DNA of 64,000 nt from assembly GCA_017380635.1 (NCBI GenBank), contig JAFODP010000010.1, positions 1-64,000 on the forward strand. The letters run 5' to 3'. This document shows positions 1 through 64,000 of the stretch, in pieces (the stretch's first letter is position 1; the number at the start of each line of letters is the position of its first letter). Source of the stretch: Bacteroidales bacterium (GTDB lineage: Bacteria; Bacteroidota; Bacteroidia; Bacteroidales; UBA1402). The translations under genes were made by a program, and so were the position numbers. The notes beneath the pieces are model-generated. The model did not search any database. It was given only the letters and a program-made list of their open reading frames with translations, and was not told where the DNA came from.

Positions 1-122
1 CAGTGGCAAAGAGTGCGATAAACAAACTCCTGACGGAGTGGGATTTACAGCAACTGGTATTGTCCCAGATTCTCACTGGATTCCCTTTTCACCTTTCGTA
101 ACGCGTAGTCCGTAAAGGCTCC
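1..122 (-). promoter_or_regulatory. Cobalamin (B12) riboswitch aptamer, cut by window edge
   Basis: Read on the minus strand, this leader holds the conserved cobalamin aptamer core: GGTGAAAAGGGAATCC, then CAGTGAGAATCTGGGACA, then GCTGTAAATCCC, a B12-box-like CCGTCAGGAGT, and the closing GCCACTG at the very edge. These blocks are in the order seen in AdoCbl riboswitches. The last paired strand and the controlled gene lie to the left of position 1. In Bacteroidota such switches usually control BtuB-type receptors or B12 synthesis genes, so a cobalamin transport gene is the likely target; that part is inference. Confidence 0.9.
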
Positions 123-132
123 TTATGTAGTG

Positions 133-140
133 CAAAGATA
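133..140 (-). promoter_or_regulatory. -7 promoter element for the riboswitch transcript
   Basis: TATCTTTG on the minus strand fits the Bacteroidota -7 consensus TAnnTTTG and sits just upstream of the aptamer, so transcription would start near 127. The expected -33 TTTG is poor here (only a TTTA-like stretch around 154-157), so the promoter may be weak. Confidence 0.65.
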
Positions 141-472
141 GAAATTTATTTTTAAACTTGCTCTCGTAGCGGTAAAAAACACACAAACGCCGAAAGTTAT
201 ATCTCTGATAAAAAAATAGGATCTACCGCCATAACGATAAATCCCTAAAAAAATTTCTTATATTGGATAAGTTTTAGGAGTCCTAATTGTTTTATTTGGC
301 TTTTATATAAAAAGTCATTTCACAATGCAAGCACCTAATGTGTTGTATATAAATAAAATCGGCGGTAAAAGATTATTCACCGCCGAAAAAGGATAGTTCC
401 CACGGTGGTATGTCTTATAAACATTCTCAGAACTATATCAGATGGTATATTTATTTCAGAAATAAGGATAAC
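141..472. other. Gene-free AT-rich gap with one hairpin
   Basis: No credible reading frame is seen. The only clear structure is an inverted repeat at 360-385, CGGCGGT paired with ACCGCCG over a 12-base loop. On the minus strand it is followed by an ATTTTATTTA tract, so it could act as a second terminator behind the transporter gene. The rest shows nothing recognisable. Confidence 0.5.
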
Positions 473-520
473 AAAAAGAAAGGAAAATAGCCGATTCTTT
501 CTATTTTCCCTTTTCTTTTT
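473..520 (-). terminator. Intrinsic terminator of the transporter gene
   Basis: AAAAAGAAAGGAAAATAG (473-490) and CTATTTTCCCTTTTCTTTTT (501-520) form a long stem with one bulged base and a 10-base loop. It is A-rich on one side and T-rich on the other and may stop transcription from both sides. It lies about 80 bases past the transporter stop codon. Confidence 0.75.
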
Positions 521-600
521 GGACGGTTTCACCAAGCATTTTTGGCAACATTACCAAAACTCTTGACTAAACGTCTTGCTCTAACACATCGCTTAAGTTA

Positions 601-2283
601 TTAAGCAAATATCAATATCAGCAGCTGTGCCATCAATACGCGCATAAACATCGCCAAAGGATACACCGTGGCATAACCTACAGCAGGCGCATCGGTAGAG
701 GTCTGTTCTGAAGAAAAGGCCAAAGCTGGCGGATTCGTCGACGAACCGGACAAAACACCAATCAAGGTATAATAATTGAGTTTGAAGCATACGCGTCCAA
801 TGATACCGGCCAACAGCAAAGGCAAAACCGTAATCAATGCACCATAAAGAATCCACATATAACCACCATTCACAATAGTCGGAACAAAACTTTCACCTGC
901 CCCCAGACCCACGCCGGCCAAGAACAAGGAAATACCCACTTCTCGCAACATCAAGTTCGCACTGATAGTGGTGAAGGTAACCATTTTATACTGCGGGCCA
1001 TAACGGCCAATCAAAATAGCCACAATAAGCGGACCGCCGGCCAAACCCAACTTGACAGGCTGCGGAATACCGGGGAAATGGAAAGGAATAGAACCCAATA
1101 TCACCCCAAGTGCCACACCGATAAAAATGGAAATCAAATTAGGATGATCCAAACGCTTCAAAGAATTACCCAAACGTTTTTCAGCTTGTTTCACCGACAA
1201 TTCAGGACCAACCACCGTCACGCGGTCGCCCAACTGCAATTGCAAGTTACCGGCTGCCAAGAAATCGATACCGGCACGATTGACACGCGTAATGGTGACA
1301 CCGCAAGTAGAACGAATCTGCAAATCAGACAAACGACGACCATTCAATTCGGGCTTGGTAATGACAATACGACGCGAAATCATATCCTTGGAAATATCTT
1401 GCCAATTCATTTCCACGCGTGGTCCTACCACGGCCAACAAAGCATCGGCATCCTCGGGCGAAGCCACAATCAGCAATTTATCTCCCACGTGCAAAATAGT
1501 ATGGGCATCCACCAGTTCCGGATCTGACCCTTCATGACAGATACGAGATACCACGAATTCTCGCAACAACAATTTATGCAAATCAGCCAAGTGCATACCT
1601 TCAATGGCAGGATTCGTCACTTGCAAAGACACGCGAGAAGTATTCTGATGTTTATGTGCATCGGCACCGGCACTGGCGTCAAGCTCTTCTTGTTTGGTAT
1701 TGATTTTCAACACATGACGCAAAAGCAGCAAGGTCAGGATAGCACCAATCACACCTAAAGGATAAGCCACGGCATAACCGGTAGCCAAATCGGAAGCATC
1801 CATTCCTCCAGAAATATCACTATAGGCTTGTTGTGCAGCACCCAAACCCGGCGTATTAGTCACCGCACCAGACATCACCCCAACCATAGTGGTTATGGGC
1901 AAACCTGTAATGTAATGCAGGGCGATGGTCGTTCCCACGCCAAGCAAGACCACGATAGCAGCCAGACTATTCAGTTTCATTCCTCCTTCTCTGAACGAAG
2001 AAAAGAAACTGGGACCAACCTGCAAACCAATAGAATAAACAAAAAGAATCAGGCCAAACTCCTTCATGAAATGCAGCAAATGTTCATTGATATTCAAGCC
2101 GAAATGGCCTAAAGCAATACCCACGAACAAAATACCTGTAACACCCAAGGAAACACCTGCAATTTTGATCTTTCCTAAAGCCGTACCAAAGGCAATGGCC
2201 AGCGCCAAAATCAAGACAGAGTGAGCAACTCCTCCACCCCAGAGGCTTTCCGAGCCCCACAACAAATTGTTTAAAAACTCCAT
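601..2283 (-). CDS. AspT/YidE-family transporter with two TrkA-C (RCK_C) domains
   Basis: A 560-residue inner-membrane protein with the layout of the AspT/YidE/YbjL antiporter family. It has a hydrophobic N-terminal half (about 10-185, five to six helices), two soluble TrkA_C-like domains (about 205-285 and 290-370), and a second hydrophobic half (about 385-560) repeating the first. GVMSGAVTNTPGLGA in the first half and GVLSGSSTNPPAL in the second are the paired family repeats. Known members include the aspartate:alanine exchanger; the substrate here cannot be read from sequence. It is monocistronic, with its own promoter at 2343-2375 and terminator at 473-520. Many Bacteroidales carry unassigned paralogues. 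Confidence 0.9.
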   Translation of the reverse strand: MEFLNNLLWGSESLWGGGVAHSVLILALAIAFGTALGKIKIAGVSLGVTGILFVGIALGHFGLNINEHLLHFMKEFGLILFVYSIGLQVGPSFFSSFREGGMKLNSLAAIVVLLGVGTTIALHYITGLPITTMVGVMSGAVTNTPGLGAAQQAYSDISGGMDASDLATGYAVAYPLGVIGAILTLLLLRHVLKINTKQEELDASAGADAHKHQNTSRVSLQVTNPAIEGMHLADLHKLLLREFVVSRICHEGSDPELVDAHTILHVGDKLLIVASPEDADALLAVVGPRVEMNWQDISKDMISRRIVITKPELNGRRLSDLQIRSTCGVTITRVNRAGIDFLAAGNLQLQLGDRVTVVGPELSVKQAEKRLGNSLKRLDHPNLISIFIGVALGVILGSIPFHFPGIPQPVKLGLAGGPLIVAILIGRYGPQYKMVTFTTISANLMLREVGISLFLAGVGLGAGESFVPTIVNGGYMWILYGALITVLPLLLAGIIGRVCFKLNYYTLIGVLSGSSTNPPALAFSSEQTSTDAPAVGYATVYPLAMFMRVLMAQLLILIFA

Positions 2284-2342
2284 AATCTTATCAAATTAAC
2301 AAGGCCTTTATAGTCATAGAAAGGCCTCGATTTTTCGGGCTG

Positions 2343-2375
2343 CAAAGGTAGACATTAAAATCCTAATAGCACAAA
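2343..2375 (-). promoter_or_regulatory. Promoter of the AspT-like transporter
   Basis: On the minus strand TTTG (2372-2375) is followed after 21 bases by TACCTTTG (2343-2350), a near-perfect Bacteroidota promoter. Its -33 element falls inside the T tract of the rplQ terminator, so the two signals share bases. Confidence 0.85.
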
Positions 2376-2405
2376 AAACGCCACCCAATTTTGAGTGACG
2401 TTTTT
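2373..2405 (-). terminator. Terminator of the ribosomal superoperon
   Basis: AAAAACG-C-CAC (2374-2384) pairs with GTG-A-CGTTTTT (2395-2405) around a 10-base loop, and on the minus strand the stem ends in a T run. It lies 25 bases after the rplQ stop codon. Confidence 0.85.
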
Positions 2406-2429
2406 GCTATCTCAACAGAGAAATCTGTC

Positions 2430-2909
2430 TTATTCAGCTGCAGGAGTTTCAACAACGGCTTCTTCAACAGCAGGAACTGCTTCCACTTTCTTCTTAGCAG
2501 AAGAACGACGGGTACGAGCTTTCTTTTCTGTCTTTTCCTTCATCATATTTTCGTTGAAGTCAACCAATTCGATGAAGCACATTTGAGCGTTATCACCCAA
2601 ACGGAAACCAGTCTTGATGATGCGAGTGTAACCACCGGGACGATCGCCCACTTTCTGAGCAACTACCTGGAACAACTCGGTAACAGCTTCCTTGTTCTGC
2701 AAAGTTTTGAAAACCAAACGACGAGCGGCAGTGGTATCGTTCTTAGCTACCGTAATCAGAGGTTCAACTTCCATTCTCAAAGCCTTAGCCTTGGCAAGCG
2801 TGGTAAAAATACGCTTGTGCATGATCAACGAGGCTGACATATTAGACAACATAGCGTGTCTATGTGCGGCCTGACGGCCCAAGTGATTGAATTTCTTATT
2901 ATGTCTCAT
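2430..2909 (-). CDS. rplQ: 50S ribosomal protein L17
   Basis: 159 residues. The first ~118 residues are the L17 fold, from the conserved start [17 protein letters not shown]. The last ~40 residues are a Lys/Ala/Glu-rich low-complexity extension, which many Bacteroidota L17 proteins carry and the E. coli protein (127 residues) lacks. It is the last gene of the superoperon, five bases after rpoA. Confidence 0.98.
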
Positions 2910-2914
2910 TGTCT

Positions 2915-3907
2915 TTATTCTTTATCTAATTTATACTTGGAGATATCCATACCGAAAGCAAGATTCATTCTGGTCAACAGATCTTCCAATTCAGTGAGCG
3001 ATTTTTTACCAAAGTTGCGGAACTTCAACAAATCGGTCTTTTGGAGCACAGCCAACTGACCCAAAGTGTCAACGTTTGCAGCTTTCAAGCAGTTGAGAGC
3101 GCGAACAGAGAGATCCATATCCGACAATTTAGATTTCAACAATTGACGCATATGCAATACTTCTTCATCAAATTCTTCAACGCCTTCTGCTTCTGCAGCA
3201 TCCAAGGTAATCTTTTCGTCAGAGAAGAGCATGAAATGATAGATCAAAATCTTAGCTGCTTCTTTCAAAGTGTCTTTCGGATGAATAGAACCGTCGGTTT
3301 CGATTTCCAGAACCAATTTTTCGTAGTCGGTCTTCTGTTCTACACGATAGTTTTCAATAGCGTATTTCACGTTCTTGATAGGTGTGTAGATAGAGTCGAT
3401 AGCGATAGTATAGATATCGGTATCTTGCAACTCCTGTTCGTCGGCGGGCACGTAACCGCGACCCTTGTTAACGGTGAGTTCCAAATTAAACTCAACGCCT
3501 TTTTCCATAGAACAGATTTTCAATTCGGGGTTCAGGACTTCAAAACCACTGAAAGCTTTACCCAAATCGCCGGCAGTAAGTTCTTCCATGCCGGAAACAT
3601 TGATAACGGCTTTTTCCGATTCGAAATCTTCAACGATATGTTTGAAACGTACTTGCTTGAGATTCAAAATAATGTTGGTAACATCTTCGCGTACACCCTT
3701 GATGGTGTCAAACTCATGAGTTACACCCTCGATACGCATCGAGTTGATGGCATATCCTTCGAGCGATGAAAGCAGGATGCGGCGCAAAGCATTACCAATG
3801 GTAATACCGAAACCGGGTTCCAAAGGACGGAATTCGAATTTACCGAACTTGTCCGTTGCTTCCAGCATGATGACCTTTTCAGGTTTTTGAAATGCTAATA
3901 TTGCCAT
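2915..3907 (-). CDS. rpoA: RNA polymerase alpha subunit
   Basis: 330 residues. The N-terminal domain (about 1-230) drives dimerisation and core assembly; the motif [22 protein letters not shown] is split here by its key parts [12 protein letters not shown] and LLSSLEG. A flexible linker is followed by the alpha-CTD (about 255-320) with the helix-hairpin-helix segment [14 protein letters not shown] that contacts DNA and activators. Sits between rpsD and rplQ as in most bacteria. Confidence 0.98.
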
Positions 3908-3921
3908 AATCTCAAGTATTA

Positions 3922-4527
3922 TTATTTTGAGTACAATTCAACGATCAACTGTTCCTTGATGTTTTCAGGAATGTCAGCTCTTTCAGGAATGTGAAGATAT
4001 TTACCTGATTTAGAAGCTGCATCGTATTCCAACCAGGGATATTTAGCGTGGTTGAAACCAGACAATGAATTTTCGATAACTTCGAGTGCTTTTGAACGTT
4101 CGCGAACACCTACTACCTGACCGGGCTTCACAATGATGGAAGGAATGTTGGCAACCTTACCATCCAATACGATATGGCGGTGTGAAACCAATTGACGAGC
4201 AGCGTCACGGGTAGGAGCAAAACCCAAACGATAAACGAGGTTATCCAAACGAGATTCGAGAAGTTGCAACAGAACTTCACCGGTAATACCTTTAGTACGC
4301 TGAGCTCTTTCAAAAGTCAAACGGAATTGTTTTTCCAATACACCATAGGTGAATTTGGCTTTTTGCTTTTCGCGCAACTGAGTACCGTATTCTGAAGTTT
4401 TTCTTTTGCGAGTGTTACCCTGGAAACCAGGAGCATAATTCTTCTTGCTCAATACTTTGTCGGGACCGAAGATAGGTTCACCGAATTTACGAGCAATTCT
4501 ACTTTTAGGGCCGGTATATCTTGCCAT
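3922..4527 (-). CDS. rpsD: 30S ribosomal protein S4
   Basis: 201 residues. Binds 16S rRNA early in 30S assembly. The S4 RNA-binding domain is at about 91-155 ([20 protein letters not shown] onward). There is no N-terminal CxxC zinc cluster, so it is the zinc-free form. In E. coli S4 represses the alpha operon; no comparable pseudoknot was recognised here. Confidence 0.98.
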
Positions 4528-4558
4528 TTTTCTACTTCTTTAAAAATTAAACAAAAAA

Positions 4559-4948
4559 TTATACACGTCTTCTCTTAGGAGGACGGCAACCATTGTGAGG
4601 AAGTGGAGTGACGTCGATGATTTCCATCACTTCAATGCCGGCACCATGAATAGTACGAACAGCCGATTCACGACCGTTACCAGGACCTTTAACATACGCC
4701 TTGACTTTTCTCAAGCCAAGGTCATAGGCGACCTTCGCACAATCCTGAGCAGCCATCTGAGCTGCATAAGGAGTATTCTTTTTCGAACCTCTGAATCCCA
4801 TTTTACCAGCTGATGACCAAGAGATGATCTGACCATTAGCGTTGGCAAGAGAAACAATAATGTTGTTAAAAGACGAATGAATGTGCGCTTGTCCGATTGC
4901 GTCAACTTTGACGTTTCTTTTCTTAGCTGCAACTTGCTTTTTTGCCAT
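4559..4948 (-). CDS. rpsK: 30S ribosomal protein S11
   Basis: 129 residues. Platform protein contacting S7 and the mRNA exit region. The conserved C-terminal segment [18 protein letters not shown] and the central [11 protein letters not shown] are both present. Lies 52 bases after rpsM and 31 bases before rpsD. Confidence 0.98.
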
Positions 4949-5000
4949 TGTTCTTTAATTTATTTAAGTCTGTAAATCTACTTAGTTAAGACCTTATGCC

Positions 5001-5381
5001 TTACTTGGTTGCTTTCTTCTTGTTAGCAACAGTTTTCTTTTTACCCTTACGTGTACGGGCGTTGTTCTTAGTGCTCTGACCTCTTACGGGCAAACCAATA
5101 CGATGACGTACACCACGGTAGCAACCGATATCCATCAAACGTTTGATGTTCAATTGGATTTCTGAACGCAAATCACCTTCTACTTTGAATTCTTTACCGA
5201 TGATTTCACGAATGGCACCAGCCTGGTCGTCATTCCAATCTTTAACCTTGATGTCTTTATCAACACCGGCTGCAGCCAAGATTTTTTGTGCACTACTGCG
5301 TCCAATTCCAAAAATATAGGTCAACGCAATTTCACCTCTTTTGTTCTGAGGCAAATCTACACCAACAATTCTTATTGCCAT
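5001..5381 (-). CDS. rpsM: 30S ribosomal protein S13
   Basis: 126 residues. Head protein forming bridges to the 50S subunit. Conserved start [15 protein letters not shown], the helix-two-turn-helix [11 protein letters not shown], and the C-terminal [15 protein letters not shown] followed by a lysine-rich tail. Follows rpmJ by 28 bases. Confidence 0.98.
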
Positions 5382-5409
5382 AATTTTCTGATATACTATT
5401 AATAATTAA

Positions 5410-5526
5410 TTATCCTTGACGCTGTTTGAATTTAGGATTCTTTTTGCTGATCACATACAAACGGCCTTTTCTCCGAACGATCTTGCAGTCGGCACTGCGC
5501 TTTTTGATAGATGCTCTAACTTTCAT
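5410..5526 (-). CDS. rpmJ: 50S ribosomal protein L36
   Basis: 38 residues, starting [20 protein letters not shown] and ending PKFKQRQG. Only one cysteine (C14) remains of the zinc ribbon, so this is a zinc-independent (C-minus) L36. The gene sits between infA and rpsM, its standard place. The start codon lies 16 bases after the infA stop. Confidence 0.96.
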
Positions 5527-5542
5527 TGTTATATTATTTTAA

Positions 5543-5761
5543 TTATTTGTATCTGAACGAGATTCTTCCTTTGGTCAAATCGTAGGGTGACATTTCAACC
5601 CTAACCTTGTCACCAGGCAAAATACGGATGTAATGCATGCGCATCTTACCGGAAATATGAGCTGTAATTTCGTGGCCGTTTTCCAACTCCACGCGGAACA
5701 TTGCATTAGACAAAGCTTCAACAATAGTTCCATCTTGCTCGATAGCAGCTTGTTTAGCCAT
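5543..5761 (-). CDS. infA: Translation initiation factor IF-1
   Basis: 72 residues, a single S1-type OB fold that binds the A site of the 30S subunit during initiation. The core [23 protein letters not shown] and the ending [15 protein letters not shown] match the family. It lies between map and rpmJ as in many bacteria. Confidence 0.98.
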
Positions 5762-5787
5762 ACTCTCTTCTTTATTTTAAATTTATC

Positions 5788-6573
5788 TTAAATAAAACGA
5801 TCTCCTAAAACCTCTTTTATGTAATCAAAAGACGACAAAATGTCGGCCTTACCCTTCCTGATGGCAACCGTATGCTCAAAATGAGCCGATGGTTTTCTAT
5901 CAGTTGTTCGGGCAGTCCATCCATCTCTTTCAATCATAATATGACGATTACCCATGTTAATCATAGGTTCAATGGCAATAACCATACCTGATTTTAACAT
6001 CGGTCCGGAACCTTTTTTACCATAATTAGGTACTTCAGGTTCCTCGTGCAAATGGCGACCAATACCATGGCCCACCATTTCTCGTACTACGGAATAGCCT
6101 TTACGTTGGCAATGATTCTGCACAGCGTTGCTCACATCGCCCAAGCGATGACCATCAACAGCCTGTTCAATACCTAAGTAAAGAGCCTCTTTCGTAACGC
6201 GCAGCAAAGATACAACTTTTTCATCGACATCTCCAACTCTAAATGTATAAGAAGAGTCACCATGAAAGCCATTTTTATATGCTCCGCAATCTACCGATAC
6301 GATATCACCGTCTTTCAATACCTGATTGACCGATGGAATACCATGCACCACCACATCGTTAACCGAAATACAAAGGGATGCAGGATAACCATTATAGTTC
6401 AGAAAAGACGGGACTGCACCGCAAGAACGAATGTAGTCCTCGCCTATCTGATCTAAATATTTTGTCGTTACTCCGGGCTGAATGTACTTCGCCACCTCGG
6501 CTAAGGTACGAGCCACAATCAGATTACTTTCTCGAAGCAACTCGATTTCTTCGTCTGTCTTCAGATAAATCAT
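5788..6573 (-). CDS. map: Methionine aminopeptidase, type I
   Basis: 261 residues. Removes the initiator methionine from nascent proteins. The five metal ligands are visible: D95 and D106 (VSVDCGAYKNGFHGDSSY), H169 (GHGIGRHLHEEP), E202 (IEPMINMG) and E233 (HFEHTVAI). No N-terminal zinc-finger extension, so the short type Ia form. The gene lies 11 bases after secY, so nascent-chain export and processing functions are encoded side by side. Confidence 0.97.
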   Translation of the reverse strand: MIYLKTDEEIELLRESNLIVARTLAEVAKYIQPGVTTKYLDQIGEDYIRSCGAVPSFLNYNGYPASLCISVNDVVVHGIPSVNQVLKDGDIVSVDCGAYKNGFHGDSSYTFRVGDVDEKVVSLLRVTKEALYLGIEQAVDGHRLGDVSNAVQNHCQRKGYSVVREMVGHGIGRHLHEEPEVPNYGKKGSGPMLKSGMVIAIEPMINMGNRHIMIERDGWTARTTDRKPSAHFEHTVAIRKGKADILSSFDYIKEVLGDRFI

Positions 6574-6584
6574 CCAAATAACGA

Positions 6585-7913
6585 TTAATATGCTGCAATA
6601 CTGCCAGTTCTACCTTTGATACGGCCAGACTTCAACAAACCGTCGTAGTGACGCATCAAAAGGTGACTTTCAATTTGCTGCAAAGTATCCAATACCACAC
6701 CTACCAAAATCAACAGAGACGTACCTCCGAAGAATTGAGAGAAACCGGTAGTGATACCAATCATTTTTGCAAATACGGGCATAATTGCCACGAATGCGAG
6801 GAAGAATGATCCAGGCAGAGTGATTCTTGACATCACATCGTCAATGTAATCAGCCGTTTTCTTACCAGGCTTAACACCGGGGATGAAACCACCATTACGC
6901 TTCATATCTTCGGCCATCTGTACAGGATTGATAGTAATCGCAGTATAGAAGTAGGTGAAGACGATAATCAAGAATGCGTAAATAAGGTTGTACCAGAAAC
7001 CATCGATGTTGGTAATAGCCTGCCAGAAAGGACTTGCTCCACCAGTGGTAGAAAAGCGCATGAATACGAGGGGCACGAACATGATAGCCTGGGCGAAGAT
7101 GATAGGCATAACGCCGGCAGCATTCACCTTAAGAGGCAAATATTGACGAGCACCACCGTACTGCTTGTTACCGATAACGCGCTTAGCATATTGTACGGGC
7201 ACCTTGCGGGTACCTTGAACCAACATGATAGCAAAGATGGTAACAGCCAACAGAAGCACAATTTCCACAAGGAACATGATCAAACCACCGGCTGCAGTTT
7301 CGAAACGAGAAAGGAATTCCTGTACCAAAGCTTGGGGGAAACGGGCAATGATACCAATAAGGATGATCATTGAAATACCGTTACCGATACCCTTGTCAGT
7401 GATACGTTCACCCAACCAGAGCGTAAACATACTACCGGCAGCCAACAAAATGACTGACGAGAATCTAAACCAGAAACCTGCAGGAAGAGCCACACCTTGA
7501 GCACTCAAGTTGGCCAAGAAAGCGGGACCTTGGAGCAAAAGAATAGCAACCGTCAAGAAACGAGTGTACTGATTCATTTTACGACGGCCACTTTCTCCTT
7601 CGCGAGACAATTTCTGGAAATAAGGTATAGCCATACCCAACAACTGAATCACGATAGACGCAGAGATGTAAGGCATGATACCCAAACCAAAGACAGAGGC
7701 ATTAGAGAATGCACCACCGGTGAACATATCCAACAAAGACATAATACCTTCGCTGGTTTGTTGTTGGAGACCTGTCAAAGATGCGGGATCTATACCGGGA
7801 AGTACCACGAATGAACCGAAGCGAAAGACTGCCACGAACAATAAAGTCGTGAGCAATCTATCTCTCAGTTCTTCGATCTTCCAGATATTCTTTAATGTAT
7901 TTAAGAATTTCAT
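6585..7913 (-). CDS. secY: Protein translocase subunit SecY
   Basis: 442 residues with ten predicted membrane helices, the central pore of the Sec translocon. Family markers include GIMSLLDMFTGGAFSNASVF near residue 60 (plug region) and GIMPYISASIVIQLL. It follows rplO by 19 bases, the usual end of the spc group. Its substrates would include the many signal-peptide-bearing proteins encoded further along the window. Confidence 0.98.
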   Translation of the reverse strand: MKFLNTLKNIWKIEELRDRLLTTLLFVAVFRFGSFVVLPGIDPASLTGLQQQTSEGIMSLLDMFTGGAFSNASVFGLGIMPYISASIVIQLLGMAIPYFQKLSREGESGRRKMNQYTRFLTVAILLLQGPAFLANLSAQGVALPAGFWFRFSSVILLAAGSMFTLWLGERITDKGIGNGISMIILIGIIARFPQALVQEFLSRFETAAGGLIMFLVEIVLLLAVTIFAIMLVQGTRKVPVQYAKRVIGNKQYGGARQYLPLKVNAAGVMPIIFAQAIMFVPLVFMRFSTTGGASPFWQAITNIDGFWYNLIYAFLIIVFTYFYTAITINPVQMAEDMKRNGGFIPGVKPGKKTADYIDDVMSRITLPGSFFLAFVAIMPVFAKMIGITTGFSQFFGGTSLLILVGVVLDTLQQIESHLLMRHYDGLLKSGRIKGRTGSIAAY

Positions 7914-7932
7914 CAGATTGTTGTTTTAATGA

Positions 7933-8397
7933 TTAAGCTTCTTCAGCGGTCATACCGTATACAGTAGCTTTACCACCGGCAGCTTCAATAGCCTTGATAG
8001 CAGAGGCAGAGAAAGCGTTAGCTGTAACATCCAAAGCAACGGTAACAGCACCATTACCCAAGATCTTCACCAATTGAGTTGCATTGATGAAACCAGCTTC
8101 CTGCAATACATCGAGGTCGATTTTGGTGATACCCTTGTCGGCCAAAGCTTGCAAAGAAGAAAGATTAACAGCTTTGTATTCGATACGGTTGAAGTTCTTG
8201 AATCCGAATTTGGGCAAACGACGTTGCAAAGGCATCTGACCACCTTCGAAACCAATTTTCTTGCTATAACCTGATCTTGACTTAGCACCTTTGTGACCTC
8301 TGGTAGACGTACCACCTCTACCTGAACCGGGGCCACGACCAATGCGCTTACGAGTTTTAGTAGAACCTTCAGCAGGTTGCAAATTATTCAAGTTCAT
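7933..8397 (-). CDS. rplO: 50S ribosomal protein L15
   Basis: 154 residues. The Met of MNLNNLQPAEGSTKTRKRIG is chosen as start; an upstream in-frame ATG would overlap rpmD and lacks a signal, whereas GGAGGACTAATCGT precedes the chosen ATG. The glycine/arginine-rich N-terminus (GRGPGSGRGGTSTRGHKG) reaches into 23S rRNA. The start lies four bases past the rpmD stop codon. Confidence 0.97.
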   Translation of the reverse strand: MNLNNLQPAEGSTKTRKRIGRGPGSGRGGTSTRGHKGAKSRSGYSKKIGFEGGQMPLQRRLPKFGFKNFNRIEYKAVNLSSLQALADKGITKIDLDVLQEAGFINATQLVKILGNGAVTVALDVTANAFSASAIKAIEAAGGKATVYGMTAEEA

Positions 8398-8401
8398 ACG
8401 A

Positions 8402-8581
8402 TTAGTCCTCCACAATTTTCACTAAGTGTTTAACTTTATTTACCATTCCAAGGATGGAAGGAGTAGCTTCATGTTCTACAACTTGGTTCATTTTCTTGAT
8501 ACCCAATGAAACCAAAGTTTTCTTCTGAACAGCAGGTGCGCCAATTTGGCTCTTTACTTGTTTGATCTTAATAGTTGCCAT
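8402..8581 (-). CDS. rpmD: 50S ribosomal protein L30
   Basis: 59 residues, MATIKIKQVKSQIGAP at the start and the typical KTLVSLGIKKMNQVVEH core. Standard small bacterial L30. It lies between rpsE and rplO, 12 bases after rpsE and four bases before the rplO start. Confidence 0.96.
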   Translation of the reverse strand: MATIKIKQVKSQIGAPAVQKKTLVSLGIKKMNQVVEHEATPSILGMVNKVKHLVKIVED

Positions 8582-8593
8582 GATAAATTCTCC

Positions 8594-9112
8594 TTATCCT
8601 TTAAATACACGTTCAACAGAAATACCACGGGTTTTGGCAACAGTGTAAGCATCACGCATTTCGCCCAATGCCATAACAGTAGCCTTCACCAAGTTGTGAG
8701 GGTTCGATGAACCTTTTGATTTGGCCAACACGTCGGTAATACCAGCACTTTCCAATACGGCACGCATAGCACCACCAGCCTTCAATCCGGTACCGTGTGA
8801 AGCAGGAATCAATACTACTTCAGAACCACCAAACTTGAAAGTCTGTTCGTGAGGAATAGTACCTTTCAAAACGGGAACTCTAATCAAGTTCTTCTTGGCA
8901 GCTTCAGCGCCTTTAGCAATAGCTGCGGTAACTTCACCAGCCTTACCCAAACCATAACCAACAACGCCGTTTTCATTACCTACCACTACAATAGCGGCGA
9001 AACTGAAAGCACGACCACCCTTGGTTACCTTGGTAACACGATTGATAGCTACCAATCTGTCTTTCAACTCTAAATCGTTAGTTGATTTTACTCTATTAAC
9101 TTGTACTGCCAT
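8594..9112 (-). CDS. rpsE: 30S ribosomal protein S5
   Basis: 172 residues. Double-stranded-RNA-binding N-terminal domain (about 16-80, with [20 protein letters not shown]) and a C-terminal S5 domain ([16 protein letters not shown]). Contributes to decoding accuracy and mRNA unwinding at the entry channel. Five bases after rplR. Confidence 0.98.
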
Positions 9113-9117
9113 CTTGA

Positions 9118-9462
9118 TTAAAATTTAAGACCGCCATTGCGAGCGGCATCAGCCAATTCTTTAATTCTACCGTGATACAAATAACCGTTACGGTCAAAAA
9201 CCACTTTCGTGATACCTGCTTCCATTGCATTTTTAGCAGCCATTTCACCTACCTTGATAGCTTGTTCCTTCTTACCTACCTTTTCTTGCAATTGCAAAGA
9301 AGAAGCAGAAGCCAAAGTCTTACCAGCCTTATCGTCGATGAACTGAACGTAAATTTGCTTGTTACTTCTGAAAACAGTCATACGAGGAGCTTCAGATGTA
9401 CCGAAAACCTTAGCACGAACACGTGCTTTGATTTTAATTCTTCTTATTTCTTTCGTTGTCAT
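9118..9462 (-). CDS. rplR: 50S ribosomal protein L18
   Basis: 114 residues. Binds 5S rRNA with L5. Basic N-terminus ([15 protein letters not shown]) and conserved end [19 protein letters not shown]. Lies between rplF and rpsE. Confidence 0.97.
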
Positions 9463-9484
9463 AATCTATGCTATTTTAAGATGA

Positions 9485-10042
9485 TTATTTCTTAGAAGCA
9501 GACTTACCGGCTTTTCTACGAACCACTTCACCTTCGAAACGGATACCTTTACCCTTGTAAGGTTCAGGACGACGGAACGAACGGATCTTGGCACATACTT
9601 GGCCAAGCAACTGCTTGTCGCAAGATTCCAGAATAATCATCGGGTTTTTGTTTCTTTCTGCCTTGGTTTCAACCTTGATTTCAGCGGGCAATACCAACCA
9701 AATTTCGTGGGTATAACCCAAAGCCAATTTCAATACTTGACCTTCGTTGCTGGCACGATAACCTACACCGACCATTTCGAGTACGCTGCGGAAACCTTCA
9801 GAAACACCAACTACCATATTATGAATCAACGCACGATACAAACCATGCTGAGAACGATGTTCTTTTTCGTCGGTTGCACGAGTAACCACTACTTGAGCAT
9901 CTTCTACACTAACGGTGATACCAGGATTAACCTGCTGAGTAAGAGTACCCTTGGGGCCTTTTACAGTTACCAGGTTGTTAGCATCTACAGTTACAGTAAC
10001 GCCCTGAGGAAGAGCAATAGGCAATTTTCCAATTCTTGACAT
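9485..10042 (-). CDS. rplF: 50S ribosomal protein L6
   Basis: 185 residues with two copies of the L6 fold (about 10-82 and 90-170); the end carries RRPEPYKGKGIRFEGEVV, the family signature. A strong Shine-Dalgarno-like AGGAGGAGATTACT precedes the ATG, which is uncommon in this phylum. Confidence 0.98.
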   Translation of the reverse strand: MSRIGKLPIALPQGVTVTVDANNLVTVKGPKGTLTQQVNPGITVSVEDAQVVVTRATDEKEHRSQHGLYRALIHNMVVGVSEGFRSVLEMVGVGYRASNEGQVLKLALGYTHEIWLVLPAEIKVETKAERNKNPMIILESCDKQLLGQVCAKIRSFRRPEPYKGKGIRFEGEVVRRKAGKSASKK

Positions 10043-10059
10043 AGTAATCTCCTCCTACA

Positions 10060-10458
10060 TTAATAAACGAAACACAAAACTTCACCACCGAGCTTCATTT
10101 CCTTAGCTTCCTTGTCGGTCATAACACCTTTAGAGGTAGAAAGGATAGCGATACCCAAACCGTTCAAAACGCGGGGCATTTCACGGTAGCCAACGTATTT
10201 ACGAAGACCGGGAGTAGAAACGCGAGTCAAAGATTTGATGGCGTTAACTTTAGTAACGGGGTCGTATTTCAAAGCAATCTTGATGTTACCTTGAGGGCCA
10301 ACCTCATCTTCGAACTTGTAGTTCAAGATATAACCCTTCTGAAAAAGGATCTTAGTGATTTCCTTCTTCAAGTTTGACGCGGGAACTTCTACTACGCGAT
10401 GATTAGCCATAATAGCGTTCCTCAATCTTGTCAGATAATCTGCAATAGGATCTGTCAT
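10060..10458 (-). CDS. rpsH: 30S ribosomal protein S8
   Basis: 132 residues. Central-domain 16S rRNA binder, starting MTDPIADYLTRLRNAI and ending with the conserved STSKGVMTDKEAKEMKLGG. In E. coli S8 is the repressor of the spc operon. The 70-base gap upstream of this gene holds a perfect palindrome (10480-10493). Confidence 0.98.
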   Translation of the reverse strand: MTDPIADYLTRLRNAIMANHRVVEVPASNLKKEITKILFQKGYILNYKFEDEVGPQGNIKIALKYDPVTKVNAIKSLTRVSTPGLRKYVGYREMPRVLNGLGIAILSTSKGVMTDKEAKEMKLGGEVLCFVY

Positions 10459-10479
10459 AATAATTTGAATTTAAATTGA

Positions 10480-10493
10480 TCCGGACGTCCGGA
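10480..10493. repeat. Perfect 14-base palindrome between rpsN and rpsH
   Basis: TCCGGACGTCCGGA is an exact palindrome in the 70-base rpsN-rpsH gap, flanked by TTGA and CAAT. As RNA it can fold into a five-pair GC-rich stem with an ACGT loop, without a T tract, so it is not a normal terminator. A ribosomal-protein or processing site is possible but unproven. Confidence 0.6.
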
Positions 10494-10528
10494 CAATATT
10501 TAATTAACACTAAAAAAATTATTTCTGC

Positions 10529-10798
10529 TTACCAGCTAGCTTTCTTTACACCCGGAATAAGACCCTGTGATGCCATTTCACGGAATTGAATACGTGAAAT
10601 ACCAAATTGTCTGATGTATCCCTTAGGACGACCGGTCATTTTGCAACGGTTGTGGATACGAGTCGGACAAGAGTTCTTGGGGAGGTCTTGCAATGCTTCG
10701 TAATTACCTTCAGCCTTGAGTTGTTTTCTCTTTTCAGCATACTTGGCAATCAGTTTTGCACGTCTTACCTCACGGGCTTTCATTGATTCTTTTGCCAT
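10529..10798 (-). CDS. rpsN: 30S ribosomal protein S14 (zinc-free form)
   Basis: 89 residues. The long S14 form with only two cysteines (CPTRIHNRC) instead of the four of the 61-residue zinc form. Conserved end [20 protein letters not shown] and the C-terminal KKASW. Lies between rplE and rpsH. Confidence 0.97.
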
Positions 10799-10815
10799 AA
10801 CTATATTCTATTTAA

Positions 10816-11358
10816 TTATTTCTTGAAAGGCAAACCGAATTCTCTCAGCAAGGCAAAGCCTTCTTCGTCGGTGTTAGCGCTGGTTACAAAAGTAATGTTC
10901 ATACCCAACAGACGATCGATGTTATCGATGTTGATTTCGGGGAAGATAATCTGTTCCTGGATACCCAAGGTATAGTTACCACGGCCGTCCATTCTGCTTT
11001 CAATACCCTTGAAGTCGCGGATACGGGGCAAAGCCACGCGTACGAGTCTTTCGAGGAATTCATACATTTGTTCGCGACGGAGAGTTACCATCACACCTAC
11101 AGGCATTTTCTTACGCAACTTGAAGTTAGCGATGTCTTTGCGAGAGATGGTAGCTACAGCTTTCTGACCGGTAATAGCAGTCATTTCAGCGATAGCAGTG
11201 TCGATGATTTTCTTGTCGGCAACGGCAATACCCAAACCCTGGTTGATAACGATCTTTTTCAACTTAGGTGCCTGCATAACCGTATGATAGCCAAATTCTT
11301 TGACTAACAATGGAACGATGCGATCCTTGTAATCTTGTTTGAGACTTGCAGTATTCAT
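10816..11358 (-). CDS. rplE: 50S ribosomal protein L5
   Basis: 180 residues. Binds 5S rRNA and contacts the P-site tRNA. Typical [13 protein letters not shown] near residue 30 and the C-terminal [17 protein letters not shown]. The start codon overlaps the rplX stop by one base (TAATG) and is preceded by a purine-rich GGGGAGGAGATTAAA, suggesting translational coupling. Confidence 0.98.
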
Positions 11359-11678
11359 TATTTAATCTCCTCCCCTGAAATTTTGGAAATACGAACTAAT
11401 TTACCTTCTTCATTACGAACGCGGCCAATACGAGTGGGCTTTCCAGTTTTAGGATCAACGGGATTCAAGTTCGAAATATGAATAGGAGCTTCTTGTTTCA
11501 AGATACCGCCCTGAGGGTTCTTGGCATTAGGCTTGGTGTGTTTAGAAACCAAGTTAATACCTTCTACGATAGCACGCTGCTTGCTTACTTGAACAGACAA
11601 AACACGACCAGTCTTGCCCTTATCTTCGCCGGCGTTTACATAAACGGTATCACCTTTTTTAATATGTAACTTACTCAT
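11358..11678 (-). CDS. rplX: 50S ribosomal protein L24
   Basis: 106 residues. Assembly initiator that binds domain I of 23S rRNA. The KOW motif is at the start ([20 protein letters not shown]). The stop codon shares a base with the rplE start. Confidence 0.97.
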
Positions 11679-11698
11679 AATTGTTTGTTTGCTAATTA

Positions 11699-12064
11699 TT
11701 AAAGTACTTCCGGAGCCAAAGATACGATCTTCATGTTGGTGGCACGAAGTTCACGAGCAACCGGACCAAAGATACGGCTACCACGGATTTCGTTCGAGTT
11801 GTTCAACATTACACATGCGTTATCGTCGAAACGGATGTAAGAACCATCAGGTCTTTTGATTTCCTTCTTGGTACGAACAACGATGGCTTTCGACACAACA
11901 CCTTTCTTGATGTCACTGGATGGGATAACTTTCTTTACCGCTACCACGATAATATCCCCAACAGTTGCATAGCGCTTGCCGGTACCGCCCAAAACGCGGA
12001 TACACAAAACTTCCTTAGCGCCACTGTTGTCGGCTACATTCAGCCTAGTTTCTGTCTGTATCAT
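11699..12064 (-). CDS. rplN: 50S ribosomal protein L14
   Basis: 121 residues. Intersubunit-face protein with the signature [20 protein letters not shown] at the start and [13 protein letters not shown] near the end. Two bases separate its start from the rpsQ stop. Confidence 0.98.
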
Positions 12065-12066
12065 AA

Positions 12067-12321
12067 TTACTTAGCTCTTTCAACGATTTCAACTAATCTC
12101 CATCTTTTGGTTTTGCTCAACGGACGGGTTTCCATAATTTTTACGGTGTCACCCACGTTGCATTCATTCTTTTCGTCTTGAGCATAGTACTTTTTAGTCT
12201 TGCTGACGAACTTGTGGTAGATAGGGTGTTTTTCTTTGAACTGGGCAGCTACCACGATGGTCTTGTCGCCCTTGTTGCTAACAACAACGCCCTGTCTTTC
12301 TTTTCTTAAATTTCTTTCCAT
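12067..12321 (-). CDS. rpsQ: 30S ribosomal protein S17
   Basis: 84 residues from the Met of [21 protein letters not shown] longer in-frame start would overlap rpmC and add 13 residues absent from the family, so the inner ATG is chosen. OB-fold 16S rRNA binder; [20 protein letters not shown] is the family signature. Confidence 0.96.
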
Positions 12322-12328
12322 CAGACTA

Positions 12329-12532
12329 TTAATTAGCTTGTTCTTGATTACTTCTTTCATTTACGACGGTCTTCAAACGTGCAATAAGTCTACGAGTATC
12401 CTTAATTTGCATGGGATTGTCCAGCGGAGAGATACTGTGTTGAAGTTCCAAAGTGCTCAAGCGAGCTGTCTCAGCATCGATACGTTCCAAGAGTTCCTTG
12501 GTCGTCAATTCTCTAACTTCTTTGATCTTCAT
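12329..12532 (-). CDS. rpmC: 50S ribosomal protein L29
   Basis: 67 residues forming two long helices at the exit-tunnel rim, near where trigger factor and SRP dock. Starts [19 protein letters not shown]; the [16 protein letters not shown] segment is typical. Lies between rplP and rpsQ with gaps of five and seven bases. Confidence 0.96.
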
Positions 12533-12537
12533 AAGGC

Positions 12538-12969
12538 TTATACATTTTGAGTTTCATCATAATCTCGTCTCACAACGAATTTAGTTTTAACGGGCAACTT
12601 CTGAGCAGCCAAACGCAATGCTTCTTTTGCCACTTCGAAGGATACACCTTCTACTTCAATGAGAATTCTACCGGGAGTAACAGGAGCAACATAGCCTTCT
12701 ACGCTACCCTTACCTTTACCCATACGTACTTCAGCAGGCTTCTTGGTGAAAGGCTTATCCGGGAAAATACGAATCCAAATTTGTCCTTGACGTTGCATAT
12801 AACGGGTTACAGCAATACGAGCAGCTTCAATCTGAGGAGCTGTGATCCATTTGCATTCCAAGGTCTTAATTCCAAAAGAACCGAACGCCAATTGGTTACC
12901 ACGCTGAGCATTACCTCTCATGCGGCCCTTTTGCGGTCTTCTGAATTTTGTTCTTTTCGGTTGTAACAT
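12538..12969 (-). CDS. rplP: 50S ribosomal protein L16
   Basis: 143 residues. Organises the A-site region of 23S rRNA. Start [20 protein letters not shown] and the core [20 protein letters not shown] match the family closely. Confidence 0.98.
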
Positions 12970-12983
12970 CTTTTGATTATACG

Positions 12984-13727
12984 TTAACGGTTATTATTAT
13001 TTTTTTTCTTACGGAAGCCTCTACGGTCGTCACGACGTTCGCCAGCGTTGTTACCACGACTATTGTCCTTGGCAGCAGCAAACTGGGGAGCCAAATCTAC
13101 CTTACCGTAAACTTCACCACGGCAGATCCACACCTTGATACCGATCAAACCAACTTTCGTCAAAGCTTCGGTCTGAGCGTAGTCGATATCAGCACGGAAA
13201 GTGTGCAGAGGAGTACGACCTTCCTTAATCATTTCTGAACGAGCCATTTCAGCACCGTTCAAACGACCTGATACAAGCACCTTGATACCTTCAGCACCCA
13301 TGCGCATGGTAGAGGCAACAGCCATCTTCACTGCACGACGGTATGCGATCTTGCCTTCAATCTGGCGAGCGATATTATTGGCAACGATAACGGCATCCAA
13401 TTCAGGACGCTTGATTTCGAAGATATTGATTTGAACATCCTTATCGGTGATCTTCTTCAATTCTTCTTTCAGTTTGTCAACTTCTTGACCGCCTTTACCG
13501 ATGATGATACCAGGACGAGCTGTGCAAACAGTGATAGTCACCAACTTCAAAGTACGTTCAATCACAATACGAGATACACTTGCCTTAGCCAAACGGGCGT
13601 TCAGGTACTTGCGGATTTTGCTATCTTCCAACAAGGTATCTCCATAGTTATCACCACCATACCAGTTGGAATCCCAACCTTTGATGATACCCAAGCGGTT
13701 AGCTACTGGATTAACTTTCTGTCCCAT
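12984..13727 (-). CDS. rpsC: 30S ribosomal protein S3
   Basis: 247 residues. The KH type-2 domain (about 38-107, with [11 protein letters not shown]) and the C-terminal S3 domain ([20 protein letters not shown]) are present. The last ~27 residues are an Asn/Arg/Lys-rich disordered tail. Part of the mRNA-entry helicase site. Precedes rplP in the operon. Confidence 0.98.
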
Positions 13728-13734
13728 TTAGTTA

Positions 13735-14160
13735 TTAGTTTTGTTCGTTAGTATTGTTGTTAACTTCTTTCTTGATTGAATCGATAGCCAAATATACATG
13801 GTTAGAACGCTTGCGGATTCTGTAACCTCTACCTTGAGGAGCAGGACGAAGTCTCTTCAACATCATAGCTGAATCAACTTTGATTTCGCTTACGTACAAT
13901 TCACCGGCTTCGGCTTTACGTTCGTTCTTTTGTTCCCAGTTTGAGATAGCGGAACGAAGCAATTTTTCCAAGCGGGCAGCAGCTTCTTTGTTAGAGAATT
14001 TCAGCATACCCAGCGCGAGAAATACTTCTTTACCGCGGATCATGTCGGCAACAAGACGCATTTTGCGAGGCGATGTGGGAACACCGTTCAACTTAGCAAA
14101 ATACATCGACTTCAAGGCTTCTTTTCTTGCGTCTGCTGCTAATCTTTTTCTTGCACCCAT
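13735..14160 (-). CDS. rplV: 50S ribosomal protein L22
   Basis: 141 residues. Its beta hairpin lines the exit tunnel ([20 protein letters not shown]) at the site where macrolide-resistance changes arise. The last ~15 residues are an Asn-rich tail. It starts 15 bases after rpsS. Confidence 0.97.
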
Positions 14161-14175
14161 AGTTTATTTCTTTTT

Positions 14176-14442
14176 TTATTTTCTATTTCCACTATGGCCT
14201 CTGAAAGTACGCGTAGGAGAAAATTCACCTAATTTGTGACCGACCATATTTTCGGTGATATACACCGGAATAAATTTATTTCCATTGTGAACCGCGATGG
14301 TGTGACCTACGAAATCGGGAGAGATCATAGAAGCACGTGACCAGGTCTTCACTACAGACTTCTTGCCAGACTCATTCATGGCGAGAATTCTCTTTTCCAA
14401 TCTGGTGCTGATAAACGGTCCTTTCTTTAATGAACGACTCAT
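14176..14442 (-). CDS. rpsS: 30S ribosomal protein S19
   Basis: 88 residues. Head protein next to S13. Start [18 protein letters not shown] and the signature [16 protein letters not shown] are typical. Confidence 0.98.
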
Positions 14443-14457
14443 AATATTACTGCTTTA

Positions 14458-15282
14458 TTATTTTTTTCTTCTTTCAATAATATACTTGTTAGACAGTTTC
14501 TTAGGAGCTCTAGTTCTCAAGCCCTTAGCCAACAAGCCTTTACGTGATCTAGGATGTCCACCTGATGCGCGGCCTTCACCACCACCCATGGGGTGATCAA
14601 CCGGGTTCATAACAACACCACGGTTTCTGGGGCGACGACCCAACCATCTTGAACGACCAGCCTTACCTGAGCTTTCCAAACCGTGGTCGGCGTTACCTAC
14701 GCTACCAACAGTGGCCATACAGGTAGAAAGAATCTTACGAATTTCGCCTGAAGGCATACGCAAGATGGCATAATCGCCTTCTTTTGATACCAATTGAGCG
14801 AAAGTACCGGCCGAACGTACCATTTTGGCACCCTGACCAGGACGCAGTTCGATATTATGAATGACGGTACCTACAGGAATGTTCTTGAGGGGAAGAGCGT
14901 TACCAACTTCGGGAGCTGCATTTTCGCCAGACATTACAACCTGACCAACTTGCAAACCATCGGGAGCCAGCATATATGCTTTTTCACCATCAGCATAGAA
15001 CAACAAAGCGATACGAGCCGTACGGTTAGGATCGTATTCGATTGTTTTTACTGTTGCGGGAACACCATATTTAGTTCTCTTGAAGTCAATGAAACGGAAT
15101 TTTCTCTTGTGACCGCCACCGATATAGCGCATGGTCATCTTACCAGTGTGGTTACGACCACCTGATTTTCTCATTCCGTAAACAAGAGATTTCTCCGGTG
15201 CAGATGCAGTGATATTTTCGAAAGCACCGATAACTTTATGTCTCTGCCCTGGTGTTGTGGGCTTAAATTTACGTACTGCCAT
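14458..15282 (-). CDS. rplB: 50S ribosomal protein L2
   Basis: 274 residues. Needed for subunit joining and peptidyl transfer. OB domain about 40-120, SH3-like domain about 125-200, and the universal [19 protein letters not shown] near residue 220 including the conserved histidine. The basic tail [14 protein letters not shown] ends the protein. Confidence 0.98.
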
Positions 15283-15287
15283 TTTAT

Positions 15288-15578
15288 TTAGATATTGCTA
15301 TAAAAATCAATAACATCGCCTTCTTTCAAGGTTACAATAGCCTTTTTGAAAGCAGCTGTCTTTCCTTTAATCATACCGCTACGAGTATAACGACTCTTGT
15401 TTTTAGGACGATAATTAGCAGTATTAACGTCAACAACGGTTACATTATACAATTTTTCAATTTCGCGAGCGATTTCAATTTTGTTTGCACCGGGTTGCAC
15501 GCGGAAACCATAACGAGCCATCTTTTCAGAGATAGCTGTCATCTTTTCAGTTACGATAGGTTTAATAATAATTCCCAT
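15288..15578 (-). CDS. rplW: 50S ribosomal protein L23
   Basis: 96 residues from the Met of [20 protein letters not shown]. An in-frame ATG seven codons upstream overlaps rplD, while AAGGAGAACAAAACA lies before the chosen ATG. Exit-tunnel docking protein for trigger factor and SRP. Confidence 0.96.
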
Positions 15579-15591
15579 TGTTTTGTTCTCC

Positions 15592-16221
15592 TTATGCATT
15601 TAAAACGTTTTCAATACCGGCAACAGAGCCTTCCATAAACACGATACAATTTGCTACCATGATCTTGTATGTATCTAATTCAGAAACAGTTACAACTTCA
15701 ACCTTGGGCAAATTACGAGCCGACAAATATACGTTTTTATTTTGTTCTGACAAAACCAAAACTACCTTTTTTTCAGGGAGTTGCAAATTGTTCATCAAAG
15801 CTACGAAATCCTTGGTCTTAGGAGCTTCGAATTGGAAGTCTTCTACTACCTTGATAGCGCTGTCTTGCATCTTGTAAGTCAAAGCAGATTTACGAGCAAG
15901 AGCTTTTACTTTCTTGTTCAACTTAAAGCTGTAATCGCGGGGAACAGGACCGAATACGCGACCACCACCCACCATAAGAGGAGAGTTGATATCACCATGA
16001 CGAGCACCGCCACCACCTTTCTGACGACCCAATTTCTTGGTAGAGCCAGAAATTTCACTACGTTCTTTCGATTTATGAGTACCCTGACGGCTGTTAGCCA
16101 AATGTTGCTTAACGGCCAAATACAATACGTGATCGTTGGGCTCAATAGCAAATACGGAATCACTCAATGCGATCTTTCTTCCGGTATCTTCTCCTTTGAT
16201 ATTATATACACTCAGTTCCAT
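15592..16221 (-). CDS. rplD: 50S ribosomal protein L4
   Basis: 209 residues. The extended loop that lines the exit tunnel is visible as [20 protein letters not shown] around residue 70. In E. coli L4 also represses the S10 operon; here a structured gap lies two genes upstream (16892-16948). One base separates its start from rplC. Confidence 0.98.
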
Positions 16222-16222
16222 A

Positions 16223-16843
16223 TTACTTCTCGATAATAACGATTGAACCTTTAGCTCCTGGAACAGAACCCTTGATCAAAACCAAATTGTGTTCAGGAAT
16301 TACTTTAATAACCTTCAAGTTTTGAACGGTTACACGTTCGCCACCAGTACGTCCGGCCATACGCATACCCTTGAATACGCGAGAGGGCCATGAAGATGCA
16401 CCCAAAGAACCCGGGTGACGAAGACGGTTGTGCTGACCGTGGGTCTGACCGCCTACACCTTGGAAACCATGACGTTTAACAACGCCCTGGAAACCCTTAC
16501 CTTTAGAGGTACCAACTACGTTTACATTGTCGTTTTCAACAAACAACTGATCTGCGGTGAATACATCACCTGCTTTGGTTTCTTCTGCGAAACCTTCGAA
16601 CTCAACCAGATGTCTTTGAGGAGCTACACCAGCCTTGTCAAAGTGACCTTTTTCAGCCTTGTTGGTGTGTTTTGCAGTCTTTTCCTGAAAACCCAACTGA
16701 ATTGCTGAATAACCGTCTGTTTCAACGGTCTTAACCTGTGTAACTACGCAAGGACCGGCTTCAATTACAGTGCATGGAATGTTTTTTCCATCGGCACTGA
16801 AGACAGAAGTCATACCGACTTTCTTTCCAATTAATCCTGGCAT
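16223..16843 (-). CDS. rplC: 50S ribosomal protein L3
   Basis: 206 residues. Reaches towards the peptidyl transferase centre; the loop GHQNRL-type segment appears as [20 protein letters not shown]. Contains [13 protein letters not shown] near the end. It is preceded by an unusually long 106-base gap with a hairpin. Confidence 0.98.
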
Positions 16844-16891
16844 TTCTACTATTGTTTAAAAAATAAATGAATAAAAAGTTCTAACTCATAA

Positions 16892-16948
16892 AATAAAAGC
16901 ATCAGTGGCAAGACGCGCTTTGCAGCACATCTCGCCATTGCTTTTATT
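16892..16948 (-). promoter_or_regulatory. Imperfect hairpin between rpsJ and rplC (candidate attenuator)
   Basis: AATAAAAGC (16892-16900) pairs exactly with GCTTTTATT (16940-16948); inside, TGGC pairs with GCCA. It begins right after the rpsJ stop codon and is followed on the minus strand by TTATGAG and, further on, ACTTTTTATTC. Most gaps in this operon are 2-30 bases, this one 106. Partial termination, processing or protein-controlled attenuation are all possible. Confidence 0.6.
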
Positions 16949-16949
16949 A

Positions 16950-17255
16950 TCAAACCTTGATTTCTACTTCAACACCGCTGGGCAATTCAAGTTTCATCAA
17001 AGCATCAACCGTCTTTGAACCTGAGTTGTAAATGTCGATCAAACGCTTGTAAGAAGACAATTCAAATTGTTCACGAGACTTCTTGTTAACGAAGGTCGAA
17101 CGGTTAACAGTGAAGATACGTTTGTGAGTAGGAAGAGGAATTGGACCGCTTACCACAGCACCGGTAGCCTTCACAGTCTTAACGATCTTTTCAGCAGACT
17201 TGTCTACCAAGTTGTGATCGTAAGATTTCAATTTAATTCTGATTTTCTGGCTCAT
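16950..17255 (-). CDS. rpsJ: 30S ribosomal protein S10 / NusE
   Basis: 101 residues. Head protein that also acts as antitermination factor NusE. Start [20 protein letters not shown] and core [17 protein letters not shown] are typical. It follows fusA by 51 bases; tuf, found between them in many other bacteria, is absent. A 6-pair hairpin (17275-17304) fills part of that gap. Confidence 0.98.
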
Positions 17256-17306
17256 AATTTGTTATTGTTAATTTCGAATCCGTAGAGCTATTTTCACTGA
17301 TTCGGG

Positions 17307-19418
17307 TTAGATTAATTCTACTCTACCGTTGCGTTCTTTCAAGACTTCGCGAGCCAAGTTAGCGCTTACGGCTGCATATTCAAGGAATTCCATGCTGCTA
17401 GTGGCACGACCTGAAGAAATGGTACGCAAAGCGGTCACATAACCGAAGGTTTCTGCCAAAGGCACGTTAGCCTTAACTACACGAGCACCTGAGCGGTTGG
17501 TATCCATACCGTTTACCATACCACGACGGCGGTTCAAGTCGCCGATTACATCACCCATGCTTTCTTCGGGAGTGATAACTTCGAGCTTCATGATAGGTTC
17601 GAGCAATGCGGGCTTAGCCTTTTCACAAGCATGCTTGAATGCTTGAATAGCACAGATTTCGAATGACAAAGCATCTGAGTCAACTGCGTGGTAAGAACCA
17701 TCGAGCAAGGTAACCTTCAAGCTATCCAGAGGATAACCGGCCAATACACCGTTTTCCATAGCAGCCTTGAAACCTTTTTCTACAGAAGGAATGAATTCAG
17801 TAGGAACGTTACCACCCTTCACTTCGCTGGTGAACTGCAAACCGGTAACACCGGGATCGGCAGGACCAACTTTAACGATGATATCAGCGAACTTACCGCG
17901 ACCACCAGATTGTTTCTTGTAAACTTCACGCAACTGAACTTCTTGAGTGATAGCTTCCTTGTAAGAAACCTGAGGCTTACCTTGGTTACATTCAACCTTG
18001 AATTCACGACGCAGACGGTCGATAATGATATCCAAGTGCAACTCACCCATACCACTAATTACGGTCTGACCAGACTGTTCGTCGGTGTGAACGGTAAAGG
18101 TGGGGTCTTCTTCGGCCAACTTAGCCAAACCATTATCAAGCTTATCCAAGTCTTTCTGAGTCTTAGGTTCAACTGCGATACCGATAACGGGTGCAGGGAA
18201 GTCCATAGATTCGAGAACGATTTGGTTGTTTTCGTCGCAAAGCGTATCACCAGTACGGATATCCTTCACACCTACGATAGCACAGATATCGCCGGCACCA
18301 ATTTGGTCAACAGGATTCTGCTTGTTAGAGTGCATTTGGAAAATACGAGAGATACGTTCTTTCTTGCCTGAGCGAGTATTGAATACATAGCTACCAGCGC
18401 TCAACATACCGGCATATACACGAACGAAGCACAAACGACCTACATAGGGGTCGGTAGCGATCTTGAACGCCAAAGCGGTCAGAGGTTCTTTTTCGTCGGG
18501 CTTGCGAGAAACTTCTTCGTCGGTTCTGGGGTTAACACCGGTGATTGCTTCCGTATCCAGAGGACAAGGCAAGTAAGCACAAACGGCATCCAAGAGAGGC
18601 TGAACACCTTTGTTCTTGAAAGAAGTACCACAAACAACGGGTTGCATAGCCTGAGCCAAAGTAGCCTTACGGATAGCATTGTGAATTTCATCTTCGGTGA
18701 TGGTTGAAGGATCGTCAAAGAATTTTTCCATCAAAACATCGTCGAATTCGGCTACTTGTTCCAACATCTTGTCACGCCATTCTTGAGCTTCATCCAACAT
18801 TTCTGCGGGAATTTCTTCTGCAGAGTAGTCAGCACCCATAGATTCATCGTGCCAATAGAGGGCCTTCATTCTGATAAGGTCGACAACACCACGGAATGAT
18901 TCCTGAGCACCGATAGGAATTTGAATAGGACAAGGGTTAGCTTTCAACACTGATCTCATCTGAGAAACTACAGAATAGAAATCAGCACCTGAACGGTCCA
19001 TCTTGTTTACATAACCAACACGAGGAACGTTGTATTTATCAGCTTGTCTCCAAACGGTTTCAGACTGAGGTTCAACACCACCTACAGCACAGAATACAGC
19101 AACGGCACCGTCCAATACACGCAAAGAACGTTCTACCTCAACGGTAAAGTCAACGTGTCCCGGAGTGTCAATCAAGTTAATTTTGTACTTCTTATCAGCA
19201 TAGTTCCAATAGGTAGTGGTAGCAGCAGAGGTAATGGTAATACCACGTTCCTGTTCCTGCTCCATCCAGTCCATCGTTGCTGAACCATCGTGAGTTTCAC
19301 CAATCTTATGGGTCAAACCGGTGTAGAAAAGAATACGTTCTGAAGTAGTAGTCTTTCCGGCATCGATATGGGCCATAATACCGATGTTTCTCGTCTGATG
19401 CAAATCTGCTTTAGCCAT
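17307..19418 (-). CDS. fusA: Elongation factor G
   Basis: 703 residues, close to the usual EF-G length. GTPase that drives tRNA-mRNA translocation. G1 AHIDAGKTT (about 16-24), switch [12 protein letters not shown]3 DTPGHVDF and G4 NKMD are intact; domain IV carries VSYKEAI and the C-terminal domain [15 protein letters not shown]. No truncation or unusual insert seen. It lies between rpsG and rpsJ. Confidence 0.98.
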
Positions 19419-19439
19419 ATATCAATTATCTTACTTTTA

Positions 19440-19916
19440 TTAGAAACGGAAATGAGCAAATGCACGGTTAGCTTCAGCCATACGATGCATATCTTCTTTA
19501 CGCTTGAATGCACCACCTTGGTTGTTGTAAGCGTCCATAATTTCGGCAGCCAACTTGTCGGCCATAGTCTTACCACCACGCTTGCGGGCAAACAGAATAA
19601 CATTTTTCATTGAAATAGATTCCTTACGATCCGGGCGGATTTCAGTAGGAACTTGGAAGGTAGCACCACCAATACGGCGAGATTTTACTTCGACTTGAGG
19701 AGTAATGTTGTCGAGAGCAATCTTCCAGATTTCGAGAGGAGATTTTTCTTCGTTAGCCATTTTGGTTTTAACGATATCCAAGGCAGCATAGAAAATTTCG
19801 AAAGAAATGTTCTTCTTGCCATCATACATCAAATGGTTAACAAACTTAGTGACTTTAGTGTCATTAAAAACGGGATCTGGCAATACCAGACGTTTTTTAG
19901 GCTTTGCTTTTCTCAT
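19440..19916 (-). CDS. rpsG: 30S ribosomal protein S7
   Basis: 158 residues. Nucleates 30S head assembly. Start [20 protein letters not shown] and end [16 protein letters not shown] match the Bacteroidota family. In E. coli S7 represses its own translation by binding the rpsL-rpsG gap; here that gap is 127 bases and can fold (19942-20006). Confidence 0.98.
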
Positions 19917-19941
19917 TGTTGAAAAAAATTTGTTTTTGTTT

Positions 19942-20006
19942 GGTTGTTACGAGCTTCAACGTCCTCGCTTGGACATTTACTCAACCGTCGGAATTAAAAC
20001 AATTCC
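19942..20006 (-). promoter_or_regulatory. Structured rpsL-rpsG gap, candidate S7 control site
   Basis: The 127-base gap contains nested pairing: GGTTG (19942-19946) with CAACC (19982-19986) enclosing a GTCC/GGAC hairpin (19961-19974), and a separate GGAATT/AATTCC hairpin (19990-20006). Placement matches the E. coli S7 translational operator, but sequence similarity to it was not established. Confidence 0.45.
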
Positions 20007-20043
20007 TACAAGACCAATACTAAAACTTGGTTAATTACTTGTT

Positions 20044-20433
20044 TTACTTTTTAGCTGCACCAGCTTTAGGACGCTTAGCACCATATTTTGAACGTCTCTG
20101 GGTACGAGAAGCCACACCAGCGGTATCCAAAGTACCACGAACGATGTGATAACGTACACCGGGAAGGTCTTTAACACGACCACCACGAATCAAAACGATA
20201 GAGTGTTCTTGCAAGTTGTGGCCTTCACCAGGGATGTAGCAGTTTACTTCCTTAGAGTTGGTCAAACGAACACGTGCTACTTTACGCATAGCTGAATTAG
20301 GCTTTTTCGGGGTAGTTGTGTAAACACGCACACAAACACCACGTCTTTGAGGGCAAGAATCCAGGGCAGGAGCTTTGCTCTTGTCAACCAAACTGGTTCT
20401 ACCTTTTCTTACTAATTGCTGAATTGTAGGCAT
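20044..20433 (-). CDS. rpsL: 30S ribosomal protein S12
   Basis: 129 residues. Decoding-centre protein. Both residues linked to streptomycin resistance are the wild-type lysines (TPKKPNSA, equivalent to K43, and [12 protein letters not shown], equivalent to K88), and the conserved [13 protein letters not shown] is intact. First gene of the superoperon, about 90 bases downstream of its promoter. Confidence 0.98.
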
Positions 20434-20524
20434 TTTACTGTTTTTAGTTCTTAAAAAAATTTATATAATTTAATGTTGATTTCCCTTCGATTTCAAACAT
20501 TTCCACTCTCTACAAAATGGCCCG

Positions 20525-20556
20525 CAAAGATAGAAAGTCTTTTCAATTCAAGCAAA
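20525..20556 (-). promoter_or_regulatory. Promoter of the str-S10-spc-alpha superoperon
   Basis: TTTG (20553-20556), a 20-base spacer and TATCTTTG (20525-20532) on the minus strand give a textbook Bacteroidota promoter. Start of transcription would be near 20518, leaving a leader of about 85 bases before rpsL. No second promoter of comparable quality was seen inside the 18-kb operon. Confidence 0.85.
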
Positions 20557-20849
20557 TATTTTTCAAAGCTTTTTCCAACAAAATATTTTTTCCTTACACC
20601 TTATATATATAAAGCAACAGCGAGGCTATCAAAAACCCCACTGTCAACTTATAAATCAGAGCCGTACTCGACTGTGCCTTGATATCGCAAATAACGCCGC
20701 AGATGGTGCGTTAGCTTCTTCCATTCGGCTTGTCAGAATGTGCCAGATGCTAGGAATTAAGATTCAAGGCGAAAGGAGTGTACTCGAAGTACTCGACTGA
20801 GCCTTGATATCGCAAATAACGCCGCAGATGGTGCGTTATGACAAGCCGA
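20557..20849. repeat. Gap with a 50-base direct repeat and inverted ends
   Basis: Two 50-base copies, 20664-20713 and 20789-20838, differ at one base (GTACTCGACTG followed by T or A, then GCCTTGATATCGCAAATAAC and CGCCGCAGATGGTGCGTTA). CGGCTTGTCA (20725-20734) recurs inverted as TGACAAGCCG (20839-20848). The element ends against the stop codon of the DUF3467 gene. No transposase is present, so it could be a small non-autonomous element or a dispersed intergenic repeat. Confidence 0.75.
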
Positions 20850-21152
20850 TCAGGCTTCACCTTGAGAAAAACCCATAGGCGGAATCTGAGGAGCCTGCTG
20901 CTTAATCGGTCCCATTTGCTGCTCGTACTTGGCGATATTATCCTGCAAAGCATGCATCAAACGCTTGGCATGTTCGGGTGTCAGAATGATACGCGATTTC
21001 ACTTTAGCTTTGGGTGTGCCCGGCATCAAGCGAACAAAATCAAGCACAAACTCAGAACTCGAATGACTGATGATAGCCAAATTGGAATAAATACCTTGAG
21101 CCACTTCTTCGCTCAGTTCGATATTCAATTGATGATTATCTTGCTTTTCCAT
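20850..21152 (-). CDS. DUF3467 family protein
   Basis: 100 residues, soluble, of a small family common in Bacteroidota. The core is NIELSEEVAQGIYSNLAIIS followed by FVLDFVRLMPGTPKAKVKSR and LTPEHAKRLMHALQDNI; the tail is Pro/Gln-rich. No biochemical role is known to me. It starts two bases after the der stop codon, so it is probably co-transcribed with era and der. Its stop codon abuts the repeat element. Confidence 0.85.
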   Translation of the reverse strand: MEKQDNHQLNIELSEEVAQGIYSNLAIISHSSSEFVLDFVRLMPGTPKAKVKSRIILTPEHAKRLMHALQDNIAKYEQQMGPIKQQAPQIPPMGFSQGEA

Positions 21153-21154
21153 AC

Positions 21155-22474
21155 TTATTTCTGACGAATAAAGATTTGCACCGGCGTACCACAGAAATCG
21201 AATTGTTCACGCAATTTATTTTCAAGAAAACGCTTGTAGGGATCTTTCACATACTGAGGCAAATTGGCAAAGAATACGAAAGAAGGCGTCGAAGGTCCTT
21301 GCAACTGCGTTACATATTTGATTTTAATATATTTACCCTTGGTTGCAGGCGGCGGATAATTTTCGATGAGCGGCAAGAAAAATTCATTCAGACGACCCGT
21401 ATTGATGTGACGCTGACGCGCTTCGTACACAGCCTGAGCAGCTTCTATCGCCTTAAGGATACGTTGTTTGGTAAGCGCAGAGGTAAAAATCATCGGAAAA
21501 TCGGTGAAGGGAGCAAAGCGCGCACGAATAGCTTCTTCCATCTTTTTGAGCGAATTACTATCCTTATTTTCCACCAAGTCCCATTTGTTCACGCATACCA
21601 CCAGGCCTTTCTTGTTACGCTGAATGAGAGAGAAAATATTCATATCTTGACTTTCGATACCGCGGGTAGCATCCAACATCAAAATACAAACATCAGAGTT
21701 TTCAATAGCACGAATAGAACGCATCACCGAATAGAATTCGATATCTTCGGTCACCTTGGCTTTCTTACGAATACCGGCCGTATCTACCAAATAGAAGTCG
21801 TGGCCAAATTTATTGTAACGCGTCAGGATAGCATCGCGGGTGGTGCCGGCAATATCGGTCACAATATGACGATCTTCGCCAATAAACGCATTGATAATAG
21901 ACGACTTACCTACATTCGGACGACCCACCACGGCAATACGAGGCAATTCTTCCATAGCAGGCGTATCATCTTCTTTCTGAGGGAAAAGTTCGAGAATCTT
22001 GTCGAGCAAATCGCCGGTACCGCTACCATTCACAGCCGAGATGCAATAAGGATCGCCCAAACCCAGTTTGTAGAATTCGGCAGCGCCATAACTCATATTG
22101 CTTTCGTCGGTCTTGTTGCAAACCAACAGAATAGGACGATTCTTGACACGACGCAAAATATTGGCCACTGCCATATCAAGATCGGTCAGACCATTCTGAA
22201 TATCCACCAAGAAAAGGATCACATCGCTTTCTTCTACCGTGATAGACACTTGTTTGCGAATTTCTTCCTCGAAGACATCGTCGCTACCAACGATCCAACC
22301 ACCGGTATCCACTACCGAAAATTCCACGCCATTCCATTGTACTTTGCCATAATGACGATCGCGCGTGGTTCCAGCCTCGTCGCTCACGATGGCGTGACGA
22401 CCTTCCACCAAACGATTGAACAAAGTTGATTTTCCCACATTGGGACGACCTACTATCGTAACTAAATTTGCCAT
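21155..22474 (-). CDS. der: Ribosome biogenesis GTPase Der (EngA)
   Basis: 439 residues from the Met of [20 protein letters not shown]; an in-frame ATG ten codons upstream would overlap era and add an unconserved segment. Two tandem GTPase domains are visible: the first with GRPNVGKST near residue 8, DTGG and NKTD, the second with GRPNVGKSS near 180, DTAG and NKWD. A C-terminal KH-like domain follows. Acts in 50S maturation. Lies ten bases after era. Confidence 0.97.
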
Positions 22475-22484
22475 AATTATCTTT

Positions 22485-23372
22485 TTATTCAGGCTGATAG
22501 CCATACATTTTCAAACTATTGTCGCGATTGCGCCAATCTTTTTCCACTTTCACGAACAATTCCAGATTCACTTTCTGATCAAGGAAACGCTCTATATCGC
22601 GGCGAGCTTCGGTGCCCACCTTCTTCAAGGCAGCTCCATTGTGTCCGATGATGATACCTTTCTGCGTATCGCGTTCCACGATGATTACCGCCTGGATATT
22701 CACCCTGTTTTTTTCTTCCTTGTACGATTCCACCATCACTTCTACCGAATAAGGAACCTCCTTTTGATAGTACAGCAGAATCTTTTCACGGATGATTTCG
22801 GAAACAAAGAAACGCGTCGGCTTGTCGGTGAGCGCATCTTTACCGAAATAAGGCGGACATTCGGGCAACAACTCAATAATACGTCGCAAGAGATTATCCA
22901 CATTGAAACGATGCAAAGCCGCCATGGGCAGAATTTCCGCCTTGGGCAAAAGTTCGTGCATTTCCTGCACCTGCGCCTCCAGCGCTTGCGGATTGCTCAA
23001 ATCGATCTTGTTGAGAAGCACCAACACCGGAATATCCATTTTCTGCACTTTGGCAATAAAGTCGGCATGCTTGTCTATTTTTTCCACCGTATCGGTGATA
23101 TAGAGCAGCACGTCGGCATCGGTAAGTGCAGACACCGAGAAACTCAGCATGGATTCCTGCAATTTGTAATTAGGTTTCAACACACCCGGCGTATCGGAAA
23201 AAACAATCTGATAATCTTCTCCATTCACGATACCCGTGATACGATGACGCGTGGTCTGCGCCTTGGAAGTGATGATAGAAATTCTTTCTCCCACCAGCGC
23301 ATTCATCAGTGTAGATTTACCCACGTTGGGATTACCCACAATATTGACAAAACCCGATTTATGTGTAGCCAT
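22485..23372 (-). CDS. era: GTPase Era
   Basis: 295 residues from the Met of [21 protein letters not shown] longer in-frame start overlaps the promoter -7 element at 23393-23400, so it cannot be in the mRNA. GTPase motifs [13 protein letters not shown] and NKID are present, followed by the C-terminal KH domain with [22 protein letters not shown] that binds the 3' end of 16S rRNA. Confidence 0.97.
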
Positions 23373-23392
23373 CTGAAATAATTGATTTTCCA

Positions 23393-23424
23393 CAAAGGTA
23401 TAATAAAAACGGAAGACAGTCAAA
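23393..23424 (-). promoter_or_regulatory. Promoter of era-der-DUF3467
   Basis: TTTG (23421-23424), 20 bases, TACCTTTG (23393-23400) on the minus strand. The -33 element lies in the loop of the rpmF terminator hairpin, so termination and initiation signals are interleaved. Confidence 0.85.
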
Positions 23425-23447
23425 ATTTGAGCGTCATTCCGTTATTA
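23403..23447 (-). terminator. Terminator of the YceD-rpmF operon
   Basis: AACGGAAGAC (from 23408) pairs with GTCATTCCGTT (ending 23443) with one bulge and a loop of about 14 bases; on the minus strand CCGTTTTTATTA follows, giving the T tract. Confidence 0.75.
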
Positions 23448-23504
23448 TTCCAAAGCCCGGACGAACAATGTCGACGCTGGGCCTCAAGAGTTAGCTTAGA
23501 GCGA

Positions 23505-23687
23505 TTACTCTTGGTTCATTTCGATAGCCACTTTGCCACGATAGTAACCACATTCGCCACATACAGTGTGGTAGATATAGTGGTTGCCGCAGTTAGGGCA
23601 TACAGCCAAAGTAGGAGCCTCAGCCTTGTAGTGAGTTCTTCTCTTGGCAGTTCTGGTGTTCGAATGTTTGTGTCTAGGATGTGCCAT
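23505..23687 (-). CDS. rpmF: 50S ribosomal protein L32
   Basis: 60 residues. Starts MAHPRHKHSNTRTAKRRTH and contains a zinc-ribbon pair CPNCGNHY and CGECGYYRG, so the zinc-binding form. It follows a YceD/DUF177 gene by 18 bases, a pairing conserved across bacteria. Confidence 0.97.
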   Translation of the reverse strand: MAHPRHKHSNTRTAKRRTHYKAEAPTLAVCPNCGNHYIYHTVCGECGYYRGKVAIEMNQE

Positions 23688-23705
23688 TGTTATATAATTT
23701 AGTTA

Positions 23706-24290
23706 TTAATCTTCAAATTTTAAATTTTTCAAAGCATCCCAAATGGGATTCGTAGCGGCTTCGGCCTGATTGTCAGACGCCTCATCGAAATCATCTTCGT
23801 CGAAAAGCATATCGTCGTCTTCTTCGTCATCAATGCGTTTTGCCAGGTGCTGTTTGAGCTTGGAAGACATTGCCTTGTCACACTGACCAGGCTCGTGTAT
23901 GCGTTTCAGCGGAAGTGCCAAAGCTATGATTTCATATAAAAACCATGCAATATTCCATTCGCCTTCGCTTTCCGGAATAACCAAGACCTCGTCGCTTTCT
24001 TCTACATATTCATCACCCATCTTCACAACCAGACGGCTGGATTGATCGATAGCAATGTCCATATCGGCCAAACAACGATCGCAAGGAACCTGCACTTTGC
24101 CTTCTACCTGAAACTTAATTTCATATTCGCGACCATTATAATTGACCACGACTTTGGCAAGCAAATCGCCCGTGCGAATCTCGGGAGCCTCGATCTGTGC
24201 AAACCAATCGCTATCCAAATGATAGTCGTACTCGTGTTTTCCGAGCGACAAACTCTTCAAAGGCAGCGTATAAGCACTCAATTGACTCAT
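23706..24290 (-). CDS. YceD/DUF177 family protein
   Basis: 194 residues from the Met of MSQLSAYTLPLKSLSLGKHE; the longer frame starts upstream of the promoter -7 (24319-24326). The family signature VQVPCDRCLADMDIAID is present in the middle and the C-terminus is Asp/Glu-rich. In other bacteria YceD-type proteins affect 23S rRNA maturation and are linked to rpmF, as here. Soluble cytoplasmic protein. Confidence 0.9.
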   Translation of the reverse strand: MSQLSAYTLPLKSLSLGKHEYDYHLDSDWFAQIEAPEIRTGDLLAKVVVNYNGREYEIKFQVEGKVQVPCDRCLADMDIAIDQSSRLVVKMGDEYVEESDEVLVIPESEGEWNIAWFLYEIIALALPLKRIHEPGQCDKAMSSKLKQHLAKRIDDEEDDDMLFDEDDFDEASDNQAEAATNPIWDALKNLKFED

Positions 24291-24318
24291 CGTTATAGTC
24301 TTTTCCGAAAAAACGGCG

Positions 24319-24326
24319 CAAAGGTA
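24319..24326 (-). promoter_or_regulatory. -7 promoter element for YceD-rpmF
   Basis: TACCTTTG on the minus strand, 28 bases upstream of the chosen start codon. The -33 position is a poly-T/A stretch rather than an exact TTTG. Confidence 0.65.
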
Positions 24327-24377
24327 GCTATTTTTTTTCTTTAAAAAAATACTCTTCGCCAATAAGTTATTTATTTT

Positions 24378-24803
24378 TTAATCTTCTTCGAAAGTCATTG
24401 TCAGACGGAAACGCATCAACTCGGGCACTTCGTCGTAGAAATCGGAGTTGGTGACATATACCGTCACTTTTCTGACACCGTATTGAAAATCTACCGTTCG
24501 TGTCCACATTTCACCCAGATCATTCTTATAATGAGTGACATAAGGCAGCGGCTGACGAGCATCGTCATACACTATTTCACAAGAAACGATACCGGTATTG
24601 TAGACCCATTGCGTCAGTTCCGGCACATCGAAAGTGGCGGCATAATAGCCCGGCATATCGGGCGAAGACATTTTGGTCCATCTATCGGCCGTCAATTTAA
24701 CCTGAATCACTTCCTGATCGGAATAAGAGTACATGTCGACATCGCAAGACGAGAACGACAGGCCCATCAAAACCAGCATCAGCATAAAGAAAACTTTTTT
24801 CAT
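24378..24803 (-). CDS. Small lipoprotein of unknown function
   Basis: 141 residues. The N-terminus MKKVFFMLMLVLMGLSFSSC is a lipoprotein signal with the acylated cysteine at position 20. The mature part is rich in beta-strand-like segments and aromatic residues (VDMYSYSDQEVIQVKLTADR, WTRTVDFQYGVRKVTVYVTN), suggesting a small beta-sandwich. It follows panB by 17 bases and may share its transcript. I do not recognise the family. Confidence 0.75.
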   Translation of the reverse strand: MKKVFFMLMLVLMGLSFSSCDVDMYSYSDQEVIQVKLTADRWTKMSSPDMPGYYAATFDVPELTQWVYNTGIVSCEIVYDDARQPLPYVTHYKNDLGEMWTRTVDFQYGVRKVTVYVTNSDFYDEVPELMRFRLTMTFEED

Positions 24804-24820
24804 AGCCGTCTATTTATAGG

Positions 24821-25639
24821 TTAATATTGTTCTTTTTCGTTAGGAAAATCGCGCGACTTCACATCCTTGATATAATCTTGGGTAGCCTGCACGATGGTTT
24901 CCTGCAAATTGGCATAACGACGCAAGAATCTGGGAGAAAAAGCCTGGGTGATACCCAACATATCGTGCGCCACCAACACTTGTCCGTCGGTATACTGACC
25001 TGCACCGATACCAATGGTAGGAATCTTCAGACTTTCAGATACTTCCTTAGCCAAAGTAGCGGGAATCTTTTCCAACACCAAAGCGAAACAACCAATTTCC
25101 TGCAACAATTTGGCATCTTCTTTCAACTTGGCTGCCTCGGCTTCTTCGCGGGCACGAACAGCATAAGTACCGAACTTATTGATAGATTGCGGCGTCAAGC
25201 CCAGATGACCCATCACCGGAATACCGGCACAAAGAATACGTTCGATGGATTCGCGAATTTCGCTACCGCCTTCCAATTTAATAGCATCGGCATGGGTTTC
25301 TTTCATGATACGGATAGCGCTGGCCAAAGCCTCTTTGGAGTTGCCTTGATACGTACCGAAAGGCATATCCACCACCACCAAGGCTCGGTTCACACCGCGC
25401 ACCACCGATTTTCCGTGATAAATCATCTGATCGAGGGTAATGGGCAAAGTAGTTGAGTTACCGGCCATCACATTCGAAGCGGAGTCACCCACCAAAATCA
25501 CGTCCATTCCCGACTGATCGATCAATTTTGCCATAGAGAAATCGTAAGAGGTAAGCATGGCAATCTTTTCGCCTCTTTGTTTCATTTCCCACAAGCGATG
25601 TGTGGTCACTTTTCTTGTATCTTCCTGATGTACAGACAT
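24821..25639 (-). CDS. panB: 3-methyl-2-oxobutanoate hydroxymethyltransferase
   Basis: 272 residues from the Met of [20 protein letters not shown]; the ORF extends upstream but would overlap the preceding esterase gene. Transfers a hydroxymethyl group from 5,10-methylene-THF to alpha-ketoisovalerate in pantothenate synthesis. Motifs ITVGD-type [27 protein letters not shown] and GIGAG are present. Lies 19 bases after the acetyl-esterase gene, so it is co-oriented with, and may be read through from, the pectin gene block. Other pan genes are not seen here. Confidence 0.96.
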
Positions 25640-25658
25640 ATCTTTTACATTTAGAATA

Positions 25659-26966
25659 TTATTTGCATTGAGCACGCATCCAGGCATTGGCACGAACATT
25701 GGTTTCGTTGAAACGCCAATGGGCCGACGAAGGCGTAATTTCTATCACTTTGGGAGCCGTCACCTGATTGATGGCTGCGCAAACCGAAGTGGGCGGACAA
25801 GTATTGTCGTTGTAGCCATAAGAATAGAATCCGGGCACCTTGATACGACGGGCAAAATTCAACACATCGTAATAAGACAAGGTTTCGAACATCTGATCTA
25901 CACTCACCGACAATTCTCTTTTGCTACCGGGCGCCAACATACGGGGCCATCCTCCGGCACGATTGCCATAAGCATAACCCGACAAATCGCAGAGCGCCGG
26001 ATAGAACGAGGCCAGAAAATCGATACGGGGATCCAAAGCGGCGGCCACAATAGAAAGCGCCCCACCCTGACTACCTCCGGTAACACCCACATTAACGCCA
26101 TCAAAATTGGGCAGACTTACCAGAAAATCGATGCAGCGAACCAGAGCCGCATACACCTTGCGATAGTAATATTGTTCCTTGCTTTCCAAACCGATATAGG
26201 CATAATCGCCGCGGTTCAGTTCCACTTGTTTGGCTTTGATTTCTTCGTCGGTGGCGTCCATAGGAATGCCGTTGATACCGATGGTAAGCGTGATGAAACC
26301 TTCTTGTGCAAACCAGGGCGTCGGATTGATACGCTTCACACCGGCTCCCGGCGGATGCAGCATCACCGGATGCTTCAGGCCATCGTTGGGTTCTTGCAGA
26401 TAACCATAGACATAGTTGCCTTTTTCGTAGCACTGAATCTTCACCATCGACACTTTTACCTTGTCGGAGCTTTTTTCGGGCAGCGGCACAATTTCCACTT
26501 CCATGGGCACTTTGGCAGCTTGCTTCAAGGTCTTGGCCCAAAAAGCATCGAAATCGGCAGGATTGGCAATGGTGGGTTGAATCTGTTCGGGCGCGAAAGC
26601 CACTTTCATTTCTTCGCGATAGCTCTCTCCTTCTACTTCGAAAGAAAGTTTACAATAACGGAAACCCGGCTGCGTCATCGTACCGAAAGACAGCAAGGCT
26701 TCGCCATTACAGAAAGTTGTCACACCGGAAGTATCGGCCGGCATACGGTCGGGACCTGCCGTAAAATGAATCTTCACGTTTTCAAGACCTTTACCTCCGG
26801 CTTGAGCCACCACTTTCAGCGCGGCAGCATCGCCCAAATTATACACAGCGTCGCTATGCGAAGGAATCACCACAAAATCCACGTACGCTCTGCGGGCCGG
26901 ACTATTCTGTGCCGACAGCGAGAACAACATACTAACAGCCAAAAAGGCCGACAAGATCTTTTTCAT
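25659..26966 (-). CDS. Secreted acetyl esterase, AXE1/CE7-like
   Basis: 435 residues. Signal peptide [20 protein letters not shown], an N-terminal beta-sandwich-like segment (about 25-125), then an alpha/beta-hydrolase of the acetyl-xylan esterase (AXE1) type. The nucleophile elbow GGSQGG places Ser at 299; an Asp lies in GYNDNTCPP and the His in SSAHWRF near the end, completing a triad. CE7-like enzymes remove acetyl groups from poly- or oligosaccharides; in this setting acetylated pectin or xylo-oligosaccharides are likely. Seven bases after the SGNH gene, so the two esterases are coexpressed. Confidence 0.85.
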
Positions 26967-26972
26967 TTGCTA

Positions 26973-27821
26973 TCAATAAATAGTAGGTAAAACATATTGC
27001 ATCACCTTGGCAATGCGGTATTGACCTTCGGTGCTGGGATGCAGACGATCGTTGGCAGCGCGTTGAATGTACTTGATATTGGAATCGAGATTGGGCACGA
27101 TACCGGCATTCGCATACAAATCCACCACAGGCACCGACCAATAGGCCGCAGCCTTTTTCAACACTTCCACATAATCTTCGAGGAAAAGGCCTTGCGCGTT
27201 GCAATAATATTCGTCGGGCTGCACGTTCTTTTCGTTAAACTTGGCATAACCACGATGAATAGGCGTCATGATAACGATAGAAGCTTCCGGATACTGCGTT
27301 TTCAGATAAGACAAAGTCATGTTGATACGGCCGCAGAAAGTGCTATCGTTCATCAGAGGAATACGATGTTTGCGCACTTCCACCTTGGGACCTTTCACTT
27401 CGACGGGCACTTCTTCGTAGGCAAAGAATTCTCCGATAGGCACACCGGCATTGTAGTCGTTGGTGCCGGCAAAAATCAGGATAGCATCCACTTGGTCTTG
27501 GTGTTCGCTCCACAGCGTTTGCGCCTGTCCATGAATCTGATGCCACTGACGTCCGCTTCGACCATAATTGTAAGTAGCGTCAAAACCAAGCAACTGGCTA
27601 AGATATTCCCACCAAAGCAACATATCCGGACCCAGTGTTCGCTTGTCGGTCATGGAATCGCCCAAAAGCGCCACACGACGACCGGCCCAGTGAGTCTTCA
27701 AGGTTTTTTCCTTTTTAGTGATGACCACGTTTTCGTGATAATCCTGCGGCTTGCTTGTTTCCTGCGCCATCATGGGGCAGACAAGCATCAGTGCCATGAA
27801 AATGCCTACTACTTTTTTCAT
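26973..27821 (-). CDS. Secreted SGNH/GDSL hydrolase, probable deacetylase
   Basis: 282 residues with a signal peptide ending MAQE. SGNH blocks are complete: block I LLGDSMTDKR (Ser56), block II NYGRSG, block III AGTNDYN (Asn121), block V NDRLHPS (Asp258, His261). The domain resembles carbohydrate O-acetyl esterases. It begins two bases before the end of the long pectate-lyase gene and precedes the AXE1-like gene, so a pectin-deacetylating role fits; the exact substrate is not readable. Confidence 0.85.
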   Translation of the reverse strand: MKKVVGIFMALMLVCPMMAQETSKPQDYHENVVITKKEKTLKTHWAGRRVALLGDSMTDKRTLGPDMLLWWEYLSQLLGFDATYNYGRSGRQWHQIHGQAQTLWSEHQDQVDAILIFAGTNDYNAGVPIGEFFAYEEVPVEVKGPKVEVRKHRIPLMNDSTFCGRINMTLSYLKTQYPEASIVIMTPIHRGYAKFNEKNVQPDEYYCNAQGLFLEDYVEVLKKAAAYWSVPVVDLYANAGIVPNLDSNIKYIQRAANDRLHPSTEGQYRIAKVMQYVLPTIY

Positions 27822-27822
27822 T

Positions 27823-30800
27823 TTATTTTACCATGATTTTTTGAGTCAAATCCTGAGCATCGTTCTGCAAACGAACGATATACAATCCAGAAGGCAGCGC
27901 CACTTCGCTCACGGCATCCACCTGCGACTGATGACAGAGTTCGCCCAACAAGTTGTATACACGAAGTACCGTATTAGCTTGTGCCACTTCTACGCGCAAA
28001 CAATTCATTACCGGAGAATACACCTTCATCGCAGCCAGCATATTTTCGGACAAAGCGGTGACAGGCTCATTGGAAATCTGCAGACGACTCACCGTAACAC
28101 TACCCGACAAAGTGGGTGCAGTAATCTTGATGAAGCGAGCTTCGGCATCCAAAGGCAATTGCATATCGATGGGGAAATCCTGAGCCGAGAACTGACGAAT
28201 GGTACGCCAATAAGGCGCTACATCGGCATTGCGGGTTTCTTGTACTTTGAAAGCAACGTTGCTACCACTGAAATCGGCCTTGATAGTAATAGATTGAGCC
28301 GGCTGATTAAAATAAGCCATCAGTTTGTCTTTGGTATTGGTCATGACGGCCGAATTGGCAGAAATCGTACCACTGGCCTGTACCCAGTGAGGATAATCGT
28401 TCTGTGCTTCTTGCACCAAGCCTCCCACCGTTGTAAAAGGAGCCGTTTGGTTGAAAGGAACAAAATCGAGAGGCATAGCCGTGGCAGCCTTACCATAATG
28501 GTTTTCACCTTCGAGCTTGGTAGGCGGGAAATCGCATGTGCGGAAAGCAAATTCACCCTTGAAAGTCTTGGTGGCATTGAAATCGATGATTTCGCCCAAA
28601 TCGAGCACATAATCGGTATTCGGAGCCAAAGAATTGTAGTTGATGGTGAGGTTCTTGCCTGATGCACTGGCGCTTACTTGCTCAAATTGTTTACCATTCA
28701 ACTTAATACCGCCATTATACTTGATATCCTGATTGAAGGTGATAGCCATGCTACCATCGGCATAAGAAAAGTCTTCGGCAGCGGGCGTAGCAGCAATCTC
28801 GATGGGAATTTCGCTGATATCGGGCACATAAGCTTCCAACAAAACATCATTAACATTGAACTTCTTGGCATTGGCATCGATCTTGAAAGTGATCTTTTCG
28901 CTACCCACATACACATATTCAAATTTAAAAGTACGTTTGGCAGAAGCCATCGTCATAGCCATAGCTTGGCTTTCTGTTCCCTTGATGATCTGTTTCAAAT
29001 TCACCGTCTTGGAACTCTTGTCGGGATTACCCAAATACAGCACGATACGGCAAGGACCTTGTACTTCGGGAAGCGTCATATAACCGCCGCTCTTGGTGGT
29101 ATAGAACTGCACACAACGAGGAGAGGCACCGGCATCGGCAGCCGTGTAAGGGCCATAATCGGCACCCGTATCACTAGACACATTGGCCGACGACATCGCG
29201 ATGATACGGATGGCATTGCTACCTGCACCGAAAGTCATGCCGGCCACCGTCTTGGTGGTGTTGGCAGCGTTAATAATGTTGGTATTGTCGCCGATGCTTC
29301 CGTAAGTAGAAGCCCAAGCAGCAGGTTTGCTTCCAAAGTCGCTATAAAACAACTGACCGCCGGGAACAGCTTCAAAATTCCAGATATCACCGGCCGTTTC
29401 ACCCAAATCGTTCTTAGCATCAACACGCCAATAATAGACTTTACCTACACTCAAAGTCTTGGTGTAGGTAAAAGCAGTCGTTGATAAATTGCGGGCAACT
29501 TGTGTAAGGCTATCGGGATGAGTACCGATAAAAACCGAATAATAGAGTTTGCCGCCATAGCTATTGGTCTTGTTTTCCCAGGTCATTTTCAGCGTGGAAG
29601 ATACGCCATGCGAGCCTTGATGTTCCGGCGTGGGATTGACACTCACTTTGGGCATTTCCGGATCGCCGATGGTGGCAACAGCCAACACGTTGCTGTACAC
29701 CGAAAGAATTTCGCCATTCAAAGCTCTGACGCGGAAATAATATTTGGTTTCGGGAGTCAAGCCTTCCACACGATACGAATTAACATTGGCATCCAAAGTA
29801 GCAATCTGCGTAAAGCTCTTGTTGTCTGAAGATTGTTCCAGAACAAAAGCCGTTTCGTCGCTAGCATTATCGGTCCATTTCAAAAGCATGCTCACCTTGG
29901 TGATTTCACTTGCGCTCAAAGATGAAGGCGATTTCACATAAGGATAAGCCGAAACAATGCTGAACGAATAATTTTCGATGTTGGCATAACCATTGGCGGC
30001 AATCTGCATAGCATCGCTGGCATCGTTGGGATTCAAACCGTTGGCCGTTTCCCATGCGTCGGGCATGGCGTCGCCGTCGCTATCTTGAGGTTTGTAACCG
30101 CCGTAAAGAGCGCCGGTACCTTTATGAGGAAGATCGCGTTCGGTGGTGATACCATCGGTGGTACCTTTCTTACCATAAGATTTCAATTCATCAATCAAGT
30201 ATTGATCTACTTGGTCGCGTACGGGCAAACTTGGACCAACACTGTCGATAATCCATGCCAAAGCATCCTGGGCGCTCATCAAGCCTTTGATTTCTGCATG
30301 AGCTTGAGGACGAGTATGGTTGTCCCAGTTTGCCCAATCTTTCACTTGCGTACTGCCTGAATAAGGATGTCCCATTTCTGTACCATCAAGCACGCCGTTG
30401 ACATTGCTGTCGTAGTAGTTACCTTCACCGTAATAGGTGAAAGTAGGCGTTCCACGGGTAAAGGGAGCGGTGGCGCCATCCCAAGGACCTTTCACAAAAT
30501 AGTTGTTACGGATATCGGCCCAAGAACTAGCTTCGGTATCACCCATGATATAGCAACCACCATTACCCCAGTTGTACACCACATTGTTTACATACTGATG
30601 CAAACCTTTTACTTTGGGATTACGGGTTTTATTTTCGATGAAAAGGTTGCGATATTGCGTTACACCACCATTGGTCTGAATCAGACCACCGCAAGAGTGC
30701 GTCTGCAAGCCTTGTCCGATGATAGAGTTCTGGATGGTGATATTGCTGGGCTCGGTGCCCTTGTTATCCCAAGATACCGAGAAGTTTTCGTCACGACCCC

Positions 30801-31260
30801 AGAGTGCGGAAATATGGTCGAAAATCATATTCTTACCATTGGCAATACCCACAGCATCCTTTCCGGAAGTACCGCCTACACCCATGCGCATACGCAAATG
30901 GCGTACAATAACATCGTTGGCACCGGAGAAAGAAATTCTGTCACCGTAAATCTGCACACCTTCACCGGGAGCCGTTTGGCCCAGAATGGTGATATTATTC
31001 TTGATAACCAAGGCAGATTCCAAATTGATGACGCCGGAAACATCAAATACGATGATACGATTGGACGAAGACACGGCATCGCGGAAAGAACCGGCGCCAC
31101 TGTCTTTCAAATTGGTTACATGATACAAAGTACCATAACGGCCACCCACTGCATAACGGCCGAAACCTTCTGCACCGGGGAAAGCCAACTGTTGGGCTGT
31201 CATCGATAACACGCCAAGCAAACACATACTCAGCCACAGATACATTCTTTTCATAGTCAT
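27823..31260 (-). CDS. Multidomain pectate lyase-like protein with T9SS-type tail
   Basis: 1145 residues (a second start two codons on is equally possible). Signal peptide ends near TAQQ. A PL1-like parallel beta-helix (about 22-430) begins AFPGAEGFGRYAVGGRYGTL and contains VFDVSGVINL, RHLRMRMG and NNVVYNWGNGGCY. A calcium-binding-type DSDGDAMPDAWETANGLNP follows, then two fibronectin III domains (about 450-640), a beta-rich LFYSDFG module, an Ig-like Big_5-type domain (about 805-900), a galactose-binding-like module (about 910-1060) and a C-terminal sorting-type tail ending KIMVK. It likely cuts pectin outside the cell. Its last three modules resemble those of the next gene upstream. Confidence 0.85.
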   Translation of the reverse strand: MTMKRMYLWLSMCLLGVLSMTAQQLAFPGAEGFGRYAVGGRYGTLYHVTNLKDSGAGSFRDAVSSSNRIIVFDVSGVINLESALVIKNNITILGQTAPGEGVQIYGDRISFSGANDVIVRHLRMRMGVGGTSGKDAVGIANGKNMIFDHISALWGRDENFSVSWDNKGTEPSNITIQNSIIGQGLQTHSCGGLIQTNGGVTQYRNLFIENKTRNPKVKGLHQYVNNVVYNWGNGGCYIMGDTEASSWADIRNNYFVKGPWDGATAPFTRGTPTFTYYGEGNYYDSNVNGVLDGTEMGHPYSGSTQVKDWANWDNHTRPQAHAEIKGLMSAQDALAWIIDSVGPSLPVRDQVDQYLIDELKSYGKKGTTDGITTERDLPHKGTGALYGGYKPQDSDGDAMPDAWETANGLNPNDASDAMQIAANGYANIENYSFSIVSAYPYVKSPSSLSASEITKVSMLLKWTDNASDETAFVLEQSSDNKSFTQIATLDANVNSYRVEGLTPETKYYFRVRALNGEILSVYSNVLAVATIGDPEMPKVSVNPTPEHQGSHGVSSTLKMTWENKTNSYGGKLYYSVFIGTHPDSLTQVARNLSTTAFTYTKTLSVGKVYYWRVDAKNDLGETAGDIWNFEAVPGGQLFYSDFGSKPAAWASTYGSIGDNTNIINAANTTKTVAGMTFGAGSNAIRIIAMSSANVSSDTGADYGPYTAADAGASPRCVQFYTTKSGGYMTLPEVQGPCRIVLYLGNPDKSSKTVNLKQIIKGTESQAMAMTMASAKRTFKFEYVYVGSEKITFKIDANAKKFNVNDVLLEAYVPDISEIPIEIAATPAAEDFSYADGSMAITFNQDIKYNGGIKLNGKQFEQVSASASGKNLTINYNSLAPNTDYVLDLGEIIDFNATKTFKGEFAFRTCDFPPTKLEGENHYGKAATAMPLDFVPFNQTAPFTTVGGLVQEAQNDYPHWVQASGTISANSAVMTNTKDKLMAYFNQPAQSITIKADFSGSNVAFKVQETRNADVAPYWRTIRQFSAQDFPIDMQLPLDAEARFIKITAPTLSGSVTVSRLQISNEPVTALSENMLAAMKVYSPVMNCLRVEVAQANTVLRVYNLLGELCHQSQVDAVSEVALPSGLYIVRLQNDAQDLTQKIMVK

Positions 31261-31294
31261 ACTTTTTAAATCTCTCTAATTAATTTGATTGGTT

Positions 31295-31322
31295 CCGGCG
31301 CGGGCGGTCAGGCCCGCGCCGG
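31295..31322. repeat. Perfect GC-rich hairpin between two T9SS-type genes
   Basis: CCGGCGCGGGC (31295-31305) and GCCCGCGCCGG (31312-31322) form an 11-pair stem with a 6-base loop. No T tract follows on either strand, so it is not a standard intrinsic terminator. It may protect the 3' end of the upstream mRNA or lower read-through into the lyase gene. Confidence 0.75.
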
Positions 31323-31343
31323 TATTCTCTCTAGGAGAACGTA

Positions 31344-34300
31344 TTATTTCACGATAGCCTTCATCACCTTGGCACCGTCTTGAGCAGTAACCTTGATGAG
31401 AACGAAACCTTCGGCAGGAACATAAAGTTCAGTGCCTTCAGCTTGGAACATAGCTACGCGATTGCCTGACAAGTTGAAAACTTCAACCTTGTTGCCAGCG
31501 GTCAAACCTGACAACATCAAACCACCAGAAACTTGGTAAGCCATTACTTCTGAAGCATCAGCATTTTCGATAGCAACGGGCTTGTTGTCAACCTTGTAAC
31601 CAGTGATAATGATAGAAGAAGTAGCAGAAGCCTGGCTGGGCTTAATCTTGATGAAACGACAACCAGGAGTCAAAGCGAATTCGAAACGACGTTCGTTTTC
31701 ACCCAAATCCCAATCGTTGATTTCGCGGATGGTTCTCCAAGTAACAACACCAGCTTCAGCAGGAGATTCTTGGATGGTCAAAAGCATTTCCTTACCGGTA
31801 GCCTTAGCCCAAACATAGAGAGCCTGAGCATCTCCGGTGAAGGCAGCCATTACCTTGTTACCAGAGTTGTTAGAAGTCCAAGTCACACCGGTACCTTCTG
31901 CGAAATTACCTTCCTTGTTCTGTACCCAAAGAGGATAAGCAGAACTGTTACCAGCGGTCAAAGGATATTGTTCGATAGGCAAGGTAGTAGCAGTCTTACC
32001 ATTCAAAGCGGTAGAATCATCCATAGTTTTGTCGTAACCGGCAGTCTTGAAGTTGAGCGTCAAAGCAGCAGCAGGATTGCCAACAGCGTCGGTGATAGCA
32101 CCTTCGGCAATATTAACGGTGTAAGCGGTTTCGAAGTTCAAAGCCACGTAGTTCAATTCGATGGTCTTGCCATTAGCAACGGGCTTAACCATTTCCCATT
32201 GAGTTTTGTTGATAGTGAAAGCCTTAGCATCAGCAACCTTAACATTTTCGTCGAAAGTCAAAGTGATCTTACCGTCAGCCCAAGAAATTTCAGCATCGTT
32301 GGCTACAGATTGTTCTACGAAAGTAGGATTAACCTTATCCAGCAAGAAAGATGCCTTGTAAGCCTTGGTAGCAACATTGTCGTAAGCATCCAGAATAGCG
32401 CCTTCGGGGATGATCAATTCGTAACCTTCTACTTCGGTGCTCAAGCCCTTGAAGTTGATGGTGACAACGTTTTCCTTGATAACGGGTTCGAAAGCAACGC
32501 CACCCATGGTGATATCACCGGTACCGCGCAAAACTTCCTTATCGTAAGTAAGAACGATAGCACCTGAAGTACCTACATAAGCACCTTCGGCAGGAGTCAT
32601 TTCCTTCACCTTAGCAGTTTCGCTACCATAAATACCTTGAGCGGTGTTAGAGATAACGGTGATGGTACCACAGATAGCTTTTTCTTCACCTTCTACCCAT
32701 TGAGGATCGGCAAACAAGTTGGTGTAGTCGATTTCCAAACCTTCTTGGCAAACCACTTCACAACCTTCGTCCAAAACAGAAGCGTTAGCATTGTCTTGAT
32801 AAGGAACCAAAATACGGAATTGGTCACCAGCCTTAACGGTGTTTTCTTCTACGAAGAATTCGATCTTAGAACCGGCAGACAAAGTAGTGGTACCATAGTA
32901 AACCACTTGGTCTGAACGACCTTGACCCAAACCGATCTTGATAACAGCAGTTTCCTTGATATTAACGTTAGCATTCTGGAATTCGATAGCACCGATGCTG
33001 TTGTTCAAAGTGCTGTCACCGGGTTCGAGCATACCAGCGATTTCAGCAGTACCGGCAGCGGTGAACACAGGATTACCCTTCAAAGAAGCACCTTCCTTAA
33101 CGATAACTGAAGAAGTAGTGGTAACCTGACCCAAAATAGTCAATGAACCTTCTTCTACTGAATAGTTACCTACGTTGGTCAATTTTGCATTGGTCAAACG
33201 CCAGTCGCCGGTACCCACTTTGTGGATATGAGTAGCCTTAGCATTCTTCTTGTAACCAGAGTTGTTGATCGTACCTTCGAAAACTTCGTTGGTGTTCAAG
33301 CCACCAATGTACCAGTTAGCTTCGAAAGAACCACGTTGCTGACCACCAGCACCCAAAACAGCAGCAGCAGTACCAGACAAAGCACCTACGTGACAAACGG
33401 TAATGTCGGTAGAAGGATAAGCGCTAGAAGCAGCAGAGTTAGACATGTTACCACCGGTGTACAAATAAGCTTTGTCGTTCAAGTGGATATGAGCCTTGGG
33501 ATAACCCAGAGGAACACGCTTGGTGTAGCTGTAACCCAATTCTTTCACCTTGGTAGAGTCGATGGGAGAAGCAGCAGCAGGATAGGTTGCCAAGTAGTTG
33601 CCATCAGCATCGTATTCAGCGATACCCAAAGTATCACACATGATGAAGAAAGCGTTACCGGTACCATCCAGAGGTTCCCAAGGAGTCATGTTGATACGGC
33701 CTTCGAATTCAGACCAGTTACCCATGAAGTGTTCGCGCAAGTATTTCAAACCCATGTTGAAAACTACATCCTTGCCACCTACCAACTTACCGGTGTGAAC
33801 CAAGTTACGGTCGAAGTTTACAGTTACTTCAGCACCATCTTCGATGATAAGGTCGATCTTGATGTCTTCGTAACCATGCTTGTCGGTGGTGTTGGTGTTG
33901 AAAGTAAGCGTAGCACCATTCTTCAAAGTAACTTGAGGACCAAGTACTTGTTCTTCGATGTTGTTAGAAGCAGCAGCAGGACCAGCCACTTCAATAGTAC
34001 CGGCTTCGATAACCGTACCCTGAGCAGGCCAGAACCAGAAATCTTGACCTTGCAATTTCAAGGTACCAGTACCTTTCTTAACAAACAAGAAATCACCATG
34101 AACACCTTTGTCTACGCTATCGGTAGCAGAAATCAAGGTGTAGTTTTGAGGAGAGTCGAACAAAAAGTTCGCAACATTGATAGAGTCGTACACCTTGATG
34201 TATCTCTGTTCTGCGCCCAAAGAGTCGGGAGCAATGGCAGCAACGCTACCTTCTACCCAAGGAGTAGCCATTTCACCTTCCAGCCAGTTGGCCGATTCGG

Positions 34301-34412
34301 TATTCCAGATGGAATCACCAGCAGCGCCGTTCCATACCAAAGTAGCAGGTTCGGCAGCTACAAGACTGGCAGACATCAAAGCTGCCAAGCCCAATGAGAA
34401 GATTTTTTTCAT
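31344..34412 (-). CDS. Large beta-strand-rich surface protein with T9SS-type tail
   Basis: 1022 residues. Signal peptide MKKIFSLGLAALMSASLVAA. The N-terminal part opens with LVWNGAAGDSIWNTESANW, the pattern of autotransporter-associated beta-strand repeats, and continues as a long beta-helix-like region to about 590. Two Ig-like Big_5-type domains follow (about 610-690 and 695-800), then the same galactose-binding-like module seen in the neighbouring lyase (with VTWRTIREIN and FIKIKPSQA), and a sorting-type tail ending KAIVK. No catalytic motif is recognised. Codon choice, by eye, is closer to the ribosomal genes (many GCT, GGT, GTT) than to its neighbours, suggesting high expression. Confidence 0.75.
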   Translation of the reverse strand: MKKIFSLGLAALMSASLVAAEPATLVWNGAAGDSIWNTESANWLEGEMATPWVEGSVAAIAPDSLGAEQRYIKVYDSINVANFLFDSPQNYTLISATDSVDKGVHGDFLFVKKGTGTLKLQGQDFWFWPAQGTVIEAGTIEVAGPAAASNNIEEQVLGPQVTLKNGATLTFNTNTTDKHGYEDIKIDLIIEDGAEVTVNFDRNLVHTGKLVGGKDVVFNMGLKYLREHFMGNWSEFEGRINMTPWEPLDGTGNAFFIMCDTLGIAEYDADGNYLATYPAAASPIDSTKVKELGYSYTKRVPLGYPKAHIHLNDKAYLYTGGNMSNSAASSAYPSTDITVCHVGALSGTAAAVLGAGGQQRGSFEANWYIGGLNTNEVFEGTINNSGYKKNAKATHIHKVGTGDWRLTNAKLTNVGNYSVEEGSLTILGQVTTTSSVIVKEGASLKGNPVFTAAGTAEIAGMLEPGDSTLNNSIGAIEFQNANVNIKETAVIKIGLGQGRSDQVVYYGTTTLSAGSKIEFFVEENTVKAGDQFRILVPYQDNANASVLDEGCEVVCQEGLEIDYTNLFADPQWVEGEEKAICGTITVISNTAQGIYGSETAKVKEMTPAEGAYVGTSGAIVLTYDKEVLRGTGDITMGGVAFEPVIKENVVTINFKGLSTEVEGYELIIPEGAILDAYDNVATKAYKASFLLDKVNPTFVEQSVANDAEISWADGKITLTFDENVKVADAKAFTINKTQWEMVKPVANGKTIELNYVALNFETAYTVNIAEGAITDAVGNPAAALTLNFKTAGYDKTMDDSTALNGKTATTLPIEQYPLTAGNSSAYPLWVQNKEGNFAEGTGVTWTSNNSGNKVMAAFTGDAQALYVWAKATGKEMLLTIQESPAEAGVVTWRTIREINDWDLGENERRFEFALTPGCRFIKIKPSQASATSSIIITGYKVDNKPVAIENADASEVMAYQVSGGLMLSGLTAGNKVEVFNLSGNRVAMFQAEGTELYVPAEGFVLIKVTAQDGAKVMKAIVK

Positions 34413-34456
34413 CTTGATTAAAAATTTAGTTAGTTATTATAAGGAGTAAATACATA

Positions 34457-36379
34457 TCAATTCATCGGCAAGAACCAGTTCGATTCTGTCAGTTCGGGCA
34501 CGGTAGAACCTGCTTCACGATGCTTGCGTTGTACCTGACGGTTGAGCAAGTTGGCCGGAGAATGTTCTTCGGTGTGTGCATCCACCGCATCGGCCATACG
34601 ACGACGGCTCACGCGCAGCAAATCGCCCCAACGATGTCCTTCGAAACCAAGTTCGAGCGCAGCTTCCTGCAAAAGATAATCTTCGATCCAACGTACAGAG
34701 TCCATGTGAATAACTTCACGCAAAGCCAAGGTGTCGGCCGCATTGGTAGCCGCTTGCCACAACAAGGTATCACCACGATAATCCTTAGCCCATGAAGGTT
34801 CTCCACGGCCACTCAGATAAACGCGCGAGCGCAAGCCCAAATGTCCGCTCCAAGGTCCGCGATATTCACCGTGAGCTTCATCCACATTACGAGCATCGAA
34901 ATAATAAGGTTCGGGGTAAGCTTCGTAAGCAACCGTCTGATCGATAGCACCATCGGCCGTGTAAGTAGGCCAACCGGTGTATTGACAACCATTCTTGTCG
35001 CTACGGCTATCGTTGAAGGTTGATTGGATACCGCCGTTCAGGAAAGCAGTGGCCAATTTGGGATAACCGGCACGGTTCACGGCTTCGGCATAACGCAAGT
35101 GCAACAAAGCGGCACGATACAAGAACCAACGTCCTTCCAAACGATAAAGATTTTCTACATTATTGTAATCCAAATGAATCGTACTGTTCACTTCGTCCAC
35201 ACTGTGCTGATAGTAATCGTAGAGATATTTCAGTACCACGGGTTGTCCGTTTACCCAGTCGAAAGAAGATTCACGACCACGTCCGTCAAAAGCCAAACCA
35301 TCACCACTCTGTTGCTGATTTTCCCACAAACTGTCGATGGCATAAGCCGAAGGTTTCAGTTGGTATTCACCCTGACCGGTATTGGCAAACATCTTGATGA
35401 AAGGATAATTGGGTTCGTAACGGTAATCGTAGCTCATCACCCAAATCATTTCATAATCGAGCTCGGCATCGGTGGTAGGCAAACTGAACATTTCTTTCCA
35501 CTTATTGCGGAACTGGCTGATATTACCATCGTTGTAACGCAAGAAGCGCACCCAGAATCCCTTGGGTGTACTACCCTGCTGCCAAGTTCCTGCAGTGGTT
35601 TTATACTTGTAACCATCTTCGTTGAACTTGTTCATCAAGGTATAATACTGACGGGCAGCTTGTTCGTATTGGTTGTTCCACAAGTAAAGGTCGCCCAACA
35701 AGAAATATTTGTTGATAAACAACATCTTCTTCTGATAACCGGCTTCCATATTCTTGGCCAATTCCACCACATAGTAGTCTTCCATGGTGGGAAGATTTTC
35801 CATTTCGGCAATCAGCACGGGCAACAAAGCATCCAAGGTATAGGTTTCGAACAAGCTTGAATCCAAAGCTTCTTCGGCCGAGTTGATAGGATTGTTCACA
35901 TATTTCACTTCGCCATAGTGAATACCCAGTTGCAGATAAGTCCAGCAACGGATAGCCATCACGTCGGCATAGCGTTCGTTGTAGTTGTCGGCATCGAGGA
36001 TGAGCGCTTCTTTCATCTGGTCGAATTTTTCCAAAGCCTCGTTACAGTTCAGAATCACTTCGTAGAAAGGACCCGCGTTGCAATAAAGGTTGTTGTTCTT
36101 CACCTGATGATTGCTCAAAGCCAACATATCGGGTGTTGCGTTATCGGTAACATCCATCAAGTCGGCACGAACTTCGTTCAACACAATCACTTCGTCGGCC
36201 AAATCCATAAACTTGCTGTATACACCCATCACGGCTGCATCGGCGTCGTAAGTGGTCTTATAGAAATCGTCTTCCAGCAATACTTCCTTGATGGTGGGTT
36301 CCATACAAGCATTCATGACCAAAGCAAGCAAGAGAACCCAAACAGCCTGCATCTGTTTCATTATATTCTTCGTTTTCAT
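34457..36379 (-). CDS. SusD/RagB-like outer-membrane lipoprotein (second pair)
   Basis: 640 residues if started at the ATG preceded by AAAGGAATGCTT; an ATG five codons upstream is possible. Lipoprotein signal ends VMNAC. The start of the mature part (DDFYKTTYDADAAVMGVYSK) and the C-terminal ALELGFEGHRWGDLLRVSRR are SusD hallmarks, with TPR-like helices between. It would form the lid of the SusC channel encoded 19 bases upstream and bind pectin-derived oligosaccharides at the surface. Confidence 0.93.
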   Translation of the reverse strand: MKTKNIMKQMQAVWVLLLALVMNACMEPTIKEVLLEDDFYKTTYDADAAVMGVYSKFMDLADEVIVLNEVRADLMDVTDNATPDMLALSNHQVKNNNLYCNAGPFYEVILNCNEALEKFDQMKEALILDADNYNERYADVMAIRCWTYLQLGIHYGEVKYVNNPINSAEEALDSSLFETYTLDALLPVLIAEMENLPTMEDYYVVELAKNMEAGYQKKMLFINKYFLLGDLYLWNNQYEQAARQYYTLMNKFNEDGYKYKTTAGTWQQGSTPKGFWVRFLRYNDGNISQFRNKWKEMFSLPTTDAELDYEMIWVMSYDYRYEPNYPFIKMFANTGQGEYQLKPSAYAIDSLWENQQQSGDGLAFDGRGRESSFDWVNGQPVVLKYLYDYYQHSVDEVNSTIHLDYNNVENLYRLEGRWFLYRAALLHLRYAEAVNRAGYPKLATAFLNGGIQSTFNDSRSDKNGCQYTGWPTYTADGAIDQTVAYEAYPEPYYFDARNVDEAHGEYRGPWSGHLGLRSRVYLSGRGEPSWAKDYRGDTLLWQAATNAADTLALREVIHMDSVRWIEDYLLQEAALELGFEGHRWGDLLRVSRRRMADAVDAHTEEHSPANLLNRQVQRKHREAGSTVPELTESNWFLPMN

Positions 36380-36397
36380 AAGCATTCCTTTCATAGA

Positions 36398-39300
36398 TTA
36401 CAAAGCGATTCTCAAACCAAACAATACACTGGCCGCTTGAGGCGTTGCACCGGTATCGATACCATAGTACAAAGGATTTTGCGACATATTCGATTCAGGA
36501 TCGTAACCTAAATAATTCGTCAAGGTAAAGACATTGTTGGCGGTGGCATACACTTCCAAACCACGCAAAATGGGGAAACCTTCCTTGATAGGCACCTGAT
36601 AAGCCAAAGTCATGGTTTTCAGTTTGAAGAAAGAACCATCTTCGATCCAACGATCGGAGAAACGACTATTGCCCATGGGGTCGCCATACACAGCACGAGG
36701 CATGGTGGTAGCGTGACCTTCGTAGCTCCAACGGTTCAAAGCGGCAGCCGTCTGATTGATAGTGCTGCTCATAGCTTCCATCTGATGTCTCAAAGCGTTG
36801 TAAACATCATTGCCCCAAGAATAATTGAACATCGCATTCAAGCTGAAACGTTTCCATTGCAAACGGGTGCTGAGCGAACCGAACAAATCGGGATTGGGAT
36901 CGCCAATCACCACCATATCTTCGCTATCGATGACGTTATCGCCTTGGGTCTGGTTGATGAAATGTACATCGCCCGCGCCAAAAGCTGCATACTGACCATT
37001 GCTCTTTTCGGTTTGCAAATTGGCTGCATCAGCATCGGCCTGCGAAGCAAATACCACTTCGGGAGCCGTTTCATATCCATAGAACAAAGCCAATGGCTGA
37101 CCTTCCTCGGTAAGAATATTGGCACCGGCATAAGAAGCCACGCTACGTTGATCGGCATATTCCAGCAAAGTATTCTTGTAATGAGAAACTTGCAAGGCCA
37201 TGTCCCATTTAAGCGGACCATTCAACAAACGACCTTGTACACCCACTTCAAAACCGCGGTTGTTCAACTTACCATCGTTGGTGAGGTAAGAAGTGATACC
37301 GGCCGACGAAGGCAAAGTCTTGACGCAAAGCAAATTGTTGGTATTGTTATCGTAGAGGTCGAAGTTGATGTTCAAACGATTGTTCAACAAAGCAAGATCC
37401 ATACCTACATTCTTCTTGACAGAAGTTTCCCATTGCAACTGCGTGTTGGGGATATTTCCGCGAACCATACCGTAAAGACCCAAGAATGAAGCAGGCTGGT
37501 AGAATTTATACACCTGATAAGAAGTGCTGACAGCATCGTTGCCGGATGTACCCAAAGCGGCACGCACTTTCCATTGATTGAGCCAAGAGAGTTCGGGCAT
37601 CCATTCTTCGGAACTGATCAACCAAGCGGCAGAAAGCGAAGCGAAAGGCGCCATGGGCGTATTCAGCACTTTCAGCAAACCGGCAGCATCCTTGCCATAA
37701 TTAGATGAACCATCCAAAGACAAACTGGCAGCAAACAAATATCTGTTTTTGAGGCTATAATCGGCATGAGCGTACATCGATAACCAACGCCAGTTGTTGA
37801 GCATACCGCCATTGATTTCGTAGTCGGCATCACCCGAACCAATAGATTTCATATCGTCGGTGGGAGAATTGAAACCGAAAGCCAAATCTTCTTCTACATC
37901 GCTGCTCTGATAACGGGCACCTACGGTAGCTACCAAACGATGTTCATTTCTTTCTTCCCACTGATAGCGCGCGTAAGCATCGGTATAGAGTTGCAGGAAG
38001 CGCAATGAACGACGGCTCATCTTGTTATGCACGGCACCCAAGCGATGATCTTCGTAAGACATACCGGCCATCGGATAGAAAGTACGTTCGGTAGTCTTGT
38101 TGGTAGTAAGACCGAACACAGCATTCAAGCTAAGGTTTTTATTCAAAGTAATCTGAGGACGCAAATTAGCTTCGAAACGATAGTTCTTGGCAGCAGCCTC
38201 AATATTGTTGATAGCCGAATAAGGATTACTTACACCCAGCACGTCAGCTTCTTCCAAGTCTTTGGTTTTCAAATTGTCGGCACCGTAAACATAAGAAGTC
38301 ATGAAAGGAGCCTTGCTCAAAGCGATATTCACCGGACTGGTAGCAGACAAACCTTCGTCTTTCATGTTCTTTTCTCCGTAAGAGAAAGCCATGTTAGAGA
38401 ACAAGGTAAGACGTTTACCCATGTTGATGCGAGAGTTGAAGCTAGCCGTATAACGAGAGAAATCGGTACCAGTCACCACACCATTATGTTTGAGGAAACC
38501 CAAAGAAAGTGCGAAAGTTGCCACATCGTCACCCCCTTTAATATTGATGTAGTAGTTCTGGTTCAAGCTGTTGTTGAAAACCATGTCTTGCCAATCGGTT
38601 TCCTGATTGTAGCGATAATAGTCGGTGTTGCCTTCCCAACCCCAAGCTTCCATATAAGGCTTCTGGGCATCGAAATAAGGCAAAGCTTGCATTTCTTCCT
38701 GGCTATATTCACCACTATTCTGCATGATTTCAGACAGATAAGAACGATACTGACGCGCATCCATCATGTCGTATTGCTTGGCAGGTTCAAAGTTCAAACC
38801 GGCATAAGTATACACATTGATGCGGGTTACCATCTGATCGGGTTTCAAGGTGTTGATAAGAATAACGCCATTGGCTGCACGCGAACCGTACAAAGCCGTA
38901 CCATCTTTCAATACCGTAATGCTTTCCACGTCCTTAGCATCGATGTAAGAAAGCGGCGTAGACACATTTCCTTCGAGCAATGAGGTACCGTAGGCGCGAT
39001 TATCTACCGGCATTCCGTTAATAACAATCAGAGGTTGCGTATTGGCATTCAAAGAGTTGAAACCGCGAAGATACATATTCACGCCACTACCGGCTGCACC
39101 GGAACGAGCCACCGCATTGACACCGCTACCGCCTACCATCAGTTCTTCTACCGATACGGCACCACGTTTTTGGAAACCGCTGGCATCGTAAGCATAATAG
39201 GCATGCGCCATTTGGTCGCTACGGATATCGTCGAAAGGCATGGCAATGTTTTGTTCTGCGTTGATATAACCTTCTTCGTACAAAGCGATTTCCAGCTGCG

Positions 39301-39565
39301 TCTGACCCAAATAAGCCAAAGTACGACTTGCATAACCTTGTGCCTTCACCTGAATCACCGCATTGGCAGCCGTCTTCTTCAATTGAAAACGACCATCGTT
39401 ATCGCTATAGTCGGAAGCCACACCGGGCATACTTACCGAAGCTCCGGCAATTGCTTGTCCTGTAGCAGCATCGTAAACCTTACCCTGCAAAGCAGCTTCC
39501 TGCGCTTGCATGCTAAAGGCAAAAGCCGCCATCATAAGCATGATTACTATTCTCATATATTTCAT
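36398..39565 (-). CDS. SusC-like TonB-dependent receptor (second pair)
   Basis: 1055 residues. Signal peptide ending MQAQ, a carboxypeptidase-regulatory-like domain (about 24-95, LQGKVYDAATGQAIAGASVS), a plug with VEELMVGGSGVN and YGSRAANGVILINT, and a 22-strand barrel ending in SVLFGLRIAL. Imports oligosaccharides across the outer membrane with TonB energy. Partner SusD is directly downstream; a FAS1 lipoprotein gene lies 21 bases upstream. No extra N-terminal STN signalling domain is seen, so it does not look like a sigma-factor transducer. Confidence 0.95.
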   Translation of the reverse strand: MKYMRIVIMLMMAAFAFSMQAQEAALQGKVYDAATGQAIAGASVSMPGVASDYSDNDGRFQLKKTAANAVIQVKAQGYASRTLAYLGQTQLEIALYEEGYINAEQNIAMPFDDIRSDQMAHAYYAYDASGFQKRGAVSVEELMVGGSGVNAVARSGAAGSGVNMYLRGFNSLNANTQPLIVINGMPVDNRAYGTSLLEGNVSTPLSYIDAKDVESITVLKDGTALYGSRAANGVILINTLKPDQMVTRINVYTYAGLNFEPAKQYDMMDARQYRSYLSEIMQNSGEYSQEEMQALPYFDAQKPYMEAWGWEGNTDYYRYNQETDWQDMVFNNSLNQNYYINIKGGDDVATFALSLGFLKHNGVVTGTDFSRYTASFNSRINMGKRLTLFSNMAFSYGEKNMKDEGLSATSPVNIALSKAPFMTSYVYGADNLKTKDLEEADVLGVSNPYSAINNIEAAAKNYRFEANLRPQITLNKNLSLNAVFGLTTNKTTERTFYPMAGMSYEDHRLGAVHNKMSRRSLRFLQLYTDAYARYQWEERNEHRLVATVGARYQSSDVEEDLAFGFNSPTDDMKSIGSGDADYEINGGMLNNWRWLSMYAHADYSLKNRYLFAASLSLDGSSNYGKDAAGLLKVLNTPMAPFASLSAAWLISSEEWMPELSWLNQWKVRAALGTSGNDAVSTSYQVYKFYQPASFLGLYGMVRGNIPNTQLQWETSVKKNVGMDLALLNNRLNINFDLYDNNTNNLLCVKTLPSSAGITSYLTNDGKLNNRGFEVGVQGRLLNGPLKWDMALQVSHYKNTLLEYADQRSVASYAGANILTEEGQPLALFYGYETAPEVVFASQADADAANLQTEKSNGQYAAFGAGDVHFINQTQGDNVIDSEDMVVIGDPNPDLFGSLSTRLQWKRFSLNAMFNYSWGNDVYNALRHQMEAMSSTINQTAAALNRWSYEGHATTMPRAVYGDPMGNSRFSDRWIEDGSFFKLKTMTLAYQVPIKEGFPILRGLEVYATANNVFTLTNYLGYDPESNMSQNPLYYGIDTGATPQAASVLFGLRIAL

Positions 39566-39586
39566 AACAAATCTGTTTTCAATGGA

Positions 39587-41227
39587 TTAATCATTCACAA
39601 TCGGCACCAGTTCGATGTAATCGAGGAACATGAAACCGGCGTTTTCGTTGTTGTAACGAGTGGTATTGCACAGCCACATGGTAATTTCACCCATGGTGGG
39701 AACCGTCATCACTTTTGCTTCGGGCGTTTTCACTTCGCCTTTATCAATCAAATACTGCGTAGGAGCCGATGCATCCAAATCCCACTGCGTCAGACGAACA
39801 CGTTCAGGATTGGGAGAAGCTGCCCAAGAACTACCCACAAAACAACGGGCATTACCCAAATAGTTGTTGGCCACAGAGTCGGTGGCATTCTTCTTGTTCA
39901 ACTTGGCACGATTGGGCATCGAGATAAACAATTTCTGTTCCAAAGCCAAACCATCATGACCTTCATAATCGTCGTGAGCCACGTAATAGATAGCATAATC
40001 TACCGAGTTCACTTGTGCCAGATACTCAATGTAATAGTTGGTACCATTGAACAAGTTGGTAGCCGAAGATGAAGTTCCCGTAAACTGCTGCGTGGGGAAG
40101 TTTTCAAATTTCGATTTACCATAAAGCATCACGTCGTAACCGCCGCTGGCCCAAGATTTGTAGCGGGTAGCCAGGTTGAAAGGATTCATACAGCCATTGT
40201 AGTTTTCGCCTTCGATACGGATGGGACGAATCTTGTTCTTGAGAGAAATGTTGCAATCGCTCAAGATGTAGATATAACCATTACTGCAATCGATCACTTC
40301 TTTCACGTTAGCTTGAGAGAAAGGAATCTTGATACCATCGAAATTGGTAAACTGCGATTTAGCCAAAGAATCTTCTTCCAACAAGAAAGGCAATACATAG
40401 TCGCCACAGAGGTTGAAAGCAGCAATAGAATCGGTGAGCGCAGCATCGAAAGCCCAAGCATCGGCCGTCTTTGTTTCCATGCGGAAGCAAGGCGCATATT
40501 TGCTCAGCATACGATCGTAAGCAGCATCTTCCACGATAAAATAGCTGAAAACTTCTCTTTCGTTGTTCAAAGGATATTTTTCGAGGAAAGCATTGTAATC
40601 TTTCATCACGATGGGATCGTAGGTGATTTTACCATTTTCGTCCAAACCCGAGGGCACACTCTTGTCGAGGTCGATTACCTGGGTATTCATCGAAAGCAGA
40701 TAACGCACTTGCTTGTATTGGGTCAGTTTGTCGAGCGCTTCCCAAAGATTATCCTTACGTTTGGAAACCGCTTCCACCTTGTGCAACAAACCGTTGGCAG
40801 CAGCTAGGTCGGCCGTCACGATTTGAATACCTTCGAAAGTTTTTTCATCGGCATCGAAGCCAACCGCCTTACCGTTGATAGCCAAGATCTTGCCATTGAA
40901 AGTAGCGTCGTTCGATCTGATCTTCAAGTCGGTAATCATACTTCCCAGAATACCTTTCACCAAAACACTGTCGTTCAAGTCGACACCTTCCCAAGCCGCA
41001 TTTACCGGAGCAAACACGGTACACGAACTCATATCGGCCAAAGTCTGGTCGTAGCCATATTGTTGCAGCATAGCCGCAAAAGTGCTCAAATCTTCCTGGT
41101 CGGCAATCAACTCGACCATATTCTTAGCCATATTCTTGTCGCTGAGGGCCGTGTGATCGTCCCAAGGATTACAAGCGGCAAAAAGCAAGGCTAATGCGAG
41201 CAAAACAGAACTGATTTGATATTTCAT
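39587..41227 (-). CDS. Fasciclin (FAS1) domain lipoprotein, 546 residues
   Basis: Lipoprotein signal MKYQISSVLLALALLFAAC. A FAS1 domain (about 35-155) shows the H1 and H2 style segments LSTFAAMLQQYGYDQTL, CTVFAPVNAAW and LLHKVEAV. A second, divergent FAS1-like region follows (about 160-320), then a C-terminal jelly-roll-like domain (about 325-546) ending FMFLDYIELVPIVND, a form typical of carbohydrate-binding modules. Sits between another FAS1 gene and SusC, 14 bases downstream of the former. A surface glycan-binding role is inferred from context. Confidence 0.85.
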   Translation of the reverse strand: MKYQISSVLLALALLFAACNPWDDHTALSDKNMAKNMVELIADQEDLSTFAAMLQQYGYDQTLADMSSCTVFAPVNAAWEGVDLNDSVLVKGILGSMITDLKIRSNDATFNGKILAINGKAVGFDADEKTFEGIQIVTADLAAANGLLHKVEAVSKRKDNLWEALDKLTQYKQVRYLLSMNTQVIDLDKSVPSGLDENGKITYDPIVMKDYNAFLEKYPLNNEREVFSYFIVEDAAYDRMLSKYAPCFRMETKTADAWAFDAALTDSIAAFNLCGDYVLPFLLEEDSLAKSQFTNFDGIKIPFSQANVKEVIDCSNGYIYILSDCNISLKNKIRPIRIEGENYNGCMNPFNLATRYKSWASGGYDVMLYGKSKFENFPTQQFTGTSSSATNLFNGTNYYIEYLAQVNSVDYAIYYVAHDDYEGHDGLALEQKLFISMPNRAKLNKKNATDSVANNYLGNARCFVGSSWAASPNPERVRLTQWDLDASAPTQYLIDKGEVKTPEAKVMTVPTMGEITMWLCNTTRYNNENAGFMFLDYIELVPIVND

Positions 41228-41241
41228 TGTCGTTGTATTTC

Positions 41242-43017
41242 TTAGTTAGCAATATTTTCACCTTCGTTGGCACAATCGGCAGCATAAGGCAAGATAGAAT
41301 CGCAAGGCGTGTCAATCCAGATTTGGTTGCCACCTACGTCAAAACGAGGCCAGAGCTGATCCTGGTTCTTGGGAATGAAGTGAATCATATCCCAGAAGTG
41401 TGTACCCTTACCCGACAAACCTTCGAAACGCAAAGCATGACGACCGGTGGTATTTACCTTGATGGTTCCCAACATCTTGGAAACGAATACACGACCCTGT
41501 ACATCTTTCGGACGTTTAGCCACATAATATTTCAAACCTTCGGCCAACATCTGCGAAGTGGTCTTTCCGGTAGGCAAGTATTGATACATATCGAATACAT
41601 TGGGGAACTGCTGGATATCATAACCTTCCTGAATGAAATAAGAACGGAAAGTAGTGTTTTCGTCGGTACGACGCCAGCAAACCCACACATTGTATTCACC
41701 TTCAATCAAAAGCGGCGTCTTGAATTCCACCCACAGCAATTCGTTGGGATTCACACCGAACACCAAGTTGTCGTAATAAACATATTGGAACTTATCACCG
41801 AATTGTTGGTCGCAGGTATAGGTGATACCCTTGCTCGACGATTTAGCTTCGAAAGTAACTTCCGACAATTCACCTTGTTTGAAGGTAACGGAAGTACCGG
41901 TTTGACGGAAGCTCTTCAGGGCCATAATTTCGGGTTGTTCTGCCAAATCCCAATAAACAGGCGAAGCTTTACGCTTGCGAGGAGGCATATAACCACTCAA
42001 ATCGTGGATCACACCATTGGCGCAAGTATAATCGGTAAAATAAGAATCGGTGTTGATGTAGATACCCGGATCGTAATTGGCAGCATCGGCCGTGAAGCGA
42101 TTCAATACCACATTCAAACCTTGCAAAGTGATGGTCACCACATTGTCTTTCACGCAAGTCATCTTGGAACCACCAGCCGTACGCAAGTCGGTAAGATAGT
42201 TGAGCGAAGGCAAGATATGATAACCCACAAACATGTCACAAAGATTCTGAGGTTGCACCACTTCGGGACGAATCACCGCCATACTATCAATCAAATCGTC
42301 GAAAGAAGCGATGCCGTTAGCGTTGAGAATGCTATCGTTTTCCACCAACAAAGTAAACCAAGAAGAGTCGGCCGGTTGTTGCAACAAGTCCACGTACGAA
42401 CTGTTGTCTACCGCTTCGATGAAAATATCGTACTTGCCGGCAGGCAGATCTTCCTTCATCGATTGATAAACGGTTTTGGTAGCCATCGTCAACACTTGGT
42501 CGATACGATGAACGATACCATTGTCGCAACGATTGTCTTTAGAAGTAATGCGAGCCTGACGGTTCACTTCGATATAGGCATTGTTGTCTTCGTCAAGATA
42601 AGTCATGGTGGTGAGATAACGTTTCATACCATTGGGCGAAGGCAAACGGCCGTCCACAAAAGTAGAGGTTGCCAAAGTATCGTTCACCAAATGAAACTTC
42701 ACCATTTCCACCAAAGCGGTTTTCGGCATTTCTGCCCAAGAGCTGAAACCTTGAGCCTGAGCCCATGCAGCTACGGCATCATTATCGGGAGCAAAACAAG
42801 TGTAAGCACCATAAGCATGCAAGGTTCCCTGATAACCAGCTTCTTTCACAATTTCGCCGAATTCGCTCAAAAGAGAATCCTGCGTGAGCAGATAATCATC
42901 AATCATAGGCACTTCCGACACAGCATAAGTCTTGTCGTCCATGGGCGACTGACAGGTGGAAAGCGTCATCATCAAAGCGCCTGCAGCTACTATTAAAGCA
43001 ATAATTCTTATTCTCAT
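41242..43017 (-). CDS. Fasciclin (FAS1) domain lipoprotein, 591 residues
   Basis: Lipoprotein signal MRIRIIALIVAAGALMMTLSTC. The first FAS1 domain (about 45-160) has YTCFAPDNDAVAAW and IVHRIDQVL; a second (about 165-320) contains FTLLVENDSI and GVIHDLSGYM. The C-terminal ~250 residues look like a beta-sandwich (LWVEFKTPLLIEGEYNVWVC and HALRFEGLSGKGTHFWDMIH). The gene starts six bases before the SusD gene ends its frame upstream and runs into the next FAS1 gene, so all are one transcript. Confidence 0.85.
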   Translation of the reverse strand: MRIRIIALIVAAGALMMTLSTCQSPMDDKTYAVSEVPMIDDYLLTQDSLLSEFGEIVKEAGYQGTLHAYGAYTCFAPDNDAVAAWAQAQGFSSWAEMPKTALVEMVKFHLVNDTLATSTFVDGRLPSPNGMKRYLTTMTYLDEDNNAYIEVNRQARITSKDNRCDNGIVHRIDQVLTMATKTVYQSMKEDLPAGKYDIFIEAVDNSSYVDLLQQPADSSWFTLLVENDSILNANGIASFDDLIDSMAVIRPEVVQPQNLCDMFVGYHILPSLNYLTDLRTAGGSKMTCVKDNVVTITLQGLNVVLNRFTADAANYDPGIYINTDSYFTDYTCANGVIHDLSGYMPPRKRKASPVYWDLAEQPEIMALKSFRQTGTSVTFKQGELSEVTFEAKSSSKGITYTCDQQFGDKFQYVYYDNLVFGVNPNELLWVEFKTPLLIEGEYNVWVCWRRTDENTTFRSYFIQEGYDIQQFPNVFDMYQYLPTGKTTSQMLAEGLKYYVAKRPKDVQGRVFVSKMLGTIKVNTTGRHALRFEGLSGKGTHFWDMIHFIPKNQDQLWPRFDVGGNQIWIDTPCDSILPYAADCANEGENIAN

Positions 43018-43023
43018 AACGGT

Positions 43024-44592
43024 TTATTTTTTGATAGTGGTGCTGGTTTCATAGAAAGTGTTCTGCACCAAAGACTGGTTAGACTTCAATTCATCGTCGT
43101 GAATGGGCCAATAATGACTGCGATGGTCGCCATACTTCGATTGCAAGCTCTGTTGTTTGCCGGTAGGAGCCGAATTCAAAGCCAAATCCATCAGATAATC
43201 TATCTTGGCATAATTGTTACGACGGGCAAAACGCAATACATCGTACCAACGTTTTCCTTCGAACATCAATTCACGGGCACGTTCATCCAAAAGGAATTGT
43301 TCCAATTCGTCCGCATTGATAATGCCTGAAAAATCGGTTTCGTCGCTTTCCAAAGCATTGGCTCTGCTGCGCACCTGCATAATCAAAGCGTAAGCTGCCT
43401 GCAAATCGGCTTGGGTACCTTTCTGAATCAAAGCTTCGGCCTTCATCAACAAGATTTCGGGATAACGATAGAAAATCCAGTTGGCATAAGATTGTTGCGA
43501 AGTACGAGCCGTTCCCTGACGGGTCAAAGCCATGTATTTCCAGATAATGGTTCCCTGATAAGAATAACCATTGCTGCGCACATCGTACACAGATTCGTCC
43601 AATTCGTACAAGGGGAAATAGTTTCCTTCGATGTAATCGACATTGGCAACCAAGACGTTACGAGCAGAAGCAAAGAGATTGTAAAAACCGTTGGTTTTGG
43701 TTTCGTCGAAATTCAATTCAAAGATGCTTTCTTCGCTGTTGCCGGTAGCCCATACCTTATTAAACATAAGATCGATAGCGGTGACATCGGAGAAATACAG
43801 ATTTTCAACACCGGGCAAAGCCGTACGAGGCACCGAAATCAACACGAATTCTTCTGAATTGATGATAGCGTCGCAACGTTGAATGGCAGCATCGTAATTG
43901 CCTTTCCACAGATAAGCATCGGCCAAAAGCGCTTTCACGGCCCACACCGTCATACGACCTTTAGGGAATTCCATGTTGTAGGCGGGATTGTTCGTTTCCA
44001 TCACACGTTCAGCTTCGGTAAGGTCGAAAATAATCTGGTCCAGAATGCTGTCTTGCGAAGTCTTGGCAATATGATAATCCTGATCGTCGGAAACAGAAGC
44101 TTCCAATACCATAGGCACATCGCCAAATGAACGGGTCAGATAAAAGTACATCATGGCACGCAAAGCCTTGGCTTCGGCCTTGAACAAATCGGCTTCCTGC
44201 TGACTGTAAGAAGCATCCAGTTCTACGGCTTGGTCGGCATATTCAAGCACCAAGTTACAATTGTTGATAACGCTGTAAAAATCAGACCATTTACAAACAA
44301 CATTATCGCTGGCGATTTCACCCGAACGAATAGCCGTATAGGCAGCATTGGGTTTGGTTCCGTCTATTACCATATCGGCACGCAACTCACCCCAAAGAAA
44401 CATACGGTTGACACATTCGGTATTCATCATTTCGCAATAGATACCGATGACAGCCGATTCTACCTGTTCTTTGCTCTGCCAGAAGTCTTCGCGGGTAACA
44501 CCGTCTTCCGGGCTCAGATTCAGCCATTCTCCACAAGAAGTAGCCGAGAGCACCAGCAGCATCAAACTTATTTTTGTCAATATATTTTTCAT
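43024..44592 (-). CDS. SusD/RagB-like outer-membrane lipoprotein (first pair)
   Basis: 522 residues, lipoprotein signal ending LSATSC. SusD N-terminal motif DFWQSKEQVESAVIGIYCEM, TPR-rich helical body with AEAKALRAMMYFYLTRSFGDVP and the C-terminal ARELMFEGKRWYDVLRFARR. Length is normal for the family, shorter than the second SusD here (640). Lies 24 bases after its SusC. Binds oligosaccharide at the cell surface. Confidence 0.95.
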   Translation of the reverse strand: MKNILTKISLMLLVLSATSCGEWLNLSPEDGVTREDFWQSKEQVESAVIGIYCEMMNTECVNRMFLWGELRADMVIDGTKPNAAYTAIRSGEIASDNVVCKWSDFYSVINNCNLVLEYADQAVELDASYSQQEADLFKAEAKALRAMMYFYLTRSFGDVPMVLEASVSDDQDYHIAKTSQDSILDQIIFDLTEAERVMETNNPAYNMEFPKGRMTVWAVKALLADAYLWKGNYDAAIQRCDAIINSEEFVLISVPRTALPGVENLYFSDVTAIDLMFNKVWATGNSEESIFELNFDETKTNGFYNLFASARNVLVANVDYIEGNYFPLYELDESVYDVRSNGYSYQGTIIWKYMALTRQGTARTSQQSYANWIFYRYPEILLMKAEALIQKGTQADLQAAYALIMQVRSRANALESDETDFSGIINADELEQFLLDERARELMFEGKRWYDVLRFARRNNYAKIDYLMDLALNSAPTGKQQSLQSKYGDHRSHYWPIHDDELKSNQSLVQNTFYETSTTIKK

Positions 44593-44616
44593 CTTACATA
44601 TATTATATAGTCAACA

Positions 44617-47600
44617 TTAGAAACCAATGGTCATACCCAAAGAAACATCCTTGGCTTTAGGCGCACGCGTTTGGTCGTAGCCCACCAAATAAATATTCGA
44701 TCCGCCGATAGATACTTCGGGGTCCATACCGGTATAGTTGGTCCAAACCATGATGTTCTGAGCTGTCAAGTGAATCTTCAAATCGCTCAAACCAATAGAT
44801 TTCAGTTTTTCTTTGGGGAAATTGTAACTCAAAGTCAAAGATTTCCAACGCAAGAATGAACCATCTTCTACGTAGCGGTCGCTACCCAACCAGTTGTAAC
44901 CATAACCATAGAGCGCTCGAGGCAACAAATCGGCCGGAGCCTCTTCAGGATTGTCATAAGCATGTCTCCAACGACGAAGCACAGAAGTACTCTGGTTGTT
45001 CATGCTGTACATGCTTTCCATATCCATCTTGGTTTTGTTTACCACTTCGTTGCCCACGCGGAAATAGAAATAAGCACTCAGCGTCCATTGCTTGTTGTAA
45101 CGAATGGTAGGACCAAAACCACCGGTAAAGAGCGGGTTGGCATCGCCTAAGTAAACGATATCCAAGTAGTTGATATTACCATCTTTGTTGATGTCTTCGT
45201 ACTTGGCATCACCGGCTTGGAACTGATAGTCGATGGTAGGATAACCGAAGCGCATATACACCGGATTGCCATCAACATCGTAGATTTTGTTGCCCTTGGC
45301 ATCGCGAGCAATGGTTTCGTCTTCGTTCAAATAAACGCCGGCATAACGATAGCCATAGAAGGAGCCCAAAGGCTGACCAATCTGTACCACAGAAAGATAG
45401 TTACCATTAGAAGTTGTCACACCGCTTTCCATGGCGATATAGGGTGACAATTCGCGGATAATGTTCACCGAACGGGCAATGTTCATGTTCATTTCCATGG
45501 TCCACTTCTTGGTTTTCAAGGGCGTAGTGAGCACGCTCAATTCCCAACCTTGGTTGTCCATGGTACCCACGTTCATAGAAATGCTGTTGTAACCCGAACT
45601 GCTGGGGATAGTCACATTCTTGAAATACAAGTCTTCGGTACGCTTGCGATAGATATCGAAGTCGATGTTGATACGATTCTTGAAAGCCGCAAACTTGAAA
45701 CCTCCATTATATTGATGCACCTTTTCCCAACGCAAGTTTTGCAATTCCATATTGTTGGCCGACACACCTGTCATACCCATATACTGATAAGCATAGGTAT
45801 TGTACATACTGTAAGCCAAATAGTTACCTGAGACCGCATTACCGTTCACACCATAGCTGGCACGCAAACTCAAATCGTCGAGGAATTCCCAGTTGCCCAT
45901 GAACTCTTCAGAAGACAAACGCCAACGTCCTGAGATACTGGGGAAAATACCGTAACGATAGTTGGCACCAAATTTAGAGTTACCTTCCTGACGCACGGTT
46001 GTACCGAAAATGTAGCGGTCTTTCAAAGCGTAATTCAAACTGAACATACCTGCAAAACTTCTGGTCTGGCTCGAAGATGAAGCAATACCCAAAGCATTGT
46101 CGCCGGTGAGTTTAGAAGGCGTTGAAGGATCGGTCAGAGAAGTAGAAGCCGAGTTGGCGGTAGTGATATTCATCGACTCACTGCGAGCGTCGCGGGTATT
46201 GAAAGCAAACATCGCGGTAAGATCGTGGTCGTCGCCCAAGTTAGGCGTATAAATCAACTTATTGTAAGTCTGTACCGTAAACGACTTAGAATCGCTGTCG
46301 TAAGCCTGGTTCACCGAAGTTTCATACATCGGACGTCCCGTTGCAATCTGCGGCAAGAACTTGTTGGTTTTGGTGTTGTTGATGTCGAAGGCCAAATCCA
46401 CCTGATAAGTCAATTGGTTGGGGATGATGTAATACTGCATCGTCAATTTGGGAACGATACGTTCCGAAAGCAGACGCTGCTTACCATGTTCGGCCATAGC
46501 CACCGGATTGTACACCTTGCTCCAAGCACCTTGAGGCGTTTCTTCGGGAGAGAAATACGAAGGCATCATCTGGCCATCTACCGTCCATTCGTACAAACTC
46601 ATGTTCGGCATCTTGGTATAAGCACTCGACAAAACTGTGGTGGTATAGTTACGAGCATTGTCACCATAGGTGTAAGCAATGTCGGTCAATACCTTAATCT
46701 TATCTGATACATAGTAGTCGAGGTTCATACGGGCCGTGATACGGTTGTAGTTCTGTCCGATAACGGTACCACCCTGATCCAAGTAACCCAATGACATACG
46801 ATAACGGGCCTTTTCACCACCACCGCTCAAAGAAACGTTGTGGTCTTGGGTGAATGAATTTTTCTGCACCAATGCAGCCCAATCGGTATTCTGACCATAA
46901 TTATAATAGTAATAGGGATTCTTGGGATCGTAGTAGAATTCGGGGAAAGCCACAGGGCTCATCACATTGGCAATACCTGCTTCGGCCGTATTCTGCTTGG
47001 CTTCCATAATCAAAGTGGTGTATTGGTCACCATTCAAAGTAGGAATAGATTCCTGCGGAAACACACCGGTACCTTTGAAAGTATAGGTAATCTTGGGAGA
47101 ACCGATGCTACCACGCTTAGTTTTAATCTGCAATACACCATTAGCACCTTGCGAACCCCAGATGGCCGTTGCGGCAGCGTCTTTCAAAACCACGATTTCT
47201 TCGATGTCGGCGGGAGAAACGTTCAACAAAGCTGCGTATTCTTCTTCGTCGGCAGTGGCGAAGTCGAAGTCGGCATCGATGGTGGTTTCATAAGGAATAC
47301 CGTCCACTACGATAAGAGGATCGCTCGAAGCATTGATAGAAGTCGTACCACGGATACGGATAGACATACCGGCACCGGGTTCACCCGAAGTTGCTACGAT
47401 ATCCACACCGGCAATACGACCTTGCAAAGCATCATCGATAGAGGCCACCTGCAATTCTTCCAATTCCTTGGTTTCGATCTTGGAGTAGGCCACGGTCATG
47501 TTGCGTTCTTTAATATTCATCATACCATCGTTCACGATACGCGAAGCGGTAATGGTGGCATCGGCCAACATCTTGCTTTCTTCACGCATAACGATGCGCA

Positions 47601-47901
47601 TTTCTTTTTTGCTATCTACAGGCACCACCTGTTTTTCAAAACCGATAAAAGTAAACACCAGCTTCGTTCCTGCTTTGGCACTTACCTGCATCGAGAATTC
47701 ACCATTCATGTCGGTTTGGGCACCGGAGATAAAACGGTTATCAGCATCCATTTCCATGATATTCACGAATGGAAGCGGAGAATTGTCGTAAGAATCGATA
47801 ACCACCCCTCTGACTATCACCTTATTGCTTTGTGCAAAAGCAGGAAGCAAAGCCACGAGAAGGAAAAGGACGATACTATATAATTTTCTGTTCTTCATCA
47901 T
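44617..47901 (-). CDS. SusC-like TonB-dependent receptor (first pair)
   Basis: 1094 residues from the first of two adjacent ATGs preceded by AAAGGAGGTTT; the second ATG is better spaced and equally likely. The upstream frame extension overlaps the FAS1 gene and lacks support. Signal peptide ends AFAQ; carboxypeptidase-regulatory-like domain about 30-110 (VIVRGVVIDSYDNSPLPFVN); plug with LQGRIAGVDIVATSGEPGAG and IWGSQGANGVLQIKTKRG; beta-barrel ending VSLGMTIGF. Forms the import channel with the SusD encoded next. Confidence 0.95.
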   Translation of the reverse strand: MMKNRKLYSIVLFLLVALLPAFAQSNKVIVRGVVIDSYDNSPLPFVNIMEMDADNRFISGAQTDMNGEFSMQVSAKAGTKLVFTFIGFEKQVVPVDSKKEMRIVMREESKMLADATITASRIVNDGMMNIKERNMTVAYSKIETKELEELQVASIDDALQGRIAGVDIVATSGEPGAGMSIRIRGTTSINASSDPLIVVDGIPYETTIDADFDFATADEEEYAALLNVSPADIEEIVVLKDAAATAIWGSQGANGVLQIKTKRGSIGSPKITYTFKGTGVFPQESIPTLNGDQYTTLIMEAKQNTAEAGIANVMSPVAFPEFYYDPKNPYYYYNYGQNTDWAALVQKNSFTQDHNVSLSGGGEKARYRMSLGYLDQGGTVIGQNYNRITARMNLDYYVSDKIKVLTDIAYTYGDNARNYTTTVLSSAYTKMPNMSLYEWTVDGQMMPSYFSPEETPQGAWSKVYNPVAMAEHGKQRLLSERIVPKLTMQYYIIPNQLTYQVDLAFDINNTKTNKFLPQIATGRPMYETSVNQAYDSDSKSFTVQTYNKLIYTPNLGDDHDLTAMFAFNTRDARSESMNITTANSASTSLTDPSTPSKLTGDNALGIASSSSQTRSFAGMFSLNYALKDRYIFGTTVRQEGNSKFGANYRYGIFPSISGRWRLSSEEFMGNWEFLDDLSLRASYGVNGNAVSGNYLAYSMYNTYAYQYMGMTGVSANNMELQNLRWEKVHQYNGGFKFAAFKNRINIDFDIYRKRTEDLYFKNVTIPSSSGYNSISMNVGTMDNQGWELSVLTTPLKTKKWTMEMNMNIARSVNIIRELSPYIAMESGVTTSNGNYLSVVQIGQPLGSFYGYRYAGVYLNEDETIARDAKGNKIYDVDGNPVYMRFGYPTIDYQFQAGDAKYEDINKDGNINYLDIVYLGDANPLFTGGFGPTIRYNKQWTLSAYFYFRVGNEVVNKTKMDMESMYSMNNQSTSVLRRWRHAYDNPEEAPADLLPRALYGYGYNWLGSDRYVEDGSFLRWKSLTLSYNFPKEKLKSIGLSDLKIHLTAQNIMVWTNYTGMDPEVSIGGSNIYLVGYDQTRAPKAKDVSLGMTIGF

Positions 47902-47914
47902 AAACCTCCTTTCA

Positions 47915-50449
47915 TTATTGTAAGATAGCCTTGCAAGGCAAATAGCCATCAATACCATGAATAATACCATGACGCGCATAGAAGTTCGAATTCTTGGCAC
48001 CCAAAATTACCTGAACCGCCGTGCTGTCGCCACCCACTTCGGAAGTTTCGGGAGAAGTGGCAAATACCAAGTTACCATCGGCACTCTTGCTGATATCGAT
48101 GCGAACGGGCAACTGAGCAGGGTTTTCAGGATTGGGATTATAGAAGGTTTCCTGCGACAAACTATGCAGATAAGTTGAAGTCTGATAGTTGTAAATCACG
48201 TTGTGAGGATTCAAGTCGTTAGGAATCACACGACCTTGCAGAATATGCCAAAGCAAGAAGTTCTTGGCCTTGGCCACATCTTCATCGTAAGTGGGAGAAG
48301 AGGTATTGGTAACAGCTTCGTAAGCAGGAAGATAACCATCTTCTACAGCTTGCTTCATAGCATCATTGTTAGGAATGAGCACCGTTACCGTAGCCGTGTT
48401 GTCGATTTCCCAAGGATTGATATAGGCCTTAGCATCACTGTCGTAGGGGAACAAAACAGCTTCAGCATATTTCTTGTATTCGCTGAAAACAGATTTGTTG
48501 GCATCGCAAGCATTCATCACGTAAGTACCCAAACGACCTTCGTTGTACGATTTGGAAGGAACACAATAGTCGATAAGACGGGCATCCATGTCATACACTT
48601 TACCATTCATGAATTCCATGTCTTTCAAGAGAGTAGCTACGTCAAATTGTGTACCGGTGGTGGTAGCATCGAAGCCACCCATAGATTGAATCTGCAATTT
48701 ACCTTGTTTAGCAGCACCGGCAGGCACCTTTACGCGAACCACGTCGCCATAATAGTTTTGCCAGATGTCCCAGCCATATTCCTTGAAACAACGAGAATAG
48801 CCCTCGGCGCCTTCCACTTTCGACTGACCTTTGGTGAGCATGTCCGACATGGTAGAATTCACATCCGCGCTATTGATACGAACGAAGATACCACTCAGAA
48901 TCAATCGTTTCAGACGATCTTCGGGCGTGATATCACCAACAGCGGCATTGGCATTGCTCCAAGTATAGTTACCGGTTTCGTCCGAATATACAAAGGTGTA
49001 ACCATCATTGGTGAAAGCACGGTCTTTGGGAACGAATACCAAATAATATTCTGAGTTGTAACCATTCAAGGCACAACGCATCAATTCTTCTTTCAAGGTA
49101 AATTCATAAAAATCGTCCAACACCGAGCGAGCGATGGTGTAAGAACTATCCATCAACAACTGGGTATAAACGGTTTCAAAATATTTACTCTTGATATATT
49201 TATCGGTACCATACAACAAACCATTGCTGGCCACTTGGATATGCGAGAAGTTTTCATCTTCGAAACTCTTACCAAACACACCGGCGCCGTTGAAGAATTC
49301 ACCCGAATACGACATGGCATTTTTATACTTCGAAGGCCAGATCTGCGTGGGAGTCATGTGCGCCTGCATGAAATATTCCATGATTTCGTTAGGCACTTTG
49401 TCGAGAGAAGTCCAGGAGTTCTTTTTATTATCGGTATAAGGCTTGATGCGTTCGGCATAGAAAGCATCCATCGCATCGTTGGTGGGAGCAAAAATGGTGT
49501 AACCGTCGGTTTCGGCTTCTTTTTCAGAATTGCTCACGCGTTCAGCATTCAACATCACCGGGAATTCGTAGAACTTAATCAAGACTTCGCGGAGATTTCT
49601 ATCCGGATAAATATCACGGAAATATTGGGTTACATCATCTTGAAGCGTATAATACTTGTAGAGATATTCGCCGGCCACGTCCTTTCTGTCGAAGAAGGCC
49701 ATCATCTTGCTGTAACGAGCATCCGATTCGAGTACATTTTCCAAGTTGGGAAGAGGCTTGTTCACTTTATCTACCGCATGAATGATACCGTTTTCGGCCA
49801 TCATATTCTTAGTAACGATGTGAGCACCCTGAATATTTGATCCGTTATAGTCAATGCCGGGATAGAAATATTCGTAGTCGGTAGGAAGCAATCCACGCTT
49901 GGTAAAAATACGGTCGAGATAGGTAGGAACATACTTGTAATTGTTATCGCCCACCGAATAAGAGCCATTAGCCGTTGCATCCACTACCCAAGCCAAAGTA
50001 CTGTCGGGCAACATTTCCTGATAGATGGTGTTGTAGAAAGCGGTCTTCTTCTTGATACTGCTCAGCGTGTCCCAACCATTGGTAAGCACGTCGGTGAGTT
50101 CGTCAAATTCAAAGACATTGTACACCAAGGAGTAAGCCACGATGGTATCGGCTTCGGCAGCCGAAATTTCATCGATAGAAGCATAGCCTTGTTCTTTCAG
50201 ATAATCGTTCATGGCAGAATCTGTAGGAGCGAACACCGTGTAGAAACTAGCTTCCTTCAGAATGCGTTCGTACATCGTACTATCTACCAACTGCAGATAA
50301 GAGTTAAAACGGCCGTCATTTTTCAAGACTTCATAAATTGGCGGCTCCAACCATTCAGGACGAGAATAATACTGATCCCAGTAATCGTCCTTACATTGCG
50401 CGAATAGCAGTATGGCCATCCACACCCATAATAACTTAAAGCGTTTCAT
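47915..50449 (-). CDS. Large multi-FAS1 lipoprotein, 844 residues
   Basis: Lipoprotein signal MKRFKLLWVWMAILLFAQC. About four FAS1-like modules can be traced: 40-215 (YTVFAPTDSAMNDYL, IIHAVDKVN), 220-395 (YTIFAPTNDAMDAF, GLLYGTDKYI), about 400-600 (divergent, LVFVPKDRAF) and about 640-840 (VTVLIPNNDAM, GIIHGIDGYLPC). FAS1 modules mediate adhesion or glycan contact in many proteins. It lies 13 bases ahead of the first SusC gene, which places it in the SusCD transcript. It has no jelly-roll end, unlike the two other FAS1 proteins. Confidence 0.87.
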   Translation of the reverse strand: MKRFKLLWVWMAILLFAQCKDDYWDQYYSRPEWLEPPIYEVLKNDGRFNSYLQLVDSTMYERILKEASFYTVFAPTDSAMNDYLKEQGYASIDEISAAEADTIVAYSLVYNVFEFDELTDVLTNGWDTLSSIKKKTAFYNTIYQEMLPDSTLAWVVDATANGSYSVGDNNYKYVPTYLDRIFTKRGLLPTDYEYFYPGIDYNGSNIQGAHIVTKNMMAENGIIHAVDKVNKPLPNLENVLESDARYSKMMAFFDRKDVAGEYLYKYYTLQDDVTQYFRDIYPDRNLREVLIKFYEFPVMLNAERVSNSEKEAETDGYTIFAPTNDAMDAFYAERIKPYTDNKKNSWTSLDKVPNEIMEYFMQAHMTPTQIWPSKYKNAMSYSGEFFNGAGVFGKSFEDENFSHIQVASNGLLYGTDKYIKSKYFETVYTQLLMDSSYTIARSVLDDFYEFTLKEELMRCALNGYNSEYYLVFVPKDRAFTNDGYTFVYSDETGNYTWSNANAAVGDITPEDRLKRLILSGIFVRINSADVNSTMSDMLTKGQSKVEGAEGYSRCFKEYGWDIWQNYYGDVVRVKVPAGAAKQGKLQIQSMGGFDATTTGTQFDVATLLKDMEFMNGKVYDMDARLIDYCVPSKSYNEGRLGTYVMNACDANKSVFSEYKKYAEAVLFPYDSDAKAYINPWEIDNTATVTVLIPNNDAMKQAVEDGYLPAYEAVTNTSSPTYDEDVAKAKNFLLWHILQGRVIPNDLNPHNVIYNYQTSTYLHSLSQETFYNPNPENPAQLPVRIDISKSADGNLVFATSPETSEVGGDSTAVQVILGAKNSNFYARHGIIHGIDGYLPCKAILQ

Positions 50450-50564
50450 GCTGTCGTTGATAATTATTTTTCTTTATTCAATTTCTTCGTTTTTTTTAGC
50501 TCGATTTCCGGCAAGCTTCCCATTCGTTAGGAAATTTGCTTTGGATTTCGTTGGGGCTTTGAGG

Positions 50565-50670
50565 AGTTTTGAGAGATTTTTGTTACGGATGCTGCTTCGG
50601 GCTCGAGGAGTTTAGTGGTACTAAATGACGAGAGCCCGGAGCGGAATCCGAAGCAAAAATCGCCAAAACT
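50565..50670. repeat. 106-base nested palindrome
   Basis: Outer arms AGTTTTGAGAGATTTTTG (50565-50582) and CAAAAATCGCCAAAACT (50654-50670), middle arms GCTTCGG (50594-50600) and CCGAAGC (50648-50654), inner arms CGGGCTC (50598-50604) and GAGCCCG (50632-50638), and the centre TTTAGT-GGT-ACTAAA (50611-50625). The right end overlaps the TAG stop of the glycosidase-like gene. It may act as a terminator or attenuator before the FAS1-SusCD genes, or be a small palindromic repeat element. Confidence 0.7.
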
Positions 50671-52873
50671 AAGGCATTACGGAGAGACCTTCCCACTGAA
50701 CAGCCCAATTTCCATCTTGGGGGAAACCAGGCGCATAACCGCCATTGCGTTTGCCGTTATTGATACCGGGACGACCTTCGGTGCCATCCCAACCGGCGCA
50801 CATCATAGAAACAGCGGTAAGCAAACCACCGTTACCGGGCAAGTAAAGACGCAAACGACCATCCTGATAGTTATGACCATTCACCAGATAAGTGTTGGTA
50901 CGACGGTCCATCAAAAGGGCACCAACGGCTTTTTCGGGAAGACCAAGACGAGCAGCACACATAGCGGTCATCGGATAATCCCAACCCCAAGTTTTGCCCC
51001 AGTTCCAGTTGTCCCAGATCCAGTTGAAAGTATTGGTCATGATATCTTTACGCAACAAACGCGATTCGGGCATCACACCAAGTGCACCCAAAACGGCCAT
51101 GTGGTCGGAAGTATAACGAATGTCGAGATAAGTATCGGTGGCGGTTTCAGCAGCCAAATAGAGCTTATCTTCGTTGTAAGCCAAAGGAGAAAGTTTATCG
51201 AGAACGATTTCCCATTCCATGTTTTTAGGCATTCCCAAACGCTGACGCCAAGCCTGGGCCACGTTCAAGGCATAATGCCAATAAGAAAGTTCGAAAGGAG
51301 GATTGATGGTTTCAGCTGCACGCAAGGTTTCCTGAGCAGGAATAGCACCTTTCAGCACGTAACGATCGCCCATACCATCATAGTCGGCAAAATCAGCCAT
51401 AAATTCAGCGGTTTCGAACACCAATTCAGCATAAGGTTTCCACAAAGCCGTATCGGTGGGATGATTGCGATAAACCAACTCGGCCATGTACAGAATGTGA
51501 GGCTGTTGCCAAATAAGGAAAGAACCTACTTTAGAAGGCGCTTCGGTAGCAGAAGGATCGGTCATCTTCATCCAACGAACACCCTTGAAACCCTGACGCT
51601 GAGCAATTTCGCGCGCTTTATCTTCGGCCTGGAAATACCAGTTCAAACTGGGGATCAAAAGTTCGTCGCGGTTCCAGAGTGCGAAGTGAACACCATGCCA
51701 CCAGTGCATTTCCAAGTGATATTTACCGAACCAACTATTGTAGGTAAGTCCCGTTTCCTGAGGAGGATAGATACCGGCACACTGGATAGCAGTGATATAT
51801 TGCGACAACACCACACGACGTTCCAATTCGAAAGCGCGAGGGTCTTTACACAAAGAAAAATCAATGGCACCACCCTCTTTCCAGAACGATTGCCAATGAT
51901 TTGCCGCCAAAGATTCTACGATAGCCGTCTTCAGATTTTCCTGAGCAGGTACAGCTTCGAGAAATTCAGTTGTAAAGTTGATAACAGGTTCAGCAGAAGT
52001 TAAATAGAAAGTATGAGCCTGTTTTGCTTTTTGGAATTCTGCCTTGCCTTCCCAAGCAATTTTCACGTAATACTTGGTAGCATCCAGCACGCGTTCCAAT
52101 ACCACCGACTGCGCGTCTTGCGACAGAATACGGGTTTGATGTTTTTCGGGAGCCTTCCAGTTGGTAGCATCATCGCTATGTTTACCCGAAGGATAAGGGA
52201 ATCTCCAAGAAATTTTCAGTTGATGGTCGGCCAAGAGAGAAGAAGCCACGCGAGCTGCCACCAAATCTCTTTCAGGATGACAGAAAGTGCTTACTTCCAC
52301 TTGCTTACCGGCTGCTTCGAAACGGCTATCGATACGTCCATTCCACATATCCAACTTTTGATCGATGGCCTGAATATCGTTCGAAGTCAAAACATTGCCT
52401 TTTGCATCCGTCATGGCCAAGCCCACATAACCCAAGTGCATGCGGTGCGGATTTTCGCGATAATAATTGGCTGCCGACTGCTGACGACCTTTTTCGTTGA
52501 ACTGCACGGCATAAGGCTCTTCCTTATCACGGAAATTGTAGTTTCTCAAAGTTTCTTCCGTGGTGTATTTCTGCACATTAGGAAAACTATGCCATCCCCA
52601 TTGCGACATGGTACCAAGAGGCACACCCAAAGCATAACGTTCGGGGAAGGATTGCAAACCGGTAGCATCCACCGTCATGGCGAAATTTCCGTTACCCACC
52701 GACAGCGACGACAACGAGTCTACTACACTCACCTTTACCGCGTGACGGCCCACCAAAGCTTCTCTGTCGATGGAAGCTGTTGCCTGAGAAGACTTCTGAC
52801 ACGAAACCAAAGTTCCCGCCAACAAAAGCGCAGACAACACTAAAGCACTGATTTTCTTGAACATACTATTCAT
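50669..52873 (-). CDS. Lipoprotein resembling six-hairpin glycosidases
   Basis: 734 residues, lipoprotein signal with LLAGTLVSC. The N-terminal ~300 residues are beta-sandwich-like (LSVGNGNFAMTVDATGLQSF); the rest is helical with HLEMHWWHGVHFALWNRDEL around residue 385, a pattern of (alpha/alpha)6-barrel glycoside hydrolases of the GH65/GH95 kind. I cannot place it in a numbered family or name the catalytic acid with certainty. Anchored outer-membrane or periplasmic enzyme, probably acting on side chains or oligomers of the pectin substrate. It has its own promoter (52934-52965). Confidence 0.65.
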   Translation of the reverse strand: MNSMFKKISALVLSALLLAGTLVSCQKSSQATASIDREALVGRHAVKVSVVDSLSSLSVGNGNFAMTVDATGLQSFPERYALGVPLGTMSQWGWHSFPNVQKYTTEETLRNYNFRDKEEPYAVQFNEKGRQQSAANYYRENPHRMHLGYVGLAMTDAKGNVLTSNDIQAIDQKLDMWNGRIDSRFEAAGKQVEVSTFCHPERDLVAARVASSLLADHQLKISWRFPYPSGKHSDDATNWKAPEKHQTRILSQDAQSVVLERVLDATKYYVKIAWEGKAEFQKAKQAHTFYLTSAEPVINFTTEFLEAVPAQENLKTAIVESLAANHWQSFWKEGGAIDFSLCKDPRAFELERRVVLSQYITAIQCAGIYPPQETGLTYNSWFGKYHLEMHWWHGVHFALWNRDELLIPSLNWYFQAEDKAREIAQRQGFKGVRWMKMTDPSATEAPSKVGSFLIWQQPHILYMAELVYRNHPTDTALWKPYAELVFETAEFMADFADYDGMGDRYVLKGAIPAQETLRAAETINPPFELSYWHYALNVAQAWRQRLGMPKNMEWEIVLDKLSPLAYNEDKLYLAAETATDTYLDIRYTSDHMAVLGALGVMPESRLLRKDIMTNTFNWIWDNWNWGKTWGWDYPMTAMCAARLGLPEKAVGALLMDRRTNTYLVNGHNYQDGRLRLYLPGNGGLLTAVSMMCAGWDGTEGRPGINNGKRNGGYAPGFPQDGNWAVQWEGLSVMP

Positions 52874-52933
52874 ATTATTAGCTATTTATCTCTATTCAAA
52901 TCTCGAAACGAGCCTATAAGGCATAAAAACGAA

Positions 52934-52965
52934 CAAAGATAGACACTCCTAGTATAAAAAGCAAA
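52934..52965 (-). promoter_or_regulatory. Promoter of the glycosidase-like gene
   Basis: TTTG (52962-52965), 20 bases, TATCTTTG (52934-52941) on the minus strand. It is the only strong promoter found between 48000 and 60000 and may drive the glycosidase gene and, if the palindrome at 50565-50670 is read through, the FAS1-SusCD genes. Confidence 0.85.
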
Positions 52966-53052
52966 AAAAGCCACATAAAAAGCTTAAAAAATCCATCTGC
53001 AAAAGCCCTAGCGAGCGCACTTAAGTCGATAAAACAGCTCATTGGCAAACAC

Positions 53053-53080
53053 AAAAAAGGGCGACCCTCGGGCCACCCTT
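53053..53080 (-). terminator. Terminator of the fusion esterase gene
   Basis: On the minus strand AAGGGTGGCC pairs with GGTCGCCCTT (two G-T wobbles) around CGAG, followed by a TTTTTTG tract. It lies six bases beyond the stop codon of the gene at 53087. Confidence 0.8.
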
Positions 53081-53086
53081 CATATC

Positions 53087-54490
53087 TTACTGATGCTTCA
53101 TGATAAATTCAACTATGGGCGTCGGATCGTCCAAGCTATGCGGATGATGATCGCAGCGTTTTTTGATGATTGCCTCAAAATCGACATCGGAAGCTTCGTA
53201 TTTCTTTTTCAGCAGCAAAGCATTTTCCTTGTAAGGCACAATCTTATCTTTTTTGCCTGCCACCAAAATCAAAGGAATATTCTTAGCAATAAGCGTATCT
53301 ACATAATTGATAGCCTGTTGGTTAAAGTTCGCAGCCGTTTCGTCGGTCAAATTCCAAGCATCGAGAAATTGTTGCCATTCGGTGGTGTATGCACCATCCT
53401 TACCCGGCCAAGAGAAAACATCGCAAACGGGCGCATCCACGTACACACAGGCCGTTTTGTGCGGATAATTAGCCGCCCAATTGATGGCATACATACCGCC
53501 ACGACTGAAACCTTCGATGGCCATTTTCTTGGCAAAAGAATGATATTTGGTCAAATATTTATAGAGCGCATCACCATCCTTAAGTGCTTGAGGCTTAGCA
53601 AAATCGTGCGTGCAATCCAAATATACTACATGATATCCCTTCGCCAACAAAGCCTCATCAACCTGAGCAAAAGCACCAAAGAAAGCCGGACGCCAAATCC
53701 AGGGATTTCCGGGCGCAGCCTGCTTGGGCACAACAATACGTGCTTCCCTTTCCTTGAAGGGGAATTTATACATATCATAACCCTTCCATTGTGTCTTCAC
53801 ACCAGGATAGGTCGAAGGCTTGAAATCGGCAGGCACATCATTGCCAGTCAGGTATTTATAGAAAATCTCAGCCAGTTGATAAGCACCCGCTTCGTTGGGA
53901 TGAATCATATCTGCAAAAAGTTCGGGCTTGCCGCTGAAAGGCGTATACAAATCAAGAATCTTAGCGCCGGTTTTGGCAGCCACCTGGTCGATGTAAGGAA
54001 TCACGCCGTTGAAAATAATGGAGTCGTTGATACCCCAATCCAAACGATAAGCGGGCACTGGATAACAAATAATCACTTGCGGATTGGATGGCAAAGCCTG
54101 AAAAGCTCGCACCAAAGTTTCCAAATCTTTTGGAAATTCATCCTGATACACCCAGTTGAAAGGCTTGGTATCGTTGGTTCCCAGCTTGATAGTCACGATA
54201 TCGGGACAAAAAGCCAGGGCTTCCTGAAATTTCGTTTCTTTCATCCAAGGACGGTCGCCGCTCATGAGCAAGGTTCGGCCGCTGTAACCGTAGTTGCGCA
54301 CTTCGTAAGCTTCGCCCAACATCTGACCCAACACCGCGGGATATGAGTCGCGTTGCATATTCTTGATAGCAGCTCCCTGCGTAATACTATTACCCACGCA
54401 AGCAATCTTTATCGTCTTGGCTTCCAAACTATTAAAACAACTCAGCAAGAAAAAGCCGAGCAAGAGAATCGTAGCTTTATTTTTCATCAT
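53087..54490 (-). CDS. Fusion esterase: SGNH hydrolase plus alpha/beta-hydrolase
   Basis: 467 residues from the first Met of MMKNKATILLLGFFLLSC; a longer frame exists but lacks a signal peptide at its start. Residues 25-215 are an SGNH esterase (CVGNSITQG with Ser35, NYGYSGR, GTND 104-107, DMIH with Asp194 and His197). Residues 225-467 are an alpha/beta-hydrolase (GFSRGG with Ser329, AGKKDK with Asp415, a histidine at 448-451). Two complete active sites in one secreted or lipid-anchored chain suggest removal of two kinds of ester, such as acetyl at different positions or acetyl and methyl. The gene ends in its own terminator. Confidence 0.85.
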   Translation of the reverse strand: MMKNKATILLLGFFLLSCFNSLEAKTIKIACVGNSITQGAAIKNMQRDSYPAVLGQMLGEAYEVRNYGYSGRTLLMSGDRPWMKETKFQEALAFCPDIVTIKLGTNDTKPFNWVYQDEFPKDLETLVRAFQALPSNPQVIICYPVPAYRLDWGINDSIIFNGVIPYIDQVAAKTGAKILDLYTPFSGKPELFADMIHPNEAGAYQLAEIFYKYLTGNDVPADFKPSTYPGVKTQWKGYDMYKFPFKEREARIVVPKQAAPGNPWIWRPAFFGAFAQVDEALLAKGYHVVYLDCTHDFAKPQALKDGDALYKYLTKYHSFAKKMAIEGFSRGGMYAINWAANYPHKTACVYVDAPVCDVFSWPGKDGAYTTEWQQFLDAWNLTDETAANFNQQAINYVDTLIAKNIPLILVAGKKDKIVPYKENALLLKKKYEASDVDFEAIIKKRCDHHPHSLDDPTPIVEFIMKHQ

Positions 54491-54597
54491 GTGTACATTT
54501 GAAATTACAAGATGCGAATATACAACAAAGTTTTTACTACATTTGCCATCGTTAATCATTTTTGGGAAAATTATATTTACATATCAAGTTTCAAATT
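54491..54597. promoter_or_regulatory. Divergent promoter region
   Basis: The 107-base gap between the minus-strand fusion esterase and the plus-strand DUF4861 gene must hold both promoters. A plus-strand TACATTTG at 54538-54545 fits the -7 consensus, but no TTTG lies 19-21 bases before it. No clear minus-strand element was found. Both could be activator-dependent. Confidence 0.4.
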
Positions 54598-55884
54598 ATG
54601 AAGAAAATCTCCCTTTTGGCACTCGCCGCACTGATGATGTCGGCCTGCTGCTGCAAAGACAAAACGGTAACGGTAAACGTCACCAACGAATCGGATTTGG
54701 TTCGCAAAAGTGAAAATGTTGAATTGTGCCTCGGCAAACTGCAAGCTGCTCTCAAAGCCGGCGAAGACGCACAATTCGTAGTGTACAACCCTGAAGGTCA
54801 AGAAATCCCCTCTCAAATCGTGAGCGATTGCAAAGACGCCAAGAAACTGCTTTTCCAAGTAGATCTCGACGCCAATGCCAGCGCTGTCTACAGCATCAAA
54901 GTGGGCACACCTCAAGCTTATCCCACACAAGCACAGACCACTTTCATGCCTCGTCGTAAAGACGATATTTCTTGGGAAAACGACCGTTCTATCTTCCGTA
55001 TGTATGGCCCCGCTTTGGCTACCGACAAGACCGAACCGCTGATTAGTGGTGGTTTGGATATCTGGGTAAAACGCACGCCCAAATTGGTGAGCCAACAATG
55101 GTATCAGGACGAATTCGACGGCAAATCTTCATATCATCACGACAATGGCGAAGGCCTCGATTTCTATAGCGTTGGCAAGACTTTGGGTGCCGGTGGTGTA
55201 GCTCCTTTCATCGATGGAAAATTGTATTTGGTAGGTAATAACTTCCACACTTACACCATTTTGGAAAACGGTCCTATCCGCACCAAGTTCCGTTTGGATT
55301 ATGCTGCTTACGACGTAGCCGGCAATCCCATCAGCGAATCGCGCATCATCACCTTGGACGCAGGATCTCACTTGAACAAAGTAGTGGTTTTGTACGATAA
55401 CAAAGAAGACATGTGCATAGCTGCCGGTTTCCCCTTCCGTGGTTTTGCCGAAAAAGCCAAGACCAAAGTCGACAAACGCGGCATCGCCGATTGTCAGGAC
55501 ATCGTTTTCAACAAGGAAGCCGGCTGGATTGCTTACGGCGAACCTAATCATCCCGAAAACGGCATCATCTTCTTGGGTAGCATCATGCCTTGTGGCGCTT
55601 GCGATATGCTCATTGCCGAAAACCACGTACTGAACTGCGGTAAAGCCATTGCCGGCAAGCCTTTCGTTTATTATTCTGGTGGTGCATGGAGCAAAGGTGG
55701 ATTCGAAAATATCCAAGCTTGGAGCCAATACATGGCCGACTACGCAGCCAAGCTGAAACAGCCCATCAAGGTTTGCACTTCATACTGCGACCAACAAGAA
55801 GCTGCTTGCGAAAAAGAAAGCACTTGCGAAAAAGCCCCCAAAGCTGCTTGCGAAAGCCCTTGTGCTAAAACTTGCAACAAATAA
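54598..55884 (+). CDS. DUF4861 family lipoprotein with a cysteine-rich tail
   Basis: 428 residues from the Met of MKKISLLALAALMMSAC; an ATG 12 codons upstream would displace the signal peptide. The signal ends in SACCC. The body (about 35-385) matches DUF4861, a family repeatedly seen beside pectin and uronate genes, with ENDRSIFRMYGPAL and GEGLDFYSVGKTLGAGG. The last ~40 residues hold seven cysteines in a Glu/Lys/Ala-rich stretch (AACEKESTCEKAPKAAC and beyond), not seen in typical members. It is the only plus-strand gene in the window and ends in a strong terminator. Biochemical role unknown. Confidence 0.8.
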   Translation: MKKISLLALAALMMSACCCKDKTVTVNVTNESDLVRKSENVELCLGKLQAALKAGEDAQFVVYNPEGQEIPSQIVSDCKDAKKLLFQVDLDANASAVYSIKVGTPQAYPTQAQTTFMPRRKDDISWENDRSIFRMYGPALATDKTEPLISGGLDIWVKRTPKLVSQQWYQDEFDGKSSYHHDNGEGLDFYSVGKTLGAGGVAPFIDGKLYLVGNNFHTYTILENGPIRTKFRLDYAAYDVAGNPISESRIITLDAGSHLNKVVVLYDNKEDMCIAAGFPFRGFAEKAKTKVDKRGIADCQDIVFNKEAGWIAYGEPNHPENGIIFLGSIMPCGACDMLIAENHVLNCGKAIAGKPFVYYSGGAWSKGGFENIQAWSQYMADYAAKLKQPIKVCTSYCDQQEAACEKESTCEKAPKAACESPCAKTCNK

Positions 55885-55910
55885 TCGACGCTTAGATTGA
55901 AGCTCACAAC

Positions 55911-55957
55911 AAAAGGGTGATTGAAGCCATCTGGCCCATCAATCACCCTTATTTTTT
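55911..55957 (+). terminator. Terminator of the DUF4861 gene
   Basis: AAGGGTGATTGA (55913-55924) pairs exactly with TCAATCACCCTT (55939-55950), followed by ATTTTTT on the plus strand. It may also serve the opposing lyase gene as AAAA precedes it on that side. Confidence 0.9.
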
Positions 55958-55975
55958 AGCCTAAACCGTCACGCA

Positions 55976-56025
55976 CTCGCGGAAATTCTTCGTGGAAACC
56001 CTCGTGAAAACTTCTCGCGGAAACG
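55976..56025. repeat. Short degenerate tandem motif
   Basis: Between the two convergent genes a motif close to CTCG(C/T)GGAAA recurs four times (TCGCGGAAA, TCGTGGAAA, TCGTGAAAA, TCGCGGAAA) at spacings of 12-16 bases. Meaning unknown; it might be a decayed repeat or chance. Confidence 0.35.
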
Positions 56026-56028
56026 GCC

Positions 56029-58563
56029 TTATTTTATCAAGATCTTTTTTCCGTCCACCAGATAGACACCCTGCAACAAGGCCGATTCTATTTCTTTCAG
56101 CCCAACCTGACGATGCAAGAGCACGCCCTGCAAGTTGTAGATATCCACCTTTTCTTCGAGTTCTGAGAGTGTCGGCAGAGCCGAAGCCAGCGCATAAGCA
56201 GCGTACACATCCACATCGTGCGCAGGCATAATGCTAGGAGCAGAAATACGTTCATCGTAAGAAGCCGCCAACAACAGACGCTGGTTTTTACCATCACCTA
56301 TCATCACATCACGATCGATATTCGAAAAGAGGAAGCCCATGCTGGTAATCTTCGAACCACAAGCCGTCACCGCATAGCGAAAGCCTTTTCTCACCGGAAA
56401 TTTAATCACCGCAACACCATTTATCCCGATTTTACCGTCTTCGCCGGCAGCAGCACTCCAAGCATCGCCCAAGACAATTTTTTCGGGAGTCAACAACTTG
56501 GAAGCATCGGTCACATAGTAATCTTCATCGGCAGGCATACTGTATGTCAGCGTATTACCCCAAGGAGCATTGCCGGTATACATCGCAAAATCATAAGCAA
56601 TCAATGTAGATTCCTCGCTCGCCAAATAAGCCTTATGGGACGAAGCCTTGTGGAAGACATATAAAAAGCCATTCTCGTGCACATCGAAACTCAGAAAAGC
56701 ACCCATGGCAGGCGCCGTCGCATTCACCTCGCACTGGTCGCCGGAAGCATCCTTGGGATTGGTCGCACCCTGACAAGCGCTTGTCAATGGCAAGTTTGCA
56801 TCGCCCACACTGGCCAGCGTGATACCATCGTTCGACAAGTTTATAGGACGATAAGTATCGCCTGCACCGGCCCGCATGACAACACTTTCCGTTTGCGCCA
56901 AAATAGTTCCTTCCGACAACATAGTTCCGCCCGAAACTATTCCTGCCTGCTCATTATCTACTCCGGCAGCTTCAGCCTTGTAATCTGTTGCGGAAATTTT
57001 TTCATTCACCATCCATCCCAAAAAGACATAGTCTTCTTTTTCAGGAGCTTGCATCAAAGAGATAGCGCCTTTATAGGGAACTGAATCTACCGCATACAAA
57101 GCATCTTCCACATGATAATTCAGAGCGTAACTATTGAGATAAAAATAACCATTGATCTCGATATTTTCTTGCGGCATCGTTTCCGGAAGAGCACCATCAT
57201 CAATCAACCAACCACTAAAAGTGTAGCCTTCCCGGTCGGCGGGAACATCTAGCAGCGAGATACTGTCGCCATAGGAAAGATAATCCACATGATAGGTTCT
57301 GTCATTCAGTTTGTACACCATGCGATACTTCGGCTCAAAAACTATATCCGAACGACCAATCGTCAGCGGATCCTGCAACGTAGGACCGGCGCCATTTTCG
57401 GGAGATGTCAGCACAGCGGGCACTTCCATCACATCGTAAGCCGCATAGAGATAAGGAATTTCCACGCTTTTCCTATTGCTCGGTTGCTTGAAGGGCTCCG
57501 TATAATAATTGCTCCAAAATTCATAAGATTTGGCATTATCTTGCTTAAAAATGCGCGTTACACCTTTCTCAAAATAATTAGCTTCTATGCGAAATTCTGC
57601 ATCCTGACCCGGATTTACCGAACTACCACAACCGGCGCAATTGTAATAATTGTTCAACAGATGAACGGTACCGAAACGAGCCATGGGCATACGAGCCTCG
57701 CAGCCTTCTCCCCAGATATTATTCACAAAAGTAACATTCAGATTGTCAACCCCTTCCGAAGGATCGTCGCTACCGGCAATAAGATTGGTCAAGCGATGAT
57801 TATACGAACGCTCCGTGTAGGCAAAAGTGCACCAGCTGAGGGTAACAAAATCGGCAGTTCGGGTGATATCCACATTTCCATCCATGCCATCGTAAAAGCT
57901 GCAATGGTCTATCCAGATATGATTCGCGCTGCCGTAAATCGAAATTAAGTCGTTGCCGCCCACATCGATAGAACCGGGGCCGAGAAAAGTAAGGTTACGA
58001 ATAATGATATTTTCGCTTTTGTCGCGAATGGTCAAGATGCCCGCATGACGATAGCTTTCTTTGCTGTCGCCGGTATAATCGATAAGCAGTTGACGCACTT
58101 TGGTTTCGCAAGCCTCGTTCACTTTCACGCCGTTAGACAAAGTGCCACCCGTTCCGGCCGAGCCCGAGAGCGATTTCACATTATTGTCGTCCATCAACTT
58201 GGTAATCTCGTCGGTAACGTAAAATTTCGTACACAGACGCGCATTGTTGATACCCACGATAGTGAGATTCGATTTTTTGACATCGACGCTTTGCGAAATA
58301 GTAAAATCGCCTTGCGAACCATCCAAAACTATCACCGAATAGCCGTTGATGGCATTTTTCAAAGCCGTGTAATCGTCCTTACCGGAAGCCTTCAGCACTA
58401 TCGTATCGCCGCCCGCACCGCCGGTCAAGGCATAATCGCCGGCCGTGGTCATGCTTTTGCAGGTGGCCCAACCCATCGGTTCGTTCAAATCGTACTTTGA
58501 CAATTCTGCACGCACCGGCATCAACAGCGTGATAGCCAGCAGCAAAGCGAAAATCTTCTTCAT
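56029..58563 (-). CDS. PL1 pectate lyase with InlB-type repeats and T9SS-type tail
   Basis: 844 residues from MKKIFALLLAITLLMPVRA; the longer frame would run into the upstream lyase gene. The PL1 domain (about 20-390) has IVGINNARLC, WIDHCSFYDGMDGNVDITR, VTLSWCTF and ARFGTVHLLNNYYNC, the calcium-binding and active-site region of pectate lyases. Two InlB/Flg_new-type repeats follow (GYTFSGWLID and DYVFLGWMVN, about 430-545), then an unrecognised ~230-residue module and a sorting-type tail ending KILIK. It starts four bases after the sister lyase and shares most of its catalytic sequence, a tandem duplication. Confidence 0.9.
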   Translation of the reverse strand: MKKIFALLLAITLLMPVRAELSKYDLNEPMGWATCKSMTTAGDYALTGGAGGDTIVLKASGKDDYTALKNAINGYSVIVLDGSQGDFTISQSVDVKKSNLTIVGINNARLCTKFYVTDEITKLMDDNNVKSLSGSAGTGGTLSNGVKVNEACETKVRQLLIDYTGDSKESYRHAGILTIRDKSENIIIRNLTFLGPGSIDVGGNDLISIYGSANHIWIDHCSFYDGMDGNVDITRTADFVTLSWCTFAYTERSYNHRLTNLIAGSDDPSEGVDNLNVTFVNNIWGEGCEARMPMARFGTVHLLNNYYNCAGCGSSVNPGQDAEFRIEANYFEKGVTRIFKQDNAKSYEFWSNYYTEPFKQPSNRKSVEIPYLYAAYDVMEVPAVLTSPENGAGPTLQDPLTIGRSDIVFEPKYRMVYKLNDRTYHVDYLSYGDSISLLDVPADREGYTFSGWLIDDGALPETMPQENIEINGYFYLNSYALNYHVEDALYAVDSVPYKGAISLMQAPEKEDYVFLGWMVNEKISATDYKAEAAGVDNEQAGIVSGGTMLSEGTILAQTESVVMRAGAGDTYRPINLSNDGITLASVGDANLPLTSACQGATNPKDASGDQCEVNATAPAMGAFLSFDVHENGFLYVFHKASSHKAYLASEESTLIAYDFAMYTGNAPWGNTLTYSMPADEDYYVTDASKLLTPEKIVLGDAWSAAAGEDGKIGINGVAVIKFPVRKGFRYAVTACGSKITSMGFLFSNIDRDVMIGDGKNQRLLLAASYDERISAPSIMPAHDVDVYAAYALASALPTLSELEEKVDIYNLQGVLLHRQVGLKEIESALLQGVYLVDGKKILIK

Positions 58564-58567
58564 ATCG

Positions 58568-59974
58568 TTATCGTTTAATCTTGACAAGCATCTCATCAAA
58601 CTTCACCAGGTACAAACCTTCAGGAAAAGCCGACATATCCAAACAGTTTTCAGTGGTTTTCAAGCATTTCCCATTCAAATCGAACAAAGAGATGGCACCT
58701 TCAGCACGAAAAAAACGTCCATCGTAGGAATAAGCCGCAGCAACAGGCGCACCCAAAGCATCAGGACGTCCAAAAGTCAGAGGAGCTGTCAGCGTCGGAC
58801 CCGCACCATTTTCCACGGCAGCCACTATCGAAGGCACTTCCTGCACATCGAAAGCCGTATAAGCATAGGGAATGTTCACCGAATTTTTATCGGCAGGCTG
58901 AGAGAAAGATTCCGTATAATGATTGTTTTTGAAGACATAAGATTTCGCACCGCTTTGCGAGAAAATATTCTTGACGCCTTTTTCGAAATAATTGTTTTCG
59001 ATCAGAAATTCAGAGTTTATGCGCGGATTCACCGAACTGCCACAACCGGCACAATTGTAATAATTGTTGAGCAAGTGAATGGTACCGAAACGCGCCATAG
59101 GCATACGAGCTTCGCAACCTTCTCCCCAAATATTATTTACAAAAGTAACATTCAGATTGTCTTCATCTTGAGTTGAAGAATCGCCACCGCCAATAAGATT
59201 GGTATTCTGATGATCGTAAGAACGTTTAGTATACTTGAACACGCACCAGCTAACCGTCACGAAATCAGCTTCTTTGGTAATATCGAAATTACCGTCCATG
59301 CCATCGGTAAATTGACAATGATCTACCCAAACATGATGCGCACTGTTCAAAATGGACAACAAATCGCTACCACCCACATCGATAGAGCCTGGGCCGGCAA
59401 AATCGATATTTCGGATAATGATATTGCTACACGACTTGATAGAAAAAATGCCCGAATTACGATAAGCTTCGCTCTTGTCGCCGGTATAATCGATAAGCAA
59501 CTGACGGACTTTGGTTTCGCGCGCTTCGCCCACACTGACACCATTGGACAAAGTACCGCCCGTGCCGCTGGAGGTAGACAAACTCTTCACATTGTTGTCG
59601 TCCATCAATTTGGTAATTTCTTCGGTTACATAAAACTTCGTACACAGACGCGCATTGTTGATACCCACAATAGTACGATTGGACGATTTGATTTCCAAGA
59701 TCTTCGACATAATAAAATCGCCTTTGGAGCCATCCAGAATAATGACAGAATAACCGCTGATGGCATTTTTCAGCGCATTGTAATCGTCGCCGCCGCTGGC
59801 CTTCAAAGTAATGCTTTTGCCTGTTCCGCCGCCAGTCAGGTTATAATCGCCGGCAGTGGTCATACTTTTGCAAGTTGCCCAACCCATCGGCTCATTCAAA
59901 TCGTACTTGGACAATTCTGCACGCGAGGCAGTTATCGCCAAAAGACTGAGCATCAGTGTAAAAATCTTTCTCAT
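58568..59974 (-). CDS. PL1 pectate lyase with T9SS-type tail
   Basis: 468 residues. Signal peptide MRKIFTLMLSLLAITASRA, one PL1 domain (about 20-395) with WVDHCQFTDGMDGNFDITK, VTVSWCVFKYT and ARFGTIHLLNNYYNC, then a short tail (about 415-468) with ISLFDLNGKCLK and GLYLVKF, a compact sorting domain. Cleaves polygalacturonate by beta-elimination outside the cell. It is the first of two tandem lyases and lies 18 bases after cysK, so the three may be co-transcribed. Confidence 0.92.
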   Translation of the reverse strand: MRKIFTLMLSLLAITASRAELSKYDLNEPMGWATCKSMTTAGDYNLTGGGTGKSITLKASGGDDYNALKNAISGYSVIILDGSKGDFIMSKILEIKSSNRTIVGINNARLCTKFYVTEEITKLMDDNNVKSLSTSSGTGGTLSNGVSVGEARETKVRQLLIDYTGDKSEAYRNSGIFSIKSCSNIIIRNIDFAGPGSIDVGGSDLLSILNSAHHVWVDHCQFTDGMDGNFDITKEADFVTVSWCVFKYTKRSYDHQNTNLIGGGDSSTQDEDNLNVTFVNNIWGEGCEARMPMARFGTIHLLNNYYNCAGCGSSVNPRINSEFLIENNYFEKGVKNIFSQSGAKSYVFKNNHYTESFSQPADKNSVNIPYAYTAFDVQEVPSIVAAVENGAGPTLTAPLTFGRPDALGAPVAAAYSYDGRFFRAEGAISLFDLNGKCLKTTENCLDMSAFPEGLYLVKFDEMLVKIKR

Positions 59975-59992
59975 AATCGTATCATTTAGTTG

Positions 59993-60937
59993 TTAATCTA
60001 CATCTTGCTGCGAAAACAAAGCCGTCGATAAATATCGCTCGCCCGTATCGGGCAAAAGCAGCACCATACGCTTGTTTTCAAAATCTTTTTCCTGAGCCAA
60101 TTTCAAGGCCGCTGCCACAACCGCTCCCGAACTGATGCCCACCAACAAACCTTCTTCGCAAGCCAAAGCGCGGGCCATCAGCATAGCCTCTTCATCCGAA
60201 ACACCAATATACTCATCGCAGAGCGAGGCATCGAAAGTGGGCGGCACAAAATCGGGTCCCATGCCCTGCAAACCATGCGGACTGAATTTTCCTCTACTCA
60301 ACATGGGCGACAGCAAAGGCTCCACCGCCACAATCTTAATCTCCGGATTCTTTTCTTTCAAATAACGTGCTGTGCCACAAAGCGTTCCACCAGTGCCCAC
60401 ACCGGCCACATAAACATCCACCCGACCTTCCGTCTGTTGCCAGATTTCCGGACCCGTTGTCAGATAATGAGCCTCTGGATTAGCCGGATTTTCAAACTGT
60501 TTCAGCATAAGAGCACCCGGTATTTCGCGACACAAAGCCTCAGCCTTTGCAATAGCACCAGCCATACCTTGGGCAGCCGGCACCAATTCCACGCGCGCGC
60601 CGTAAGCCTTCAGCAACTGTCTGCGTTCCAGACTCATATTGTCGGGCATAGTCAGTATCACCTGATAAGATTTCAAGGCGGCCACCAAGGCCAAACCCAC
60701 ACCGGTATTTCCACTGGTCGGTTCCACTATCGTTGCGCCAGGCTTCAAAAGTCCTTGTTTTTCAGCCGCTTCAATCATTTGCAAAGCTACCCTGTCCTTG
60801 GCACTGCCTCCAGGATTGAAACTTTCCAACTTGGCCCACAACACCTGCTGCAAGCCACGGTTCTGCGAAAATCGTTGCAGCGCCACCATCGGCGTCGAAC
60901 CAATCAGTTCCAGTACATTATCGGCTATTTTTTTCAT
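59993..60937 (-). CDS. cysK: Cysteine synthase A (O-acetylserine sulfhydrylase)
   Basis: 314 residues. PLP enzyme making cysteine from O-acetylserine and sulfide. The PLP lysine is K47 (NPGGSAKDRV), the substrate loop PTSGNTGVGLAL and the phosphate-binding GVGTGGTLCG are intact. Its -7 promoter element is at 61003-61010. Functionally unrelated to the lyases that follow it closely. Confidence 0.96.
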   Translation of the reverse strand: MKKIADNVLELIGSTPMVALQRFSQNRGLQQVLWAKLESFNPGGSAKDRVALQMIEAAEKQGLLKPGATIVEPTSGNTGVGLALVAALKSYQVILTMPDNMSLERRQLLKAYGARVELVPAAQGMAGAIAKAEALCREIPGALMLKQFENPANPEAHYLTTGPEIWQQTEGRVDVYVAGVGTGGTLCGTARYLKEKNPEIKIVAVEPLLSPMLSRGKFSPHGLQGMGPDFVPPTFDASLCDEYIGVSDEEAMLMARALACEEGLLVGISSGAVVAAALKLAQEKDFENKRMVLLLPDTGERYLSTALFSQQDVD

Positions 60938-61021
60938 GCTTTATTCTTTTCTGCAAAAACTGTAAAAACACATCGTCAGAACATACGATGTAACAAAACT
61001 AACAAAGATAATCATTCAAAC

Positions 61022-61060
61022 AAAAAGTCATGTCTCTTTTTACAAATGACATGACTTTTT
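61022..61060. terminator. Symmetrical terminator-like hairpin upstream of cysK
   Basis: A 13-pair perfect stem, AAAAAGTCATGTC (61022-61034) with GACATGACTTTTT (61048-61060), loop 13 bases, A and T tracts on both sides, so it could end transcripts in either direction. It lies 120 bases past the terminator of the upstream gene, so no known gene needs it. Confidence 0.7.
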
Positions 61061-61180
61061 TATTAATTATCTTTTTGTCGACAAAACTTGTCAAAGTTAT
61101 AACGCAGAGCTATACCTTGGATCTTTAGGATAATGAGACCACAAGAAAATTGAAAACACATAATTCCCCATTCAACAAAA

Positions 61181-61212
61181 ATAGCCCCAACTGTTTAGAG
61201 TTGAGGCTATTG
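61181..61212 (-). terminator. Terminator of the GMP synthase gene
   Basis: ATAGCCCCAAC pairs with GTTGAGGCTAT (one mismatch position) around TGTTTAGA; on the minus strand the stem is followed by TTTTTGTT. It lies about 27 bases after the stop codon. Confidence 0.85.
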
Positions 61213-61238
61213 AAATATGATAAAAAAAGGAGTGTCAA

Positions 61239-62222
61239 TTATTCCCATTCGATGGTGCCGGTGGGCTTGGGAGTAAGGTCGAAAACAACGCGGTTAACGC
61301 CTTCCACTTCGGTGATGATACGCTGGGTAATGTGCTGCAACAATGAGAAAGGAATATCAGCTACAGTAGCAGTCATGGCATCAACCGTATTGACAGCGCG
61401 GATAACTACGGGCCATTCGTAAGCACGCTTGTCGTTCTTCACACCGGTAGATTTGAAATCGGGAATAGCGGTGAAATACTGCCAAACCTTGCCTTCCAAA
61501 CCATTCTTGGCAAATTCTTCGCGCAAGATAGCGTCAGATTCGCGAACAGCTTCCAAACGAGTACGTTCAATTTCGCCCAAGCAACGAACACCCAAACCAG
61601 GACCGGGGAAAGGCTGACGATAAACCATGCTATCGGGCAAACCAAGAGCAGAACCTACCACGCGAACTTCGTCCTTGTAGAGGAACTTCAAAGGTTCAAC
61701 CAATTCAAATTTCATATCTTCGGGCAAACCACCTACGTTGTGATGAGCCTTAACATCGCCAGATTCAACGATATCGGGATAAATAGTACCTTGTGCCAAG
61801 AATTCGATGCCTTCCAATTTGCGAGCTTCTTCCTCGAACACGCGGATAAATTCAGCACCGATAATCTTACGTTTTTGTTCGGGTTCTGAAACGCCTTTCA
61901 ACTTATCCAAGAAACGATCGATGGCTTCTACATATACCAAGTTGGCATCCAACTGATTACGGAATACATCTACCACTTGTTCGGGCTCACCTTTACGCAA
62001 AAGACCGTGGTTTACATGCACACTGACAAGTTGTTTTCCAACCGCCTTGATAAGCAAAGCAGCCAAAACCGATGAATCTACACCACCGGAAAGAGCCAGC
62101 AATACTTTTTTATCACCAATCTGAGCGCGGAGCTCAGCCACTTGTTCTTCAATGAATTTTGCAGCCAATTCGGGCGTATTGATGCGCGCCATATCAGCCG
62201 GACGAACGTTACCTTGTACCAT
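61239..62222 (-). CDS. GMP synthase ATP-pyrophosphatase subunit, no glutaminase domain
   Basis: 327 residues. Matches only the C-terminal part of two-domain GuaA: PP-loop SGGVDSS (45-51), [11 protein letters not shown], the GMP-synthase dimerisation domain with [16 protein letters not shown], and the ending [12 protein letters not shown]. The N-terminal GATase domain (about 190 residues with the catalytic Cys) is absent, and no frame-shifted remnant is found upstream, where the promoter lies. Converts XMP to GMP using ammonia directly or from a separate subunit encoded elsewhere, as in archaeal GuaAB. Confidence 0.9.
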
Positions 62223-62247
62223 AGTTTTATTGTTTATTTATGGGCCG

Positions 62248-62278
62248 CAAAATTAGTGCATGTCAAACGGAAATCAAA
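62248..62278 (-). promoter_or_regulatory. Promoter of the GMP synthase subunit gene
   Basis: TTTG (62275-62278), 19 bases, TAATTTTG (62248-62255) on the minus strand, with the start codon about 25 bases on. Its position confirms that the gene has no upstream glutaminase part. Confidence 0.8.
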
Positions 62279-62303
62279 CAGATTTTTCCAAAAAAATCAT
62301 AGG

Positions 62304-62331
62304 CGAATCCAAAAAAATTATCAAGGATTCG
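62304..62331 (-). terminator. Probable terminator of the outer-membrane protein gene
   Basis: CGAATCC (62304-62310) pairs exactly with GGATTCG (62325-62331), spanning the stop codon of the gene at 62321; on the minus strand it is followed by CCTATGATTTTTTTGG. Stem is short, so confidence is moderate. Confidence 0.5.
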
Positions 62332-62929
62332 TGTGATAAAAAAGGAAGCCTATATACAAACGCGGCCCCAAGGGAAAATCGCAAATACTTTGTTTGTCTT
62401 TGGCCATCGGCATGGCATAATCCACCTTGGCTGTCAGATGAATACCATCGTTCAAAGCATATTCCACCCCGACATAAGGCGTCAGCAACATGGTGGCATA
62501 ATGACGATAATTGCTCGAAAGATCGGGGATAAAATCGTTTTCCAAAGGACGATTGCGTTGCAAATGTTGCACCGAACCACCGCCAAAACTGCTACCAGCA
62601 TATAGCGTCCATTTTTTCAAGGGCAAAGCCACATCGGCCAACACACCGCCCCAACCCAAACTGACATAGCTTTCGTTGGCATCGTAGTTGGCACTCGACA
62701 CATAACCTTCGCCACCCAATCGCAGATACTTACCGAAATGCACCCTGGCCGCTCCGCCCACGCCTTGACAAAGCGATTGATAACCTTCGAAATATGCTTG
62801 CGACGACTTCGACTGCACATAACCGGCATGCAACATCATTCCACCCGAAAATCCCTGATAACGAAAAGATTGGGCAGAAAGAGCAAATGTTGCTATCGTA
62901 AATATCAGAACTGATAATAATTTTTTCAT
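62321..62929 (-). CDS. Outer-membrane beta-barrel-like protein of unknown function
   Basis: 202 residues. Signal peptide MKKLLSVLIFTIATFALSAQ. The mature part alternates short hydrophobic and polar strands (YVSLGWGGVLADVALPL, WTLYAGSSFGGGSVQHL, LTPYVGVEYALNDGIHLTAK) and ends with an aromatic-rich strand YIGFLFYHTNP, as in small eight-stranded OmpA/OmpX-like barrels. I do not recognise a specific family. A weak -7 element TATTTTTG is at 62960-62967. Confidence 0.75.
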   Translation of the reverse strand: MKKLLSVLIFTIATFALSAQSFRYQGFSGGMMLHAGYVQSKSSQAYFEGYQSLCQGVGGAARVHFGKYLRLGGEGYVSSANYDANESYVSLGWGGVLADVALPLKKWTLYAGSSFGGGSVQHLQRNRPLENDFIPDLSSNYRHYATMLLTPYVGVEYALNDGIHLTAKVDYAMPMAKDKQSICDFPLGPRLYIGFLFYHTNP

Positions 62930-63000
62930 ATCGTTGAATGATTAAAAAATATTTCATCACAAAAATACTACTAAAATCATAGATCCTGCAACATTCATTG

Positions 63001-63897
63001 TTAATTCCATAATGGTTCTCCTCCCCAATTATTAGGAAAGCCCATTGCATTAATATCAACATTGGAAAAACGGTTCAACAAGGCCTCAAGTTGATATCTC
63101 ATATCATTTGTAGGTGATATAACATTTACAAACCATTTAATGATACATAAATTGTAAAAAGTCCTGCTAATATCCACATAGCTTTTTAACCACGGTCTCA
63201 TGGGCTTACGTACAATCATTGGAAGAATTGCATTTTTTTTATTCCAAACACGAGCATGATGACAGCAAGCATTTCTAAGCAATGTTATCGTTGTCATCCA
63301 CGAACAAAAGACCGGCACTGACAATGAAAATTCAAATGCAATCAATTTACGCAAAGAGCCATCAGATATATTCTCGTATATACGCGTTAATGTGCCTAAG
63401 GGAAGTATTTCAACAAGCATCCAGGCAGGAGGGTATAGATTTGAATATTTACTCTTAAAATGCTTAATAAAATCCTCTTTGGAAACTTTTAATTCCTTAT
63501 TCAATAGAAGCATCGTATTTGCAAATCTATTTTCATCTTTGTACATGGAAGCATTTGTCATCCAAAAAATATCACCAGTTTTATCTGCTATACGATTGGC
63601 CAACACACTACGAAATGCAATCTCTATTGATTCAATCTCACTAAAAATCAGCATCCTTAATTGTTTATCAAAACAATATAAAGACAAAGCATTGTTAAAA
63701 CTAGAGTTTGTTTTAAATTGATGATTACACTTCGGTGTTTCCAATAATGGATACAGATAGGCACTAAAACGATAATATCCAATATTCGTCAAAAGATGGA
63801 GAGCTTCATCATAATTATCGATATTCAAACCACGACAACATAGTATATCGACAATATCCTCCACAGGAGTAAAATGTTTTTCAAAAGCTATAGGCAT
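63001..63897 (-). CDS. Abi_2/AbiF-like HEPN protein, probable abortive-infection toxin
   Basis: 298 residues from the Met of MPIAFEKHFTPVEDIVDILC, chosen because Abi_2 proteins start just before such a motif; an ATG 12 codons upstream (63933) would extend it. Family signs: RGLNIDNYDEALHLLTNIGYYRFSAY at the start, PPAWMLVEILPLGTLTRIY in the middle and RNACCHHARVWN, an R-x4-H HEPN RNase motif. Members abort phage infection or act as toxins by cutting or binding RNA. No antitoxin protein gene is next to it within the window; sequence to the right is not available. AT-rich compared with its neighbours, which fits transfer. Confidence 0.88.
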   Translation of the reverse strand: MPIAFEKHFTPVEDIVDILCCRGLNIDNYDEALHLLTNIGYYRFSAYLYPLLETPKCNHQFKTNSSFNNALSLYCFDKQLRMLIFSEIESIEIAFRSVLANRIADKTGDIFWMTNASMYKDENRFANTMLLLNKELKVSKEDFIKHFKSKYSNLYPPAWMLVEILPLGTLTRIYENISDGSLRKLIAFEFSLSVPVFCSWMTTITLLRNACCHHARVWNKKNAILPMIVRKPMRPWLKSYVDISRTFYNLCIIKWFVNVISPTNDMRYQLEALLNRFSNVDINAMGFPNNWGGEPLWN

Positions 63898-63916
63898 AGG
63901 TATTAGAAATAAAACG

Positions 63917-63952
63917 ACCCCCGATTTGAGCATTGTTAAGAGGCTTGGGGGT
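63917..63952 (-). promoter_or_regulatory. Terminator-like hairpin in the leader of the Abi gene
   Basis: ACCCCC (63917-63922) pairs with GGGGGT (63947-63952), extended inward by G-T and A-T pairs, with a ~20-base loop; on the minus strand CGTTTTATTTC follows. It lies between the inferred transcription start (near 63956) and the chosen start codon, so it could attenuate expression or be part of a small RNA. Confidence 0.55.
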
Positions 63953-63962
63953 TCTAGTGCTG

Positions 63963-63970
63963 CAAAGATA
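63963..63970 (-). promoter_or_regulatory. -7 promoter element of the Abi gene
   Basis: TATCTTTG on the minus strand. The -33 position shows CTTG (63992-63995) after 21 bases, one base off the consensus. Confidence 0.6.
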
Positions 63971-64000
63971 ATATCACTTTACTTTTTTTCGCAAGCAAAA

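Follow-up and report, generated by a model that had tools for sequence, protein, structure and literature searches.

Two paired SusCD subfamilies, one lacking a recognisable TonB box, share a recurrent seven-gene cassette with FAS1 lipoproteins in Bacteroidota

So far, SusCD complexes have been regarded as homodimers, with TonB driving each SusC. Two SusC/SusD pairs can also lie in tandem, as in the xylan locus xusABCDE, where they are accompanied by the gene of a surface glycan-binding protein (SGBP); to our knowledge, tandem loci of this xylan type are without FAS1 proteins. FAS1 itself is known as an adhesion fold. The levan and dextran utilisomes of Bacteroides thetaiotaomicron are SusC2D2 dimers, that is, one SusCD pair present as a homodimer, which carry an SGBP and a glycoside hydrolase, with the SGBPs sitting on SusC (PMC7618045). 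PMC7618045 also cites an uncharacterised SusCD of the same species that stably binds two lipoproteins of unknown function. Among 5.39 million open-licence papers, only a few mention fasciclin or FAS1 together with SusC or SusD, and none of them describes the cassette. One is a figure legend in which a polysaccharide utilisation locus of Gramella is drawn with a FAS1 domain protein alongside SusD, an annotation label that gives neither a cassette nor a role (PMC4891872).

The locus described here lies in the window, by which we mean the whole 64,000-nucleotide stretch of Bacteroidales DNA that was analysed. It resembles the B. thetaiotaomicron utilisomes in its SusCD core, its apparent single operon and its surface lipoproteins with a C-terminal glycan-binding domain, here predicted from the fold. 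However, the utilisomes contain a single SusCD pair and SGBPs built from Ig-like and binding domains, whereas this locus combines two SusCD subfamilies with FAS1-based lipoproteins, and one of its SusCs lacks a TonB box. The extra lipoproteins are shared with the uncharacterised B. thetaiotaomicron SusCD, which differs in having a single SusCD pair. Tandem SusC/SusD pairs are common to xusABCDE and the present locus, but FAS1 proteins occur only in the latter.

In the ORF list, the seven genes follow one another on the minus strand, from 50449 to 34457, in the order FAS1A–SusC1–SusD1–FAS1B–FAS1C–SusC2–SusD2 (Table 1). The earlier note on this DNA had given the same order; all of its ORFs are in place, with fitting Pfam domains above threshold in all but SusD2, and a chance arrangement is excluded because the order recurs in 59 loci. 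The SusC1 reading frame stays open to GTG 48000 and, as listed, overlaps FAS1A by 65–85 bases. A typical signal peptide begins at ATG 47898, which is most likely the start and leaves a 16-base gap to FAS1A; the other intergenic gaps are 24, 6, 14, 21 and 3 bases. With SusC1 starting there, all gaps span 3–24 bases and the seven genes look like one operon. The range of 6–24 bases proposed before thus holds at its upper limit but not at its lower. Both SusC proteins are full-length matches to TIGR04056, whose curated cut-off is 368 bits. SusD1 is a clear SusD/RagB member; SusD2 reaches SusD-like_3 (PF14322) below threshold only and is a member of the family by cassette position and local profile. 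All three FAS1 proteins exceed the PF02469 gathering score. In each of them, the lipobox (FAQ-C, LST-C and FAA-C in FAS1A, FAS1B and FAS1C, respectively) is followed by acidic residues after the cysteine, a pattern compatible with the Bacteroidetes lipoprotein export signal (PMC5080379). A lipobox is also present in 22 of 24 FAS1A, 18 of 25 FAS1B and 39 of 41 FAS1C homologues, in agreement with the former assignment of all three as lipoproteins. Being lipoproteins encoded beside SusCD in an apparent operon, the FAS1 proteins have the features by which an SGBP is recognised, and their surface location is predicted.

Table 1. Features of the FAS1–SusCD cassette in the window.
Feature	Position	Strand	Evidence
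FAS1A lipoprotein, 844 aa, four FAS1 domains	47915..50449	-	PF02469 6e-23; lipobox FAQ-C
SusC1 TonB-dependent transporter	44617..47898	-	TIGR04056 749.6 bits; start at ATG 47898 most likely
SusC1 TonB-box position, LADATITA	47545..47568	-	Alignment of 57 SusC1; subfamily consensus LxEVvVtA
SusD1 lipoprotein	43024..44592	-	PF07980 2e-32, PF14322 1e-18
FAS1B lipoprotein, 591 aa, two FAS1 domains and predicted C-terminal beta-sandwich	41242..43017	-	PF02469 1e-22; AF2 pLDDT 87.9, pTM 0.81
FAS1B CBM-like C-terminal domain, residues 350-550	41368..41970	-	Predicted-structure matches
FAS1C lipoprotein, 546 aa, two FAS1 domains and predicted C-terminal beta-sandwich	39587..41227	-	PF02469 6e-12; AF2 pLDDT 81, pTM 0.78
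FAS1C CBM-like C-terminal domain, residues 332-545, low-confidence loops	39593..40234	-	Predicted-structure matches
SusC2, SusC/RagA family, without recognisable TonB box	36398..39565	-	TIGR04056 604.8 bits
SusC2 stretch where the TonB box should be, GYINAEQNIAMPF	39233..39271	-	Aligned position
SusD2 lipoprotein, divergent	34457..36394	-	Sub-threshold PF14322; slot kept in all cassettes

The domain architecture of the FAS1 proteins was predicted from profiles and models. The four domains of FAS1A, at about residues 35–235, 236–430, 431–640 and 641–844, align to the FAS1 profile in hhalign with probabilities of 99.7, 98.8, 96.7 and 98.2. TGFBIp (beta-ig-h3) and periostin likewise have four FAS1 domains in a row; however, these are animal matrix proteins with no relation to SusCD. 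FAS1C was folded separately from FAS1B, because the hhalign alignment of the two covers the FAS1 region only. The FAS1 pairs in both models match FAS1 structures at Z 18–22, best of all TGFBIp and periostin (Z 19–22, with FAS1B reaching 21.9 to periostin). The C-terminal sandwich of FAS1B matches xanthan lyase (6f2p, Z 12.6), MiXBM (7ehg, Z 12.2) and CBM4, CBM35 and CBM6 structures (Z 9.5–10), and that of FAS1C matches CBM6 (2cdp, Z 11.3), CBM35 (2w47, Z 11.0) and further CBM6/CBM35 structures at Z 10–11, with a CBM35 structure solved with unsaturated galacturonic acid among its matches. These Z values exceed the tool's 'common arrangement' range and show the fold, not the function; domain III of the insecticidal Cry toxin, also a beta-sandwich, scores about as high as the CBMs. 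The FAS1 proteins have no Pfam match beyond PF02469, and the CBM6/CBM35 likeness of the C-terminal domains is a similarity of fold. Within each protein, conservation is lowest in the sandwich (21.6% versus 25.5–27.5% in FAS1B, and 17.6% versus 23–24% in FAS1C), as expected for a part that sets specificity. In FAS1B and FAS1C, glycan contact would more likely be made by this domain than by the FAS1 fold. Since FAS1A holds only FAS1 domains, it is better explained as a dock or bridge than as a third binder. A PDB sequence search gave FAS1 proteins of animals, algae and cyanobacteria, together with the bacterial beta-ig-h3/fasciclin protein 1w7d, but no relative from Bacteroidota.

The 59 loci with the seven-gene order comprise 26 from a survey of the order, 23 from a scan of named genomes with the SusC1 profile and 10 from a class-level draw. 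In the first of these, a FAS1B profile gave matches in 29 of 148 genomes, in 27 genera, and local profiles run on the survey loci placed the 26 loci, which keep the strict order in a single orientation, in the window's family and nine other families. Some weaker matches are FAS1 proteins without a nearby SusC (e.g. L028 and L029). Orphan FAS1B-type proteins of 672 aa (L009:7235-9253) and 666 aa (L049:10207-12207), which have no SusC/SusD nearby, adjoin other large lipoprotein- or enzyme-like genes. The named-genome scan found 23 further cassettes, including those of Paraprevotella clara YIT 11840 (L070), Geofilum rhodophaeum (L058), Algibacter miyuki (L059), a Salegentibacter (L056), Puteibacter caeruleilacunae (L079), a Chitinophaga MAG (L054) and rumen Prevotella. 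A whole-phylum survey with the Pfam Fasciclin model returned mostly short secreted FAS1 proteins of 170–220 aa, which form a different group, and was replaced by the cassette-specific profiles. The cassette gives a simple genomic signature for loci of this kind, and these are present in Bacteroidota of the gut, the rumen and the sea.

A FAS1 search of the window's own genome found two further seven-gene loci (L011 and L012) and one without FAS1B (L010). The cassettes supply eight SusC genes of this 2.3-Mb genome, and their gene products are only 14–55% identical between paralogous cassettes. In a 2.7-Mb relative (G001, L033–L040), nine very dissimilar SusC1/SusC2 cassettes make up a large share of the SusC genes. 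Because FAS1B is absent or relocated in L010, L051, L075, L039 and L042, the cassette does not strictly depend on it. FAS1A is unusually long in L010, L051 and L075 (1057, 1041 and 1121 aa), as if it had taken over a part of the missing protein, and a long FAS1A is present in some complete cassettes too. A related six-gene form lacks FAS1C (L030, L084 from Parapedobacter composti, L133 and L134); here FAS1A has about 650 aa and FAS1B about 480 aa, and SusC2 starts almost at the plug. FAS1 genes are constant partners of these SusCD pairs in related loci, where their absence would have spoken against the claim in the earlier note that the three FAS1 proteins are the glycan-capturing parts of the complexes. 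Of that claim, the partnership stands; the FAS1 fold as the point of contact gives way to the likelier CBM-like domain, and FAS1A is less likely to be a binder than a dock or bridge.

SusC1 and SusC2 are obligately paired and form two distinct subfamilies. Against the SusC1 profile no member falls below 1267 bits, and the highest-scoring other SusC of those three genomes reaches 613; for SusC2 the lowest member has 1005 bits and the next SusC 660; the gap exceeds 340 bits in both cases. Their counts match in five genomes (4:4, 9:9, 2:2, 2:2 and 5:5; 22:22 in total). Among 396 genomes sampled evenly across the class, the window's own included, SusC1 is present in 12 and SusC2 in 10, where scoring the two best candidates per genome reports presence, not copy number. 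All 10 genomes with SusC2 are among the 12 with SusC1, and the remaining two carry the six-gene form. In the named-genome scan, FAS1A directly precedes SusC1 in every SusC1 locus with upstream sequence; about 45 non-SusC1 loci of the same scan, a built-in control, have no cassette FAS1 apart from one 14-bit match. Pairwise distances of the seven proteins across 35 complete cassettes correlate for every gene pair (r 0.85–0.94), and for the one gene pair tested by permutation the best of 1000 values was 0.17. From the matching counts and these correlations, the seven genes are duplicated, diverge and spread together; the correlation reflects co-inheritance, which could come from linkage, and is not proof of contact.

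The two subfamilies also differ at the TonB box. Bt1763 has its box, VDEVVV, after the N-terminal extension and before the plug, and loses function when the box is deleted or replaced (PMC7782687). At the aligned position, LDEVVVVG-like words are found in nearly all of 57 control SusCs and LxEVvVtA-like words in nearly all of 57 SusC1 proteins (57 if I or M is allowed first), and a TonB-box-like motif occurs in none of 50 SusC2 proteins. With a PSSM compared with shuffled sequence, 35 of 39 controls, 24 of 53 SusC1 and 0 of 36 SusC2 lie above the 99% level. A regular expression for the box was too tight for SusC1 (11 of 57) and ill-shaped for the controls; it was replaced by the PSSM and the aligned positions. 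Several SusC2 proteins lack the N-terminal extension as well (L033, L030, L084, L133 and L134), and many have a recurring proline-containing stretch, [YF]...P[FYL]G, in place of the box, which may be a remnant of it or an alternative contact. The name 'TonB-dependent' is doubtful for SusC2, since none of the 50 has a TonB-box-like motif. The two SusCD pairs are probably not two complexes of the ordinary kind; they are distinct subfamilies that always occur together, one of them with a SusC that has no recognisable TonB box.

We consider it probable that the cassette forms one outer-membrane module of the Sus (utilisome) type for glycan capture and import, in which SusC1D1 is powered, SusC2D2 serves it without normal TonB coupling and the FAS1 lipoproteins act as docking and capture parts. 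SusC1D1 would be a conventional TonB-energised 'pedal-bin' importer. SusC2D2 would be a second complex unable to engage TonB normally, most likely a fixed neighbour of SusC1D1 or its partner in a mixed dimer, and would work as a receptor or gate and not as an importer powered on its own. FAS1B and FAS1C would be surface glycan-binding lipoproteins held on the complexes through physical contacts of their two FAS1 domains, with the C-terminal CBM6/CBM35-like domains binding glycan. FAS1A, with four FAS1 domains and no binding module, would be a scaffold or dock, perhaps linking both SusCD complexes. More tentatively, and with slightly less than even confidence, we propose a mixed assembly of the two SusCD pairs, one TonB-energised and one not, which is held together and armed by FAS1 lipoproteins that bind glycan and whose seven genes are passed on as one fixed set. 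A widespread, strictly paired SusC without a TonB box raises the question of whether one powered barrel suffices for a mixed dimer or whether a SusCD can work without direct TonB coupling. FAS1 domains, in turn, gain a likely role in bacterial glycan uptake.

The cassette might instead encode two ordinary, independent importers in tandem, as in the xylan loci, with FAS1-containing SGBPs. SusC2 is a full TIGR04056 member with an intact plug signature, and the recurring proline-containing stretch lies at its box position, so that it could be powered through a diverged TonB box. However, in none of the genomes scanned does SusC2 occur without SusC1, both SusCs of a tandem SusCD locus used as a control (L119) have retained a canonical box, and the whole N-terminal extension is gone in several SusC2 proteins; we regard independent importers as unlikely, though a serious alternative. 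A different role for the FAS1 proteins, as adhesins for plant or host surfaces or for other cells that are co-expressed with the importers without being parts of them, would agree with the adhesion fold and with TGFBIp and periostin tandems as the best structural matches. Yet these proteins are tied to one SusC1 subfamily, are co-inherited with the other genes of the seven, and end in a CBM-like domain instead of more adhesion modules, which makes this role improbable.

SusC2D2 could also be a signalling or regulatory receptor that senses the substrate and takes no part in transport. Its missing TonB box makes active import doubtful, and it always accompanies a powered SusC1. TonB-dependent signalling receptors, however, need both TonB and a signalling domain, of which SusC2 has none, even the N-terminal extension being absent in several loci, and no regulator gene is a constant neighbour of the cassette in the loci inspected. 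A sensor of this kind is very improbable, and a SusC2D2 that assists the powered SusC1D1 remains the preferred reading.

Regarding the substrate, two pectate lyases (PF00544) are encoded upstream of the cassette at 56029–59974, and a GDSL/alpha-beta hydrolase protein lies upstream too. Because of these lyases, pectin is a plausible substrate of the window's cassette. In a Pfam tally, the flanks of other cassettes contain GH2, GH43, GH20, GH88, GH95 and esterases, with no single substrate. Since the flanking CAZyme types vary among loci, the cassette appears to be a general chassis that is not tied to one glycan. Immediately after SusD2, the same strand encodes a 1022-residue protein with a Big_5 domain (31344–34412) and a 1145-residue protein with fn3 (27823–31260). 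Just upstream of FAS1A, a 734-residue protein without a Pfam match (50669–52873) resembles, by eye, glycoside hydrolases of the six-hairpin type.
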